Program-made: the position numbers and the translations under genes
Source of the DNA: an uncultured Selenomonadaceae bacterium
Lineage (GTDB): Bacteria; Bacillota; Negativicutes; Selenomonadales; Selenomonadaceae
NCBI GenBank assembly: GCA_905234365.1
Contig: CAJOHI010000002.1
Span: 1-42,569, forward strand
Direction: 5' to 3'
DNA: 42,569 nucleotides
The notes under the pieces: generated by a model
Databases searched by the model: none
The model's input: only the letters and a program-made list of their open reading frames with translations
Told to the model about the DNA's origin: nothing
Part shown: one piece after another, positions 1 through 42,569 of the stretch
How the letters are laid out: each line of letters starts with the position of its first letter
Numbering within the stretch: position 1 is the first letter of the stretch

Positions 1-43
1 TTACCAATTATCATGGAAGTTTAATATCAATGCAAAATTGATG

Positions 44-100
44 ATGCAGAATGAAGAATTTGAAATTTAATTGCAATTCACTCTACGTTCTGCATTTTTT
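44..100 (+). terminator. Hairpin plus T-run, likely terminator of an upstream gene
   Basis: ATGCAGAA (44-51) pairs perfectly with TTCTGCAT (88-95), and an inner GAATT/AATTC pair extends the fold. A run of six T follows (95-100). This looks like a Rho-independent terminator on the + strand for a gene that ends before the window. The long, partly AT-rich inner part could also be a small inverted-repeat element; one copy is not enough to tell. Confidence 0.5.
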
Positions 101-139
101 GATTTTGGTTTTGAGTTTACAGATTGGAGTACAATTCAA

Positions 140-896
140 ATGAAGCAATTTATAGTTGATGCGTTCACCGATAAAGTATTTGCAGGCAATCAAGCAGCAA
201 TTTGTGTCCTTGATGATTGGTTGTCTGACGAAATGATGTTAAACATTGCAGGAGAAAATAATTTTTCAGAAACGGCTTTTACCGTAAAAGAAGGTGACGA
301 TTATCGTTTGCGCTGGTTTACGCCTGAAACTGAAATGGACCTTTGCGGTCATGCTACCCTTGCAACGGCTTATGTAATATTTGAGCACTACGATTTAAAT
401 ATTGCGACAATTACTTTTAAAACTTTGAGCGGTGATTTAATTGTAAAAAATAAAGGCGATTTGTACGAAATGAATTTTCCGGCTTATAAATTCAAACATG
501 TTGAAGTAACAGACGCAATGGAAGAAGCATTGGGTATTCGTTTTGCTAATGATTTTGGATTCTGAAGATGCAGTTAAAAATCTCAAACCTAATCTTAAGA
601 AATTTACTAAAATTGATGGATTGATTCAAGCTGTAACCGCTAAAGGCAGCGATTATGACTGTGTATCAAGGGTTTTTGCACCGAAAATCGGAATCAACGA
701 AGACCCAGTTACCGGCTCAACTCACTGTTTAATTGTTCCTTACTGGACTGCAAAACTTGGCAAGAACAAGTTGACGGCATTTCAAGCATCAAATCGAACA
801 GGCATTTTATATTGTGAAATTTCCGATGATAGAGTAAAAATTTCCGGTAAGGCTTCTTTGTACTCCATTTCTGAAATATTGCCGCATTTGAAATAA
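140..896 (+). pseudogene. Broken PhzF-family isomerase/epimerase gene
   Basis: The two halves of one PhzF-family protein lie in different frames. The first half starts at ATG 140, behind a GGAG at 126-129, and carries the family segments SETAF and DLCGHATLATAY. It runs into a stop at 565 just after LGIR. The second half resumes in another frame near 543 as LLMILDSEDAVKNLKPN and carries the closing motif EDPVTGSTH. Compared with the family, about 8-10 residues between LGIR and the LLMILDSE strand are missing, so the lesion looks like a small internal deletion that also shifts the frame, not a single miscalled base. PhzF-like proteins are dimeric isomerases with a diaminopimelate-epimerase fold; their substrates are usually unknown. 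The gene sits 18 bases upstream of leuB and could share its transcript. Confidence 0.85.
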
Positions 897-914
897 TTTT
901 AGGAGGCTTATTGC

Positions 915-1979
915 ATGAAAAAAATTGTTGTAATTCCTGGTGATGGAATTGGTAAAGAGATAACGGACAGCGCTGTTGAAGTTCTCAAAAAAGTTGACGA
1001 AAAATTTAATCTTGATCTTGAATATGAATTTCATGATGCCGGCGGTACAGCTTATGATAAATTTGGCGAACCGTTGCCGGCTGAAACTCTTGAAGCTTGC
1101 AAAAAAGCTGATGCCGTACTTTTCGGCGCTGTTGGCGGTAACAAATGGGATAATGTCAAAGCTGAATTGCGTCCTGAGCGTGCAATTCTCGGATTACGTA
1201 AAGGTTTAGGACTTTATGCTAATCTGCGTCCGGTTAAAGTTGTTGACGCTCTCGTTGACAATTCGCCACTTAAAGCGAATTTAGTTAAAGGCGTGGACCT
1301 GGTCATTGTCCGTGAACTTGTCGGCGGAATTTACTTCGGCGAGCGTTGCGAATCAGAAATTAAAAACGGTTCTGAACGTGCTTGGGATTTGGAAAATTAT
1401 TCAGTACCGGAAGTTGAAAGAATTACTAAACTTGCATTTGAGACAGCAAAGATTCGTCGCGGTAAATTGACTTCTGTTGATAAAGCTAACGTCTTGGCAA
1501 CTTCAAGACTTTGGCGCCGCACTGTTACAAAGTTGTCGGAAAACTACAGCGACGTTGAGTTAAATCATCTCTATGTTGATAACTGCGCAATGCAACTCTG
1601 CGTTAATCCGAAACAATTTGACGTAATTGTAACCGGCAATCTTTTCGGCGACATTTTAAGCGATGAAGCGGCAGTTATCGGTGGTTCAATCGGCCTTATG
1701 CCTTCTGCGTCGATTGGTGAATTTACAAGCCTTTATGAGCCAATTCATGGCAGTGCACCGGATATTGCTGGAAAAGGCATTGCCAATCCAATGGGAACGA
1801 TTCTTTCGGCGGCAATGCTGCTGCGCTATTCACTTCACGAAGAAGAAGCGGCGAAGGCAATCGAAAATGCTGTTGATAAAACACTTGATGACGGTTTCCG
1901 GACCGCAGACATTTACAGCGACGGCTTTAAAAAGCTGAGTACGGTTGAGACTACTCAAGAAATTTGTAAGCGTCTTTAA
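915..1979 (+). CDS. leuB: 3-isopropylmalate dehydrogenase
   Basis: This 354-residue protein has the expected length for LeuB, the NAD-dependent cytoplasmic enzyme that oxidises and decarboxylates 3-isopropylmalate in leucine synthesis. The N-terminus VIPGDGIGKEI, the substrate-loop segment AVGGNKWDN, the RELVGGIYFGER block and the C-terminal GSAPDIAGKGIANP nucleotide-binding segment are all typical of the isocitrate/isopropylmalate dehydrogenase family; the GGIYFG version points to LeuB. Start ATG 915 follows a strong AGGAGG at 901-906. The next gene begins within about 35 bases, and ilvB follows, so this is a branched-chain amino acid operon. leuA, leuC and leuD are not in the window. Confidence 0.95.
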   Translation: MKKIVVIPGDGIGKEITDSAVEVLKKVDEKFNLDLEYEFHDAGGTAYDKFGEPLPAETLEACKKADAVLFGAVGGNKWDNVKAELRPERAILGLRKGLGLYANLRPVKVVDALVDNSPLKANLVKGVDLVIVRELVGGIYFGERCESEIKNGSERAWDLENYSVPEVERITKLAFETAKIRRGKLTSVDKANVLATSRLWRRTVTKLSENYSDVELNHLYVDNCAMQLCVNPKQFDVIVTGNLFGDILSDEAAVIGGSIGLMPSASIGEFTSLYEPIHGSAPDIAGKGIANPMGTILSAAMLLRYSLHEEEAAKAIENAVDKTLDDGFRTADIYSDGFKKLSTVETTQEICKRL

Positions 1980-2012
1980 ATGTTGAATCGCATTTACGGA
2001 AGTGATTTAATT

Positions 2013-2588
2013 ATGAATGGAACAGCTTCTTATTCTTCAGAAAGGCGCAATAGATATGAATTAATCAACGGTGAAACCTATATGATGTCTAGTCCTGGTG
2101 TCAGCCATGTAAGAGTCAACGGTAATCTTCATAAAATTTTTGGAAATTATCTGGCAGGTAAACGCTGTGAACCGTTTAATCAATTTAATGTCTTTTTCAG
2201 CGAAACGGATCATTTTATTCCAGATGAGATTATCGTTTGTAATCCTGATATCGTTGAAGATGACGTTGTTCATGGCACTCCTGACTTGGTTGTTGAAATT
2301 TTATCTAAATCAACAGCACGCAAAGACAAGAATGAAAAATTTTTTAAATATGAACAGTATGGTGTTAAGGAATACTGGATTGTAGATCCATTTAGCAAAT
2401 CCGTTGATGTCTATCATCTCATTAATGATAAGTTGGTACGCGACGAATTTACTTACGCTTTATATACCGATATTGAATTTAAGCAGCTTGATGAGGAAGA
2501 AAAAGCCGAATCAAAATTTTATATTAAAGTTTCGATTTATGATGATTTTTATGTTAAACTTGACGATATTTTTGATCGCGTTAAATAA
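2013..2588 (+). CDS. Uma2-family (DUF820) PD-(D/E)XK-like protein
   Basis: This is a protein of about 191 residues of the Uma2 family, predicted to have a restriction-endonuclease-like fold; no defined cellular role is known to me. The conserved run of the family is visible: an acidic FIPDEIIVCNPD strand, then TPDLVVEILSKST, a Lys-containing helix and GVKEYWIVDP. The acidic residues and Lys fit a PD-(D/E)XK active site. The frame is open from ATG 1980, which abuts the leuB stop, but ATG 2013 has a GGAAGTG Shine-Dalgarno at 1998-2004 and gives the usual N-terminus, so I prefer it. It lies between leuB and ilvB and is probably co-transcribed. Its link to amino acid synthesis is probably only positional. 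Confidence 0.85.
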   Translation: MNGTASYSSERRNRYELINGETYMMSSPGVSHVRVNGNLHKIFGNYLAGKRCEPFNQFNVFFSETDHFIPDEIIVCNPDIVEDDVVHGTPDLVVEILSKSTARKDKNEKFFKYEQYGVKEYWIVDPFSKSVDVYHLINDKLVRDEFTYALYTDIEFKQLDEEEKAESKFYIKVSIYDDFYVKLDDIFDRVK

Positions 2589-2618
2589 AAGCGAATTTAT
2601 AAAGGCAGTGATAATATT

Positions 2619-4283
2619 ATGAGAGGTGCACAAGCCGTTGTTGAGTGCCTCAAAGAACAAGGCGTTGATACTCTGTTTGGTTATCCAGGCGGAATGATTT
2701 TGCCACTTTATGATGCACTTTACGACGATAAGAGTATAAATCAAATTTTAGTAACGCATGAACAAAATGCAGCACACGCGGCAGACGGTTACGCAAGAGC
2801 AACCGGCAAAGTCGGTGTCTGCATTGCGACAAGCGGTCCAGGTGCTACAAATTTGGTTACAGGAATTGCAACGGCTTTCATGGATTCAATTCCAATCGTT
2901 GCAATAACTGGACAAGTTGATACAAATTTACTCGGTCGCGACGCATTTCAGGAAACTGATATTTTGGATATAACTATGCCTGTTACTAAGCATAATTTCA
3001 AAGTTAAAGATGTCAGACAATTAGTCTCAACGATTCGCCAGGCTTTTGAAATTGCAATGAGCGGCCGTCGTGGTCCGGTACTTGTTGACATACCGCGTGA
3101 CTTATTTTTTGCCGAAGTCGATTATAAATATGAATCGCCGCCGGAAAAATCCAAAGGTAAACCGGATCCTGATTTTTTAATATGTGCTGCGGAAGCTGCT
3201 GACGAAATTGTTAAAGCCGAAAGACCTGTTGCGATCGTCGGCGGCGGTGCAATAAGTGCCGGTGCATCAAGAGAAATTATTGACTTCATTGAAAAATTTG
3301 ACTTGCCGGTTGTGCAAACGCTTATGGGTTTAGGTGCTGTGCCGCGTTCACATTCGCAAAATCTTGGATTCGCCGGTATGCACGGACAGAAAGCGGCAAA
3401 TCATGCGATCGCGGCGGCCGATTTAGTCATTGCGATTGGCAGCAGATTCGGCGACCGTCAAACTGGAAACTTGAGCAAGTATACAAAAGGTAGAAAATTT
3501 ATTCATATTGACATTGATCCTGCAGAGATTGATAAAAATGTTGGAAATAGTCTCGGACTTGCCGGAGATATGAAGACGATTTTAAAACTCTTAATGAGAC
3601 ACGAAGCGCCTCAAAAGCGCAATGATTGGTGGCGTCAAATTGATTCGTGGCTTGATGAATACGATTATGATTATCAAGTGAGTCGATTAACCGTACCTTG
3701 GGCAATGAATCAAATTGCAAAAAAGACTGCAGGAAAAAGTTTTGCATTTGCAACAGATGTCGGACAACATCAAATGTGGGCGGCATTGCATTTGAGGATT
3801 GAAGAACCGCGAACCTGGCTGACAAGTGGCGGTTTAGGTACAATGGGATTTGGATTACCTGCGGCAATGGGTGCTCAGTTGGCTTATGGAAAAAGTCGCC
3901 GAGTGATTTCAGTGACAGGCGACGGCGGAATTAAAATGACGGGCAATGAATTTTACACTATTGCAAGATTGAAATTGCCGATTATTTCGTTGATTGTCAA
4001 CAATACAAGTCTTGGAATGATTCGGCAACTTCAAAAGGTTTTTTATAAAGATCGTTACATTGCCTGCGAATTTGATTATCAAATGGATTATGTTGCCTAT
4101 GCTCAGAGTTTTGGTATTAAGGCAGTAGCGGTATCAACTCAAGAAGAATTTGCACAAGCACTTGCAAAGGCTATTGAAGATACCGATAATCCACGTGTCA
4201 TTGTGCTGAATGTTTGGCGCAGTTTTGTCGAACCTATGATTAAAGGCGGCGCAAATATTAACGAATTTGTTGATTTTAAATAA
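2619..4283 (+). CDS. ilvB: Acetolactate synthase, large (catalytic) subunit
   Basis: This 554-residue thiamine-diphosphate enzyme condenses two pyruvates, or pyruvate and 2-oxobutyrate, in valine, leucine and isoleucine synthesis. The N-terminal PYR domain holds the catalytic Glu near residue 48 (THEQNAAHAADGYARATGKVG is split here around that Glu). The central domain follows, and the C-terminal ThDP domain carries GDGGIKMTGNE followed by VNNTSLGMIRQ, the GDG...NN cofactor motif. The segment MTMPVTKH-like ITMPVTKHNF is also typical of acetohydroxyacid synthases. No ilvN regulatory subunit follows; a terminator and an unrelated transporter come next. The start at 2619 follows AAAGGCAG with normal spacing. 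Confidence 0.94.
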   Translation: MRGAQAVVECLKEQGVDTLFGYPGGMILPLYDALYDDKSINQILVTHEQNAAHAADGYARATGKVGVCIATSGPGATNLVTGIATAFMDSIPIVAITGQVDTNLLGRDAFQETDILDITMPVTKHNFKVKDVRQLVSTIRQAFEIAMSGRRGPVLVDIPRDLFFAEVDYKYESPPEKSKGKPDPDFLICAAEAADEIVKAERPVAIVGGGAISAGASREIIDFIEKFDLPVVQTLMGLGAVPRSHSQNLGFAGMHGQKAANHAIAAADLVIAIGSRFGDRQTGNLSKYTKGRKFIHIDIDPAEIDKNVGNSLGLAGDMKTILKLLMRHEAPQKRNDWWRQIDSWLDEYDYDYQVSRLTVPWAMNQIAKKTAGKSFAFATDVGQHQMWAALHLRIEEPRTWLTSGGLGTMGFGLPAAMGAQLAYGKSRRVISVTGDGGIKMTGNEFYTIARLKLPIISLIVNNTSLGMIRQLQKVFYKDRYIACEFDYQMDYVAYAQSFGIKAVAVSTQEEFAQALAKAIEDTDNPRVIVLNVWRSFVEPMIKGGANINEFVDFK

Positions 4284-4296
4284 TATAAGGAATTAA

Positions 4297-4340
4297 AAGG
4301 CGCTAACTATACGCCTAGTCGCACGTCAGGTGCGGCTTTT
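4297..4340 (+). terminator. Rho-independent terminator after ilvB
   Basis: GTCGCAC (4318-4324) pairs with GTGCGGC (4330-4336) across a 5-base loop, and TTTT follows. A smaller hairpin AGGCG/CGCCT lies just before it (4299-4315). Together they end the leuB-ilvB transcript 14 bases after the ilvB stop. Confidence 0.75.
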
Positions 4341-4362
4341 AAATTTAAGAAATGAGGAGATT

Positions 4363-5568
4363 ATGGACAAATTTAAATTAACAGTATTTCTCGGAGCCTT
4401 AGCAGCATTGGCACCGCTTTCAATGGATATGTATTTGCCGTCGCTGCCATTAATGCTCGAAGAATTTAACGTTGAGCCAAGTTTAATTCAACTGACGTTG
4501 ACAATGACAATGGTCGGAATGGCAATAGGACAAATAGTCGCCGGACCAATAAGCGACAGATATGGTCGAAAAACACCGTTAAAACTCGGCATGTTAGCAT
4601 TTGCTGTGTCAACATTCGGCTGCATGGTTTCAAATTCTATATGGATTTTCCTAATGTTTAGGCTTTTTCAAGGTCTTTCCGGCGCCTTTGGAATTGTAAT
4701 TGCGCGTGCAATAGCTCGTGATTTGTGTCAAGGAGCAGATTTAACTCGACTTTTTGCAATGTTAATGCTCGTCAATGGTCTTGCACCAATACTTGCGCCT
4801 ATTATTGGCGGACAGATACTATTTTTTGCAACGTGGCACGAAATTTTTGCATTGCTTGCCTTAATTGGAATGATTTTGTGGATTTCGTCAATCAAATTTA
4901 ATGAAACTATGCCAAAAGATATGCGAGCGGCTGATATAACTTCGAGTTTTAAAAATTTCACCTTGCTGATGAAAGATAGATACTTTTTAGGTCATTGTCT
5001 CATGCAATGTTTTTTTGGTGCTTCGTTCTTTGGCTACATTGCCGGTTCTTCATTTTTATTCCAAAATATATACAACGTTTCTCCACAAGTTTATAGCGCA
5101 ATTTTCGGTGGAATTGGTGCGTTAATTGCACTCAGCGGCACAATTCCTGCAAAATTCGCCGGCAAAATTCAAGAAATAAAAATGCTTGCCTGGACGATTG
5201 GGCAAGCTATAGTTGGAAGCAGTTTATTTTTATGCTGCGTAATTTTTAAAGCGCCAATTCAATTAACACTTGCAACATTAGTTATTACAGTGCCAACCAT
5301 GTCAGTTTTCGGCGCAACGAGTTTTTCACTTGCAATGCGTAAAAACGGTCATATGGCAGGTTCCGCTTCGGCATTGATTGGTTTCTTTTCAATGATTTCT
5401 GGCGGATTAATGGCGCCGCTCGTTGGCATTGCCGGCAGTCACAATGCCTTACCAATGGCAATAATAATGTTGCTTGGCTATGTAGGATCATTGATTTTCT
5501 TTCTCAAGATGATTTATTCAGAACATCATAGAGGTTTTCTTATTATGGATCACCAAAATAAACGATAA
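4363..5568 (+). CDS. Bcr/CflA-family MFS drug efflux transporter
   Basis: This is a 401-residue inner-membrane protein with about 12 hydrophobic segments. The N-terminal half has the drug/H+ antiporter signature of the Bcr/CflA family: APLSMDMYLPSLP in the first segment, then GQIVAGPISDRYGRKTPL between segments 2 and 3 and RLFQGLSGAFG in segment 4. Members export chloramphenicol, bicyclomycin, sulfonamides or other small molecules; the substrate here cannot be told. The frame is open from 4330, but ATG 4363 follows GAGGAG (4354-4359) and lies downstream of the terminator, so it is the start. The ABC ATPase starts 5 bases after the stop, which suggests translational coupling. Confidence 0.9.
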   Translation: MDKFKLTVFLGALAALAPLSMDMYLPSLPLMLEEFNVEPSLIQLTLTMTMVGMAIGQIVAGPISDRYGRKTPLKLGMLAFAVSTFGCMVSNSIWIFLMFRLFQGLSGAFGIVIARAIARDLCQGADLTRLFAMLMLVNGLAPILAPIIGGQILFFATWHEIFALLALIGMILWISSIKFNETMPKDMRAADITSSFKNFTLLMKDRYFLGHCLMQCFFGASFFGYIAGSSFLFQNIYNVSPQVYSAIFGGIGALIALSGTIPAKFAGKIQEIKMLAWTIGQAIVGSSLFLCCVIFKAPIQLTLATLVITVPTMSVFGATSFSLAMRKNGHMAGSASALIGFFSMISGGLMAPLVGIAGSHNALPMAIIMLLGYVGSLIFFLKMIYSEHHRGFLIMDHQNKR

Positions 5569-5573
5569 AAATT

Positions 5574-6314
5574 ATGATTGAAGTTAAAAATTTATGTAAA
5601 ATTTTCAAACACAAGAATCATTTAGGCGAGGTTACGGATAAAATTGCCGTTGATAATTTGTCATTTAAAGTTAAACGCGGTGAAATTTTCGGTCTTTTAG
5701 GCAAGAATGGTGCCGGCAAAACAACAACTATAAGAATGTTGACGCTACAAACTCAACCGACAAGTGGCGAAATTCTCTTTGACGGATTTTCAATCAACGA
5801 AGACTCAATCTCAATAAAAAAAATGATTGGTGTCGTGCCGCAGCATATTAATTTTGACCAAGATTTAACTGTTGGCGAAAATATGGAACTTCACGCAAGA
5901 TTATATCATCTAAATAAGGCTGAACGTCAACAACGAATTTCGGATTTACTTGACTATGTTGAATTATCAAACGTTGTCAATGACGGAGTTCGCCAACTTT
6001 CTGGTGGAATGAAACGGCGATTATTAATCATACGCGCATTGATTCACCGTCCGCAAATTCTATTTCTTGACGAGCCGACAGTTGCACTTGATCCACAAGT
6101 TCGGCGGCGAATTTGGAAATTAATTGAGCAGCTAAAATTAAAAGGTGTAACGATTGTTCTTACCACTCATTATATTGAAGAAGCGGAGCAGCTTTGTGAC
6201 AGAACGGCATTTTTAAAAAGTGGAAAGTTGATAGCATTTGATAAGCCTGCAAATCTCTGCAGAATTTATAATAAACAAAATCTCGAAGAAGTTTTCATCG
6301 AACTGATAAATTGA
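5574..6314 (+). CDS. ABC transporter ATP-binding protein (ABC-2/DrrA type)
   Basis: This 246-residue ATPase has Walker A GKNGAGKT near residues 43-50, the Q-loop in GVVPQHINF, the signature LSGGMKRR near residue 142, Walker B ILFLDEPT near 165 and the switch His in TTHYIEEAEQL. It resembles the DrrA/NodI-like ATPases that pair with an ABC-2 permease for drug or polysaccharide export. No permease gene follows: the next gene is convergent and only 3 bases away. It therefore either uses a permease encoded elsewhere or has lost its partner. There is no clear Shine-Dalgarno before ATG 5574; translation is probably coupled to the preceding transporter gene. Confidence 0.9.
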   Translation: MIEVKNLCKIFKHKNHLGEVTDKIAVDNLSFKVKRGEIFGLLGKNGAGKTTTIRMLTLQTQPTSGEILFDGFSINEDSISIKKMIGVVPQHINFDQDLTVGENMELHARLYHLNKAERQQRISDLLDYVELSNVVNDGVRQLSGGMKRRLLIIRALIHRPQILFLDEPTVALDPQVRRRIWKLIEQLKLKGVTIVLTTHYIEEAEQLCDRTAFLKSGKLIAFDKPANLCRIYNKQNLEEVFIELIN

Positions 6315-6317
6315 CAT

Positions 6318-7631
6318 TTAATCAATGCAAGGACAAGCCGGCTTATCAAAGTATTGACTGATAATTTTAACCGCGCAATATTCGCCGCACATTGAACAGG
6401 CTTCTTCAGTAGAATCATTACGGGCGCTGCGTTTTGCCTTTGCAAGTTCAGGATCAATGGCAAGCTGCATTTGTGCTTCCCAATCCAAAACCTTGCGAGC
6501 ACGAGCCATTTTTAAATCCCAATCGCGAGCGCCTTTTACACCTTTGACAATATCGGCAGCATGTGCAGCAATTCGCGAAGTTATAACGCCGTCATGTACA
6601 TCTTGAATGGTCGGCAACGCCAAATGTTCCGCCGGTGTTACGTAACAGAGAAAATCAGCACCACTGACCGCCGCAAGTGTTCCGCCAATCGCCGCCGTAA
6701 TGTGGTCATATCCAGGCGCCACGTCAGTTACAAGCGGACCGAGAACGTAAAACGGAGCATTACGACAGAGCCGCTTTTCCAATTTCATATTTGCTTCAAT
6801 TTGATCGTAAGGCACATGTCCAGGACCTTCAACCATAACTTGCACGCCACGCCGCCAAGCTCTATCAACAAGTTCTCCGAGAGTTATCAACTCTGTGAGC
6901 TGTCCTCTATCTGTTGCATCAGCAATACAGCCAGGTCTCATTCCATCGCCAAGACTAATTGTCACGTCATATTTTTCGCAAATATCAAGAATATCATCAT
7001 ACCGCTCAAGAAGCGGATTTTCTTTTTCATTGTGAAGAATCCAAGCTGCAATAAATGAACCGCCACGACTTACAATGTCCATTTCACGTTTTTGACGGCG
7101 CATTTTCTCGATTGCTTCACGTGAAACACCACAATGTAACGTCATAAAATCGGCACCGTCTTTTGCTTGTACCTCGATAGTTTTCAGTAAATCTTCTTCT
7201 GTCATCTCAACAACAGCGCCATGTTTTTGAATTGCTCTGACAGTAGCTTGATAAATTGGAACTGTACCTACCATAATTGTAGAATTTTTGATAATTTCAA
7301 GGCGTGATTTATCAATATTGCTTCCCGTCGACAAATCCATAACGGAATCGGCACCACATTTTATAGCTTCATCAAGTTTTGTAAGTTCAGGTTCAATATC
7401 AGGAAATTTACTTGAAGTTCCTATATTTGCATTAACTTTAGTACTTAGACCTTCACCAACTCCGCAAGGTTTTAATGAGGTATGGTTTATATTTGCACAA
7501 ATTGCGATAATTCCTCTAGCTACACCTTGACGAATTTGTTCAACAGGTAAATTTTCCTGTTCTGCTACAATTTTCATCGCCTCAGTAATTTTACCTTCAC
7601 GAGCCATTTGCATTTGAGTTGCCAAAATCAT
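6318..7631 (-). CDS. thiC: Phosphomethylpyrimidine synthase
   Basis: This protein of about 437 residues is the radical-SAM enzyme that rearranges aminoimidazole ribotide to hydroxymethylpyrimidine phosphate, the pyrimidine half of thiamine. The short bacterial form without a long N-terminal domain is seen. Conserved blocks include SLKPCGVGEGLSTKVNANIGTS, GADSVMDLSTG, SRGGSF, EGPGHVPYDQI and YVTPAEHL, and the C-terminal cluster motif CSMCGEYCAVK ligates the 4Fe-4S centre. The start is uncertain: GTG 7634, ATG 7631 and TTG 7625 are in frame, and the GGGGTG element lies so close that TTG 7625 has the best spacing. It is the last gene of the thi operon and ends 3 bases from the convergent ABC ATPase gene. 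One parS-like site lies inside it. Confidence 0.95.
   Translation of the reverse strand: MILATQMQMAREGKITEAMKIVAEQENLPVEQIRQGVARGIIAICANINHTSLKPCGVGEGLSTKVNANIGTSSKFPDIEPELTKLDEAIKCGADSVMDLSTGSNIDKSRLEIIKNSTIMVGTVPIYQATVRAIQKHGAVVEMTEEDLLKTIEVQAKDGADFMTLHCGVSREAIEKMRRQKREMDIVSRGGSFIAAWILHNEKENPLLERYDDILDICEKYDVTISLGDGMRPGCIADATDRGQLTELITLGELVDRAWRRGVQVMVEGPGHVPYDQIEANMKLEKRLCRNAPFYVLGPLVTDVAPGYDHITAAIGGTLAAVSGADFLCYVTPAEHLALPTIQDVHDGVITSRIAAHAADIVKGVKGARDWDLKMARARKVLDWEAQMQLAIDPELAKAKRSARNDSTEEACSMCGEYCAVKIISQYFDKPACPCID
7113..7128. other. parS-like site 1 (inside thiC)
   Basis: The 16-mer TGCTTCACGTGAAACA differs at one base from the ParB site consensus known from Bacillus subtilis (TGTTTCACGTGAAACA). 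It lies in coding sequence for a V-S-R-E-A stretch, so codon choice could have produced it by chance, but it shares 13 identical bases with the sites at 15767 and 20028. Confidence 0.5.
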
Positions 7632-7679
7632 CACCCCAATATAAAAATAGTAAATTCATAAAGAACGTTAATTTTAAAA

Positions 7680-8279
7680 TTACCAATCTTTAAAATAATC
7701 ATCAATATTTTCGCATTGCATTGGACCACTCATCACGCAAACGGCACTTGCTCCAGCTTTAAATATGGAATTAACATTGTCTTTATTGATACCTCCGATA
7801 GCATAAACTGGAATTGTAACATTACTTATAACTTCTTGAAAGAAATCCAGACCTCTCGGCGGTAAATTTTTTTTGCTGAGTGTGTCAAAAATATGACCGG
7901 CAATTACATATGTACAGCCGACGGATTGCGCTTTTCGGGCTTCTTCTGCTGAGTGGCAAGATGCACCAATTTCATGAAATTTTTCCTTATCTTCACTGCT
8001 CATAATCCTAAGCATTTGAAAAGTCATATGTATCGCGTCGGCTTTGAGTTTTAAAGCTGTATCAACAAAATTGTGAAAAATTAAAGGTACATCTTCTTTT
8101 TTACAAATTTTTAAAACATTTTTTGCTATATCTTCATATTCTATTTCAGTTAAGTCTTTTTCACGGAGTAGTATTGCTTTTGGTTTATATTTAACAATTT
8201 TTTCAATACGATTGAAAATATCTTCAGTACAAAGATGACGATTCGTCACGCAAATTAATTTTTGAATATTTGATTTCAT
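7680..8279 (-). CDS. ThiE/TenI-family protein, probably thiazole tautomerase (TenI-like)
   Basis: This 199-residue TIM-barrel protein belongs to the ThiE/TenI family. It would usually be named thiamine phosphate synthase, but the loop reads AGHIFDT with a His at residue 129, where ThiE has Gly-Pro; TenI of B. subtilis uses a His in this GHVF-like loop to aromatise the thiazole made by ThiG. The following NLPPRGLDF also matches the TenI-type KKGVPARGL segment. The ThiE phosphate and pyrophosphate residues (NDR.D, HLGQ.DL) are replaced by HNFVD and HMTFQML. I therefore infer tautomerase activity, with ThiE elsewhere. Its Shine-Dalgarno GAGGTG overlaps the thiH stop region, so the two are translationally linked. 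Confidence 0.75.
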   Translation of the reverse strand: MKSNIQKLICVTNRHLCTEDIFNRIEKIVKYKPKAILLREKDLTEIEYEDIAKNVLKICKKEDVPLIFHNFVDTALKLKADAIHMTFQMLRIMSSEDKEKFHEIGASCHSAEEARKAQSVGCTYVIAGHIFDTLSKKNLPPRGLDFFQEVISNVTIPVYAIGGINKDNVNSIFKAGASAVCVMSGPMQCENIDDYFKDW

Positions 8280-8288
8280 CTTGACACC

Positions 8289-9539
8289 TCACACATAGAG
8301 ATAATCATTAAGTACAGGTTGTAAACCTTCTTTTGTCATATCGTCATACATCTTTTTAAAACTTCGGTTATCAGCAATTTCAAATTGTTCATCACCAAAA
8401 TTTTCAACATTTTTGCCGTTATATTTGCTTTCATGATCTCCAATTCCTGTTGAAACTCCAGCAGAAATTTTAGTTGCCGCAATTTTGACGATACCATTGC
8501 GAAATGAAGCACTTTCACGCGAAGAAACAGTAATGCCGACAAATGGCAGAAAAATTCTATAAGCACAAAGTATCTGACAAAGTTGACGTTCGCCAACATC
8601 TAACGGATTGATTTTATCGTTGTTAATGATAGGCCGCAATCTTGGACAGGATAACGAAAATTCTGCATGCGGATATTTTTTTTGTAAATAATATACGTGA
8701 AGTGCTGTAGCTAAGGCATCGCGCCTAAAGTCAGCCAAACCTAAAAGAGCTGAAAATCCAACACCTCGCATTCCTGCCATCAATGCTCTTTCTTGTGCCT
8801 CAAAACGGTAAAGAAATACACGCTTATGACCAGCAAGATGAAGTTGTTCATAACGATCTGAATCATAAGTCTCTTGAAAAATCGTTACATAATCGGCGCC
8901 ACATTCATGAAGATACTTATAATCTTCGACATTAACAGGATAAATTTCAAGACCGACATTGCGAAAATATTTTTGTGCTAATTTACAAGCTGTACCTATA
9001 TATTTTACGTCACTTTTTGAATGGCTTTCACCAGTTAAAATTAAAATTTCTTCCATGCCACTATCGGAAATAATTTTCATTTCATGTTCAATCTGTTCAT
9101 AGGTCAACTTCATTCGCTTAATATCATTATAACAGTTGAATCCGCAATAAACACAGTAATTCTCACAATAGTTAGCAATATACAACGGTGTAAATAAGTA
9201 AATCGTGTTTCCAAAATGTTTTGAGGTTTCCTGACTTGCTCGTTGTGCCATTTGTTCCAAAAAAGATTCAGCCGCCGGTGATAGTAACGCCTTGAAATCT
9301 TCAATGGTACAGGTTTCATGCTCCAATGCAGTTTTGATATTTTTAGTTGTATAGCTAGAATAATTATAATTTTGGACTTGTTTTAAAACTTTACTTTGAA
9401 TATCTGACTTAATCTGTTCCATATCCGGCAAATATTCCAAATGATTTGAACGTGACATTGGATTTGTTTCAAGTTCATGTTTTTTATTTAAAACATTCAT
9501 TGGCAAGGTTTTTGAGTCAACATAAAATTGATTTTTCAT
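8289..9539 (-). CDS. thiH: 2-iminoacetate synthase (radical SAM)
   Basis: This 416-residue enzyme splits tyrosine to dehydroglycine (2-iminoacetate) for thiazole formation by ThiG, the anaerobic alternative to glycine oxidase ThiO. The radical-SAM cluster motif CENYCVYC has its cysteines at about residues 125, 129 and 132. Family blocks include ALEHETCTIEDFKALLSP before it and LTGES, LEIYPVN, YQETYD-like FQETYDSDRYEQLH and RLRP after it. There are about 45 more N-terminal residues than in E. coli ThiH; the start at 9539 is kept because TAGGTGAAC lies right before it and internal Met codons lack a ribosome site. Anaerobic metabolism of the host is implied. Confidence 0.94.
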   Translation of the reverse strand: MKNQFYVDSKTLPMNVLNKKHELETNPMSRSNHLEYLPDMEQIKSDIQSKVLKQVQNYNYSSYTTKNIKTALEHETCTIEDFKALLSPAAESFLEQMAQRASQETSKHFGNTIYLFTPLYIANYCENYCVYCGFNCYNDIKRMKLTYEQIEHEMKIISDSGMEEILILTGESHSKSDVKYIGTACKLAQKYFRNVGLEIYPVNVEDYKYLHECGADYVTIFQETYDSDRYEQLHLAGHKRVFLYRFEAQERALMAGMRGVGFSALLGLADFRRDALATALHVYYLQKKYPHAEFSLSCPRLRPIINNDKINPLDVGERQLCQILCAYRIFLPFVGITVSSRESASFRNGIVKIAATKISAGVSTGIGDHESKYNGKNVENFGDEQFEIADNRSFKKMYDDMTKEGLQPVLNDYLYV

Positions 9540-9592
9540 AAGTTCACCTATAAAATTTAGTTTTTTATATTAAATTATCGGTTATATATTAA

Positions 9593-10366
9593 TTAATCGT
9601 GTAAAAAGCCAGTTAATGGATCAGAAGCAGAAGCACCGCGAATTAATACTCTGCCTAATCCTGCAAGATAAGCCTTTCGACCGGCTTCAATAGCTTGACG
9701 AAACGCCGAAGCCATAATTGGTAGATTACCTGCCGTTGCAAGTGCAGTATTTGCCATTATTGCTGCTGCTCCCATTTCCATTGCTTCACATGCTTGCGAA
9801 GGTCTTCCTATTCCTGCGTCCACAATTATGGGCAGTTCTATCTCATCAATCAAAATTTGAATAAAATCTTTTGTTGATAGGCCTTTGTTTGAACCAATCG
9901 GTGCAGCTAAAGGCATTACAGCAGCCGCTCCGACATTGACTAGTTCACGTGCAACATTAAGATCTGGATACATGTAAGGCATTACTATAAAGCCTTCAGC
10001 CGCTAAAATTTCTGTAGCTTTAATCGTTTCGTAATTATCCGGCAGAAGATATTTTGAGTCCTTCATAATCTCAATTTTTATAAAGTTGCCGCAACCAAGT
10101 TCACGTGCTAATTTTGCAATTCTGACAGCTTCTTTGGCATCACGAGCACCTGAAGTATTTGGTAACAAAGTAACATTTTTAGGTATATAATCAATAATAT
10201 TTTCATGCTCTTTAGTGTTTGCACGCCTAACTGCAACTGTAATAATTTCCGAACCGGCATCACGAATGGCAGCTTCAATCAATTTCATCGAATATTTTCC
10301 AGAACCTAAAATAAATCTTGAGTTAAATTCGTGATTTCCAATAATCAATTTATCGTTATTTTCCAT
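9593..10366 (-). CDS. thiG: Thiazole synthase
   Basis: This 257-residue TIM-barrel enzyme builds the thiazole phosphate ring from deoxyxylulose phosphate, 2-iminoacetate and ThiS thiocarboxylate. The Schiff-base Lys is in FIKIEIM (about residue 97). [41 protein letters not shown] and [10 protein letters not shown] are typical. The frame opens at a TTG that overlaps the Shine-Dalgarno; the true start is ATG at 10366, preceded by TGGAGGT. It lies 53 bases upstream of thiH and follows thiS. Confidence 0.95.
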
Positions 10367-10419
10367 ATATACCTCCAAAATTTAAATATAATTATGTTTT
10401 TAAAATTATAGTTTGAATT

Positions 10420-10623
10420 TTAAATCATAGTACCGCCACCCATAAAAGTTATAATTTCAATTATATCGCCATCTTTTATAATTGTATTTTGATATTGTTC
10501 CTTTTCAATAATTTTTTCGTTAATTTCAACTACAATTATTCGTGTATCGTAATTAGCAGCATGGAGATAGTCTCTAAGATTTTTTCCAGCTATATCTTCA
10601 TTTTTGCCATTAATTTGCACCAT
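10420..10623 (-). CDS. thiS: Sulfur carrier protein ThiS
   Basis: This 67-residue ubiquitin-like sulfur carrier is the first gene of the riboswitch-controlled operon. It ends ...EIITFMGGGTMI. ThiS normally ends exactly in Gly-Gly so that the last carboxylate can be adenylated by ThiF and thiolated; here three residues (Thr-Met-Ile) follow the glycines. It would need trimming, or the tail may be a mutation. The frame can also start at a GTG that overlaps the GAGGTG ribosome site; ATG 10623 with 9-base spacing is better. No thiF is in the cluster. Confidence 0.88.
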   Translation of the reverse strand: MVQINGKNEDIAGKNLRDYLHAANYDTRIIVVEINEKIIEKEQYQNTIIKDGDIIEIITFMGGGTMI

Positions 10624-10636
10624 AAACAATTTCACC

Positions 10637-10668
10637 TCAAAAAATTAGAGACCACCTACGTAGTCTCT
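10637..10668 (-). terminator. Riboswitch-controlled terminator before thiS
   Basis: Read on the minus strand, AGAGACTAC pairs with GTGGTCTCT (9 bp with one G-U) around a GTAG loop, followed by AATTTTTT. It lies between the TPP aptamer and the thiS ribosome site. Its left arm contains CTACGT, which can pair with ACGTAG at the 3' edge of the aptamer (10685-10690), so terminator and antiterminator are mutually exclusive. Confidence 0.85.
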
Positions 10669-10678
10669 TCAAAAAAGT

Positions 10679-10762
10679 TTATTCCTACGTCGGCATTATC
10701 CGAATCAGGTCAAATGGTCGAAGGTTATACCTTCCTCTCAGCCTGTATTACAAGCTCCCAAA
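10679..10762 (-). promoter_or_regulatory. TPP riboswitch (THI element)
   Basis: On the minus strand the conserved THI-box parts appear in order: GGGAGC, GGCTGAGAGGAAGG, ACCTTCGACC, TTGACCTGATTCGGATAATG and CCGACGTAGGAA. These match the pyrimidine-sensing CUGAGA and the pyrophosphate-sensing ACCUGA...GGAUAAUGCC...CGUAGGRA cores of the TPP aptamer. A TATAAT box sits just upstream at 10772-10777. When TPP binds, the terminator at 10647-10668 should form and shut off thiS-thiG-thiH-tenI-thiC. Confidence 0.95.
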
Positions 10763-10841
10763 TATTTCATTATTATACATAATTTCTAAAGCTAAATGAC
10801 TATTAAAATTATAAAATATTATTAAAAATATTACAATAGAT

Positions 10842-12245
10842 TTAAAAAAACTTGTTGTCGCTTTTCACATATCCAGCATTACTTTGCCATGTGTAATTAG
10901 CCTCTAAATTGCGAAATTTATGATAAGAATTAAAATCCATTAAGGCACGCTTAAATTCTGCACCTGATTGAACGACTTCAATTTTTGACGTTGGAAATAT
11001 GTTTTTAATTTCGTTAAGTGTTACATCATCAAGGAAAATATCCTCACCATTTCTTAAAGCTGATTCTGGAATTAATATACCATCTCGGCTACCTTTAACG
11101 GATTTCAGAGTATTTATAATGTCAATTCCGGTTAAAAGTCCAGAAACGTTTACTGTGCTTCCAAAAAATTCATTGACAACCGGTAAAATACGGACAATCA
11201 GATTATTTTTTTGGATCATTGCTTCATTTGCCAAATTTTTTAAAACATCTGCAATTGAAGTTCCAGAAATAACATCAATTTTTATCGGCTTTGTATATTC
11301 AACTGAATTTACAACCTCATTTTGCCAGTCAGTGATAAAACTACGTGTTAATCCAATTCCATTGTCAAGTTGAGGATAATCATCATAAAATTCATCAGGT
11401 GGAATTTTACGATTTGCAAGAAAATAAAACTCATCACCAAGATAGATAAAAGTCTTGCCAATTTCAGAACGCAATTTTTTTTGCCAAACTTCGACTTGAT
11501 CGATAACTTTAATGGCACCTTCACGATCAAATTGGTTCAATTTAAATTTATCGCGACGATGTTTAGTAATTCCAACAGGTACGATCGCAAGCGATAAAAT
11601 ATGCGGCTGCCGTTTAATGAGTTCAGAGATAGTAAATTCTAATTCATTGCCATCATTGAGACCTGAACAAAGAACAATTTGTGTATGATATTCGGCACCA
11701 GCAGCCTCAATTTTGTCAAGGTGTTCTGAAATTTTGGCAGCAAGAGGTGTTCTTAGCATTTCAACTCTTAATTTTGGATTCATTGTATGCACTGAAATAA
11801 ATAGTGGTGACAAGTGAAATTGCTCAATTCGTTTAAAATCATTATCAGTCAAATTTGTTAGTGTTATGAAGTTTCCATAAAGAAATGACATTCGATAATC
11901 ATCGTCTTTAATAGAAAGAGTTTTACGCATTTTTGGAGCAATCATATCGACAAAACAAAATACACAATGATTTTTGCAGACACGTATTCCATCAAATACC
12001 GAACTTTCAAATTCGACGCCTAATTCTTCATCAACATCCTTATCGAAAGCGATTAGCTCTTGTTCTCCGTTGCTGTGTTCAATCAACAACTCAATTTCTT
12101 CTTCAGCAAATTCAAAACTCAAATCTATAATGTCTAACAGTCTTTTACCATTAACTTCAATAATTTGATCGCCAACTTTTAAATCCAGTTCTTCAGCTAA
12201 ACTATTAGGATATACTTGCGTAATTTTTCCTTTATAAATTTTCAT
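10842..12245 (-). CDS. DUF512 / PDZ-containing radical SAM protein
   Basis: This protein of about 467 residues has three parts: an N-terminal PDZ-like domain (residues 1-65, with NSLAEELDLKVGDQIIEVNG), a radical-SAM-like segment with CKNHCVFCF (Cys at about 90, 94 and 97), and the C-terminal DUF512 region with DEFYFLA, GIGLTRSF and GTSIADVL. The family is common in anaerobic Firmicutes, and no reaction is established to my knowledge. The frame opens at 12329, but ATG 12245, behind TTGGTGATG, gives the family N-terminus MKIYKGKI. It is transcribed divergently from the MetH-activation gene. Sequence between its end and the riboswitch (about 80 bases) shows only AT-rich DNA. Confidence 0.88.
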   Translation of the reverse strand: MKIYKGKITQVYPNSLAEELDLKVGDQIIEVNGKRLLDIIDLSFEFAEEEIELLIEHSNGEQELIAFDKDVDEELGVEFESSVFDGIRVCKNHCVFCFVDMIAPKMRKTLSIKDDDYRMSFLYGNFITLTNLTDNDFKRIEQFHLSPLFISVHTMNPKLRVEMLRTPLAAKISEHLDKIEAAGAEYHTQIVLCSGLNDGNELEFTISELIKRQPHILSLAIVPVGITKHRRDKFKLNQFDREGAIKVIDQVEVWQKKLRSEIGKTFIYLGDEFYFLANRKIPPDEFYDDYPQLDNGIGLTRSFITDWQNEVVNSVEYTKPIKIDVISGTSIADVLKNLANEAMIQKNNLIVRILPVVNEFFGSTVNVSGLLTGIDIINTLKSVKGSRDGILIPESALRNGEDIFLDDVTLNEIKNIFPTSKIEVVQSGAEFKRALMDFNSYHKFRNLEANYTWQSNAGYVKSDNKFF

Positions 12246-12261
12246 AACATCACCAAATTTC

Positions 12262-12300
12262 TTGACATGTATTTTTCTAATATTATATATTATATTAGAA
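12262..12300 (+). promoter_or_regulatory. Candidate promoter with overlapping inverted repeat
   Basis: TTGACA (12262-12267) and TATATT (12286-12291) are 18 bases apart on the + strand. A perfect 9-bp inverted repeat, TTCTAATAT...ATATTAGAA (12275-12300), covers the -10 box. The site lies between the divergent DUF512 and MetH-activation genes and could be an operator for either. The leader of about 150 bases to 12458 shows no riboswitch I recognise. Confidence 0.45.
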
Positions 12301-12457
12301 ATTAAGTCTTTTTTAAATGTATAAGACATAAAAAATTTTCAATTTATATAAAAAAAACATCCATTTTTACGATTTTTAAAATGTACTTTATTTTTTAATA
12401 AAACTTTACATAATTTATATGTATAATTTAAATTTCCTTAATTAAGGAGTCATTAAA

Positions 12458-13132
12458 ATGCCAATATATAATGCACAGTTATTAGAGATTGATCCTCAAG
12501 AAACTCGACGTTATGCCGGTTTACGCAATGCAAAGAATTTTGACGAACAAAATATATTAGAAGCCTGCGAAGATGCAAAACTTTTAATTGAAGTTCGTGG
12601 AATTTGGAAAATGTACAATTATGACAATATAAATCAAATGATACTGAGTGAACCGCCTGTTATTATTGAGGGTAAATCCATCGGTAAACATTTAGAGTCT
12701 TGTGACAAGGTTATTTGTATTGCCGCAACTATTGGTGAAAAAATCGAACAAGAAGTTACAAACAGATTCAAAAATGGCAAATACGTTTCTTCAATGCTTC
12801 TTGATGCAGCCGCTACTACTGCCGTTGAACAAGTTGCTGATCTAATGGAGAAGGCAATAGCTCAAAAGGTAGCTAAGGATGGTTATACAATGCTCTGGCG
12901 ATTCAGTCCAGGTTATGGAGACTGGCCATTGACTCAACAAACAGATTTATTTAAACTTGCCGGCGCCGAAGAAATTAAAATGCAACTCTCTTTTGCTATG
13001 ATGATGATTCCAAGAAAGTCAATTACAGCAATTATCGGTCTAGTTAAAAATAGTGTTAATGTAAAAAAAATTGAGATGAAACATAATTGTACAGCTTGTT
13101 ATAAGATTGATTGTCCAGCTCGTCAAATTTAG
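12458..13132 (+). CDS. Stand-alone methionine synthase (MetH) activation-domain protein
   Basis: This 224-residue protein corresponds to the C-terminal reactivation domain of cobalamin-dependent methionine synthase. RFSPGYGDWPLTQQ matches the SAM-binding R-x-x-x-G-Y motif of that domain. The domain binds AdoMet to reductively remethylate oxidised cobalamin, and here it would work in trans with a truncated MetH encoded elsewhere. The C-terminus has a Cys cluster, HNCTACYKIDCPARQ, which is common in these free-standing versions and could bind metal. ATG 12458 follows TTAAGGAG. rsmG starts 27 bases downstream, so the two are probably one transcript. Confidence 0.85.
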   Translation: MPIYNAQLLEIDPQETRRYAGLRNAKNFDEQNILEACEDAKLLIEVRGIWKMYNYDNINQMILSEPPVIIEGKSIGKHLESCDKVICIAATIGEKIEQEVTNRFKNGKYVSSMLLDAAATTAVEQVADLMEKAIAQKVAKDGYTMLWRFSPGYGDWPLTQQTDLFKLAGAEEIKMQLSFAMMMIPRKSITAIIGLVKNSVNVKKIEMKHNCTACYKIDCPARQI

Positions 13133-13159
13133 ATTAAATTTATTAACAGGAGATATATC

Positions 13160-13873
13160 ATGTTTATTGAAGAATTTCAAAAAATTGTAAAAAAAACAAG
13201 TTATACATTTAATAATGAACAATTAATGCAATTAGAACGCTTTTATGATTTACTCATTGAATGGAATAAAAAAATTAATCTTACTGCTATAACGGAGCCA
13301 AAAGATTTTATTATCAAACATATAATTGATTCCGTTTCAATTTGGGATAATAAAAAATTCGCTGAGACTGAAAATATAATTGATATTGGCACAGGTGCAG
13401 GTTTTCCAGGTATACCATTAAAAATTTACAAACCGGATAAAAAAATTGTTTTACTTGATTCTTTAGACAAAAGAATTAGATTTTTGCAAACTGTAACTAA
13501 AAAACTGGAATTTAAAGATATTTTTTTAATACATAGTCGAGCAGAAGATGCAGCGCATAATTTTGAACTTCGCGAAAATTTTGATTTATGCGTCTCACGT
13601 GCGGTTGCTAAATTAAATGTTTTGGCGGAATATTGTTTGCCTTTTGTTAAAGTTGGTGGATATTTTGTTGCCATGAAAGGCGCAAGTATTGACAATGAAT
13701 TAAAAGAAGCTGAAAGGTCAATAGATATACTTGGTGGTTCTAATATTGAATGCAATAATATAAAATTGCCAAATGGAGATAACAGGAATTTAATATACAT
13801 TAAAAAATTTTCTAATTCTCCAAATAAATTTCCAAGAAAAGCAGGCATACCAGATAAAAAGCCTCTAATTTGA
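13160..13873 (+). CDS. rsmG: 16S rRNA (guanine527-N7)-methyltransferase
   Basis: This 237-residue Rossmann-fold methyltransferase modifies G527 in the 530 loop of 16S rRNA. The N-terminal helix has WNKKINLTAI and KHIIDSVS, the AdoMet motif IDIGTGAGFPGIPLKI lies at about 74-89, and SRAVAKLNVLAEYCLPFVKVGG and the AMKG segment are also diagnostic. ATG 13160 follows AGGAGA. In most Firmicutes this gene follows mnmG near the origin; here mnmG is about 20 kb away and rsmG sits with the MetH-activation gene. A hairpin overlaps its stop codon. Confidence 0.94.
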   Translation: MFIEEFQKIVKKTSYTFNNEQLMQLERFYDLLIEWNKKINLTAITEPKDFIIKHIIDSVSIWDNKKFAETENIIDIGTGAGFPGIPLKIYKPDKKIVLLDSLDKRIRFLQTVTKKLEFKDIFLIHSRAEDAAHNFELRENFDLCVSRAVAKLNVLAEYCLPFVKVGGYFVAMKGASIDNELKEAERSIDILGGSNIECNNIKLPNGDNRNLIYIKKFSNSPNKFPRKAGIPDKKPLI

Positions 13874-13885
13874 GAGGAAATTTTT
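13862..13885 (+). terminator. Hairpin overlapping the rsmG stop codon
   Basis: CCTCT (13862-13866) and AGAGG (13873-13877) form a 5-bp stem around AATTTG, followed by AAATTTTT. It would terminate the rsmG transcript while using the stop codon in its loop and arm. The stem is short. Confidence 0.45.
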
Positions 13886-13948
13886 AACTCAAGTCGAATA
13901 TTTGAAAAATTAAAAGTATTTAAGTTAAATTTATAGTAGGTGGCTGAA

Positions 13949-15127
13949 ATGAAATTAAGACATAAATGTATAATCGGAGTTACGGCTATATCTATGCTTT
14001 TTGCAATGCCATCATCTTTTGCTGCAGAAGATGATGTGGTTATATTTGGAAATGAATTTGATGATAAAACCGAATCGCAAAAAAATAAAGTATCATCAAC
14101 ACCAGTTAATAAACCAATTACAACCGAAGATAATTCTAAAGAAGATATTAAGGAAAATAATGAAAATCATTATGAAGATAGCACGAATGTTGATTCAGAT
14201 GAAAATTCCGTTTCGATTGAGGAAATACCTGATGATATTTCAACCAATGATTTGAACAATGAAAATATTGTTGTTGATGATTACGAAATAGGCGAAATAA
14301 TTAAATTTAACGAAATTAAAAATGACAACAATATTTTTGATGAAAATTTAAATCAAATTGAAAACTCTAATTTTGAAAATATTGATAGTATACCTGAAAA
14401 TATTATCGACAATATAGATGATGATTCATTGTACCTTGAAAAAAATGATAATTACAATACTAAAGAAGATAGAAAAGACGATATTATTATTCCAAATTTA
14501 AGCAGTACAAATGATGTTACAAATAATAAAATTAATCATTTTGAAGAAAAAAACAATCATACTGATGATTCTCAACGAAATCAGAAAAAAATTAAGGCAC
14601 GTTTTATAAAATTATTAAGTGATGATACTTACGACTACTATTTGGATCGAAATACTGTTCGTTGGATTAGTATTCCATATTCAACCAGTGAATATATGGC
14701 CGATATTTGGATTAGAATGATTGAAAAAAATCAGACAAAAGATGAAAATATGCCTAGTGATCTATATGATTATGTCAATGAAATTGATGATGAAATTACA
14801 GACGCAGCTGCTAAAGGCATCGTATATGATGAAGTTGATGTAAAAGTACTTCGTACAAAAAAATATTTTCTTGAACATTATTACATCAGACCTAAAACAG
14901 AACAAATCCAATTTCTTTGTGAGTTAGAAGTTGTTGGTCGTCCGCAAAATGCTATTTCTGAACGAACTTATGATTATAAAAATTGGGAATCTTTAATTCC
15001 CGGCAGTATAGAATTTTCAATATATCATGGAGTCTTGTCAAATATAGGTAAAGGTAAGGCTTCAAAACGTGGACACATGACTGTTGTAGATATGATTGAT
15101 GAGTATGCTCGTATAGCATTAAATTAA
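13949..15127 (+). CDS. Secreted acidic Asn/Asp-rich protein of unknown function
   Basis: I do not recognise this 392-residue protein. It begins with a signal peptide (about residues 1-26, basic start, hydrophobic core and an SFAAED cleavage region). Residues of about 30-205 are low-complexity, rich in Asn, Asp, Glu and Ile, and probably disordered. The C-terminal part (about 210-392) is a folded domain with YDYYLDRNTVRWI, a Trp-containing strand ADIWIRM and NWESLIPGSIEFSIYHGV near the end. This resembles small secreted domains of Negativicutes and, loosely, the product at 16556-17050, which also has SYYLD. The frame opens at GTG 13940, but ATG 13949 behind AGTAGGTGG is preferred. It probably acts in the periplasm or at the cell surface. 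Confidence 0.75.
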   Translation: MKLRHKCIIGVTAISMLFAMPSSFAAEDDVVIFGNEFDDKTESQKNKVSSTPVNKPITTEDNSKEDIKENNENHYEDSTNVDSDENSVSIEEIPDDISTNDLNNENIVVDDYEIGEIIKFNEIKNDNNIFDENLNQIENSNFENIDSIPENIIDNIDDDSLYLEKNDNYNTKEDRKDDIIIPNLSSTNDVTNNKINHFEEKNNHTDDSQRNQKKIKARFIKLLSDDTYDYYLDRNTVRWISIPYSTSEYMADIWIRMIEKNQTKDENMPSDLYDYVNEIDDEITDAAAKGIVYDEVDVKVLRTKKYFLEHYYIRPKTEQIQFLCELEVVGRPQNAISERTYDYKNWESLIPGSIEFSIYHGVLSNIGKGKASKRGHMTVVDMIDEYARIALN

Positions 15128-15164
15128 CGAAAACAAACTATGTTGAAAATTTTTATAAATGTTC

Positions 15165-15193
15165 TTGACAATTTTATAAAAAGGCAGTATAAT
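15165..15193 (+). promoter_or_regulatory. Sigma-70-type promoter of the tRNA-Val genes
   Basis: TTGACA (15165-15170) and TATAAT (15188-15193) are both perfect consensus boxes with the ideal 17-base spacer. The first tRNA begins 22 bases after the -10 box. Confidence 0.9.
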
Positions 15194-15214
15194 TTTACTT
15201 GTCTTGAGGGACGT

Positions 15215-15291
15215 GGGGTTATAGCTCAGTTGGTTAGAGTGCCTCGTTGACATCGAGGAGGTCACAGATTCGAGTTCTGTTAACCCCACCA
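15215..15291 (+). tRNA. tRNA-Val (anticodon GAC)
   Basis: A 77-base cloverleaf with the CCA end encoded. The acceptor arms GGGGTTA/TAACCCC pair fully, the D-loop has AGCTCAGTTGGTTAGAG, and the anticodon stem CTCG/CGAG encloses TTGACAT, giving anticodon GAC. The T-arm has GATTCGAGTTC. Confidence 0.93.
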
Positions 15292-15303
15292 TTTTTGTTT
15301 TAT

Positions 15304-15379
15304 GCTCACTTAGCTCAGTTGGTAGAGCATCTCCGTCACATGGAGGAGGTCGGGGGTTCGAGTCTCTCAGTGAGCACCA
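15304..15379 (+). tRNA. tRNA-Val (anticodon CAC)
   Basis: A 76-base cloverleaf with the CCA end encoded. The acceptor arms GCTCACT/AGTGAGC pair, the anticodon stem CTCC/GGAG encloses GTCACAT, giving CAC, and the T-arm has GGTTCGAGTC. It lies 12 bases after the first tRNA-Val and shares its promoter. A CAC valine tRNA reads GUG only. Confidence 0.9.
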
Positions 15380-15419
15380 ATTTTGAAAATTAAAAATTTA
15401 ATTTTGTAGTATTATACTT

Positions 15420-15447
15420 CGTCGCTATGGACTGTAGCGGCGTTTTT
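15420..15447 (+). terminator. Terminator after the tRNA-Val pair
   Basis: CGTCGCTA (15420-15427) pairs with TAGCGGCG (15435-15442), 8 bp with one G-U, and TTTTT follows directly. The azlC gene starts 21 bases later. Confidence 0.85.
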
Positions 15448-15467
15448 AGTTTTATGCAGGAGTTTTT

Positions 15468-16190
15468 ATGACAAAAAGTGATGAAAAATTAATAACTAAT
15501 AAACAAGCACTTAGTGAAGGTTTAAGAGATGGTATACCTATAGGTCTCGGTTATTTTGTAGTTGCATTTACTTTAGGTATAGCTGCAAAAAATGCAGGAT
15601 TAACACCTTTTCAGGGTTTTTTGACAAGTTTTTTAAATAATGCTTCGGCTGGTGAATATGCTGCATTTACAGTTATAGCTGCTGATGCTTCGTATTTGGA
15701 AATGGTGTTAATAACTTTAGTCGCCAATGCACGTTATATGTTGATGAGTACAGTTTTAAGTCAAAAGTTTTCACGTGAAACACCATTCTATCATAGAATT
15801 TTAGTAGGTTTTGATGTAACAGATGAAATTTTTGGAATTACAGTTTCAAGAAATGGATTTTTAAATCCTTTTTATAACTATGGTGCTATGTTAGTTGCTT
15901 TGCCAGGTTGGTCTATAGGTACAGCTTTAGGAATTATGGCAGGTAATATATTGCCGACTTCTGCCGTAAGTGCTTTAAGTGTTGCTTTATATGGAATGTT
16001 CCTTGCTGTGATAATTCCACCGGCTAAAAGTGATAGAACTATAGCCTTAACTGTAGCTGTCAGTTTCATTTTGAGTTTTATTGCTTCATATATGTTTGAT
16101 AATATTTCAGCAGGAACACGAACTATCATATTGACAATATTGATTGCCGGACTAGCGAGCATAGTTTGTCCTGTACATGATAAAAAATGA
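15468..16190 (+). CDS. azlC: AzlC-family branched-chain amino acid exporter subunit
   Basis: This 240-residue membrane protein is the large subunit of the AzlCD exporter for branched-chain amino acids or their analogues. EGLRDGIPIGLGYFVVAFTLGI at the N-terminus (shown here only as a family hallmark), FLNNASAGEYA and NARYMLMS are typical. There are about 7-8 hydrophobic segments. ATG 15468 follows GCAGGAG. azlD begins 16 bases after its stop. Together with leuB-ilvB it gives the window two branched-chain amino acid loci, which are not adjacent. A parS-like site lies inside this gene. Confidence 0.92.
   Translation: MTKSDEKLITNKQALSEGLRDGIPIGLGYFVVAFTLGIAAKNAGLTPFQGFLTSFLNNASAGEYAAFTVIAADASYLEMVLITLVANARYMLMSTVLSQKFSRETPFYHRILVGFDVTDEIFGITVSRNGFLNPFYNYGAMLVALPGWSIGTALGIMAGNILPTSAVSALSVALYGMFLAVIIPPAKSDRTIALTVAVSFILSFIASYMFDNISAGTRTIILTILIAGLASIVCPVHDKK
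15767..15782. other. parS-like site 2 (inside azlC)
   Basis: GTTTTCACGTGAAACA matches 14 of 16 bases of the B. subtilis ParB site; the mismatches are the first two bases. The inner 12-mer TTTCACGTGAAA is a perfect palindrome. Its right 13 bases are identical to the sites at 7113 and 20028. Confidence 0.5.
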
Positions 16191-16205
16191 GGTATAACTA
16201 TAAAA

Positions 16206-16514
16206 ATGACACATGAAATTTATATTTACATTGCTGTGATGAGTATAGTAACGCTAATGATTCGCATATTACCATTAACATTGATTCGTCACGAAATAAA
16301 AAATCGTCATCTCCGCTCATTTTTATATTATGTACCATACGTAACTTTAGCGGTGATGACTTTTCCGGCAATATTAAATTCAACACAGTCACAAATATCT
16401 GGTGGACTTGCACTTATTGCTGGAATTTTAGCTGCGTGGTTTGGTGCAAGTTTGTTTCAAGTTTCCTCGTTATGCTGTATAATCGTCTTTATAACTGAAT
16501 TATTTATGTTATGA
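16206..16514 (+). CDS. azlD: AzlD-family branched-chain amino acid exporter subunit
   Basis: This 102-residue protein with four hydrophobic segments is the small partner of AzlC. The start MTHEIYIYIAVMSIVTLMIR, RILPLTLIR and FLYYVPYVTLAVMTFPAIL are typical of AzlD. It is in the same operon as azlC, 16 bases downstream. The next gene is convergent. Confidence 0.9.
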   Translation: MTHEIYIYIAVMSIVTLMIRILPLTLIRHEIKNRHLRSFLYYVPYVTLAVMTFPAILNSTQSQISGGLALIAGILAAWFGASLFQVSSLCCIIVFITELFML

Positions 16515-16555
16515 TTATAAAATTTGATTTTATCCTTTATTTTTTATGATACAAT

Positions 16556-17050
16556 TTAAATATTTGGCAATTCTTTAAAAGCAGCTTCATAACCAACTTT
16601 GAAACATTTAAACATAAATTCTCTATCTTCTTCGCTTTGTATATCATTAATTTTATTTTTATTATGATTTGAATTATAAGCATTTTTTCCGTCAAAATAA
16701 AATTTTTGTGCCTTAGATCTTGAATTAGAAGGCATAATATTTGCACCTATTGGAAATATAAATTGACTCCAACTTCGTACAGTGGAGTTATTTTTTTTGA
16801 TTTTTATTGAATAGCAGTCAAGGTAATAACTGAGACTCTTGTAACTTCCTATGAAAATATAATTTTTATCAGTAACAGGCACTTCCTGCGATTTTTGATT
16901 TTGTATTTCTTTAGATTCAGATTCGTTTTCCTTTGACGTTTCATTAATAATAACTTTTGGTAAGTCATAAGCATTTGTAACGCTATTTACACAAAAAAAA
17001 CAAGCAAGCACTATTTTAACTATAAAGATTTTTATCAATTTTTTTGACAT
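16556..17050 (-). CDS. Small secreted protein of unknown function
   Basis: This 164-residue protein starts with a basic, hydrophobic signal peptide (about residues 1-27, ending near SVTNAYD). A polar, Glu/Lys-rich linker follows to about residue 55, then a folded part with YIFIGSYKSLSYYLDCYSIK. The SYYLD strand and the mixed beta pattern resemble the C-terminal domain of the secreted protein at 13949-15127, so the two may be distant relatives. I know no function. It follows the YopX gene with one base between stop and start, so both are one transcription unit. Confidence 0.7.
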   Translation of the reverse strand: MSKKLIKIFIVKIVLACFFCVNSVTNAYDLPKVIINETSKENESESKEIQNQKSQEVPVTDKNYIFIGSYKSLSYYLDCYSIKIKKNNSTVRSWSQFIFPIGANIMPSNSRSKAQKFYFDGKNAYNSNHNKNKINDIQSEEDREFMFKCFKVGYEAAFKELPNI

Positions 17051-17051
17051 T

Positions 17052-17507
17052 TTATTTAGCGCCTCTCTTTTTTTTAGCTTTCGTAGATTGCTTTTTTGAA
17101 TCGTCCTCTATAAATTCAGGATTTTCAAAAATATTACCGATAACTTTCATTTGCCACTTGCGAACATCTGCAAGAAATTTTGGAATTTTATCTTTGCCAA
17201 TGCGAAGGACAAAAGCACCGCGAAAAAAACTTACAACGCCTAGATTGCCATCATCTAATTTGATAATATCATCTTCGTAAATTTCATTTCCGCTACTATC
17301 AAAAAAACCTGTAAATTGTCCGATAGTTTTAGAATCAACACGATAACCTTCATAACCATTTTCATATACAAAAATATGTGCTTGTGGACCTGGATCTCCG
17401 TAAGTACCACGTTTCAAAAAGAATCCATAAATCCATACTTGTTTGATCTCACCACTAAAAATTTGAAAAGTTTTCAATCCACGATATTTAATCTCTCTTT
17501 CTGCCAT
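17052..17507 (-). CDS. YopX-family protein (phage-type)
   Basis: This 151-residue protein shows the YopX-family pattern: an N-terminal IKYRGLKTF, a central TIGQFTGFFDSSGNEIYEDDIIKL, and GVVSF followed by VIGNIFENPEF. YopX was first seen in the SPbeta prophage and the family is usually found in phages and mobile elements; its role is unknown to me. The last 15 residues are Lys-rich. No other phage gene is next to it, so it is either a remnant or a domesticated copy. It lies between a AAA/DUF4143 ATPase (upstream) and a small secreted protein (downstream), all on the minus strand. Confidence 0.85.
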   Translation of the reverse strand: MAEREIKYRGLKTFQIFSGEIKQVWIYGFFLKRGTYGDPGPQAHIFVYENGYEGYRVDSKTIGQFTGFFDSSGNEIYEDDIIKLDDGNLGVVSFFRGAFVLRIGKDKIPKFLADVRKWQMKVIGNIFENPEFIEDDSKKQSTKAKKKRGAK

Positions 17508-17549
17508 AAATAAACACCTTCAATTTTTTAAGTTATGTTAAAAAAATGT

Positions 17550-18749
17550 TTAAATATCATCAATTATAAAGTCAAAAATGTTTAAAACCTTTATACCATT
17601 ATAATCATTAATTTTTGGATAATCCATAGTTAAAATTATTTTATCGTACTGATCTTGAATGCGTTGAAGTGCGTTAAGTGCCTTTTTTAGCCTTTTTTTG
17701 TCTTCGGTTGTTGATATTACTTGCAGATACATCGGTTTAGAATCTTTTAATGCAACAAAATTAACTTTCATACTACCAATTTTACCAATAAAAAGTTCAT
17801 AATTTTGCTGAAAAAGTTTTATACAAAGTATGTTTTCCAACAAAAATTCATTTTCCAAGTCATTAAAGTTCGTAAGAACATTACGAAGACCTAAATCTGA
17901 GCAATAGAAACGTTCAGAACCATTTATTTTGCTTTTGTTTTTTATGTCATACCTTGAAATTTTTTTAAATAAACCGGATTCATCAATCATACCAAGATAA
18001 TTTTCCATTGTATAACTGGTCGTATTAAAACCAATACTTTTAAGATAATCATTAATGACTTTAGGTGTTATAGCCTGACCGATATTTATTGCTAAAAATT
18101 TATTTATTGAATTGAGCAAACTTACATCTCGAACACCATATCGAGCAATAATATCCTTATTTAATATGGTGTTATACATTCCAGACAACAAAGCGGGTAA
18201 AATGTCCTCATTTTTAATCGACTTCATTACAACAGGCAGTCCACCAAATTTCAAATATTTTTTAAAACTTGTTTCAATCTGATTAGAATTGCCGTCAGAA
18301 ATAATTTTAGTGTAATTATCAAATGAAACTGACTGCATTTTAATCAATTCGTAACGCTCAGAAAGAAGATGCAAAAATTTTTTTGAAAGTATACCGGAAT
18401 TTGAACCTGCAATATAAATATCTACAGGTGAACCTACAAAAAATGCGTTAATGGCTTTTTCCCAACCATTCACTCGTTGTACTTCATCTAAAAGCAAATA
18501 GGCTTGTTCAAGATAAGCAATTTTTTCACTAACAAATTCATAAAGTTGTTGAAAATCGAAAATTTCTTCCTGTTCCTCAAAATTTATGTAAATAATTTGT
18601 TCAGCAGACACACCGGATTTTTCCAAAGTTGCAGCAAATGTGTGCAATAATTTTGTTTTGCCAACGCCACGAATGCCAGTAATAACTTTTACTGAAAAAT
18701 CATCTTTACTTTGCAGCAATTTTTCCAAGTATACTTTATTATTTATCAT
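17550..18749 (-). CDS. AAA ATPase with DUF4143 domain (copy 1)
   Basis: This 399-residue protein has the AAA_14 plus DUF4143 architecture. Walker A is GIRGVGKT at about 25-32, Walker B is YLLLDEVQRV at about 84-93, and the sensor-like strand is YIAGSNSGILSK. The C-terminal half (about 200-399) is DUF4143, with MENYLGMIDESGLFKKISRYD and a nuclease-like LKDSKPMYLQVISTT segment. Proteins of this class are widespread and mostly uncharacterised; some are thought to act in toxin-antitoxin or DNA-related roles. A second copy lies at 22977-24185. It starts 42 bases upstream of the YopX gene on the same strand. Confidence 0.85.
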   Translation of the reverse strand: MINNKVYLEKLLQSKDDFSVKVITGIRGVGKTKLLHTFAATLEKSGVSAEQIIYINFEEQEEIFDFQQLYEFVSEKIAYLEQAYLLLDEVQRVNGWEKAINAFFVGSPVDIYIAGSNSGILSKKFLHLLSERYELIKMQSVSFDNYTKIISDGNSNQIETSFKKYLKFGGLPVVMKSIKNEDILPALLSGMYNTILNKDIIARYGVRDVSLLNSINKFLAINIGQAITPKVINDYLKSIGFNTTSYTMENYLGMIDESGLFKKISRYDIKNKSKINGSERFYCSDLGLRNVLTNFNDLENEFLLENILCIKLFQQNYELFIGKIGSMKVNFVALKDSKPMYLQVISTTEDKKRLKKALNALQRIQDQYDKIILTMDYPKINDYNGIKVLNIFDFIIDDI

Positions 18750-18899
18750 TATTTTTCACTCCAAACAGCTTTTACTTTAACTAATAGAGTTGTTTCACGC
18801 AATAATATAATTTATCTAATATTTTATATTATTTTGTTATTTTTTGCAAGTATAGAAGGAAAATTAAAATTTTCGGCGAATTATGAAGTAAAATTAATT

Positions 18900-18919
18900 A
18901 GTATATTTGATAGTATACT
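18900..18919. repeat. Inverted repeat upstream of the galM-like gene
   Basis: AGTATA (18900-18905) and TATACT (18914-18919) are perfect arms around TTTGATAG, 47 bases before the galM-like start. It could be a small operator. The rest of the 217-base region between the ATPase and galM starts is AT-rich with no other signal I can support. Confidence 0.35.
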
Positions 18920-18966
18920 TGAGAAAAATGTGATTTATCTTGTGATCGAAGAAAGGAGTTAATTTT

Positions 18967-19848
18967 ATGTTGTATACCTTAGAAAATGGTATCCTTAAAA
19001 TAACGGTTAATGATTATGGTGCAGAGTTAAAGTCAATAACCGGAATTTCTGATGGTACAGATTATCTTTTCGACGGCAATCCTCAATGGTGGAAATATAC
19101 TTCACCGGTACTCTTTCCAATTGTAGGTAAACTTGTAAACGGAAAATATCGTATTGACGGTAAGGAATATAATCTGCCAGGTCATGGTTTTGGTCGAATT
19201 TCTAATTATAATTGCATTCGTCAAGCGGATGATGAAGTCGTATTCGCTCTTGATTGGAGCAACGAAACTTTAAAGAGCTATCCTTTTAAATTCCGACTCG
19301 AAATTGCCTATATTTTACATGAAAATCGCGTTGAAATTATTTGGACTGTCAAAAATGTCGATGACAAAATTATGTATTTTTCAATCGGCGCACATCCTGC
19401 CTTAAAATGTCCAATCGTTGCCGGTGAAAAATTTGAAGATTGCTATTTGAAATTCAACGTTTCTGAAAAATGTTCGCGTATACCAATTGATATGAAAAGC
19501 GGTGCACTTACTCACAAACGTATCCCGACTATTGACGGCAAAGAATTGGATTTAAATTACGAACTCTTTAAAGGCGATGCGTTGGTATTCGACGATTTAA
19601 AATCCGATGAAGTGTCAATTTGTTCTCGTAAAAGCAGCAAATCTATTACACTTAAAGCAAAAGGTTTTCCATTTTGGGGAATTTGGACGCCGGATAAAGG
19701 TGGCGCACCATTCCTATGCATTGAGCCTTGGCATGGTCACGCTGATTTCATTGACTTCAAAGGAGAATTCAGCGAAAAAGACGGCATCAGATCATTACCT
19801 GCCGGTGAATCTTTCGACGCAGGTTACAGCTTCATAATTCAAGAATAG
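18967..19848 (+). CDS. Aldose 1-epimerase family protein (LacX/GalM-like)
   Basis: This 293-residue beta-sandwich protein belongs to the galactose mutarotase superfamily. Active-site features are visible: His at about 73 in PGHGFGR, a second His in IGAHPAL, and the catalytic-type Glu in CIEPWHG near the C-terminus. It would interconvert sugar anomers in the cytoplasm. The sequence is closer to the LacX-like branch than to classical GalM, so the true sugar is open. ATG 18967 follows AAAGGAG. It stands alone on the + strand, between the minus-strand ATPase unit and clpB. Confidence 0.9.
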   Translation: MLYTLENGILKITVNDYGAELKSITGISDGTDYLFDGNPQWWKYTSPVLFPIVGKLVNGKYRIDGKEYNLPGHGFGRISNYNCIRQADDEVVFALDWSNETLKSYPFKFRLEIAYILHENRVEIIWTVKNVDDKIMYFSIGAHPALKCPIVAGEKFEDCYLKFNVSEKCSRIPIDMKSGALTHKRIPTIDGKELDLNYELFKGDALVFDDLKSDEVSICSRKSSKSITLKAKGFPFWGIWTPDKGGAPFLCIEPWHGHADFIDFKGEFSEKDGIRSLPAGESFDAGYSFIIQE

Positions 19849-19975
19849 ACTTTATCATTGAACAATATTAACAAAAAATTTAACGTCATATAGAATAGTA
19901 AAAATTTTTCTACATGTCAATAAAAATATATCTATCGTTTAATATTAATTTTTTGTGATTCGAATAAGCAAAAAA

Positions 19976-20022
19976 GGCGCTTTTATACTTAAGGTTATAA
20001 TTTACCTTGAGCAAAAAGCGTC
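19976..20022. terminator. Bidirectional terminator between galM and clpB
   Basis: GGCGCTTTTATACTTAAGGT pairs imperfectly with ACCTTGAGCAAAAAGCGTC (20004-20022), giving a long stem. On the minus strand the stem is followed by a T-run (AAAAAA at 19970-19975 on +), so it should end the clpB transcript; it can also stop galM. Confidence 0.65.
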
Positions 20023-20027
20023 AAATA

Positions 20028-20043
20028 TTTTTCACGTGAAACA
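20028..20043. other. parS-like site 3 (intergenic)
   Basis: TTTTTCACGTGAAACA differs from the B. subtilis ParB site at one base (position 2). It lies in the non-coding space between the ends of galM and clpB, right after the shared terminator, so no protein constraint explains it. It is the most convincing of the three sites. Confidence 0.65.
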
Positions 20044-20111
20044 TAATAATTAAATCGCAAATTATTTAACTATATTTAAAAAAACATGCGTTATACGTCT
20101 TTTATGTAGTT

Positions 20112-22727
20112 TTACTTTGTTAAATTAGGTGTTTTTCTAAAAAGAAAATCTGTACCGTTATAATCAATCTGTACTGTCTCATTTTCGCGAATATCACCGG
20201 CAATGATTAATTTTGACAGCGAAGTTTCAACCGTATGTGTTAAAAATCTGCGAAGTGGTCTAGCTCCGAAGTTCGCATCAAAACCTTGATTGGCAAGTGC
20301 TTCAATCGCTTGATTTGTCCAGGTAAGTTTAAGTTTAATTTGCTTTTCAAGTCTTGCGCTCAAATTTTTAAGCAGAATTTCAGCAATAGCCTTGACTTGC
20401 TCTTTAGCAAGCGACTTGAATACAATAATGTCATCAATACGATTGAGAAATTCAGGACGAAATTGAGCTTTAAGCATTTCTTTAATGACGCTTTCGGCTT
20501 CGGCAAAATCTTTTTGAGTAATAAAGCCGATTTTCGCACGCTGCAAAATTTCCTGTGAACCGAGATTGGAAGTCATTATAATAACTGTATTTTTGAAATT
20601 GACAACGCGACCTTTTCCGTCCGTTAATCTTCCGTCGTCGAGAATCTGAAGCAATATATTAAAGATGTCGCGATTTGCCTTTTCGATCTCGTCAAGGAGA
20701 ATTACGCAATACGGTCTGCGTCTGACAGCTTCCGTAAGCTGACCGCCTTCATCGTAGCCAACATATCCCGGAGGCGCACCAATCAAACGTGCAACAGAAT
20801 GCTTTTCCATATACTCGCTCATGTCAATGCGAATCATTGAACGCTCATCGTCAAAGAGTGCTTCCGCCAAAGTCTTTGCCAATTCAGTTTTTCCGACGCC
20901 CGTAGGTCCGAGAAAGATAAACGAGCCAATAGGACGATTTGGGTCTTTAATTCCGGCACGCGCTCTGAGAATTGCTTCACTGACTGCTGTTACCGCTTCA
21001 TCTTGACCTACAACACGTTCGTGAAGTGTATCTTCCAAATGCAGAAGTTTTTCGCGTTCGCCTGTCAACATTTTGGATACCGGAATACCTGTCCAGCGAC
21101 TTACAACTCTTGCTATGTCTTCTTCGCCGACTTCCTCTTTAAGTAATTTTTCGCCTTTCGATTGAGCTGTAATTTCCGCTTCAACTGACTTTAATTTATT
21201 TTGAAGTTCCGGTAATTTACCATATTTCAATTCGGACAGCTTGCTCAAATCGTAAGCACGTTCCGCTAATGCCATTTGGTTATTAACGTCGTCAATTTGC
21301 TTTTTGATCTCGCGAACTCTAATAATTGATTGCTTTTCATCTTCCCATTTTTCACGAAGATTTCTTTCCTCCGTTTGCAGTTCAGATTTATCCCTATCAA
21401 TTCGCTGTAATTTTTCAATAGAGGCGTCATCCGTCTCTTTTTTTAATGCCTGCTCCTCAATTTCAAGCTGCATAATTTTTCTTCTGACTTCGTCGATAGG
21501 TGCGGGTAAGGATTCAATCTCAGTTCTCAACTTTGCCGCCGCTTCATCAACCAAGTCAATCGCCTTATCCGGTAAAAATCTATCAGAAATGTAGCGATCA
21601 GAAAGCGTTGCTGCACTCACCAAAGCAGCGTCTCTGATTCTTACACCGTGATGAACTTCGTAACGTTCTTTGAGACCACGCAAAATTGAAATTGTATCTT
21701 CAACCGTAGGCTCACCGACCATAACAGGCTGAAAACGTCGCTCAAGTGCAGTATCCTTTTCAATATATTTGCGGTACTCGTTGAGAGTCGTTGCACCAAT
21801 GCAGCGCAGTTCACCACGTGCCAACATAGGCTTTAAAATATTTCCGGCGTCCATTGCGCCTTCTGCAGCACCGGCACCAACGACAGTGTGAACCTCGTCA
21901 ATGAACAACAGAATTTGTCCATCAGATTTAGCAATTTCGTTAAGCACTGACTTTAAACGTTCCTCAAATTCGCCGCGAAATTTTGCGCCGGCAACAAGAC
22001 TTCCCATATCTAATGCGTATAACGTCTTATGCTTCAAGGATTCCGGAACATCACCGGCAATAATGCGACGCGCTAGACCTTCAACGATTGCCGTCTTGCC
22101 GACACCTGGCTCGCCAATCAATACCGGATTATTCTTGGTACGCCTTGATAAAATCTCAATCGTGCGTCTGATTTCTTCGTCACGACCAATGACTGGATCA
22201 AGTTTGCCTGTTCGTGCAGCATTTGTCAAATCGCGGCCGTACTTAGAAAGCGCCTGATAATTTTCCTCTGGATTATCACTATTTACATTTTGTTTACGGT
22301 TCTGTTTAATCGAATTTTGAATATTGTCTTTCGTCAGTTTAAATTCTTGACAAACCGCCTTACATTCGTTGCTGCCGTCAGTTGCAAGTGCTAAAATCAA
22401 ATGCTCAGTGCTGATATAATCGTCTTTCATTGATGCCGCATATTCATTTGCCTTACCAATTACTCGCGCCATGTCAACGCCCATTGTCAAACGCTCTTGA
22501 CCTTTGACACTTGGAATGCTGCTCAATTCTTTTTCGATTCTAACTTTGAGCATTGGCAAATCCGTTTTACAATCGTCAAAAATCGTTGCCAATAAACCTT
22601 CCGGCTCTTTTGACAAAACTGATAACAAGTGCATTGAATTCCATTCTTGATGATATTTCATTGCTGCGAGTTGTTGTGCCGCCTGAATTGCTGCACCTGC
22701 TTTTGCAGTAAATTTTTCGCCTGCCAT
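20112..22727 (-). CDS. clpB: ATP-dependent chaperone ClpB
   Basis: This 871-residue hexameric disaggregase rescues aggregated proteins with DnaK. The order is an N-terminal Clp_N repeat domain (about 1-145), NBD1 with Walker A GEPGVGKT and Walker [10 protein letters not shown], the coiled-coil middle domain (about 410-525) with its regular Glu/Arg pattern, then NBD2 with [10 protein letters not shown], and DEIEKA and ARPLRR in the C-terminal part. The middle domain separates ClpB from ClpC and ClpA. The frame opens at GTG 22736, but ATG 22727 follows TTGGAG with 8-base spacing. It is monocistronic, with its terminator at 19976-20022 and a repeated GTCAA motif in the upstream region. Confidence 0.95.
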
Positions 22728-22810
22728 ATATATCACTCCAATCTAAGAGTTAAAGTTAATTTCAATTATTACAGCGTTTTTTCGCCGTCGAAAGTATACT
22801 AACACATAAA

Positions 22811-22833
22811 AGTCAAAAAGTCAATACGTCAAA
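22811..22833 (-). promoter_or_regulatory. Three tandem GTCAA repeats upstream of clpB
   Basis: AGTCAAA, AGTCAAT and CGTCAAA stand in direct repeat, with the GTC at 22812, 22820 and 22828, an 8-base period, about 85 bases upstream of clpB. They resemble half-sites of the CtsR heat-shock repressor (RGTCAAA), but known CtsR sites have a 10-base period. A TATACT box lies between them and clpB (minus strand, about 22795-22800). Confidence 0.35.
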
Positions 22834-22976
22834 TAGAAAATTTTTTATATTTATTGCAAAGTTTGTACCATATTGTTAAAATAATATAAATATATTACAA
22901 AAATATTTTTAATTTGACTTTAAATTGATTCGTAATTCAATTATTTATAAATTTCAAAAATTTTGGAAGTGATATT

Positions 22977-24185
22977 GTGAATTTGACGGACAGACCATTA
23001 TACTTAAATCGGCTTATGAATTATAAAGAACGTGACGAAATTAAAATTATAACCGGTGTCAGAGGCGTAGGAAAAACATCAATCCTAAAGCTGTTTCGGC
23101 AAAAATTGATTGACAGCGGTATTGACAGTGATTGTATAATTTCCATTGACCTTGAAAGCGTTAAGTATTGTTTTACTAGTTACGCCATTATTTTATACGA
23201 TCTTGTAGCTGGAAAAATCGTTAGTGGCAAGCGAAATTTTTTACTAATTGACGAAGTGCAGCGTGTCAACGATTGGCAAGAAGTAATTATCAAATTGAAG
23301 GCGAATTTTGATATTGATATTTATATAAGCAATTCCGGTGCAAGTATAATTGACGACGAATTTTGTGATAAACTTAAATATAAACCGCTTGAAATTCACG
23401 TTTTGCCGCTGTCTTTCAAAGAATATCTTGATTTTATTTCTAACGAAGGCCTAAACATTGACGTTGACAAGGCATTTGGCGATTATCTTAATTTTGGCGG
23501 CATGCCGATACCTTCAGCGATTGACAATCTTGGCTACTTGCGAAATATATTTTTCTCGACAATGGCTCAAGATGTTCTTGCTGGCAGTAAAATTGTCGAT
23601 AACAGCACGGTATTATTAATTGCAAAAATTTTATTTACTGAGATGGGTCACATTCATTCATTTAACAGTATCGGTAAAATTTTAATTGAAATTGAGGAGA
23701 AGTCGCCGTCTGTTCGTACCATTGAAAATTATATCAAAATGCTCGTTGACGCTAAATTATTTTATACGGTGCCGGTTTTTGATATTAAATTGAATTGCAG
23801 CTTGACGCGATATATTAAATATTATCCGGTTGATTTAGGAATTTACAGCTTGATGATTGGAAGTCACGAAATTTACGACAAGAACATTTTGGAAAGTATA
23901 ATTTATTTTGAACTGCTTCGATTAGGCGTTAAAGTTTCAACTTGCAAAATTGGCAATAAAAAAGTCGCTTTCCTCGCAGAGAGTAAAGACAACAAAATTT
24001 ACATTCATGTCAGCAATTCCGTTAAGGATTCAAACAACAATTTTAAAGCCAAAGAATTTTTCGCACCGCTCAGAGCAATTAATGACCATTATTCAAAATG
24101 GATACTCACCCTTGATAAAGTTTCTGCTCATTCTCAAGACGGAATCAGAATCAGTAATATAATTGACTTTTTGCTGGACGAATAA
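22977..24185 (+). CDS. AAA ATPase with DUF4143 domain (copy 2)
   Basis: This 402-residue protein has the same architecture as copy 1 at 17550: Walker A GVRGVGKT at about 27-34, Walker B LLIDEVQRVNDW, and a C-terminal DUF4143-type region with TIENYIKMLVDAKLFYTV. The sensor strand is changed to YISNSGASI, where copy 1 and the family have GSNS, so ATP sensing may be altered. The start is GTG 22977 behind GGAAGTGAT. ybeY follows 24 bases later on the same strand. Overall identity to copy 1 looks modest, so they are old paralogues and not a recent duplication. Confidence 0.83.
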   Translation: MNLTDRPLYLNRLMNYKERDEIKIITGVRGVGKTSILKLFRQKLIDSGIDSDCIISIDLESVKYCFTSYAIILYDLVAGKIVSGKRNFLLIDEVQRVNDWQEVIIKLKANFDIDIYISNSGASIIDDEFCDKLKYKPLEIHVLPLSFKEYLDFISNEGLNIDVDKAFGDYLNFGGMPIPSAIDNLGYLRNIFFSTMAQDVLAGSKIVDNSTVLLIAKILFTEMGHIHSFNSIGKILIEIEEKSPSVRTIENYIKMLVDAKLFYTVPVFDIKLNCSLTRYIKYYPVDLGIYSLMIGSHEIYDKNILESIIYFELLRLGVKVSTCKIGNKKVAFLAESKDNKIYIHVSNSVKDSNNNFKAKEFFAPLRAINDHYSKWILTLDKVSAHSQDGIRISNIIDFLLDE

Positions 24186-24209
24186 ATTAGCGATTGGAGT
24201 AATAAAAAA

Positions 24210-24698
24210 ATGGAAACAATAATTAGCAAAGAACCGGAATCCATAGAAATTAGCGCGACGATTGTCAGCGACATTAAAAATGCCGTAGAGCTGATTGGAA
24301 AACTCTACGACATTGAGGAAAGCGAAGTCAGTATAACTTTGACTGATGATAAGACTATTCACGAACTTAACAAAGATTATCGCGGAATTGACAGACCGAC
24401 AGACGTGCTTTCATTTGCCTTTCATGAAAGTGATGAACCGAAAATTAATTTTAACTCTGCTGATTTTGACGACGATGAAAATATCAACGTTGATGTGCTC
24501 GGTGATATTATAATTTCAGTTGAGCGTGCAGAATCACAAGCTGCAGATTATGGTCACAGTCTGCGCCGTGAAATTGTCTTTTTGACTGTACACGGAATGC
24601 TGCACCTTTTGGGATACGATCACATTGTTGAAGATGAGCGTATCGAAATGGAACGCGAGCAGACATTTATAATGGAAAAATTGGGAATTAACCGATAA
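24210..24698 (+). CDS. ybeY: Endoribonuclease YbeY
   Basis: This 162-residue zinc-dependent endoribonuclease acts in 16S rRNA 3'-end maturation and ribosome quality control. The metal motif HGMLHLLGYDH puts His at about 128, 132 and 138, and the upstream RPTDVLSFAFHE and DVLGDIIIS segments are typical. An Asp-rich loop (DFDDDENINVD) is inserted before the latter. ATG 24210 follows TTGGAG. The usual neighbours (phoH, dgkA, era) are absent. Its stop codon directly abuts the stop codon of the convergent sensor kinase, with no terminator between. Confidence 0.95.
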   Translation: METIISKEPESIEISATIVSDIKNAVELIGKLYDIEESEVSITLTDDKTIHELNKDYRGIDRPTDVLSFAFHESDEPKINFNSADFDDDENINVDVLGDIIISVERAESQAADYGHSLRREIVFLTVHGMLHLLGYDHIVEDERIEMEREQTFIMEKLGINR

Positions 24699-27482
24699 TT
24701 AGTCGTCTGTAACCTGTTCCAACAATTCTTTTACTTGCTCCCAATCTAGTTTTTCTGCCGCTTCTTTGATTTGCTTATAATATTCCGCTGACTTATCCGG
24801 CAGACGATATTCGTCAAGAGATTTAAATACGAACAGCAGCGAATCATAATCGAATGAAGCGGCAATATCTTTCATCGCTCCAAATGCCTCGTCAAGTTCC
24901 AATTTATCAATCAGCGGTTTATCAGAATCATCATCTTCAGTTTTGATAAGCGGCTTTAATTTTTTGGCATATGAAAGATAAAGTTTCATCAATGGTCTGT
25001 GATCGCGCTTAATTTCATTTATATAATTTGAATTTCCTGCGTCTTCCAGCCTTTTTGCTCTTTCGGAAAGTTCCTCAGCGCCGATAACTTTTGCGGTTGA
25101 CTTCAGCGCATGAACTTTAGTCGTATAATTTTTCCAATCTTCGTTGTCAAAATAATCTTCAATTTCTTTCGAGGTAGTGGAAATAGAATTTGCAAAGACA
25201 TTTAAAACATCAACATAAGCCTCATCGCTTCCACAATGCTCAATGCCTGCTTTTACATTTAAGCCTTTAACATTAAGCAACCATTCCGGTAAAGTCATTG
25301 TATCATCAGCTCCAACATTTTGAATTGTTTCTTTCATGTCAATGATTTTTTCTGGCGGCAGATATTTCATGATTAAAGTTTCAAGGTGTTCAAAATTTAT
25401 TGGTTTTGTCAAATAGTCCTTGAAACCGGCGGCAATATATTTTTCACGAGCACCGCTGATTGCATTTGCTGTCAACGATATAACTGGCGTATCTTCGTTG
25501 AGATTGTCAGTCATTTTTTTCATTTCTTTTAAGGTCTCAATACCATTCATTCCCGGCATCATGTGATCCAGGAAAATTATATCGTACTTATTTTTTTTGA
25601 CCATTTTCAGACATTCCTGACCACTCAGCGCTGTATCAATTTGGATTTTCGTTTGCTTGAGCAGTCCTTTAACTACAGTCAAATTCATTAAAGTATCATC
25701 GACAATTAAAATTTTTGCATTAGGCGCTGTGAATAATTCTTTATAATCTTTGTGTCTCAAAAGCGACTTTTTATATCTCTTTTCAAAATCGCCAATCGGC
25801 TCAGGATTCATAACGCGCTGAACAACTTGGAAGCTGAAATTTGAACCTTGACCGTATACGCTACTAACGGTTAATTCAGCACCCATCATTGACAAAAGTT
25901 TATTGGTTATATTCATGCCAAGTCCTGTACCTTCAATCGTTCTGTTGCGTTCTTCTTCGATACGCTCAAACGCATTAAACAATTTTTTAAGGTCTTCTTT
26001 TTTGATTCCAATACCTGTATCAATAACGCTAACGCAAAGATAAATATTTTTCTCATCAATAGGAATATAATTAACCGTCAAGGTTACACTGCCTTTTTCG
26101 GTATATTTAATCGCATTAGTCAAAAGATTGGTTATGATTTGCTTAATCCGAATTTCATCTCCAAAAAGCGCACTCGGAATATTTTTATTTGTCTCGATAT
26201 TAAGTTTAAGTCCTTTATTTTCAGCTCGCTTTTTTGTCATGTTTATTAAATCATTCAACAGCGAACTAAGTTGATATTCAACCGGAATGATTTCCATTTT
26301 GCCGGCTTCTATCTTTGAAAAGTCTAAAATATCATTAATAATTTCAAGTAAACTTGTCGCTGCGTGCTTTAAATTTTGAGCATACTCAAATGTTGCAGTT
26401 TCATTCGTTTCGCGCAATATCATTTCGTCCATGCCTATAATCGCATTAATTGGCGTTCGGATTTCATGCGACATATTTGATAAAAAATCACTTTTAGCTT
26501 GATTTGCCGAATCCGCTAAAACTTTTTCATGCTCAAAATATTTTGCTTCTCGTGTCTTCATGTGATAACAGACACCAGTAAATGTTAAAACCAAAATAAT
26601 AACGAACATCAATTTCATTATCGTGTAAATATGATCTACGCCAACAACTACGTCATCCCATTCAACATAGCCTGATAGCACGATATGATTTTCTTCGGAG
26701 ATGAATGTACAAAAGAAGAAGAAAGCATCTATGCCATTATCAGCAAAAAAGGTGTTTGACTTTCCACTAACAAGAGTAGATTTTGACATTATATCCCATG
26801 TTTCGTCAAAATTCTCTAAATTATTTACGTCGTCTTTATCGTAATTTGCATATCGGATTTCGTCATATTGCGGATAATCCTCACCGGTAAGTTCAGGATA
26901 CCAACCTTCGGATAAAAATGTCCAGTTATCATATTTTTTGGCGAGAATCAAAGTAGCCTTGCCGTTGTAACTCATCACTTTGTAAAAATTTTGTACTGCT
27001 TCATCGCTGAATAATTCATAAAATATACAAGTTTGACCTTCATAATCAAATGGCACAGCAAATAAAAGACCTTTGCCTTGCTCATAATCTATGGCTTGTT
27101 TTTTCTCCTCAAATGCCCTATGCCAGACAGATTGAAACATATCATCAGGCAGAGATTCGCCTGCTATTGTTGAGTTGTCTTCGCGTAAAATACCTTTGCT
27201 TCTGCCGGTTTTTGTACCTATTGTCGCTATGTCCAACAACTCATCTGCAGAAAGTTTATTTTGCTGCAAAAGTTCTGCACGTGTTTGAAGTTCGTCTAAT
27301 TTGTGTTGGAAACGTTCTCTCAGTGAATATGCTATACTTTGACTTTGTTGTGCAATGGATTCTTGCAATGATTCTATTAACATTGTATCCATTTTACAAT
27401 AGCCGAAGTAACCTATTATTGATAGGATTGTCGCCAAAGTAATGAATTCCGCAGTAGCACGTGCAAAAAATTTATTTGCCAT
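24699..27482 (-). CDS. Hybrid sensor histidine kinase with receiver and HPt domains
   Basis: This 927-residue membrane kinase contains a full phosphorelay. A transmembrane helix lies at about 10-30, followed by an extracytoplasmic sensor of about 260 residues (Cache-like by position) and a second helix near 295-315. Then come a HisKA domain with the phospho-His at about 339 in NMSHEIRTPINA, an ATPase domain with NLLTNAIKYTEKG, DTGIGI and GTGLGM, a receiver with the phospho-Asp at about 639 in FLDHMMPGMNG, and an HPt domain with His at about 791 in VHALKSTAKVIGA. No response regulator gene is adjacent. The frame opens at GTG 27491; ATG 27482 behind ACGGGGTG is preferred. The ligand is unknown. 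Confidence 0.92.
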   Translation of the reverse strand: MANKFFARATAEFITLATILSIIGYFGYCKMDTMLIESLQESIAQQSQSIAYSLRERFQHKLDELQTRAELLQQNKLSADELLDIATIGTKTGRSKGILREDNSTIAGESLPDDMFQSVWHRAFEEKKQAIDYEQGKGLLFAVPFDYEGQTCIFYELFSDEAVQNFYKVMSYNGKATLILAKKYDNWTFLSEGWYPELTGEDYPQYDEIRYANYDKDDVNNLENFDETWDIMSKSTLVSGKSNTFFADNGIDAFFFFCTFISEENHIVLSGYVEWDDVVVGVDHIYTIMKLMFVIILVLTFTGVCYHMKTREAKYFEHEKVLADSANQAKSDFLSNMSHEIRTPINAIIGMDEMILRETNETATFEYAQNLKHAATSLLEIINDILDFSKIEAGKMEIIPVEYQLSSLLNDLINMTKKRAENKGLKLNIETNKNIPSALFGDEIRIKQIITNLLTNAIKYTEKGSVTLTVNYIPIDEKNIYLCVSVIDTGIGIKKEDLKKLFNAFERIEEERNRTIEGTGLGMNITNKLLSMMGAELTVSSVYGQGSNFSFQVVQRVMNPEPIGDFEKRYKKSLLRHKDYKELFTAPNAKILIVDDTLMNLTVVKGLLKQTKIQIDTALSGQECLKMVKKNKYDIIFLDHMMPGMNGIETLKEMKKMTDNLNEDTPVISLTANAISGAREKYIAAGFKDYLTKPINFEHLETLIMKYLPPEKIIDMKETIQNVGADDTMTLPEWLLNVKGLNVKAGIEHCGSDEAYVDVLNVFANSISTTSKEIEDYFDNEDWKNYTTKVHALKSTAKVIGAEELSERAKRLEDAGNSNYINEIKRDHRPLMKLYLSYAKKLKPLIKTEDDDSDKPLIDKLELDEAFGAMKDIAASFDYDSLLFVFKSLDEYRLPDKSAEYYKQIKEAAEKLDWEQVKELLEQVTDD

Positions 27483-27577
27483 TTGTTTCACCCCGTTTAA
27501 CTTTAGTCTAGGAAGGTTTAGATTATCCTACAGAGATTATCGCATTGATTTAAAAAAAGTGCAAGCAATGTTTTTAC

Positions 27578-27617
27578 AAAAAAAAGAAGCCTTGAGCTAC
27601 GAACATGAGTTCAAGGC
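27578..27617 (-). terminator. Terminator of the SGNH hydrolase gene
   Basis: On the minus strand GCCTTGA pairs with TCAAGGC (arms 27589-27595 and 27611-27617), followed by a run of eight T (27578-27585 on + as A). It lies about 60 bases after the hydrolase stop and upstream of the sensor kinase start at 27482, so it separates the two transcripts. Confidence 0.75.
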
Positions 27618-27678
27618 AACAGCAGAGGAGCGAGTCGATATAAAATAAAAATATCTTGGCGACAAGCGCTTCTGCATT

Positions 27679-29298
27679 TCATTTCGTAAATAAATCTTTA
27701 TGCTGATTGATAATTTCCGCCATCATCATCTTGCCTTTAATATCCGGATGAAGACCGTCAACACTTAATCTGTCGTCCAATTTTGTATTGAAAATATCGT
27801 AAAAGTAAGGCTCTAAGTCAATATAATATTGTTGGTGTCGAATAAATTCATTAATCATGTTGAGTTTTTCATGCCAATTCGGATCGGTATCCGTGTGGAA
27901 AGCATTTTTAATATTTACCGGATTGATTGGCATAAGTGTCAAAAATATTGGTCGAATGTTGTTTATCCTGCATTTGTGAGCAATTTCGCCAAGATCGCTG
28001 ATAACTGCGTTTGCATCAATATTTGTCGCTCTAAGACTGTTCGTACCGGTGAGAATAATCAAATTTTTTGGTCTATAGTGCAAAACATCTGTATCAAAAC
28101 GCTCTAAAGTGGTATGCGAAGTATCGCCGCTGCGTGAAAGATTTACAGCCAAAAAGTCAAGATACGTCAAATAACTGTACTCCAACGCATAAGGTGAATA
28201 GGAAACTGCACCGCCGCCATGAGAAATGCTGTCACCGAAAACCGCAACATCAACGCCGTCTTCATAAGCGTCGACAGTAAATCTTGAAGAATTGGACCAA
28301 GTGCCTATTGGATCGCCTTTGTCGTCAAGTGCTCTGACTCGCCAATAATAATCGCCAGCAAAAGGTCTGCCGTATTCATCGTAGCAACTTGCAGTATCTA
28401 ATGTCGTCTGTCGCCATAAACTGTCTGATGACGGCTGTGTATTATTTTCAATCGGCGGCTTGTGATCGAGTAATTCTACTTCATATTTTGCCGCCTTTGC
28501 ATTTAGCGGTATCCAATCATAAACTGGATATAACGGCTCGCGGAAATTCGGCATTTGGTCAAAATCATTTATCAACGGACAATTTGGCATTGGTTTGGTC
28601 ACATCAATTATAATCGGCTCTGCCTTGCAAAATTCGCCAATCGGTTCGTGATGAAATCCCATTGCTCGTGCTCGCCAATAAATTGAAATTTGGTTTTGAT
28701 ATGGTCGCAAATCTGCCTGCCAACCGTTTGTAAAAACTTTTTGAGTACTTGCCAAATGAAACATCTTTGAAAGTGAAATTCCGCCTTCAATTTCCGGTGG
28801 TGCTGACAATAATTCCACTTCATAACAAACAGCTTCCGGTACGCTGTGCCACACTAAAAAAGGCATAAGACTTGCCGGATTATCAATCGTGTAATGATAT
28901 ATTGGAACAGGTTTTGCTGGTTCAGGATAATTTGGATTTGCAACCACCGCCGGTGATTCGTAAATTTTGCCGGTTATTCCATAAGCGCTGATTAAATAAT
29001 ACATTGGAATTGCACCGGTTGGCACGATATAAGAATTTTCTTCAGCAGCTTCTTCAATGAATTTGTGATACTCCGGCGTATTCGGTATAACTCCTGTTGA
29101 GCGTGAAACCGTCTCAACTTTGTATTTGCAAGGATAAAATAGCGGCTTCCAATTTAAAATCAATTTGTTATCTTCAACTTTAAATGAAGTTTCTAACCTT
29201 TCGTCATTGAGCAGCAATACGTCAGTTACTTCAGCTATATAAATGATTAACAGCGTGAAAAATGCAATTACAGGCGTAAATATTAAAATATTCTTCAT
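27679..29298 (-). CDS. Membrane-anchored or secreted SGNH/GDSL hydrolase with fibronectin-like domains
   Basis: This 539-residue protein begins with a hydrophobic segment (about 4-25), a signal anchor or signal peptide. Residues of about 40-345 contain three beta-sandwich-like repeats with fibronectin type III character (CYEVELL and YWRARAMG; KYEVELLDHKPP and YYWRVRALDDKGD). The C-terminal 190 residues are an SGNH hydrolase: Ser in FGDSISHG (about 355), Gly in LSRSGDTS, Asn in LTGTNSL and the Asp/His pair in DGLHPD (about 515). It probably deacetylates or de-esterifies a cell-surface polymer. The frame is open to 29403, but ATG 29298 follows CGGAG and starts the signal segment. Confidence 0.88.
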   Translation of the reverse strand: MKNILIFTPVIAFFTLLIIYIAEVTDVLLLNDERLETSFKVEDNKLILNWKPLFYPCKYKVETVSRSTGVIPNTPEYHKFIEEAAEENSYIVPTGAIPMYYLISAYGITGKIYESPAVVANPNYPEPAKPVPIYHYTIDNPASLMPFLVWHSVPEAVCYEVELLSAPPEIEGGISLSKMFHLASTQKVFTNGWQADLRPYQNQISIYWRARAMGFHHEPIGEFCKAEPIIIDVTKPMPNCPLINDFDQMPNFREPLYPVYDWIPLNAKAAKYEVELLDHKPPIENNTQPSSDSLWRQTTLDTASCYDEYGRPFAGDYYWRVRALDDKGDPIGTWSNSSRFTVDAYEDGVDVAVFGDSISHGGGAVSYSPYALEYSYLTYLDFLAVNLSRSGDTSHTTLERFDTDVLHYRPKNLIILTGTNSLRATNIDANAVISDLGEIAHKCRINNIRPIFLTLMPINPVNIKNAFHTDTDPNWHEKLNMINEFIRHQQYYIDLEPYFYDIFNTKLDDRLSVDGLHPDIKGKMMMAEIINQHKDLFTK

Positions 29299-29406
29299 TG
29301 TAAATTCTCCGAATAGATTGTAAATTTTGTGTATAATTGTAGCAATTTGAATTTTGATAGTCAAGAATAGTTTTAAACGCCTATTAAAAATGTTTTTATA
29401 CAAACG

Positions 29407-29436
29407 AAAAAAGACTGCTTTTCAACAGTCCTTTTA
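29407..29436 (-). terminator. Terminator after tRNA-Glu
   Basis: Minus strand AAGGACTG pairs with CAGTCTTT (8 bp, one G-U) and T residues follow. It lies 12 bases beyond the tRNA-Glu 3' end. Confidence 0.75.
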
Positions 29437-29447
29437 ACTTTCAAAAA

Positions 29448-29522
29448 TGGTGACGCCAGCGGGATTTGAACCCACGAACCCGCCGTGAAAGGGCGGTGTC
29501 TTAACCACTTGACGATGGCGCC
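29448..29522 (-). tRNA. tRNA-Glu (anticodon TTC)
   Basis: A 75-base cloverleaf with the CCA end encoded. The acceptor arms GGCGCCA/TGGCGTC pair with one G-U, the anticodon stem CCGCC/GGCGG encloses CTTTCAC, giving TTC, and the T-arm has GGGTTCAAATCC. It has its own promoter upstream and a terminator downstream. Confidence 0.95.
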
Positions 29523-29550
29523 ATATGAAGTGCTCGCCTCAACAAAAAGA

Positions 29551-29579
29551 AGTATACCACAAAAAAAATAATAATGCAA
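29551..29579 (-). promoter_or_regulatory. Promoter of tRNA-Glu
   Basis: Minus strand TTGCAT (29574-29579) and TATACT (29551-29556) are 17 bases apart. The tRNA starts 28 bases downstream of the -10 box. It diverges from the rpmH promoter. Confidence 0.7.
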
Positions 29580-29661
29580 GAGAATTTTTAAATTTTTTTA
29601 TTTTTTTATTTGACGAATTGCAATATCAAATCGGACATTTAACGAAATCTAAACAAAAACC

Positions 29662-29690
29662 TTGACACAAAAGGATAGCTAGACTATAAT
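29662..29690 (+). promoter_or_regulatory. Promoter of the rpmH operon
   Basis: Perfect TTGACA (29662-29667) and TATAAT (29685-29690) with a 17-base spacer. rpmH starts 51 bases downstream. Confidence 0.9.
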
Positions 29691-29741
29691 TAGCAGGTAA
29701 TTTTTTAAAAGTAAGCTAAAAACTTGGAGGTGTAATAATAT

Positions 29742-29876
29742 ATGAAAAGAACATTTCAGCCAAACAACCATTGGCGCAAAAAAACACATGGTTTTCGTGA
29801 ACGCATGAAGACCAAAGGCGGACGCCTGGTAATAAAAAGACGCAGACAACGCGGCAGAAAGAAACTTACTGCCTAA
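29742..29876 (+). CDS. rpmH: 50S ribosomal protein L34
   Basis: A 44-residue, strongly basic protein, [17 protein letters not shown] at the start and GRKKLTA at the end, the hallmark of L34. The [11 protein letters not shown] version instead of NNRRRAKKHGF is what I would expect in Negativicutes. ATG 29742 follows a strong GGAGGTG. It heads the rpmH-rnpA-yidD-yidC-jag-mnmE-mnmG block. dnaA, which usually lies divergently upstream, is not here. Confidence 0.96.
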
Positions 29877-29945
29877 AAAGAAGACAGGTCACAATCAATA
29901 TAGTGACCTTACCTTCTTTTGAAAAGTCGCAAAGAGGGTTGTAAT

Positions 29946-30296
29946 ATGTATGAGTTGCCTAAGAGCAAAATTTGTCGTAAAAAGGCAGAATTTAATCGCG
30001 TATATAATAAAGGGCGCTCATATGCAAATCAGGCGCTTGTAATGCAGGTTATGAAGACAGGACAGCGCAAAGTCGGTTTCGCCGTAGGCAAAAAAACAGG
30101 CAACGCAGTCGTCAGAAATCGAATCAAAAGAATGATGAGAGAATCTTATAGACTGCTACAACATGATATATGTGAAGATGTGTCTGTGATATTGATAGGT
30201 CGAAAACCGCTAGTAAAGGCAAAATGCAGCGTTGTAAAAAAAGCACTCAAAGAACTTTGCAATAAAGCAAAGATATTAAAACGAGGCGGCAAGTAA
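29946..30296 (+). CDS. rnpA: Ribonuclease P protein component
   Basis: This 116-residue basic protein helps RNase P RNA cleave tRNA 5' leaders. The signature [13 protein letters not shown], the RNR motif of the protein, lies in the middle, and [13 protein letters not shown] precedes it. The frame is open from ATG 29919, but ATG 29946 follows GAGGG and gives MYELPKSKI, a better N-terminus. Its stop codon shares one base with the yidD start (TAATG), so they are coupled. Confidence 0.94.
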
Positions 30297-30505
30297 TGAA
30301 AACTTTATTAGTTACAGCTATAAAATTTTATCAAAAGTGGCTGTCACCGATGAAGCCGCCGGTTTGTCGTTTTATACCAAGTTGCTCAAATTATGCAATA
30401 ACGGCAATAGAGCGACATGGAGCGATGAAAGGCGGCATTTTGGCAATGAAAAGACTATTAAAGTGCCATCCGTTTCACGAAGGCGGCTATGATCCTGTAC
30501 CATAA
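30296..30505 (+). CDS. yidD: Membrane protein insertion efficiency factor YidD
   Basis: This 69-residue protein has the full family pattern [33 protein letters not shown] and [13 protein letters not shown]. YidD supports YidC-dependent insertion, probably at the inner face of the membrane. It overlaps rnpA by one base, and yidC follows 41 bases later. Confidence 0.95.
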
Positions 30506-30546
30506 CTCATGATAAAATTGTACTTAAATCGTCAGGAAGTGATGTT

Positions 30547-31227
30547 TTGGAAGAAACAGGTTTCTTTGGAACAATATTCGCTCCTATAGAGAACCTTTTA
30601 CACTTCGCTATAGAACTACTTTATTCAATTACTGAAAAATTAGGCTTCGGCAGTTATGGACTAGCAATAATTTTTCTAACTATAATTATAAAAATCATAC
30701 TATATCCATTGACGGCAAAGCAAATTCAATCAATGAAAGCAATGCAAACGCTGCAGCCAAAGCTTAAAAAGCTGCAGGAAAAATATAAGGACAATCCACA
30801 GCTAATGCAGCAAAAACTTGCAACATTATATAAAGACGCAGGAGTAAATCCGCTTGCAGGTTGCTTGCCGATGTTAATTCAAATGCCAATATTAATGGGT
30901 ATGTACTATGCATTATTTAATTTTGACTATGGCGGAGCTGAACCGTCTTTTTTGTGGCTACCAAGCCTGTCACAGACAGATCCAATGTATATTTTGCCGG
31001 TGTTATCAGCATTGACGACGTTTTTGCAATCCAAAATGTCGATGATGGAAGGAACACCGCAAACAAAGGCAATAACAATTATAATGCCGTTATTCATAGG
31101 CTGGATTAGTCTTAACTTTCCAGCAGGATTAGTGCTTTATTGGGTCACAATGAACGTTGTACAAATAATACAACAATGGTGGCTATCGCGTAACGAAGAA
31201 ATAAATAATAATAAGGAGGCTGCTTAA
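30547..31227 (+). CDS. yidC: Membrane protein insertase YidC (short form)
   Basis: This 226-residue Oxa1-family insertase has the Gram-positive-like short architecture without the large periplasmic domain of proteobacterial YidC. Hydrophobic segments lie near 15-35, 38-56, 105-125, 142-160 and 180-205. The cytoplasmic hairpin KLKKLQEKYKDNPQLMQQK and the conserved GVNPLAGCLPMLIQMPI are clear. There is no N-terminal lipobox Cys. The start is TTG 30547 behind GGAAGTGATG; the ATG at 30542 is out of frame. jag starts on the very next base after its stop. Confidence 0.94.
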   Translation: MEETGFFGTIFAPIENLLHFAIELLYSITEKLGFGSYGLAIIFLTIIIKIILYPLTAKQIQSMKAMQTLQPKLKKLQEKYKDNPQLMQQKLATLYKDAGVNPLAGCLPMLIQMPILMGMYYALFNFDYGGAEPSFLWLPSLSQTDPMYILPVLSALTTFLQSKMSMMEGTPQTKAITIIMPLFIGWISLNFPAGLVLYWVTMNVVQIIQQWWLSRNEEINNNKEAA

Positions 31228-32004
31228 ATGACAAAAGTAATCGAAAAGTCCGCAAAAACTGTTGAAGACGCCTTAAAAGCAGCATTAGAAGAACTTGGCG
31301 TCGATGAAACTGAAGTTGACTATGAAATTGTTGAGGAAGCCTCAAGAGGTTTTTTAGGTATAATTGGAACTAAACCTGCCAAAATTCGAGTTACATTAAA
31401 AAAAGATAATGGCAGTCAAGCTGCTTCCAATGTTCAACCGGTCGTTAAACCTGTCAATATCGAAGAAAAAGAGGAAATATTAGACGATACCTCAAAAAAA
31501 GAAGATACAGTTAAAAAAGTTGAAAATATATCTGAAAATGTAGGTAAAGTTAGAATTGAGACGGCAAAAGGATTTTTACAAGACATATTTAGTAATATGA
31601 AATTAACTGTAAAAATTGAAACTATACCTATAGAAGAAGGATATATCCTCAATCTTTGCGGCGAAAATCTCGGCATATTGATAGGTAAGCACGGTCAAAC
31701 ATTGGACGCTTTGCAATACCTTGTAAATCTCGCAGCGAATCGCAATGAATCACAGCGTGTCAGATTTATAATCGATGTTGAAAATTACAGAAGCCGTCGT
31801 GCAGAAACACTGCAGAATTTGGCTAAGAATCTTGCAGACAGAGCAGTTAGAATGAATCAAGATGTTAGGCTTGAGCCTATGAATCGACATGAACGCAAAG
31901 TAATACATTCTTCTTTGCAAAATAACGATAAGGTCGAGACTCACAGTACAGGCGAGGAGCCACATCGCTATATAATCATATCGCCTAAAAAAACTGGAAA
32001 ATAA
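31228..32004 (+). CDS. jag: RNA-binding protein Jag (KhpB)
   Basis: This 258-residue protein has the Jag N-terminal domain (about 1-52, VIEKSAKTVEDALKAAL and SRGFLGIIGTKPAKI), a charged linker (about 60-110), a KH domain with LIGKHGQTLDALQYLVN and a C-terminal R3H domain with RRAETLQNLA and MNRHERKVIHSSL. KhpB proteins bind RNA with KhpA and influence cell division and shape in Gram-positive bacteria. Its Shine-Dalgarno AAGGAGG lies inside the end of yidC. Confidence 0.94.
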   Translation: MTKVIEKSAKTVEDALKAALEELGVDETEVDYEIVEEASRGFLGIIGTKPAKIRVTLKKDNGSQAASNVQPVVKPVNIEEKEEILDDTSKKEDTVKKVENISENVGKVRIETAKGFLQDIFSNMKLTVKIETIPIEEGYILNLCGENLGILIGKHGQTLDALQYLVNLAANRNESQRVRFIIDVENYRSRRAETLQNLAKNLADRAVRMNQDVRLEPMNRHERKVIHSSLQNNDKVETHSTGEEPHRYIIISPKKTGK

Positions 32005-32100
32005 AAGAGTAGAGTAAGCAGTTGCTAACTCATTGAGGTAACGGTGAAAGAGTTGTCTCGCTGACAAACGTCGGCCAGGTGACTCTTTTAATTTTGTGGA
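32004..32100 (+). ncRNA. Folded intergenic segment between jag and mnmE, candidate structured leader
   Basis: An outer stem AAAAGAGT (32002-32009 region) with ACTCTTTT (about 32082-32089) closes an interior with at least two hairpins: GTTGC/GTAAC (one G-T pair) and TTGTC/GACAA around TCGCT. T-rich sequence follows the outer arm, then the mnmE ribosome site. The multi-branched fold and the T-run suggest a regulatory leader or a terminator with a function. I compared it mentally with c-di-GMP, THF, TPP and preQ1 aptamers and found no match. Confidence 0.4.
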
Positions 32101-32112
32101 GGTGATTGGAAT

Positions 32113-33492
32113 ATGATTCAAATTCAAGGAGACACGATAAGTGCGATAGCAACGGCATTTGGCGAGGCAGGTATAGGAATAATCAGAATGAGCGGCAAGC
32201 AAGCGATTGATATTGCTGACAGAATTTTTAAAAGTGTCAACGGCAAGAAACTGACAGAAGTCAAGGATAGAAGCATAATATTAGGCAGGATTATGGATTC
32301 AAAAGGCGCCGTTATTGATGAAGTCGTTGTATTAATAATGCGTTCGCCCAAGTCCTACACTAAGGAAGATATCGTAGAAATCCAATGTCACGGTGGCTTA
32401 ATGGTTACTCAAAAAGTGTTGTCAAGGACGTTGGAAGAAGGAGCAAGGTTAGCTGAACGCGGCGAATTTACCAAACGAGCCTTTTTAAACGGACGATTGG
32501 ATTTGTCGCAAGCACAGGCAGTATTAGATATCATTCAAGCAAAGACCAACGAGGCATTAAAAACGGCAGAGGATAAATTATCCGGCAAAATGACAGGCGA
32601 AATTTACAAACTAAAACAGCAAATTTTAAAAATAATTGCACATATTGAAGCTATAATTGATTTTCCGGAAGATGATATCGAAAATCTTACATTGAACGAA
32701 ATAACAAATGAGGTAACAACGGCAATAGACGAAGTTAATGAATTATTGGATTTTGAAACTAAAAGCAAAATTTTAACCGCAGGTATAGAGGTAGCTATTA
32801 TAGGTAAACCTAATGTTGGCAAGTCCAGTTTGTTAAATTTGCTGTCTAAAAGTGAAAAAGCTATAGTTACAGATATACCAGGTACAACTCGCGACGTAAT
32901 AGAAGAATATATAAATATTCAAGGTGTACCTATAAAAATATTAGATACAGCAGGAATACATAAGTCTACTGATAAAATTGAAGAAATTGGCATAAAGAAA
33001 ACTAAGGAAAAAATTATGCAGGCAAATTTAGTACTTGCACTCTTTGACGGTTCACGCGAATTTGATAACGAAGATGAGACCATTATAAATCTCATAAAAA
33101 ATCACAATGTTATAGTTTTGCTTACAAAATGCGATTTGCCGACGAAAATAGATTCAAACAAAATTGAAATACATTTTCCGACTGAAAAAGCAATTTCAAT
33201 TTCAGTAAAGACTAAAGACGGCGTTGATATACTCCGGCAAAATATCACTGATAAAATCAAGAATATGAGCGGGGATTTGGCTTTTATTAGAAATGCACGC
33301 GAATTAGAAGCCTTGAGACATGTTAGGAAAAATCTGGAGGAAGCTAAGGATACAATAGCGTTGAACATCGGCGTAGATTTTATATCTATTGATTTGCGTT
33401 CAGCCTTACAAGAATTGAACACATTAACCGGCGAATCCGTCGACGAGGATATTATAAATGAAATATTTTCAAAGTTTTGTATAGGAAAATAG
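32113..33492 (+). CDS. mnmE: tRNA uridine-5-carboxymethylaminomethyl synthesis GTPase MnmE
   Basis: This 459-residue GTPase works with MnmG to modify U34 in the wobble position of certain tRNAs. The N-terminal folate-binding domain begins DTISAIATAFGEAGIGIIR. The central helical region has GEFTKRAFLNGRLDL, and the G domain, inserted near residue 215, has GKPNVGKSSLLN, PGTTRDV, DTAGIH and TKCDLP. The C-terminal FCIGK contains the catalytic Cys. ATG 32113 follows GGAGGTGATT. Confidence 0.96.
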   Translation: MIQIQGDTISAIATAFGEAGIGIIRMSGKQAIDIADRIFKSVNGKKLTEVKDRSIILGRIMDSKGAVIDEVVVLIMRSPKSYTKEDIVEIQCHGGLMVTQKVLSRTLEEGARLAERGEFTKRAFLNGRLDLSQAQAVLDIIQAKTNEALKTAEDKLSGKMTGEIYKLKQQILKIIAHIEAIIDFPEDDIENLTLNEITNEVTTAIDEVNELLDFETKSKILTAGIEVAIIGKPNVGKSSLLNLLSKSEKAIVTDIPGTTRDVIEEYINIQGVPIKILDTAGIHKSTDKIEEIGIKKTKEKIMQANLVLALFDGSREFDNEDETIINLIKNHNVIVLLTKCDLPTKIDSNKIEIHFPTEKAISISVKTKDGVDILRQNITDKIKNMSGDLAFIRNARELEALRHVRKNLEEAKDTIALNIGVDFISIDLRSALQELNTLTGESVDEDIINEIFSKFCIGK

Positions 33493-33550
33493 TGTAAAAA
33501 GTAAAATTATTTAAGTATAATTAAATAAACTGGAGGTTGTGCAAATTATA

Positions 33551-35452
33551 ATGTTTACAGCTGGAAAATATGATGTAATAGTAATAGGTGCCGGTCATGC
33601 AGGTATTGAAGCGGCACTTGCTTCTGCCAGAATTGGTTGTAAAACTCTCATGACAACACTATCACTTGAAAATATTGCTATGATGCCTTGTAATCCTTCA
33701 ATAGGCGGACCTGCAAAAGGTCATCTCGTTCGTGAAATAGATGCTTTAGGCGGACAAATGGGATTAACTGCCGATAAAACGTGTATACAGTTTCGCATGC
33801 TGAATACCGGAAAAGGTGCTGCCGTTCATGCGCTTCGTGCTCAAGCTGACAAGAAAATATATCAAGCAGTGATGAAAGAAATCTGCGAAAATACAGATAA
33901 TCTCGACATAAAACAACTGCTGATAGAAAAAATTATCGTTGAAAATAAAAAAATCGCCGCCGTCATTACTGAAACAGGCGAAATTTATCAAGCTACAACT
34001 GTAATTTTAGCTTCCGGAACATATTTGAAAGGCAGAATCATAATTGGCGAAACCATATATGACGGCGGACCAAATGGTCAACGTGCTGCAATAAATTTAT
34101 CGGATTCTTTAAAAGAGATCGGTATAAAATTCATGCGATTCAAAACTGGTACGCCTGCACGTGTTGACGGCAGAACACTGGATTTTTCAAAAATGGAAAT
34201 TCAAAAAGGCGACGAAAATATACAAAATTTTTCATTTATGACTGATATTCCGACTAAAAATAAAACTTTTTGTTACCTTACCTATACAAATAACAAGACA
34301 CATGAAATACTAAAGAAAAATTTACATCGTGCACCAATGGCAAATGGTATCATTGAAGGCACAGGACCGCGTTATTGTCCTTCGATTGAATCTAAAATTA
34401 TAATGTTTCCAGATAAAGAACGGCATCAGCTTTTTTTAGAGCCGGAGGGATTAAACACGCAAGAATATTACGTGCAAGGTATGTCAACGAGTATGCCAAT
34501 GGACGTGCAAATTGAATTTCTGCATACTATTCCAGGTTTGGAAAATGCAAAAATTATGCGTCCAGGCTACGCTATCGAGTATGATTGCATTGATCCATTG
34601 CAATTAAAGCCAACGCTGGAATTTAAAGGTATAGCTGGATTTTTTTCAGCCGGACAGTCAAATGGCACTTCCGGTTACGAAGAAGCAGCAGCACAAGGAA
34701 TTATCGCTGGCATTAATGCTGCAATGTTTGTTAAAGGTAAAGAACCACTCATTTTAAAACGTTCAGAAGGGTATATCGGAGTACTTATCGATGATTTGAT
34801 TACTAAAGGCACGCAGGAGCCTTACAGAATGATGACTTCACGTGCTGAATACAGACTTTTATTGCGTCAAGATAATGCGGATTTACGACTGACTCCACAT
34901 GGCCGTAGCGTTGGACTTGTATCAAATGAACGCTGGAACCGTTTTCAAACTAAAAAAGCCGAAATCGAGATCGCTACTAGTTATCTTAGCAATACGATAT
35001 TGACGCCAAGTAAAGATATTAATGATAAACTTATTTCGTTGAACATAGGTGAAATTCGCAATACAATGCCATTATCCGAACTACTCCGCAGACCGAATGT
35101 AACTTACGAAAATCTGCAGACAATATTTGACATTCCGCAAATCTCAACAGAAGCTCAATTTCAAGTTGAAACGAATTTTTATTACGAAGGTTACATCAAA
35201 AAGCAGACAGAATTAGCACTAAAGCTAGAAAAGTTAGAATCAAAATTAATTCCTCAAGGTATACCTTATGAAAATATTTTAAATCTACGTTCGGAGGCTC
35301 GCGAAAAGTTAGCAATAATTAAACCACGTTCGATTGGACAGGCAAGTAGGATTTCAGGCGTCTCACCTGCTGATATTTCAGTGTTGATCGTTTGGATTGA
35401 ACAACAAAAACGCTTACAATCAATAACGCAGCTAAAGCATCATAAAATATAA
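33551..35452 (+). CDS. mnmG: tRNA uridine-5-carboxymethylaminomethyl synthesis enzyme MnmG (GidA)
   Basis: This FAD-dependent partner of MnmE has about 633 residues. The dinucleotide-binding motif VIGAGHAGIEAA is at the N-terminus, followed by MMPCNPSIGGPAKGHLVREIDALGG and GMSTSMP; the C-terminal helical domain has IPYENI and RISGVSPADISVLIVW. The frame opens at GTG 33539, which is too close to the GGAGG at 33532-33536; ATG 33551 is preferred. In most genomes rsmG and parAB follow; here an unrelated minus-strand gene follows. Confidence 0.95.
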   Translation: MFTAGKYDVIVIGAGHAGIEAALASARIGCKTLMTTLSLENIAMMPCNPSIGGPAKGHLVREIDALGGQMGLTADKTCIQFRMLNTGKGAAVHALRAQADKKIYQAVMKEICENTDNLDIKQLLIEKIIVENKKIAAVITETGEIYQATTVILASGTYLKGRIIIGETIYDGGPNGQRAAINLSDSLKEIGIKFMRFKTGTPARVDGRTLDFSKMEIQKGDENIQNFSFMTDIPTKNKTFCYLTYTNNKTHEILKKNLHRAPMANGIIEGTGPRYCPSIESKIIMFPDKERHQLFLEPEGLNTQEYYVQGMSTSMPMDVQIEFLHTIPGLENAKIMRPGYAIEYDCIDPLQLKPTLEFKGIAGFFSAGQSNGTSGYEEAAAQGIIAGINAAMFVKGKEPLILKRSEGYIGVLIDDLITKGTQEPYRMMTSRAEYRLLLRQDNADLRLTPHGRSVGLVSNERWNRFQTKKAEIEIATSYLSNTILTPSKDINDKLISLNIGEIRNTMPLSELLRRPNVTYENLQTIFDIPQISTEAQFQVETNFYYEGYIKKQTELALKLEKLESKLIPQGIPYENILNLRSEAREKLAIIKPRSIGQASRISGVSPADISVLIVWIEQQKRLQSITQLKHHKI

Positions 35453-35474
35453 CCGTACCTATAAAATATAAACA

Positions 35475-36689
35475 TTAAATGGATTTTAAGAGTTGTGCTT
35501 GAAAAATAAAGCCTTTTTGCTGACCGACAAAACCAGATGCATTAAGGTCAACATTAACGGTATTATCCTTGCCGGCAGAAAGTTTATATCCAAGTTCCAA
35601 AACGCCGCTGCTGCCTTTTCCGTCAGCGCTGCTTATTTCTACGTCGTTATGTCTTGCCTTTACGCTTGCTTTTGCTTCATATTGATAAGATAAACCGTAA
35701 TAAATCTTGCCATTTTTGACTTTAGTTGTCATGCGGCAGCCAACCTTTAATCTGTTACTGTCGATAGAACTCAGACGGCAATTTTCACTGTCAGGCAATT
35801 CAAAGTTCATGTGATCTTGATGTGAAAAGGCATAAATACCGTAAATATCGGCAGTTTCTTTTTCATTGAGTTTTATAATTTTTCCTAATTTGGCATGTCC
35901 AGCATAGACTGGTGCAGATTTTTCGTAATGAATATCAAATTTATTTCTGTTGATTTGAAGATTATCAGCGTCAAGAGAAGTTTTAGCACGACCTAAACGA
36001 ATACTGCCCTCATAATAAACGCCGTCATGTCTGCTTTGTTTTGCAATTACGCCAACTGTCAATGCGTTTGAATTGCCCTTGCCGTCAACGTCTTTAAAGT
36101 CGCTATCATAACTATTATGATTATAATCAACGATACCGCCAACTAACAATTTGCCTGAAGAAGTTTTTAACTCTCTGACAAAACCTATATCAGCGCCGCT
36201 AATTTTGTTCTTTATTTCGCCGCCATTGTCAGTGTCAACTTTTAAAACACCGCCGCTTACAGCCGTAATTATCTTAGTATGATTTATTTTTTTATCAATT
36301 TGTTGCTTTTCTAAGTCACAGTTATTTTTTATTTGTTCAATTTCAATTTTATCTGTTGTGGTTTCATTAAATGTTTCAATATCCTGATTTTTATCACTGT
36401 AATTTGAATTTATTTGGGGTTCTGAAGGCGGATAAAATATTTCAATCTCATTAGATTCAGTAGTTATGCCGGGATTGTCTCCTTCTGTTTCCGCAGATTT
36501 ATGCTCGTCTTTGCTGGTTTCGTCCTCTTGCAGCATTTCAATAATCCGCTCTGTACCTGCATTAATGCCTGTAATGGTGCCAATCATTGGTTGAGATAAA
36601 GTTTGAGCATGTCCTATCTTAAAATTAGTTACAAAAATCAACAATATTGCGAGTATTAATGTTATACATGAATTTTTTCTTAAACTCAC
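35475..36689 (-). CDS. Outer-membrane autotransporter-like barrel protein
   Basis: This 404-residue protein begins with a signal peptide (about 1-28, ending near GHAQ). A Glu/Asp/Asn-rich linker runs to about residue 135. The C-terminal 250 residues alternate short amphipathic strands (GADIGFVREL, KLLVGGIVDYNHNSYD, YYEGSIRLGRAKT, GVLELGYKLSAG) as in autotransporter translocator barrels. No large passenger domain is present, so it may be a barrel with a short linker, or a truncated autotransporter. The start is GTG 36689 behind GAGG. It indicates an outer membrane. It stands alone between mnmG (convergent) and the HIT-like gene (divergent). Confidence 0.7.
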   Translation of the reverse strand: MSLRKNSCITLILAILLIFVTNFKIGHAQTLSQPMIGTITGINAGTERIIEMLQEDETSKDEHKSAETEGDNPGITTESNEIEIFYPPSEPQINSNYSDKNQDIETFNETTTDKIEIEQIKNNCDLEKQQIDKKINHTKIITAVSGGVLKVDTDNGGEIKNKISGADIGFVRELKTSSGKLLVGGIVDYNHNSYDSDFKDVDGKGNSNALTVGVIAKQSRHDGVYYEGSIRLGRAKTSLDADNLQINRNKFDIHYEKSAPVYAGHAKLGKIIKLNEKETADIYGIYAFSHQDHMNFELPDSENCRLSSIDSNRLKVGCRMTTKVKNGKIYYGLSYQYEAKASVKARHNDVEISSADGKGSSGVLELGYKLSAGKDNTVNVDLNASGFVGQQKGFIFQAQLLKSI

Positions 36690-36819
36690 ATTCCTGCCTC
36701 GCTTTCAGCTTTTTATCAGATTTTATCATATTTTTTAATTTAAAGTCAATCACTTATTCCATTTTTCGGCAAATAAAACTATAATTATATAAGTAAAATT
36801 TTTACTCGGAGGCGATACC

Positions 36820-37587
36820 ATGTTGGCGAATATCAATTTGATAAAATTTGACACCGACATAGGAAGGACAAAGCCGGAAAATATCATTCACGTCGAGAAT
36901 GACTGCCCATTTTGTGATGTTGAGCACCTCACTAATATAATTGACACAGACGGCGATATAATTTTCCTCAAGAACAAATACAACGTGGTTAAAGGCGCTG
37001 ATCAGTTTGTGTTGATTGAAGGTCGCGAATGTGATGTTGACATGCCTGATTATACAAAAGAACACATGCGGAGAGTTATTAAACTTGGTCTTAAACATTG
37101 GCGTAAACTCTTAGACTGCGGCAAGTATGAAGAAGTGCTTTTTTTTAAAAATTTTGGACCTATGTCCGGCGGAACGATTCGACATCCTCATATGCAGCTT
37201 GTTGGTTTTTTTAAGCTGCAAAGTGATTTATTGTTTTTTCCTGAAGAAATGCAAGGCATAGTTATAAAAAAACAAAATGGCGTTGAGATGAATATTTCAA
37301 ACTGTCCTAGAATCGGATTCGGCGAAATTAACATTGTACCTCAAATTGACGGAAACATTGATACTTTCGCTGACTTCATTCAGATTGGTGTAGATTATTT
37401 AACGCATTATTTTCGCAAAAACTTGACGAGTTATAATATATTTTTTTATCACAAGGAGCGGCAGATTTATGTTAAACTTATACCACGCTTTGCAACTTCG
37501 CCTTATTTCGTGGGTTATAATATACGTTTTTTGCCGAATAATGTTGAGCGCATTGCTGAAGAAATTCGTCAGATATATTTTAATTAG
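36820..37587 (+). CDS. DUF4931 / HIT-superfamily (GalT-like) protein
   Basis: This 255-residue protein resembles galactose-1-phosphate uridylyltransferase-like members of the HIT superfamily, of the DUF4931 type. CPFC (29-32) may bind zinc, and FGPMSGGTIRHPHMQ contains a His-x-His nucleotidyl-transfer motif at about 122 and 124. The real substrate is unknown. ATG 36820 follows CGGAGG. A perfect short palindrome, AGTAAAATTTTTACT (36792-36806), lies between a TATAAT box and the ribosome site. The YkvA gene follows 12 bases later. Confidence 0.82.
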   Translation: MLANINLIKFDTDIGRTKPENIIHVENDCPFCDVEHLTNIIDTDGDIIFLKNKYNVVKGADQFVLIEGRECDVDMPDYTKEHMRRVIKLGLKHWRKLLDCGKYEEVLFFKNFGPMSGGTIRHPHMQLVGFFKLQSDLLFFPEEMQGIVIKKQNGVEMNISNCPRIGFGEINIVPQIDGNIDTFADFIQIGVDYLTHYFRKNLTSYNIFFYHKERQIYVKLIPRFATSPYFVGYNIRFLPNNVERIAEEIRQIYFN

Positions 37588-37599
37588 GAGTGTGTAATT

Positions 37600-38052
37600 A
37601 TGCCGGTTATTGTCAATAAAGTTAAAACAGATGACACGGTTACAAGAGAAATCAGCGAAGCCGAATTTAACGCCGCAACGCTGGAAAATGTAGACATGGA
37701 TAAGTACGCTAAAAATTATTCTGAAAATGGTCTTTGGGATAAGATCAAAGGTACTTTAAAGGACGCCGGTATCGGTCTCATTTACAAGGCGCTGAAGCTT
37801 TACTATGCTACTGAAAATCCGAATTGTCCACAGAAAGTCAAATTAGGAATTTATGCGGCACTTGGCTATTTTATTACGCCTTTTGACATAGTACCGGATT
37901 TTTTGCCACTTGCCGGGTTTACTGATGACGTCAGCACTATTGCCATTGCCTTGACGGTTGCACATCTTTATATTGACGATACCGTTAAACAAAAGGCTAA
38001 AGATAGAATCAGAGGTATTTTTGGTGATAAAATTGCAAATGAACTTGATTAA
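37600..38052 (+). CDS. YkvA-family (DUF1232) protein
   Basis: This 150-residue protein has the DUF1232 core KVKLGIYAALGYFITPFDIVPDFLPLAGFTDD, split here around the P-D-x-I-P-D-F-P signature, followed by a hydrophobic helix. It is likely a small membrane-associated protein; no function is established. ATG 37600 follows TTAGGAG. It is the second gene of the operon with the HIT-like gene. Confidence 0.88.
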   Translation: MPVIVNKVKTDDTVTREISEAEFNAATLENVDMDKYAKNYSENGLWDKIKGTLKDAGIGLIYKALKLYYATENPNCPQKVKLGIYAALGYFITPFDIVPDFLPLAGFTDDVSTIAIALTVAHLYIDDTVKQKAKDRIRGIFGDKIANELD

Positions 38053-38124
38053 AAATCAAATATACCTTAAAATTATAAAAAATAATGTATAATAATGATT
38101 TATACCTTTAATTTATCAAAATAA

Positions 38125-38153
38125 TTGACATGCTGTGTAAATCAATGTAAAAT
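38125..38153 (+). promoter_or_regulatory. Promoter upstream of the frameshifted 38.2-kb gene
   Basis: TTGACA (38125-38130) and TAAAAT (38148-38153) are 17 bases apart. GGAGG follows at 38174-38178, then the start at 38189. The gene therefore has its own signals despite the broken frame. Confidence 0.65.
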
Positions 38154-38188
38154 TAAATCCTAAATATGTACATTGGAGGAAAATTTTA

Positions 38189-38693
38189 ATGGACATGCAG
38201 GAAATTTTTACTAAAATCTCAGATTTACTTGAGAAATTCGGTATCAAAGAGGCGCTGAAAAAGCCGGAAGTTGTCGAAACGATTTATAATGTTATGAGTC
38301 AACACGGAATGAAAGTTGACAAGAATATTTTTAACCTTGTAGTTGTCGGTTTTGCAAGCACTCCAAGTGATAAACTCGGTCAACTTATTGGTCTTCTTGG
38401 CGGCGTTATGGCTGGAGCACAAGGAAGGGGGTGCAGCAGCAAATCCACTTGCAGCAATTCTCGGAGCAGTGGCTCAAGGCGCCAATCAACCGGCACAAAA
38501 TCAGCAGCAACAGGCAAAACCTGGCGAAGCAAATCCATTGGCGGCACTTGGTGCAATCGGAGCACTTGCCGGAGCTTTAGGTGGTGCTGCTCAACCTCAA
38601 CAACAAAATCAACAGCAGACACAATCTCAATCGCCAACGGCTGCAGACTTGCTTGGCGGTCTCGCACAAGTTTTAGCACAAGGCAAAAAGTAA
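38189..38693 (+). pseudogene. Frameshifted Ala/Gln-rich small protein gene
   Basis: I do not recognise this protein. It starts at ATG 38189 with MDMQEIFTKISDLLEKFG and forms a helical N-terminal part of about 78 residues in one frame, ending LIGLLGGVMAGAQ. The same kind of sequence continues in another frame, with EGGAAANPLAAILGAVA, NQQQQ tracts and LLGGLAQVLAQGKK, ending at the TAA at 38691-38693. The switch lies in CAAGGAAGGGGGTGC at about 38420-38433, and one base too many (probably a G) explains it. The original frame instead reads into Ser/Arg-rich nonsense up to 38698. The intact product would have about 167 residues. Promoter, ribosome site and terminator all look intact, so either the mutation is recent, the base is miscalled, or the shift is programmed or variable. 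Confidence 0.7.
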
Positions 38694-38711
38694 AATAAAT
38701 TTCACTCAATC

Positions 38712-38752
38712 AAAAAAGGCTACTTCGTGATTAATCGAAGGTAGTCTTTTTT
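38712..38752. terminator. Bidirectional terminator between the frameshifted gene and the XRE regulator
   Basis: AAAAAAGGCTACTTCG pairs with CGAAGGTAGTCTTTTTT (one bulge, one G-U) around TGATTAAT. The flanking A-run and T-run make it work for both convergent genes. Confidence 0.85.
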
Positions 38753-38775
38753 ATTTCGCTTTTTTAATATGCCAT

Positions 38776-39105
38776 TTAATCGAAAATTACTTTAATTATA
38801 CCTTCAAGCATTTTGCGTTGTTTATCGGTTGGAAACCTGGCATTGACGGTATAGTGACCATTTAGAATGAAATTGTTAAGATCAGTTATTTCCTCAGTGT
38901 TAGAGAGATTTTTTTCATTGCCAAGCAGATAATCAATCGACACGTTAAAGAAGTTTGCCATTTTTTTGAGCATGTCATAATCCGGCTGATGAACACCAGA
39001 TTCATAGCGGCTGTAAGTAGCCTGTGTCAAATTTAGTTTTCCGGCGACAGTACCTTGAGCGAGCCCTTTGCGTTCACGGAGAGATTTTAATTTACGACCA
39101 AACAT
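38776..39105 (-). CDS. XRE-family transcriptional regulator
   Basis: This 109-residue protein carries an N-terminal Cro/CI-type helix-turn-helix (about 5-60): GRKLKSLRERKGLAQGTVAGKLN, with LTQATYSRYESGVHQPD and MLKKMANFFNVSIDYLLG, the standard spacing. The remaining 45 residues are unassigned. The frame opens at GTG 39114; ATG 39105, behind GAGGTG, is preferred. It is divergent from the RTX-type gene and could regulate it or itself, which I cannot show from sequence. Confidence 0.9.
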   Translation of the reverse strand: MFGRKLKSLRERKGLAQGTVAGKLNLTQATYSRYESGVHQPDYDMLKKMANFFNVSIDYLLGNEKNLSNTEEITDLNNFILNGHYTVNARFPTDKQRKMLEGIIKVIFD

Positions 39106-39321
39106 TATATTCACCTCATATAATGTTATAACTGCATTTAAATCTCTTTAAAATTTTTCTTGCCAAATAAGTATATTATCTTGATTTTTACGTTTATCGT
39201 ATTATAATAAAAGGTAAGCTACAAAATAAAATCAATTCCATCGTTTAATAAAGGTGGTGATTCATGATTAGAGTTATTTATTATATCAAAAAAATATCTT
39301 ATAAAAGGAAGTGATTTATTT

Positions 39322-42300
39322 ATGGCAGAATATAAAGTGACTGCCAACAATCAGACGATCACAGGAAGTTCGGATGCGACCTTATCACAGGCAATAACTA
39401 TATTACTTATGAAAATGTTGTGATTAACGCCGGCGGCGGTGATGACACGATTGACGGTTCTTATAAACATCCAAATTATTCAGCGGTTAATGGTGGTGCC
39501 GGCAATGACAGTATTTTTGCTCCTTGGAATTTAACGGTAACCGGCGGCACAGGTGACGATACGATTAAAGCTGATGGATCCGTCATAAAATACGCAAACG
39601 GTGACGGCAATGATGTCGTGATGTATTACAGCTACTTGGGAAATTCATCATCAAATGACACTATCAATGTCACAAGCGGTACAGTCAACTCAATCACCGG
39701 CAACGGAAATGATGTTGTATTGCATATTGGTGACGGCAACATAACTCTCAAGTCAGTCCAGAATAGACCTGTATTTTACCAAGAAGGCAACGATAGCCTT
39801 AAAGGCGCATTCTTTGACGGCAGCAAAATTCAGGATATGGTTGTTAATAATGTCCCTCATTCTGAAGTTACGGGAACAGACGGAGCAGATTATATTTACA
39901 ATATGCGGGATTGCAGCTACTCAACAATTAAAGCCGGACTTGGCAACGATACCATTAGACTTGACTCTTATTCTCAGGTAGTTGATTATAATCAAGGCGA
40001 CGGCAATGACGTTATCTACGGCTTTGATTATAATGATACACTTAATATTTCAAGCGGCACCATTAACAGCATTTACGGCAATGACGATGATGTAATTGTC
40101 AGAGTCGGCACAAATCGTATTACTCTTAAGGATGCAATTTTTGATTTTAATTACTATGGAAATTTCATTAACATTAAGGATTCTTCCAGCAAAAACAATA
40201 TCTATGTTTACGACGGTAATAATATTGTCAACGTGATTAATACTCACATAACTTATGACGAGGGCAATTATCATAAAACTACCGGTACAAGTAGTGACGA
40301 ATTTATTTTCGCCAATACACCTGCACTTGTTATTGGTGATGGTAGTTATAGTAATTTTACTCTTTTGGGCGGTGCAAGTGTTGACGCCGGTGCAGGTAAC
40401 GACACTATTTATGCTACATTTATGGGCACTTCAATTAATGCCGGAATTGGTAATGACTCCATTATTGTAAGGGAAAGCGGTTATTCAGGTAGTTTGGATA
40501 TGTACGATGCCTTAGGTACAATCGTTGGCGGTGCTGGTAAGGATACTATAAATTTAAGTTATCGTGATTATCTTAATTATCGTAATTATCGTAATAAAGG
40601 CTATCTTGTGCAATATGCTTCAGGCGATGATAATGAGCTTCTATTGTAGCAGGTGGCGGCAACGATACAATCATTAATACTTCAGAGTATGACACTATTG
40701 TAACAGGTGAAGGCGACAATCTCGTTATCTTTAAACGCAACGGTCGACAAAGTTACATCACTACTGGTAATGGCAATAACACTATTACTGGTGATTTTAT
40801 CAACTCAACTGTTATTGCGGGTTCCGGTGATGATATCATTGATTCTAACGGTAGTTCTATCATTAGAGCCGGCAGCGGCAATGATACCATTAATCTGAAA
40901 TGGGGAGCTCCTAAAATTCAATATGCCTTAGGCGATGGCAATGATTTGGTTTCGCTCAAATCCGGTGGTCAATTTAACGGTTCAATTAATCTGCTCAACG
41001 GCGCAACGGTTGATAAGTATCAAATCAATGGCAAAGATCACATTTTTACAATCGGTAGTGGAAAAGTCACCATTGCAAATATCAATTCAAATAATGTCAA
41101 TACTTATGTTGTCGTTGGCGATAATGAGTATATCAACGGCATTGCTTACAATCGATCTGTCGATGATGATTACAGCTCAAAAGAACAACAATACACAATT
41201 ACCGGAACGAGCGGCAATGATTATATTAACTACTGGTATCACGAGAAAGCGACGATTAATGCAAGGAACGGCGACGACTATATCGTAGCTTCGAATTATG
41301 GTGAGTATGGTGAGTATGGTGAGCGAATTGTTAATGGCGAATTGGGCAACGACACGATTAGGACTTATATTGATACCAGTACGATAAGCGGCGGCGGCGG
41401 TAACAATTTGATTCAAAGCTTTGGAGGTCGAAAGGTTTCGATAAGTGGTGGCGAAGGCAACGACATAATTGAAATACAGGCAACTAACGAGCAATTTACT
41501 TACTCCTATGTTTCTTCTGATGGTTATAGTTAGTTACAGTTATAGTACAGCTTATGAATTTGGTGACCAATTTGTCACAATAAATGGCGGCGAAGGCAAC
41601 GATACGATTCGGGCAGCATTTATTAATTTGCTGAGTTCTTACAGCAACACTTATACTTACACCAATTCAAACGGCGTTACTTATACGAGTACTATCAGTG
41701 GTTTTTTCCGTTCAAACAACACTTATGTCACTGTCACAAACTGGAGCGGTTCAAATGGTGCACATGGCGGCGAAACGATAACAAGTACGCTCATTTACGA
41801 CCGTTTGATTGAATATGCTGACGGCGACGGAGATGATGTCGTTGAGGATTATCATACCGGCGATTCAATTAAGGTTGACGGCAGTTATACTTGTTTAGTT
41901 GAGGGAAGCGATGTCGTTATCAAAGTCGGCACAGGCTCAATCACTTTAAAAAATGCTAAGTCACAAACCATTGTAATTAATGACGCGGTAGTTACTTTGA
42001 GTTCAGATCAAGTTGCTGCAAATGTCATTTTGACTGATAAGGATAAAAGCCCGTACAGTGCGGCAGACACCGTTGGTGGAATTGACGCAAGCCAACGTAC
42101 AAAGAAAATCCAAATCACCGGCAACGCTAATAACAACTCAATCATTGGCGGCAAAGGTGTGGACACTTTAAATGGCGGTGACGGTGCTGATACTCTTAAA
42201 GGCGGCGTCGGCAACGATATCCTCAGCGGTGGCAGCGGCGATGACGTCTTCCTTGTTGCGGATGGCGAAGGTAATGACGTTATCAATGACTATACAACCG

Positions 42301-42480
42301 GTGATAAAGTCAAGTTGACTAGCGGCAAAGTCAGCAATATCAAAGTCAAAAATAATGATGTAATTTTGACAATCGGCAAGAGCAAATTGACCCTCAAAAA
42401 TGCAAAATCGCAGTCGATTGAAGTTGAAAATTCCAACGGCACGACCTCAACAATCATCAATGGCATTAACTTGACATACT
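39322..42480 (+). pseudogene. RTX-like calcium-binding repeat protein gene, broken by three frame changes
   Basis: ATG 39322 behind GGAAGTGAT starts MAEYKVTANNQTITG. The coding sequence then moves through three frames and still reads as one protein: a switch near 39381-39390 (one base missing) into the frame that runs to 40649, a switch near 40640 (one base missing) into the frame with AGGGNDTII that runs to 41533, and a switch near 41531 (one base extra) into a frame open to the window end. It holds more than 20 degenerate Gly-Gly-x-Gly-x-Asp-x repeats (GGAGNDSIF, AGLGNDTIRL, GGEGNDTIRA, GGVGNDILSGGSGDDVF), the calcium-binding RTX nonapeptides of type I-secreted proteins. The final strand EVENSNGTTSTIINGINLTY (20 residues) then meets the insertion-element end. 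No type I secretion genes are in the window. Confidence 0.75.
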
Positions 42481-42569
42481 CCCCACGGCTAAAGCCGGCG
42501 GATTCTGCTATCATCGACATTCGCCTTAAAAATAAGGTCTTACGATGTCTCCTGCAATGGTCGATGCCC
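42471..42569 (-). mobile_element. Probable terminal hairpin of an IS200/IS605 (TnpB-type) element
   Basis: Read on the minus strand, the window end finishes AATCCGCCGGCTTTAGCCG, then TGGGGAGTATGTCAAG, which is the form I know from the 3' ends of IS200/IS605-family elements (GGCTTTAGCC hairpin and a GGAGTATGTCAA terminus). Inside it CATCGACATT (42512-42521) can pair with AATGGTCGATG (42556-42566), and CCTT/AAGG form an inner stem, a folded RNA-like arrangement. The rest of the element, including any transposase or TnpB gene, would lie beyond the right edge. It adjoins or interrupts the RTX-like gene. This is a match by memory of the family, not a search. Confidence 0.55.

Follow-up and report, generated by a model that had tools for sequence, protein, structure and literature searches.

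The closest described counterparts of the sequences considered here are the chromosomal ParABS systems known from Bacillus subtilis and from Caulobacter, in which Spo0J/ParB pairs with parS; they are similar in the 16-bp palindrome, in the HTH residues of ParB and in the ParA-ParB gene pair. The roles of the residues by which ParB reads parS (R173, N178, G201 and R204) are taken from Jalal 2020, where R173 and G201 are given as absolutely conserved in extant ParB, and positions 1 and 6 as those that distinguish the Noc binding site (NBS) from parS. A second counterpart is the parS-noc-parAB locus of other Negativicutes families, in which all 23 genomes searched carry one to three sites within one mismatch. 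These sites lie at parAB in the five cases examined and approximately 15-18 kb from dnaA in the four genomes measured. DnaA-independent replication is described in cyanobacteria, where free-living species either have no dnaA or retain a dispensable one, the GC skew is irregular, and the authors link this independence to many chromosome copies (Ohbayashi 2020, PMC7198777). The Clostridia endosymbiont RsTa-C01, a Firmicute whose host is a termite-gut protist, is reported to lack dnaA and to have an atypical GC skew (PMC10579323).

The window, i.e., the whole stretch of 42,569 nucleotides that was analysed, belongs to an assembly of 148 contigs (2.3 Mb, 89% complete; G000 below). Named loci identify the genus as Quinella, the large rumen ovals. 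A preliminary description had reported three 16-mers sharing a 13-mer, with one, two and one mismatches to the B. subtilis parS consensus, and the recount agrees. The 13-mer TTCACGTGAAACA occurs in exact copies at 7116-7128, 15770-15782 and 20031-20043, and the 16-mers (Table 1) differ from the palindrome TGTTTCACGTGAAACA at one (site 1), two (site 2) and one (site 3) positions. On the forward strand, their right half is perfect and their left edge varies, as had been observed. It was also correct that one copy is intergenic, because the sites starting at 7113 and 15767 fall within genes and the one starting at 20028 falls in a convergent gap. The thi cluster of the window contains a TPP riboswitch.

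Table 1. Features of the window, with coordinates counted from its first letter.
Feature	Positions	Strand	Sequence	Basis or context
parS-like site 1	7113..7128	+	TGCTTCACGTGAAACA	inside thiC, codons V-S-R-E-A
parS-like site 2	15767..15782	+	GTTTTCACGTGAAACA	inside azlC
parS-like site 3	20028..20043	+	TTTTTCACGTGAAACA	convergent gap, aldose-epimerase gene / clpB
thiC, host of site 1	6318..7634	-		NCBIfam NF009895 and TIGR00190 over cut-off
rsmG, within parS cluster	13160..13873	+		TIGR00138; in outgroup G050 adjoins noc-parS-parA-parB
azlC, host of site 2	15468..16190	+		Pfam PF03591
aldose-1-epimerase-like gene, adjoins site 3	18967..19848	+		Pfam PF01263
clpB, adjoins site 3	20112..22736	-		NCBIfam TIGR03346 over cut-off
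rnpA-yidC-jag-mnmE-mnmG block, ancestral origin marker	29919..35452	+		rnpA, mnmG by NCBIfam; rest from translations

The copies are far more numerous than chance allows, as had been claimed. Four matches to TGTTTCACGTGAAACA with up to three mismatches occur in the window against 0.45 expected, and none of 100 shuffles reached four. In the whole assembly, the 13-mer is found in four places, compared with about 0.10 per genome expected and none for the control, the reversed motif. A chance origin of the sites is ruled out by the shuffles, the reversed control and the expected counts. The genome-wide count proposed in the preliminary description, for which an even spread would have spoken against parS, revealed a cluster: three of the four places lie within 12.9 kb of the window (P ~4e-4 for random places). 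The fourth, on contig C55 at a D-Ala-D-Ala carboxypeptidase gene, is a perfect 16-mer with no mismatches. Weaker matches, with up to three mismatches, are mostly noise (27 places in the assembly against 21 for the control, and five against three at up to two mismatches). Since the reversed control yields roughly the same number, the three-mismatch site at 9941 and 21 others were dropped; the place at C112:352, with two mismatches and a broken core, was excluded from the count.

The genome encodes one ParB (193 bits, contig C9, near mutL), so that the lack of any ParB, which would also have counted against parS, did not occur. Its gene adjoins that of ParA (locus L011, 14584-15744 and 15713-16474 for ParB and ParA, respectively), and an ORF with a ParA Walker motif adjoins ParB in all 21 genus genomes that have it. 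The parAB pair, noted earlier as not in view, lies outside the window's contig. The protein retains Q162, G170, S172, R173, N178, G201 and R204, its closest solved structures are Spo0J (6sdk) and ParB (6t1f), and it has the GERR motif of the CTP box. It is the only TIGR00180 match in G000; no Noc was found there with this model, which detects the Noc of G050 at 174.8 bits. With no Noc found in the genome and the CACGTG core intact as in parS, Noc binding sites were ruled out. The sites of the window are thus well supported, at the level of sequence, as predicted parS of a ParABS system with relocated genes.

A palindrome with a CACGTG core might alternatively serve as the operator of a transcription factor. 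Such a role would suit the two sites that lie within or close to genes of biosynthesis and transport, as well as the riboswitch of the thi cluster. It is extremely improbable, as two of the three sites are buried deep within reading frames, and thiC, azlC, the epimerase/clpB gap and the carboxypeptidase gene on C55 have no common pathway. The same motif occurs at parAB in other families, and within the genus, sites within one mismatch track ParB, being present in 8 of the 21 genomes with it and in 1 of the 39 without. The claim that the sites are parS-like is upheld by this last figure, by their clustering, by the reading residues of ParB and by the thiC site, which two relatives retain in place.

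In those relatives, the thiC site occupies the same codons, as a perfect 16-mer in G082 and with two mismatches in G028. The close relatives G032 and G071, whose thiC can be aligned, have lost it (five and six mismatches), and the remaining 25 of 30 thiC genes differ at seven to ten positions. Part of this loss is protein divergence, because most of the 25 more distant genes encode V-T-R-A/S in place of V-S-R-E. The 16-mer of site 3 is also found in G081, 398 bp past the same epimerase gene. Related sites occur in G061, beside a homologue of the C55 neighbour, and in G007, just past thiE.

The sites had been taken to mark the origin region, in agreement with the rpmH-mnmG block. This view is borne out in part. 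The sites have rsmG in their midst, and the rnpA-mnmG block is 10-23 kb away from them, but dnaA, dnaN and parAB of G000 are located on C15, C1 and C9, respectively, none of them on the window's contig. No DnaA-box cluster was found in the window (three boxes against 8.3 expected), for which reason an origin inside it was rejected. The total GC skew of the window flips its sign with gene direction. The window may be the place of an earlier origin that is no longer in use.

The distribution of the machinery was followed in 60 genomes of the genus, all of them fragmented, multi-contig assemblies of 1.3-3.5 Mb and 59-100% completeness. DnaN was found in 56, full DnaA in 10 and ParB in 21, and in the 15 genomes with a completeness of 90% or more the counts are 15, 2 and 7; the other 50 of the 60 have no DnaA over the cut-off. 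The DnaA of G000 is full-length and an orphan; the dnaA genes that survive in the genus are not linked to dnaN and carry changes in a DNA-reading motif. Four weak matches in DnaA-negative genomes were sent to Pfam and rejected: those of G063 and G034 are IstB/DnaC-like AAA proteins, which also weakly match the DnaA ATPase domain, that of G022 is a DUF4406-DnaA_C fusion and that of G006 is RadA-like. A 239-aa ORF of G003 has no family match. Sites within one mismatch are present in 7 of 10 genomes with DnaA versus 2 of 50 without it (6 versus 1 when an intact 10-base core is also required). One genome, G032 (85% complete), has DnaA and a perfect site and no ParB match over the cut-off. These associations are nested in the tree (DnaN, 56 genus rows; G001, G002, G009 and G020 have no DnaN), and the independent-pairs test is uninformative, without power, because only two pairs fall on supported branches.

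Such losses could be artefacts of assembly or binning, with working parS in ordinary species whose origin region assembles badly, and the fragmentation of every genome searched is in keeping with this. It is very unlikely, however, as DnaN is recovered in 56 of the 60 genomes, and in all of the most complete ones, where DnaA appears only twice. If completeness is used as the detection probability of a gene, the probability that DnaA was missed in all 50 has a log10 P of -44.9. Moreover, G003 (100% complete) has mnmG-mnmE-jag-yidC-rnpA, recF-dnaN and gyrB on a single contig without dnaA, and G034, G035 and G072 have dnaN-recF with other neighbours.

The weak strand skew, which is independent of gene content, also speaks against an artefact. 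The replication-strand GC skew of Quinella is weak or absent, unlike that of its relatives: the median replication part of GC3 skew is 0.051 in G000 (above 0.1 at 4 of 13 loci) and 0.025-0.029 in other Quinella, compared with 0.189 in Selenomonas/Mitsuokella and 0.232 in other families. Loci whose third-position counts were too low on one of the strands, or whose length was unsuitable, were dropped (8 of 20 from other families, 3 of 16 from G000, 5 of 23 from other DnaA-positive genomes, and 2 of 20 and 1 of 23 in the DnaA-negative sets). The DnaA-negative set includes L263, which matches no genome searched for DnaA, and two loci from G071, a member of the DnaA-positive clade. L277 was assigned to G016 and the unassigned L279 left out; the lists also leave out L227, with a value close to zero, L231, which is one-stranded, and two loci of other families with high values, L224 and L225. 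Of the signs of DnaA-independent replication, G000 shows the slight strand skew, and does not show the absence of dnaA.

The sites might also be what is left of an earlier parS array in decay, with ParB now working elsewhere or with relaxed specificity. Only one of the four is perfect, 13 of the 21 genus genomes with ParB have no site within one mismatch (the canonical reading residues are nevertheless present in 11 of them), and the reading residues are lost in the ParB of G060 and G076. This reading is unlikely given the persistence of four exact 13-mers where 0.1 would be expected, the perfect thiC site of G082 and the canonical reading head of the G000 ParB.

The explanation preferred here, with a probability of roughly 0.8, is that the three sites and the C55 site are parS of a ParABS system whose parAB has moved away, in a genus that is losing its DnaA/ParABS machinery and most likely copies its chromosome without a single DnaA-driven origin. 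ParB would load on the parS sites and spread and, together with ParA and probably SMC, would gather and separate the chromosome copies. The parAB pair lies beside mutL on another contig, while parS would have remained near rsmG, which adjoins it in other families. DnaA seems absent in most sampled species, ParB also in a large subgroup, and canonical parS appears rare. Judged from the scarcity of DnaA beside the near-universal DnaN, the rare parS, the weak skew and the unlinked, altered dnaA genes, most sampled Quinella appear to have given up initiation by DnaA at oriC, and many of them ParABS too. Erosion has gone less far in the species of the window, which keeps an orphan dnaA and a seemingly intact ParABS. 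Copying independent of one DnaA-driven origin may be possible because the large cells contain many chromosome copies.

Quinella cells live freely in rumen fluid. It is probable that Quinella consists of free-living heterotrophs and that most of its species dropped the DnaA-oriC start and then, stepwise, parS and ParAB, with large, probably polyploid cells making precise initiation and centromere segregation dispensable. The intermediates would be species with DnaA, ParB and parS (the window), species without DnaA that keep ParB, mostly without canonical parS, and species with neither protein. The sites themselves are ordinary parS, and their significance lies in where they are kept and where they are lost. 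If the proposal is true, a genus with such staged species would test the order in which the replication initiator and the centromere are given up, and whether such a loss is made possible by cell size and chromosome number. No paper joining Quinella and dnaA was found in the published literature searched, and the terms dnaA, ParB, replication and ploid do not occur in the paper on the Quinella genomes, as judged from its main text. According to Ohbayashi 2020 (PMC7198777), reports of free-living species lacking dnaA had been confined to cyanobacteria, and the titles and abstract openings of the papers listed from 2020 on gave no other free-living case outside that group.

Compared with the ParABS of B. 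subtilis and Caulobacter, parAB is here not close to the sites, the four sites are dispersed and two of them fall within genes, and relatives in the genus no longer have canonical parS, or ParB, or either of them. The parS-noc-parAB locus of other Negativicutes families (e.g., G050) has the identical parS sequence and rsmG as a common landmark; it differs in lying at parAB near dnaA, whereas in G000 parAB is next to mutL and Noc was not detected. RsTa-C01 shares with most sampled Quinella the apparent absence of dnaA and the atypical skew (PMC10579323), but it is endosymbiotic, whereas the Quinella assemblies searched span 1.3-3.5 Mb. Cyanobacteria share with Quinella a missing or seemingly unneeded dnaA and an irregular GC skew (PMC7198777). 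They differ in that Quinella belongs to the rumen Negativicutes, its ParABS is eroding as well, and its DnaA-independent replication is a proposal.

The three parS-like 16-mers of the window lie at the positions given in the preliminary description and share an exact 13-mer, as it claimed. Site 1 is located in thiC, site 2 in azlC and site 3 in the 263 bp that separate an aldose-epimerase gene from the convergent clpB. The whole assembly (2,300,897 bases, 148 contigs, 89% complete) has the 13-mer in four places, namely these three and a perfect 16-mer on contig C55, versus approximately 0.1 expected from base composition; the reversed 13-mer, used as a control, occurs in none. The probability of three of four random places falling within 12.9 kb is around 4e-4. 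With up to three mismatches allowed, 27 places are found versus 21 for the control, and such looser matching brings in mostly noise. The sites are very likely parS. The window is at most a candidate for an active origin. Directly before site 3, the convergent gap holds a possible hairpin (GCGCTTTT...AAAAAGCG), read by eye. One of the two ATPase ORFs listed in the table is found near the same genes in some relatives.

Positions of the features in the window, the rest of the assembly and related genomes
Feature	Position	Strand	Remark
Site 1	window 7113-7128		
Site 2	window 15767-15782		
Site 3	window 20028-20043		
Possible hairpin	window 19975-20022		
TPP riboswitch	window 10664-10771	-	upstream of the thiamine gene cluster holding site 1
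Glycine/aspartate-rich repetitive ORFs	window 39420-41533		resemble RTX-type calcium-binding repeats, by eye
Two similar ATPase ORFs, ~400 aa	window 17550-18749 and 22977-24185		flank site 3 on either side
Fourth 13-mer place	C55:355-370		
ParB gene	C9:42102-42632		
239-aa ORF	L422 11159-11878 (G003:C17)		
DUF4406 fusion	L431 1646-2251 (G022:C35)		

A single ParB exceeds the family cut-off in the assembly (193 bits). Its gene on contig C9 is overlapped by that of ParA, with mutL beyond, and C9 has no place within three mismatches of parS. Aligned to Caulobacter ParB, the protein keeps Q162, G170, S172, R173, N178, G201 and R204, with R171, I179 and K184 alongside. Noc was not found in the assembly; its sole match to the TIGR00180 model, which is able to detect Noc since it matches that of the outgroup G050, is ParB.

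In other families, each of the 23 genomes searched has 1-3 sites within one mismatch, and sites lie at parAB in all five genomes examined. Unlike the parAB-linked layout of G050 (rsmG, noc, parS, parA, parB), the window has rsmG inside its parS cluster, and therefore parS seems to have stayed beside this old neighbour while parAB left. Site 1 occurs at identical thiC codons in two relatives, G082 (perfect) and G028 (two mismatches). Among the 30 thiC genes aligned, from 40 genomes with a match, this position has five mismatches in G032, six in G071 and 7-10 in the other 25, none of which comes from a genome with ParB over the cut-off; the protein also differs there in most of these 25. The site 3 16-mer recurs in G081, 398 bp beyond the same epimerase gene. 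In G007 a perfect site closely follows thiE, in G061 one lies next to a homologue of the C55 neighbour, and G082 has a two-mismatch site with an intact core within mnmE. Two further parS-like places with intact cores, G035:C16:191390 (three mismatches) and G019:C6:59036 (two), were observed some 21-22 kb away from the epimerase gene and are perhaps conserved trimmed parS of DnaA-negative species.

The genus is called Quinella here, since the named loci among the epimerase-gene matches come from Quinella sp. 1Q7, 1Q5 and 2Q5. All other genus loci belong to MAGs of Selenomonadaceae or Selenomonadales, many of them obtained from ruminants. According to the Quinella genome paper, the cells are large ovals with a length of 3-5 um, and in its main text the terms dnaA, ParB, replication and ploid never occur.

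Counted over one set of 60 genus genomes, DnaN, ParB and DnaA exceed the cut-off in 56, 21 and 10, respectively, and in 15, 7 and 2 of the 15 genomes with a completeness of 90% or more. Neither DnaA nor ParB exceeds it in the three named Quinella. If all genomes had DnaA and only incompleteness hid it, the log10 probability of the 50 misses would be -44.9. A parS within one mismatch is present in 7/10 DnaA-positive versus 2/50 DnaA-negative genomes (Fisher p 1e-5) and in 8/21 ParB-positive versus 1/39 ParB-negative ones (p 6e-4), both values being uncorrected for kinship; in two of the nine genomes with a site, G009 and G029, the only site has a changed core. A quick DnaN tree places 33 genomes in a clade lacking both DnaA and ParB, and nine in a neighbouring clade without DnaA, where ParB is kept in eight. 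The least numbers of changes for DnaA and ParB are 4 and 4, and an independent-pairs test alongside had too few pairs to be informative. Of all these steps, the apparent loss of DnaA across the genus, together with that of ParABS in many species, has the broadest significance. By analogy with cyanobacteria, we hypothesize that such loss may be linked to cells that are large or polyploid. Multiple DnaN copies of full or almost full length, which are unusual for bacteria, were observed in assemblies G015, G016, G021, G025, G026, G063, G064, G070 and G082 (the last 6% contaminated).

What does not fit is that 13 of the 21 ParB-positive genomes are without a site within one mismatch, the canonical reading residues being still present in 11 of them. 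The 12-mer core TTTCACGTGAAA is present in 10/21 ParB-positive and 6/39 ParB-negative genomes, so that trimmed parS sites may be used by some. In the ParB of G060 and G076 (L061, L060), encoded beside ParA, R173, N178, G201 and R204 are replaced by V/T, M, T and L/S; Jalal 2020 describes R173 and G201 as conserved without exception among present-day ParB proteins. G032 combines DnaA with a perfect site, yet has no ParB match over the cut-off.

The outgroups G040 and G041 have dnaA flanked by dnaN on one side and by the rnpA/yidC block on the other. G003 (100% complete; the earliest branch of the DnaN tree, but a long one) carries mnmG, mnmE, jag, yidC, rnpA, recF, dnaN and gyrB on one contig without dnaA. 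Its 239-aa ORF between dnaN and gyrB, which has no Pfam or NCBIfam match, is possibly a replacement factor or a chance neighbour. The neighbours of dnaA vary in the ten DnaA-positive genomes, dnaN is absent among those listed, and the best dnaN is on a different contig in all nine with a DnaN match. The DNA-binding-domain signature, which reads the DnaA box, is GGRDHTTV in the outgroups and altered in all ten genus DnaA: five carry [G/D][G/H]LNHTTV and the other five GK[R/K/H]DHATV. In G022, a DUF4406 domain was observed fused to the C-terminal, DNA-binding domain of DnaA, the DnaA ATPase being absent.

The third-position GC skew was divided into two parts, one due to gene direction and one due to replication. 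For the replication part, the median size is 0.232 in other families (12/20 stretches usable) and 0.189 in Selenomonas/Mitsuokella (10/10), 0.051 in the assembly of the window (13/16 loci, four over 0.1), 0.025 in other DnaA-positive Quinella (18/23), and 0.029 (18/20) and 0.025 (22/23) in two DnaA-negative sets. Mann-Whitney comparisons with other families give p between 8e-4 and 7e-6, loci of one genome not being independent. As the medians are low in the DnaA-positive sets too, these Quinella also have little skew. In this they resemble the cyanobacteria which keep dnaA without needing it and which, according to Ohbayashi 2020 (PMC7198777), show little skew.
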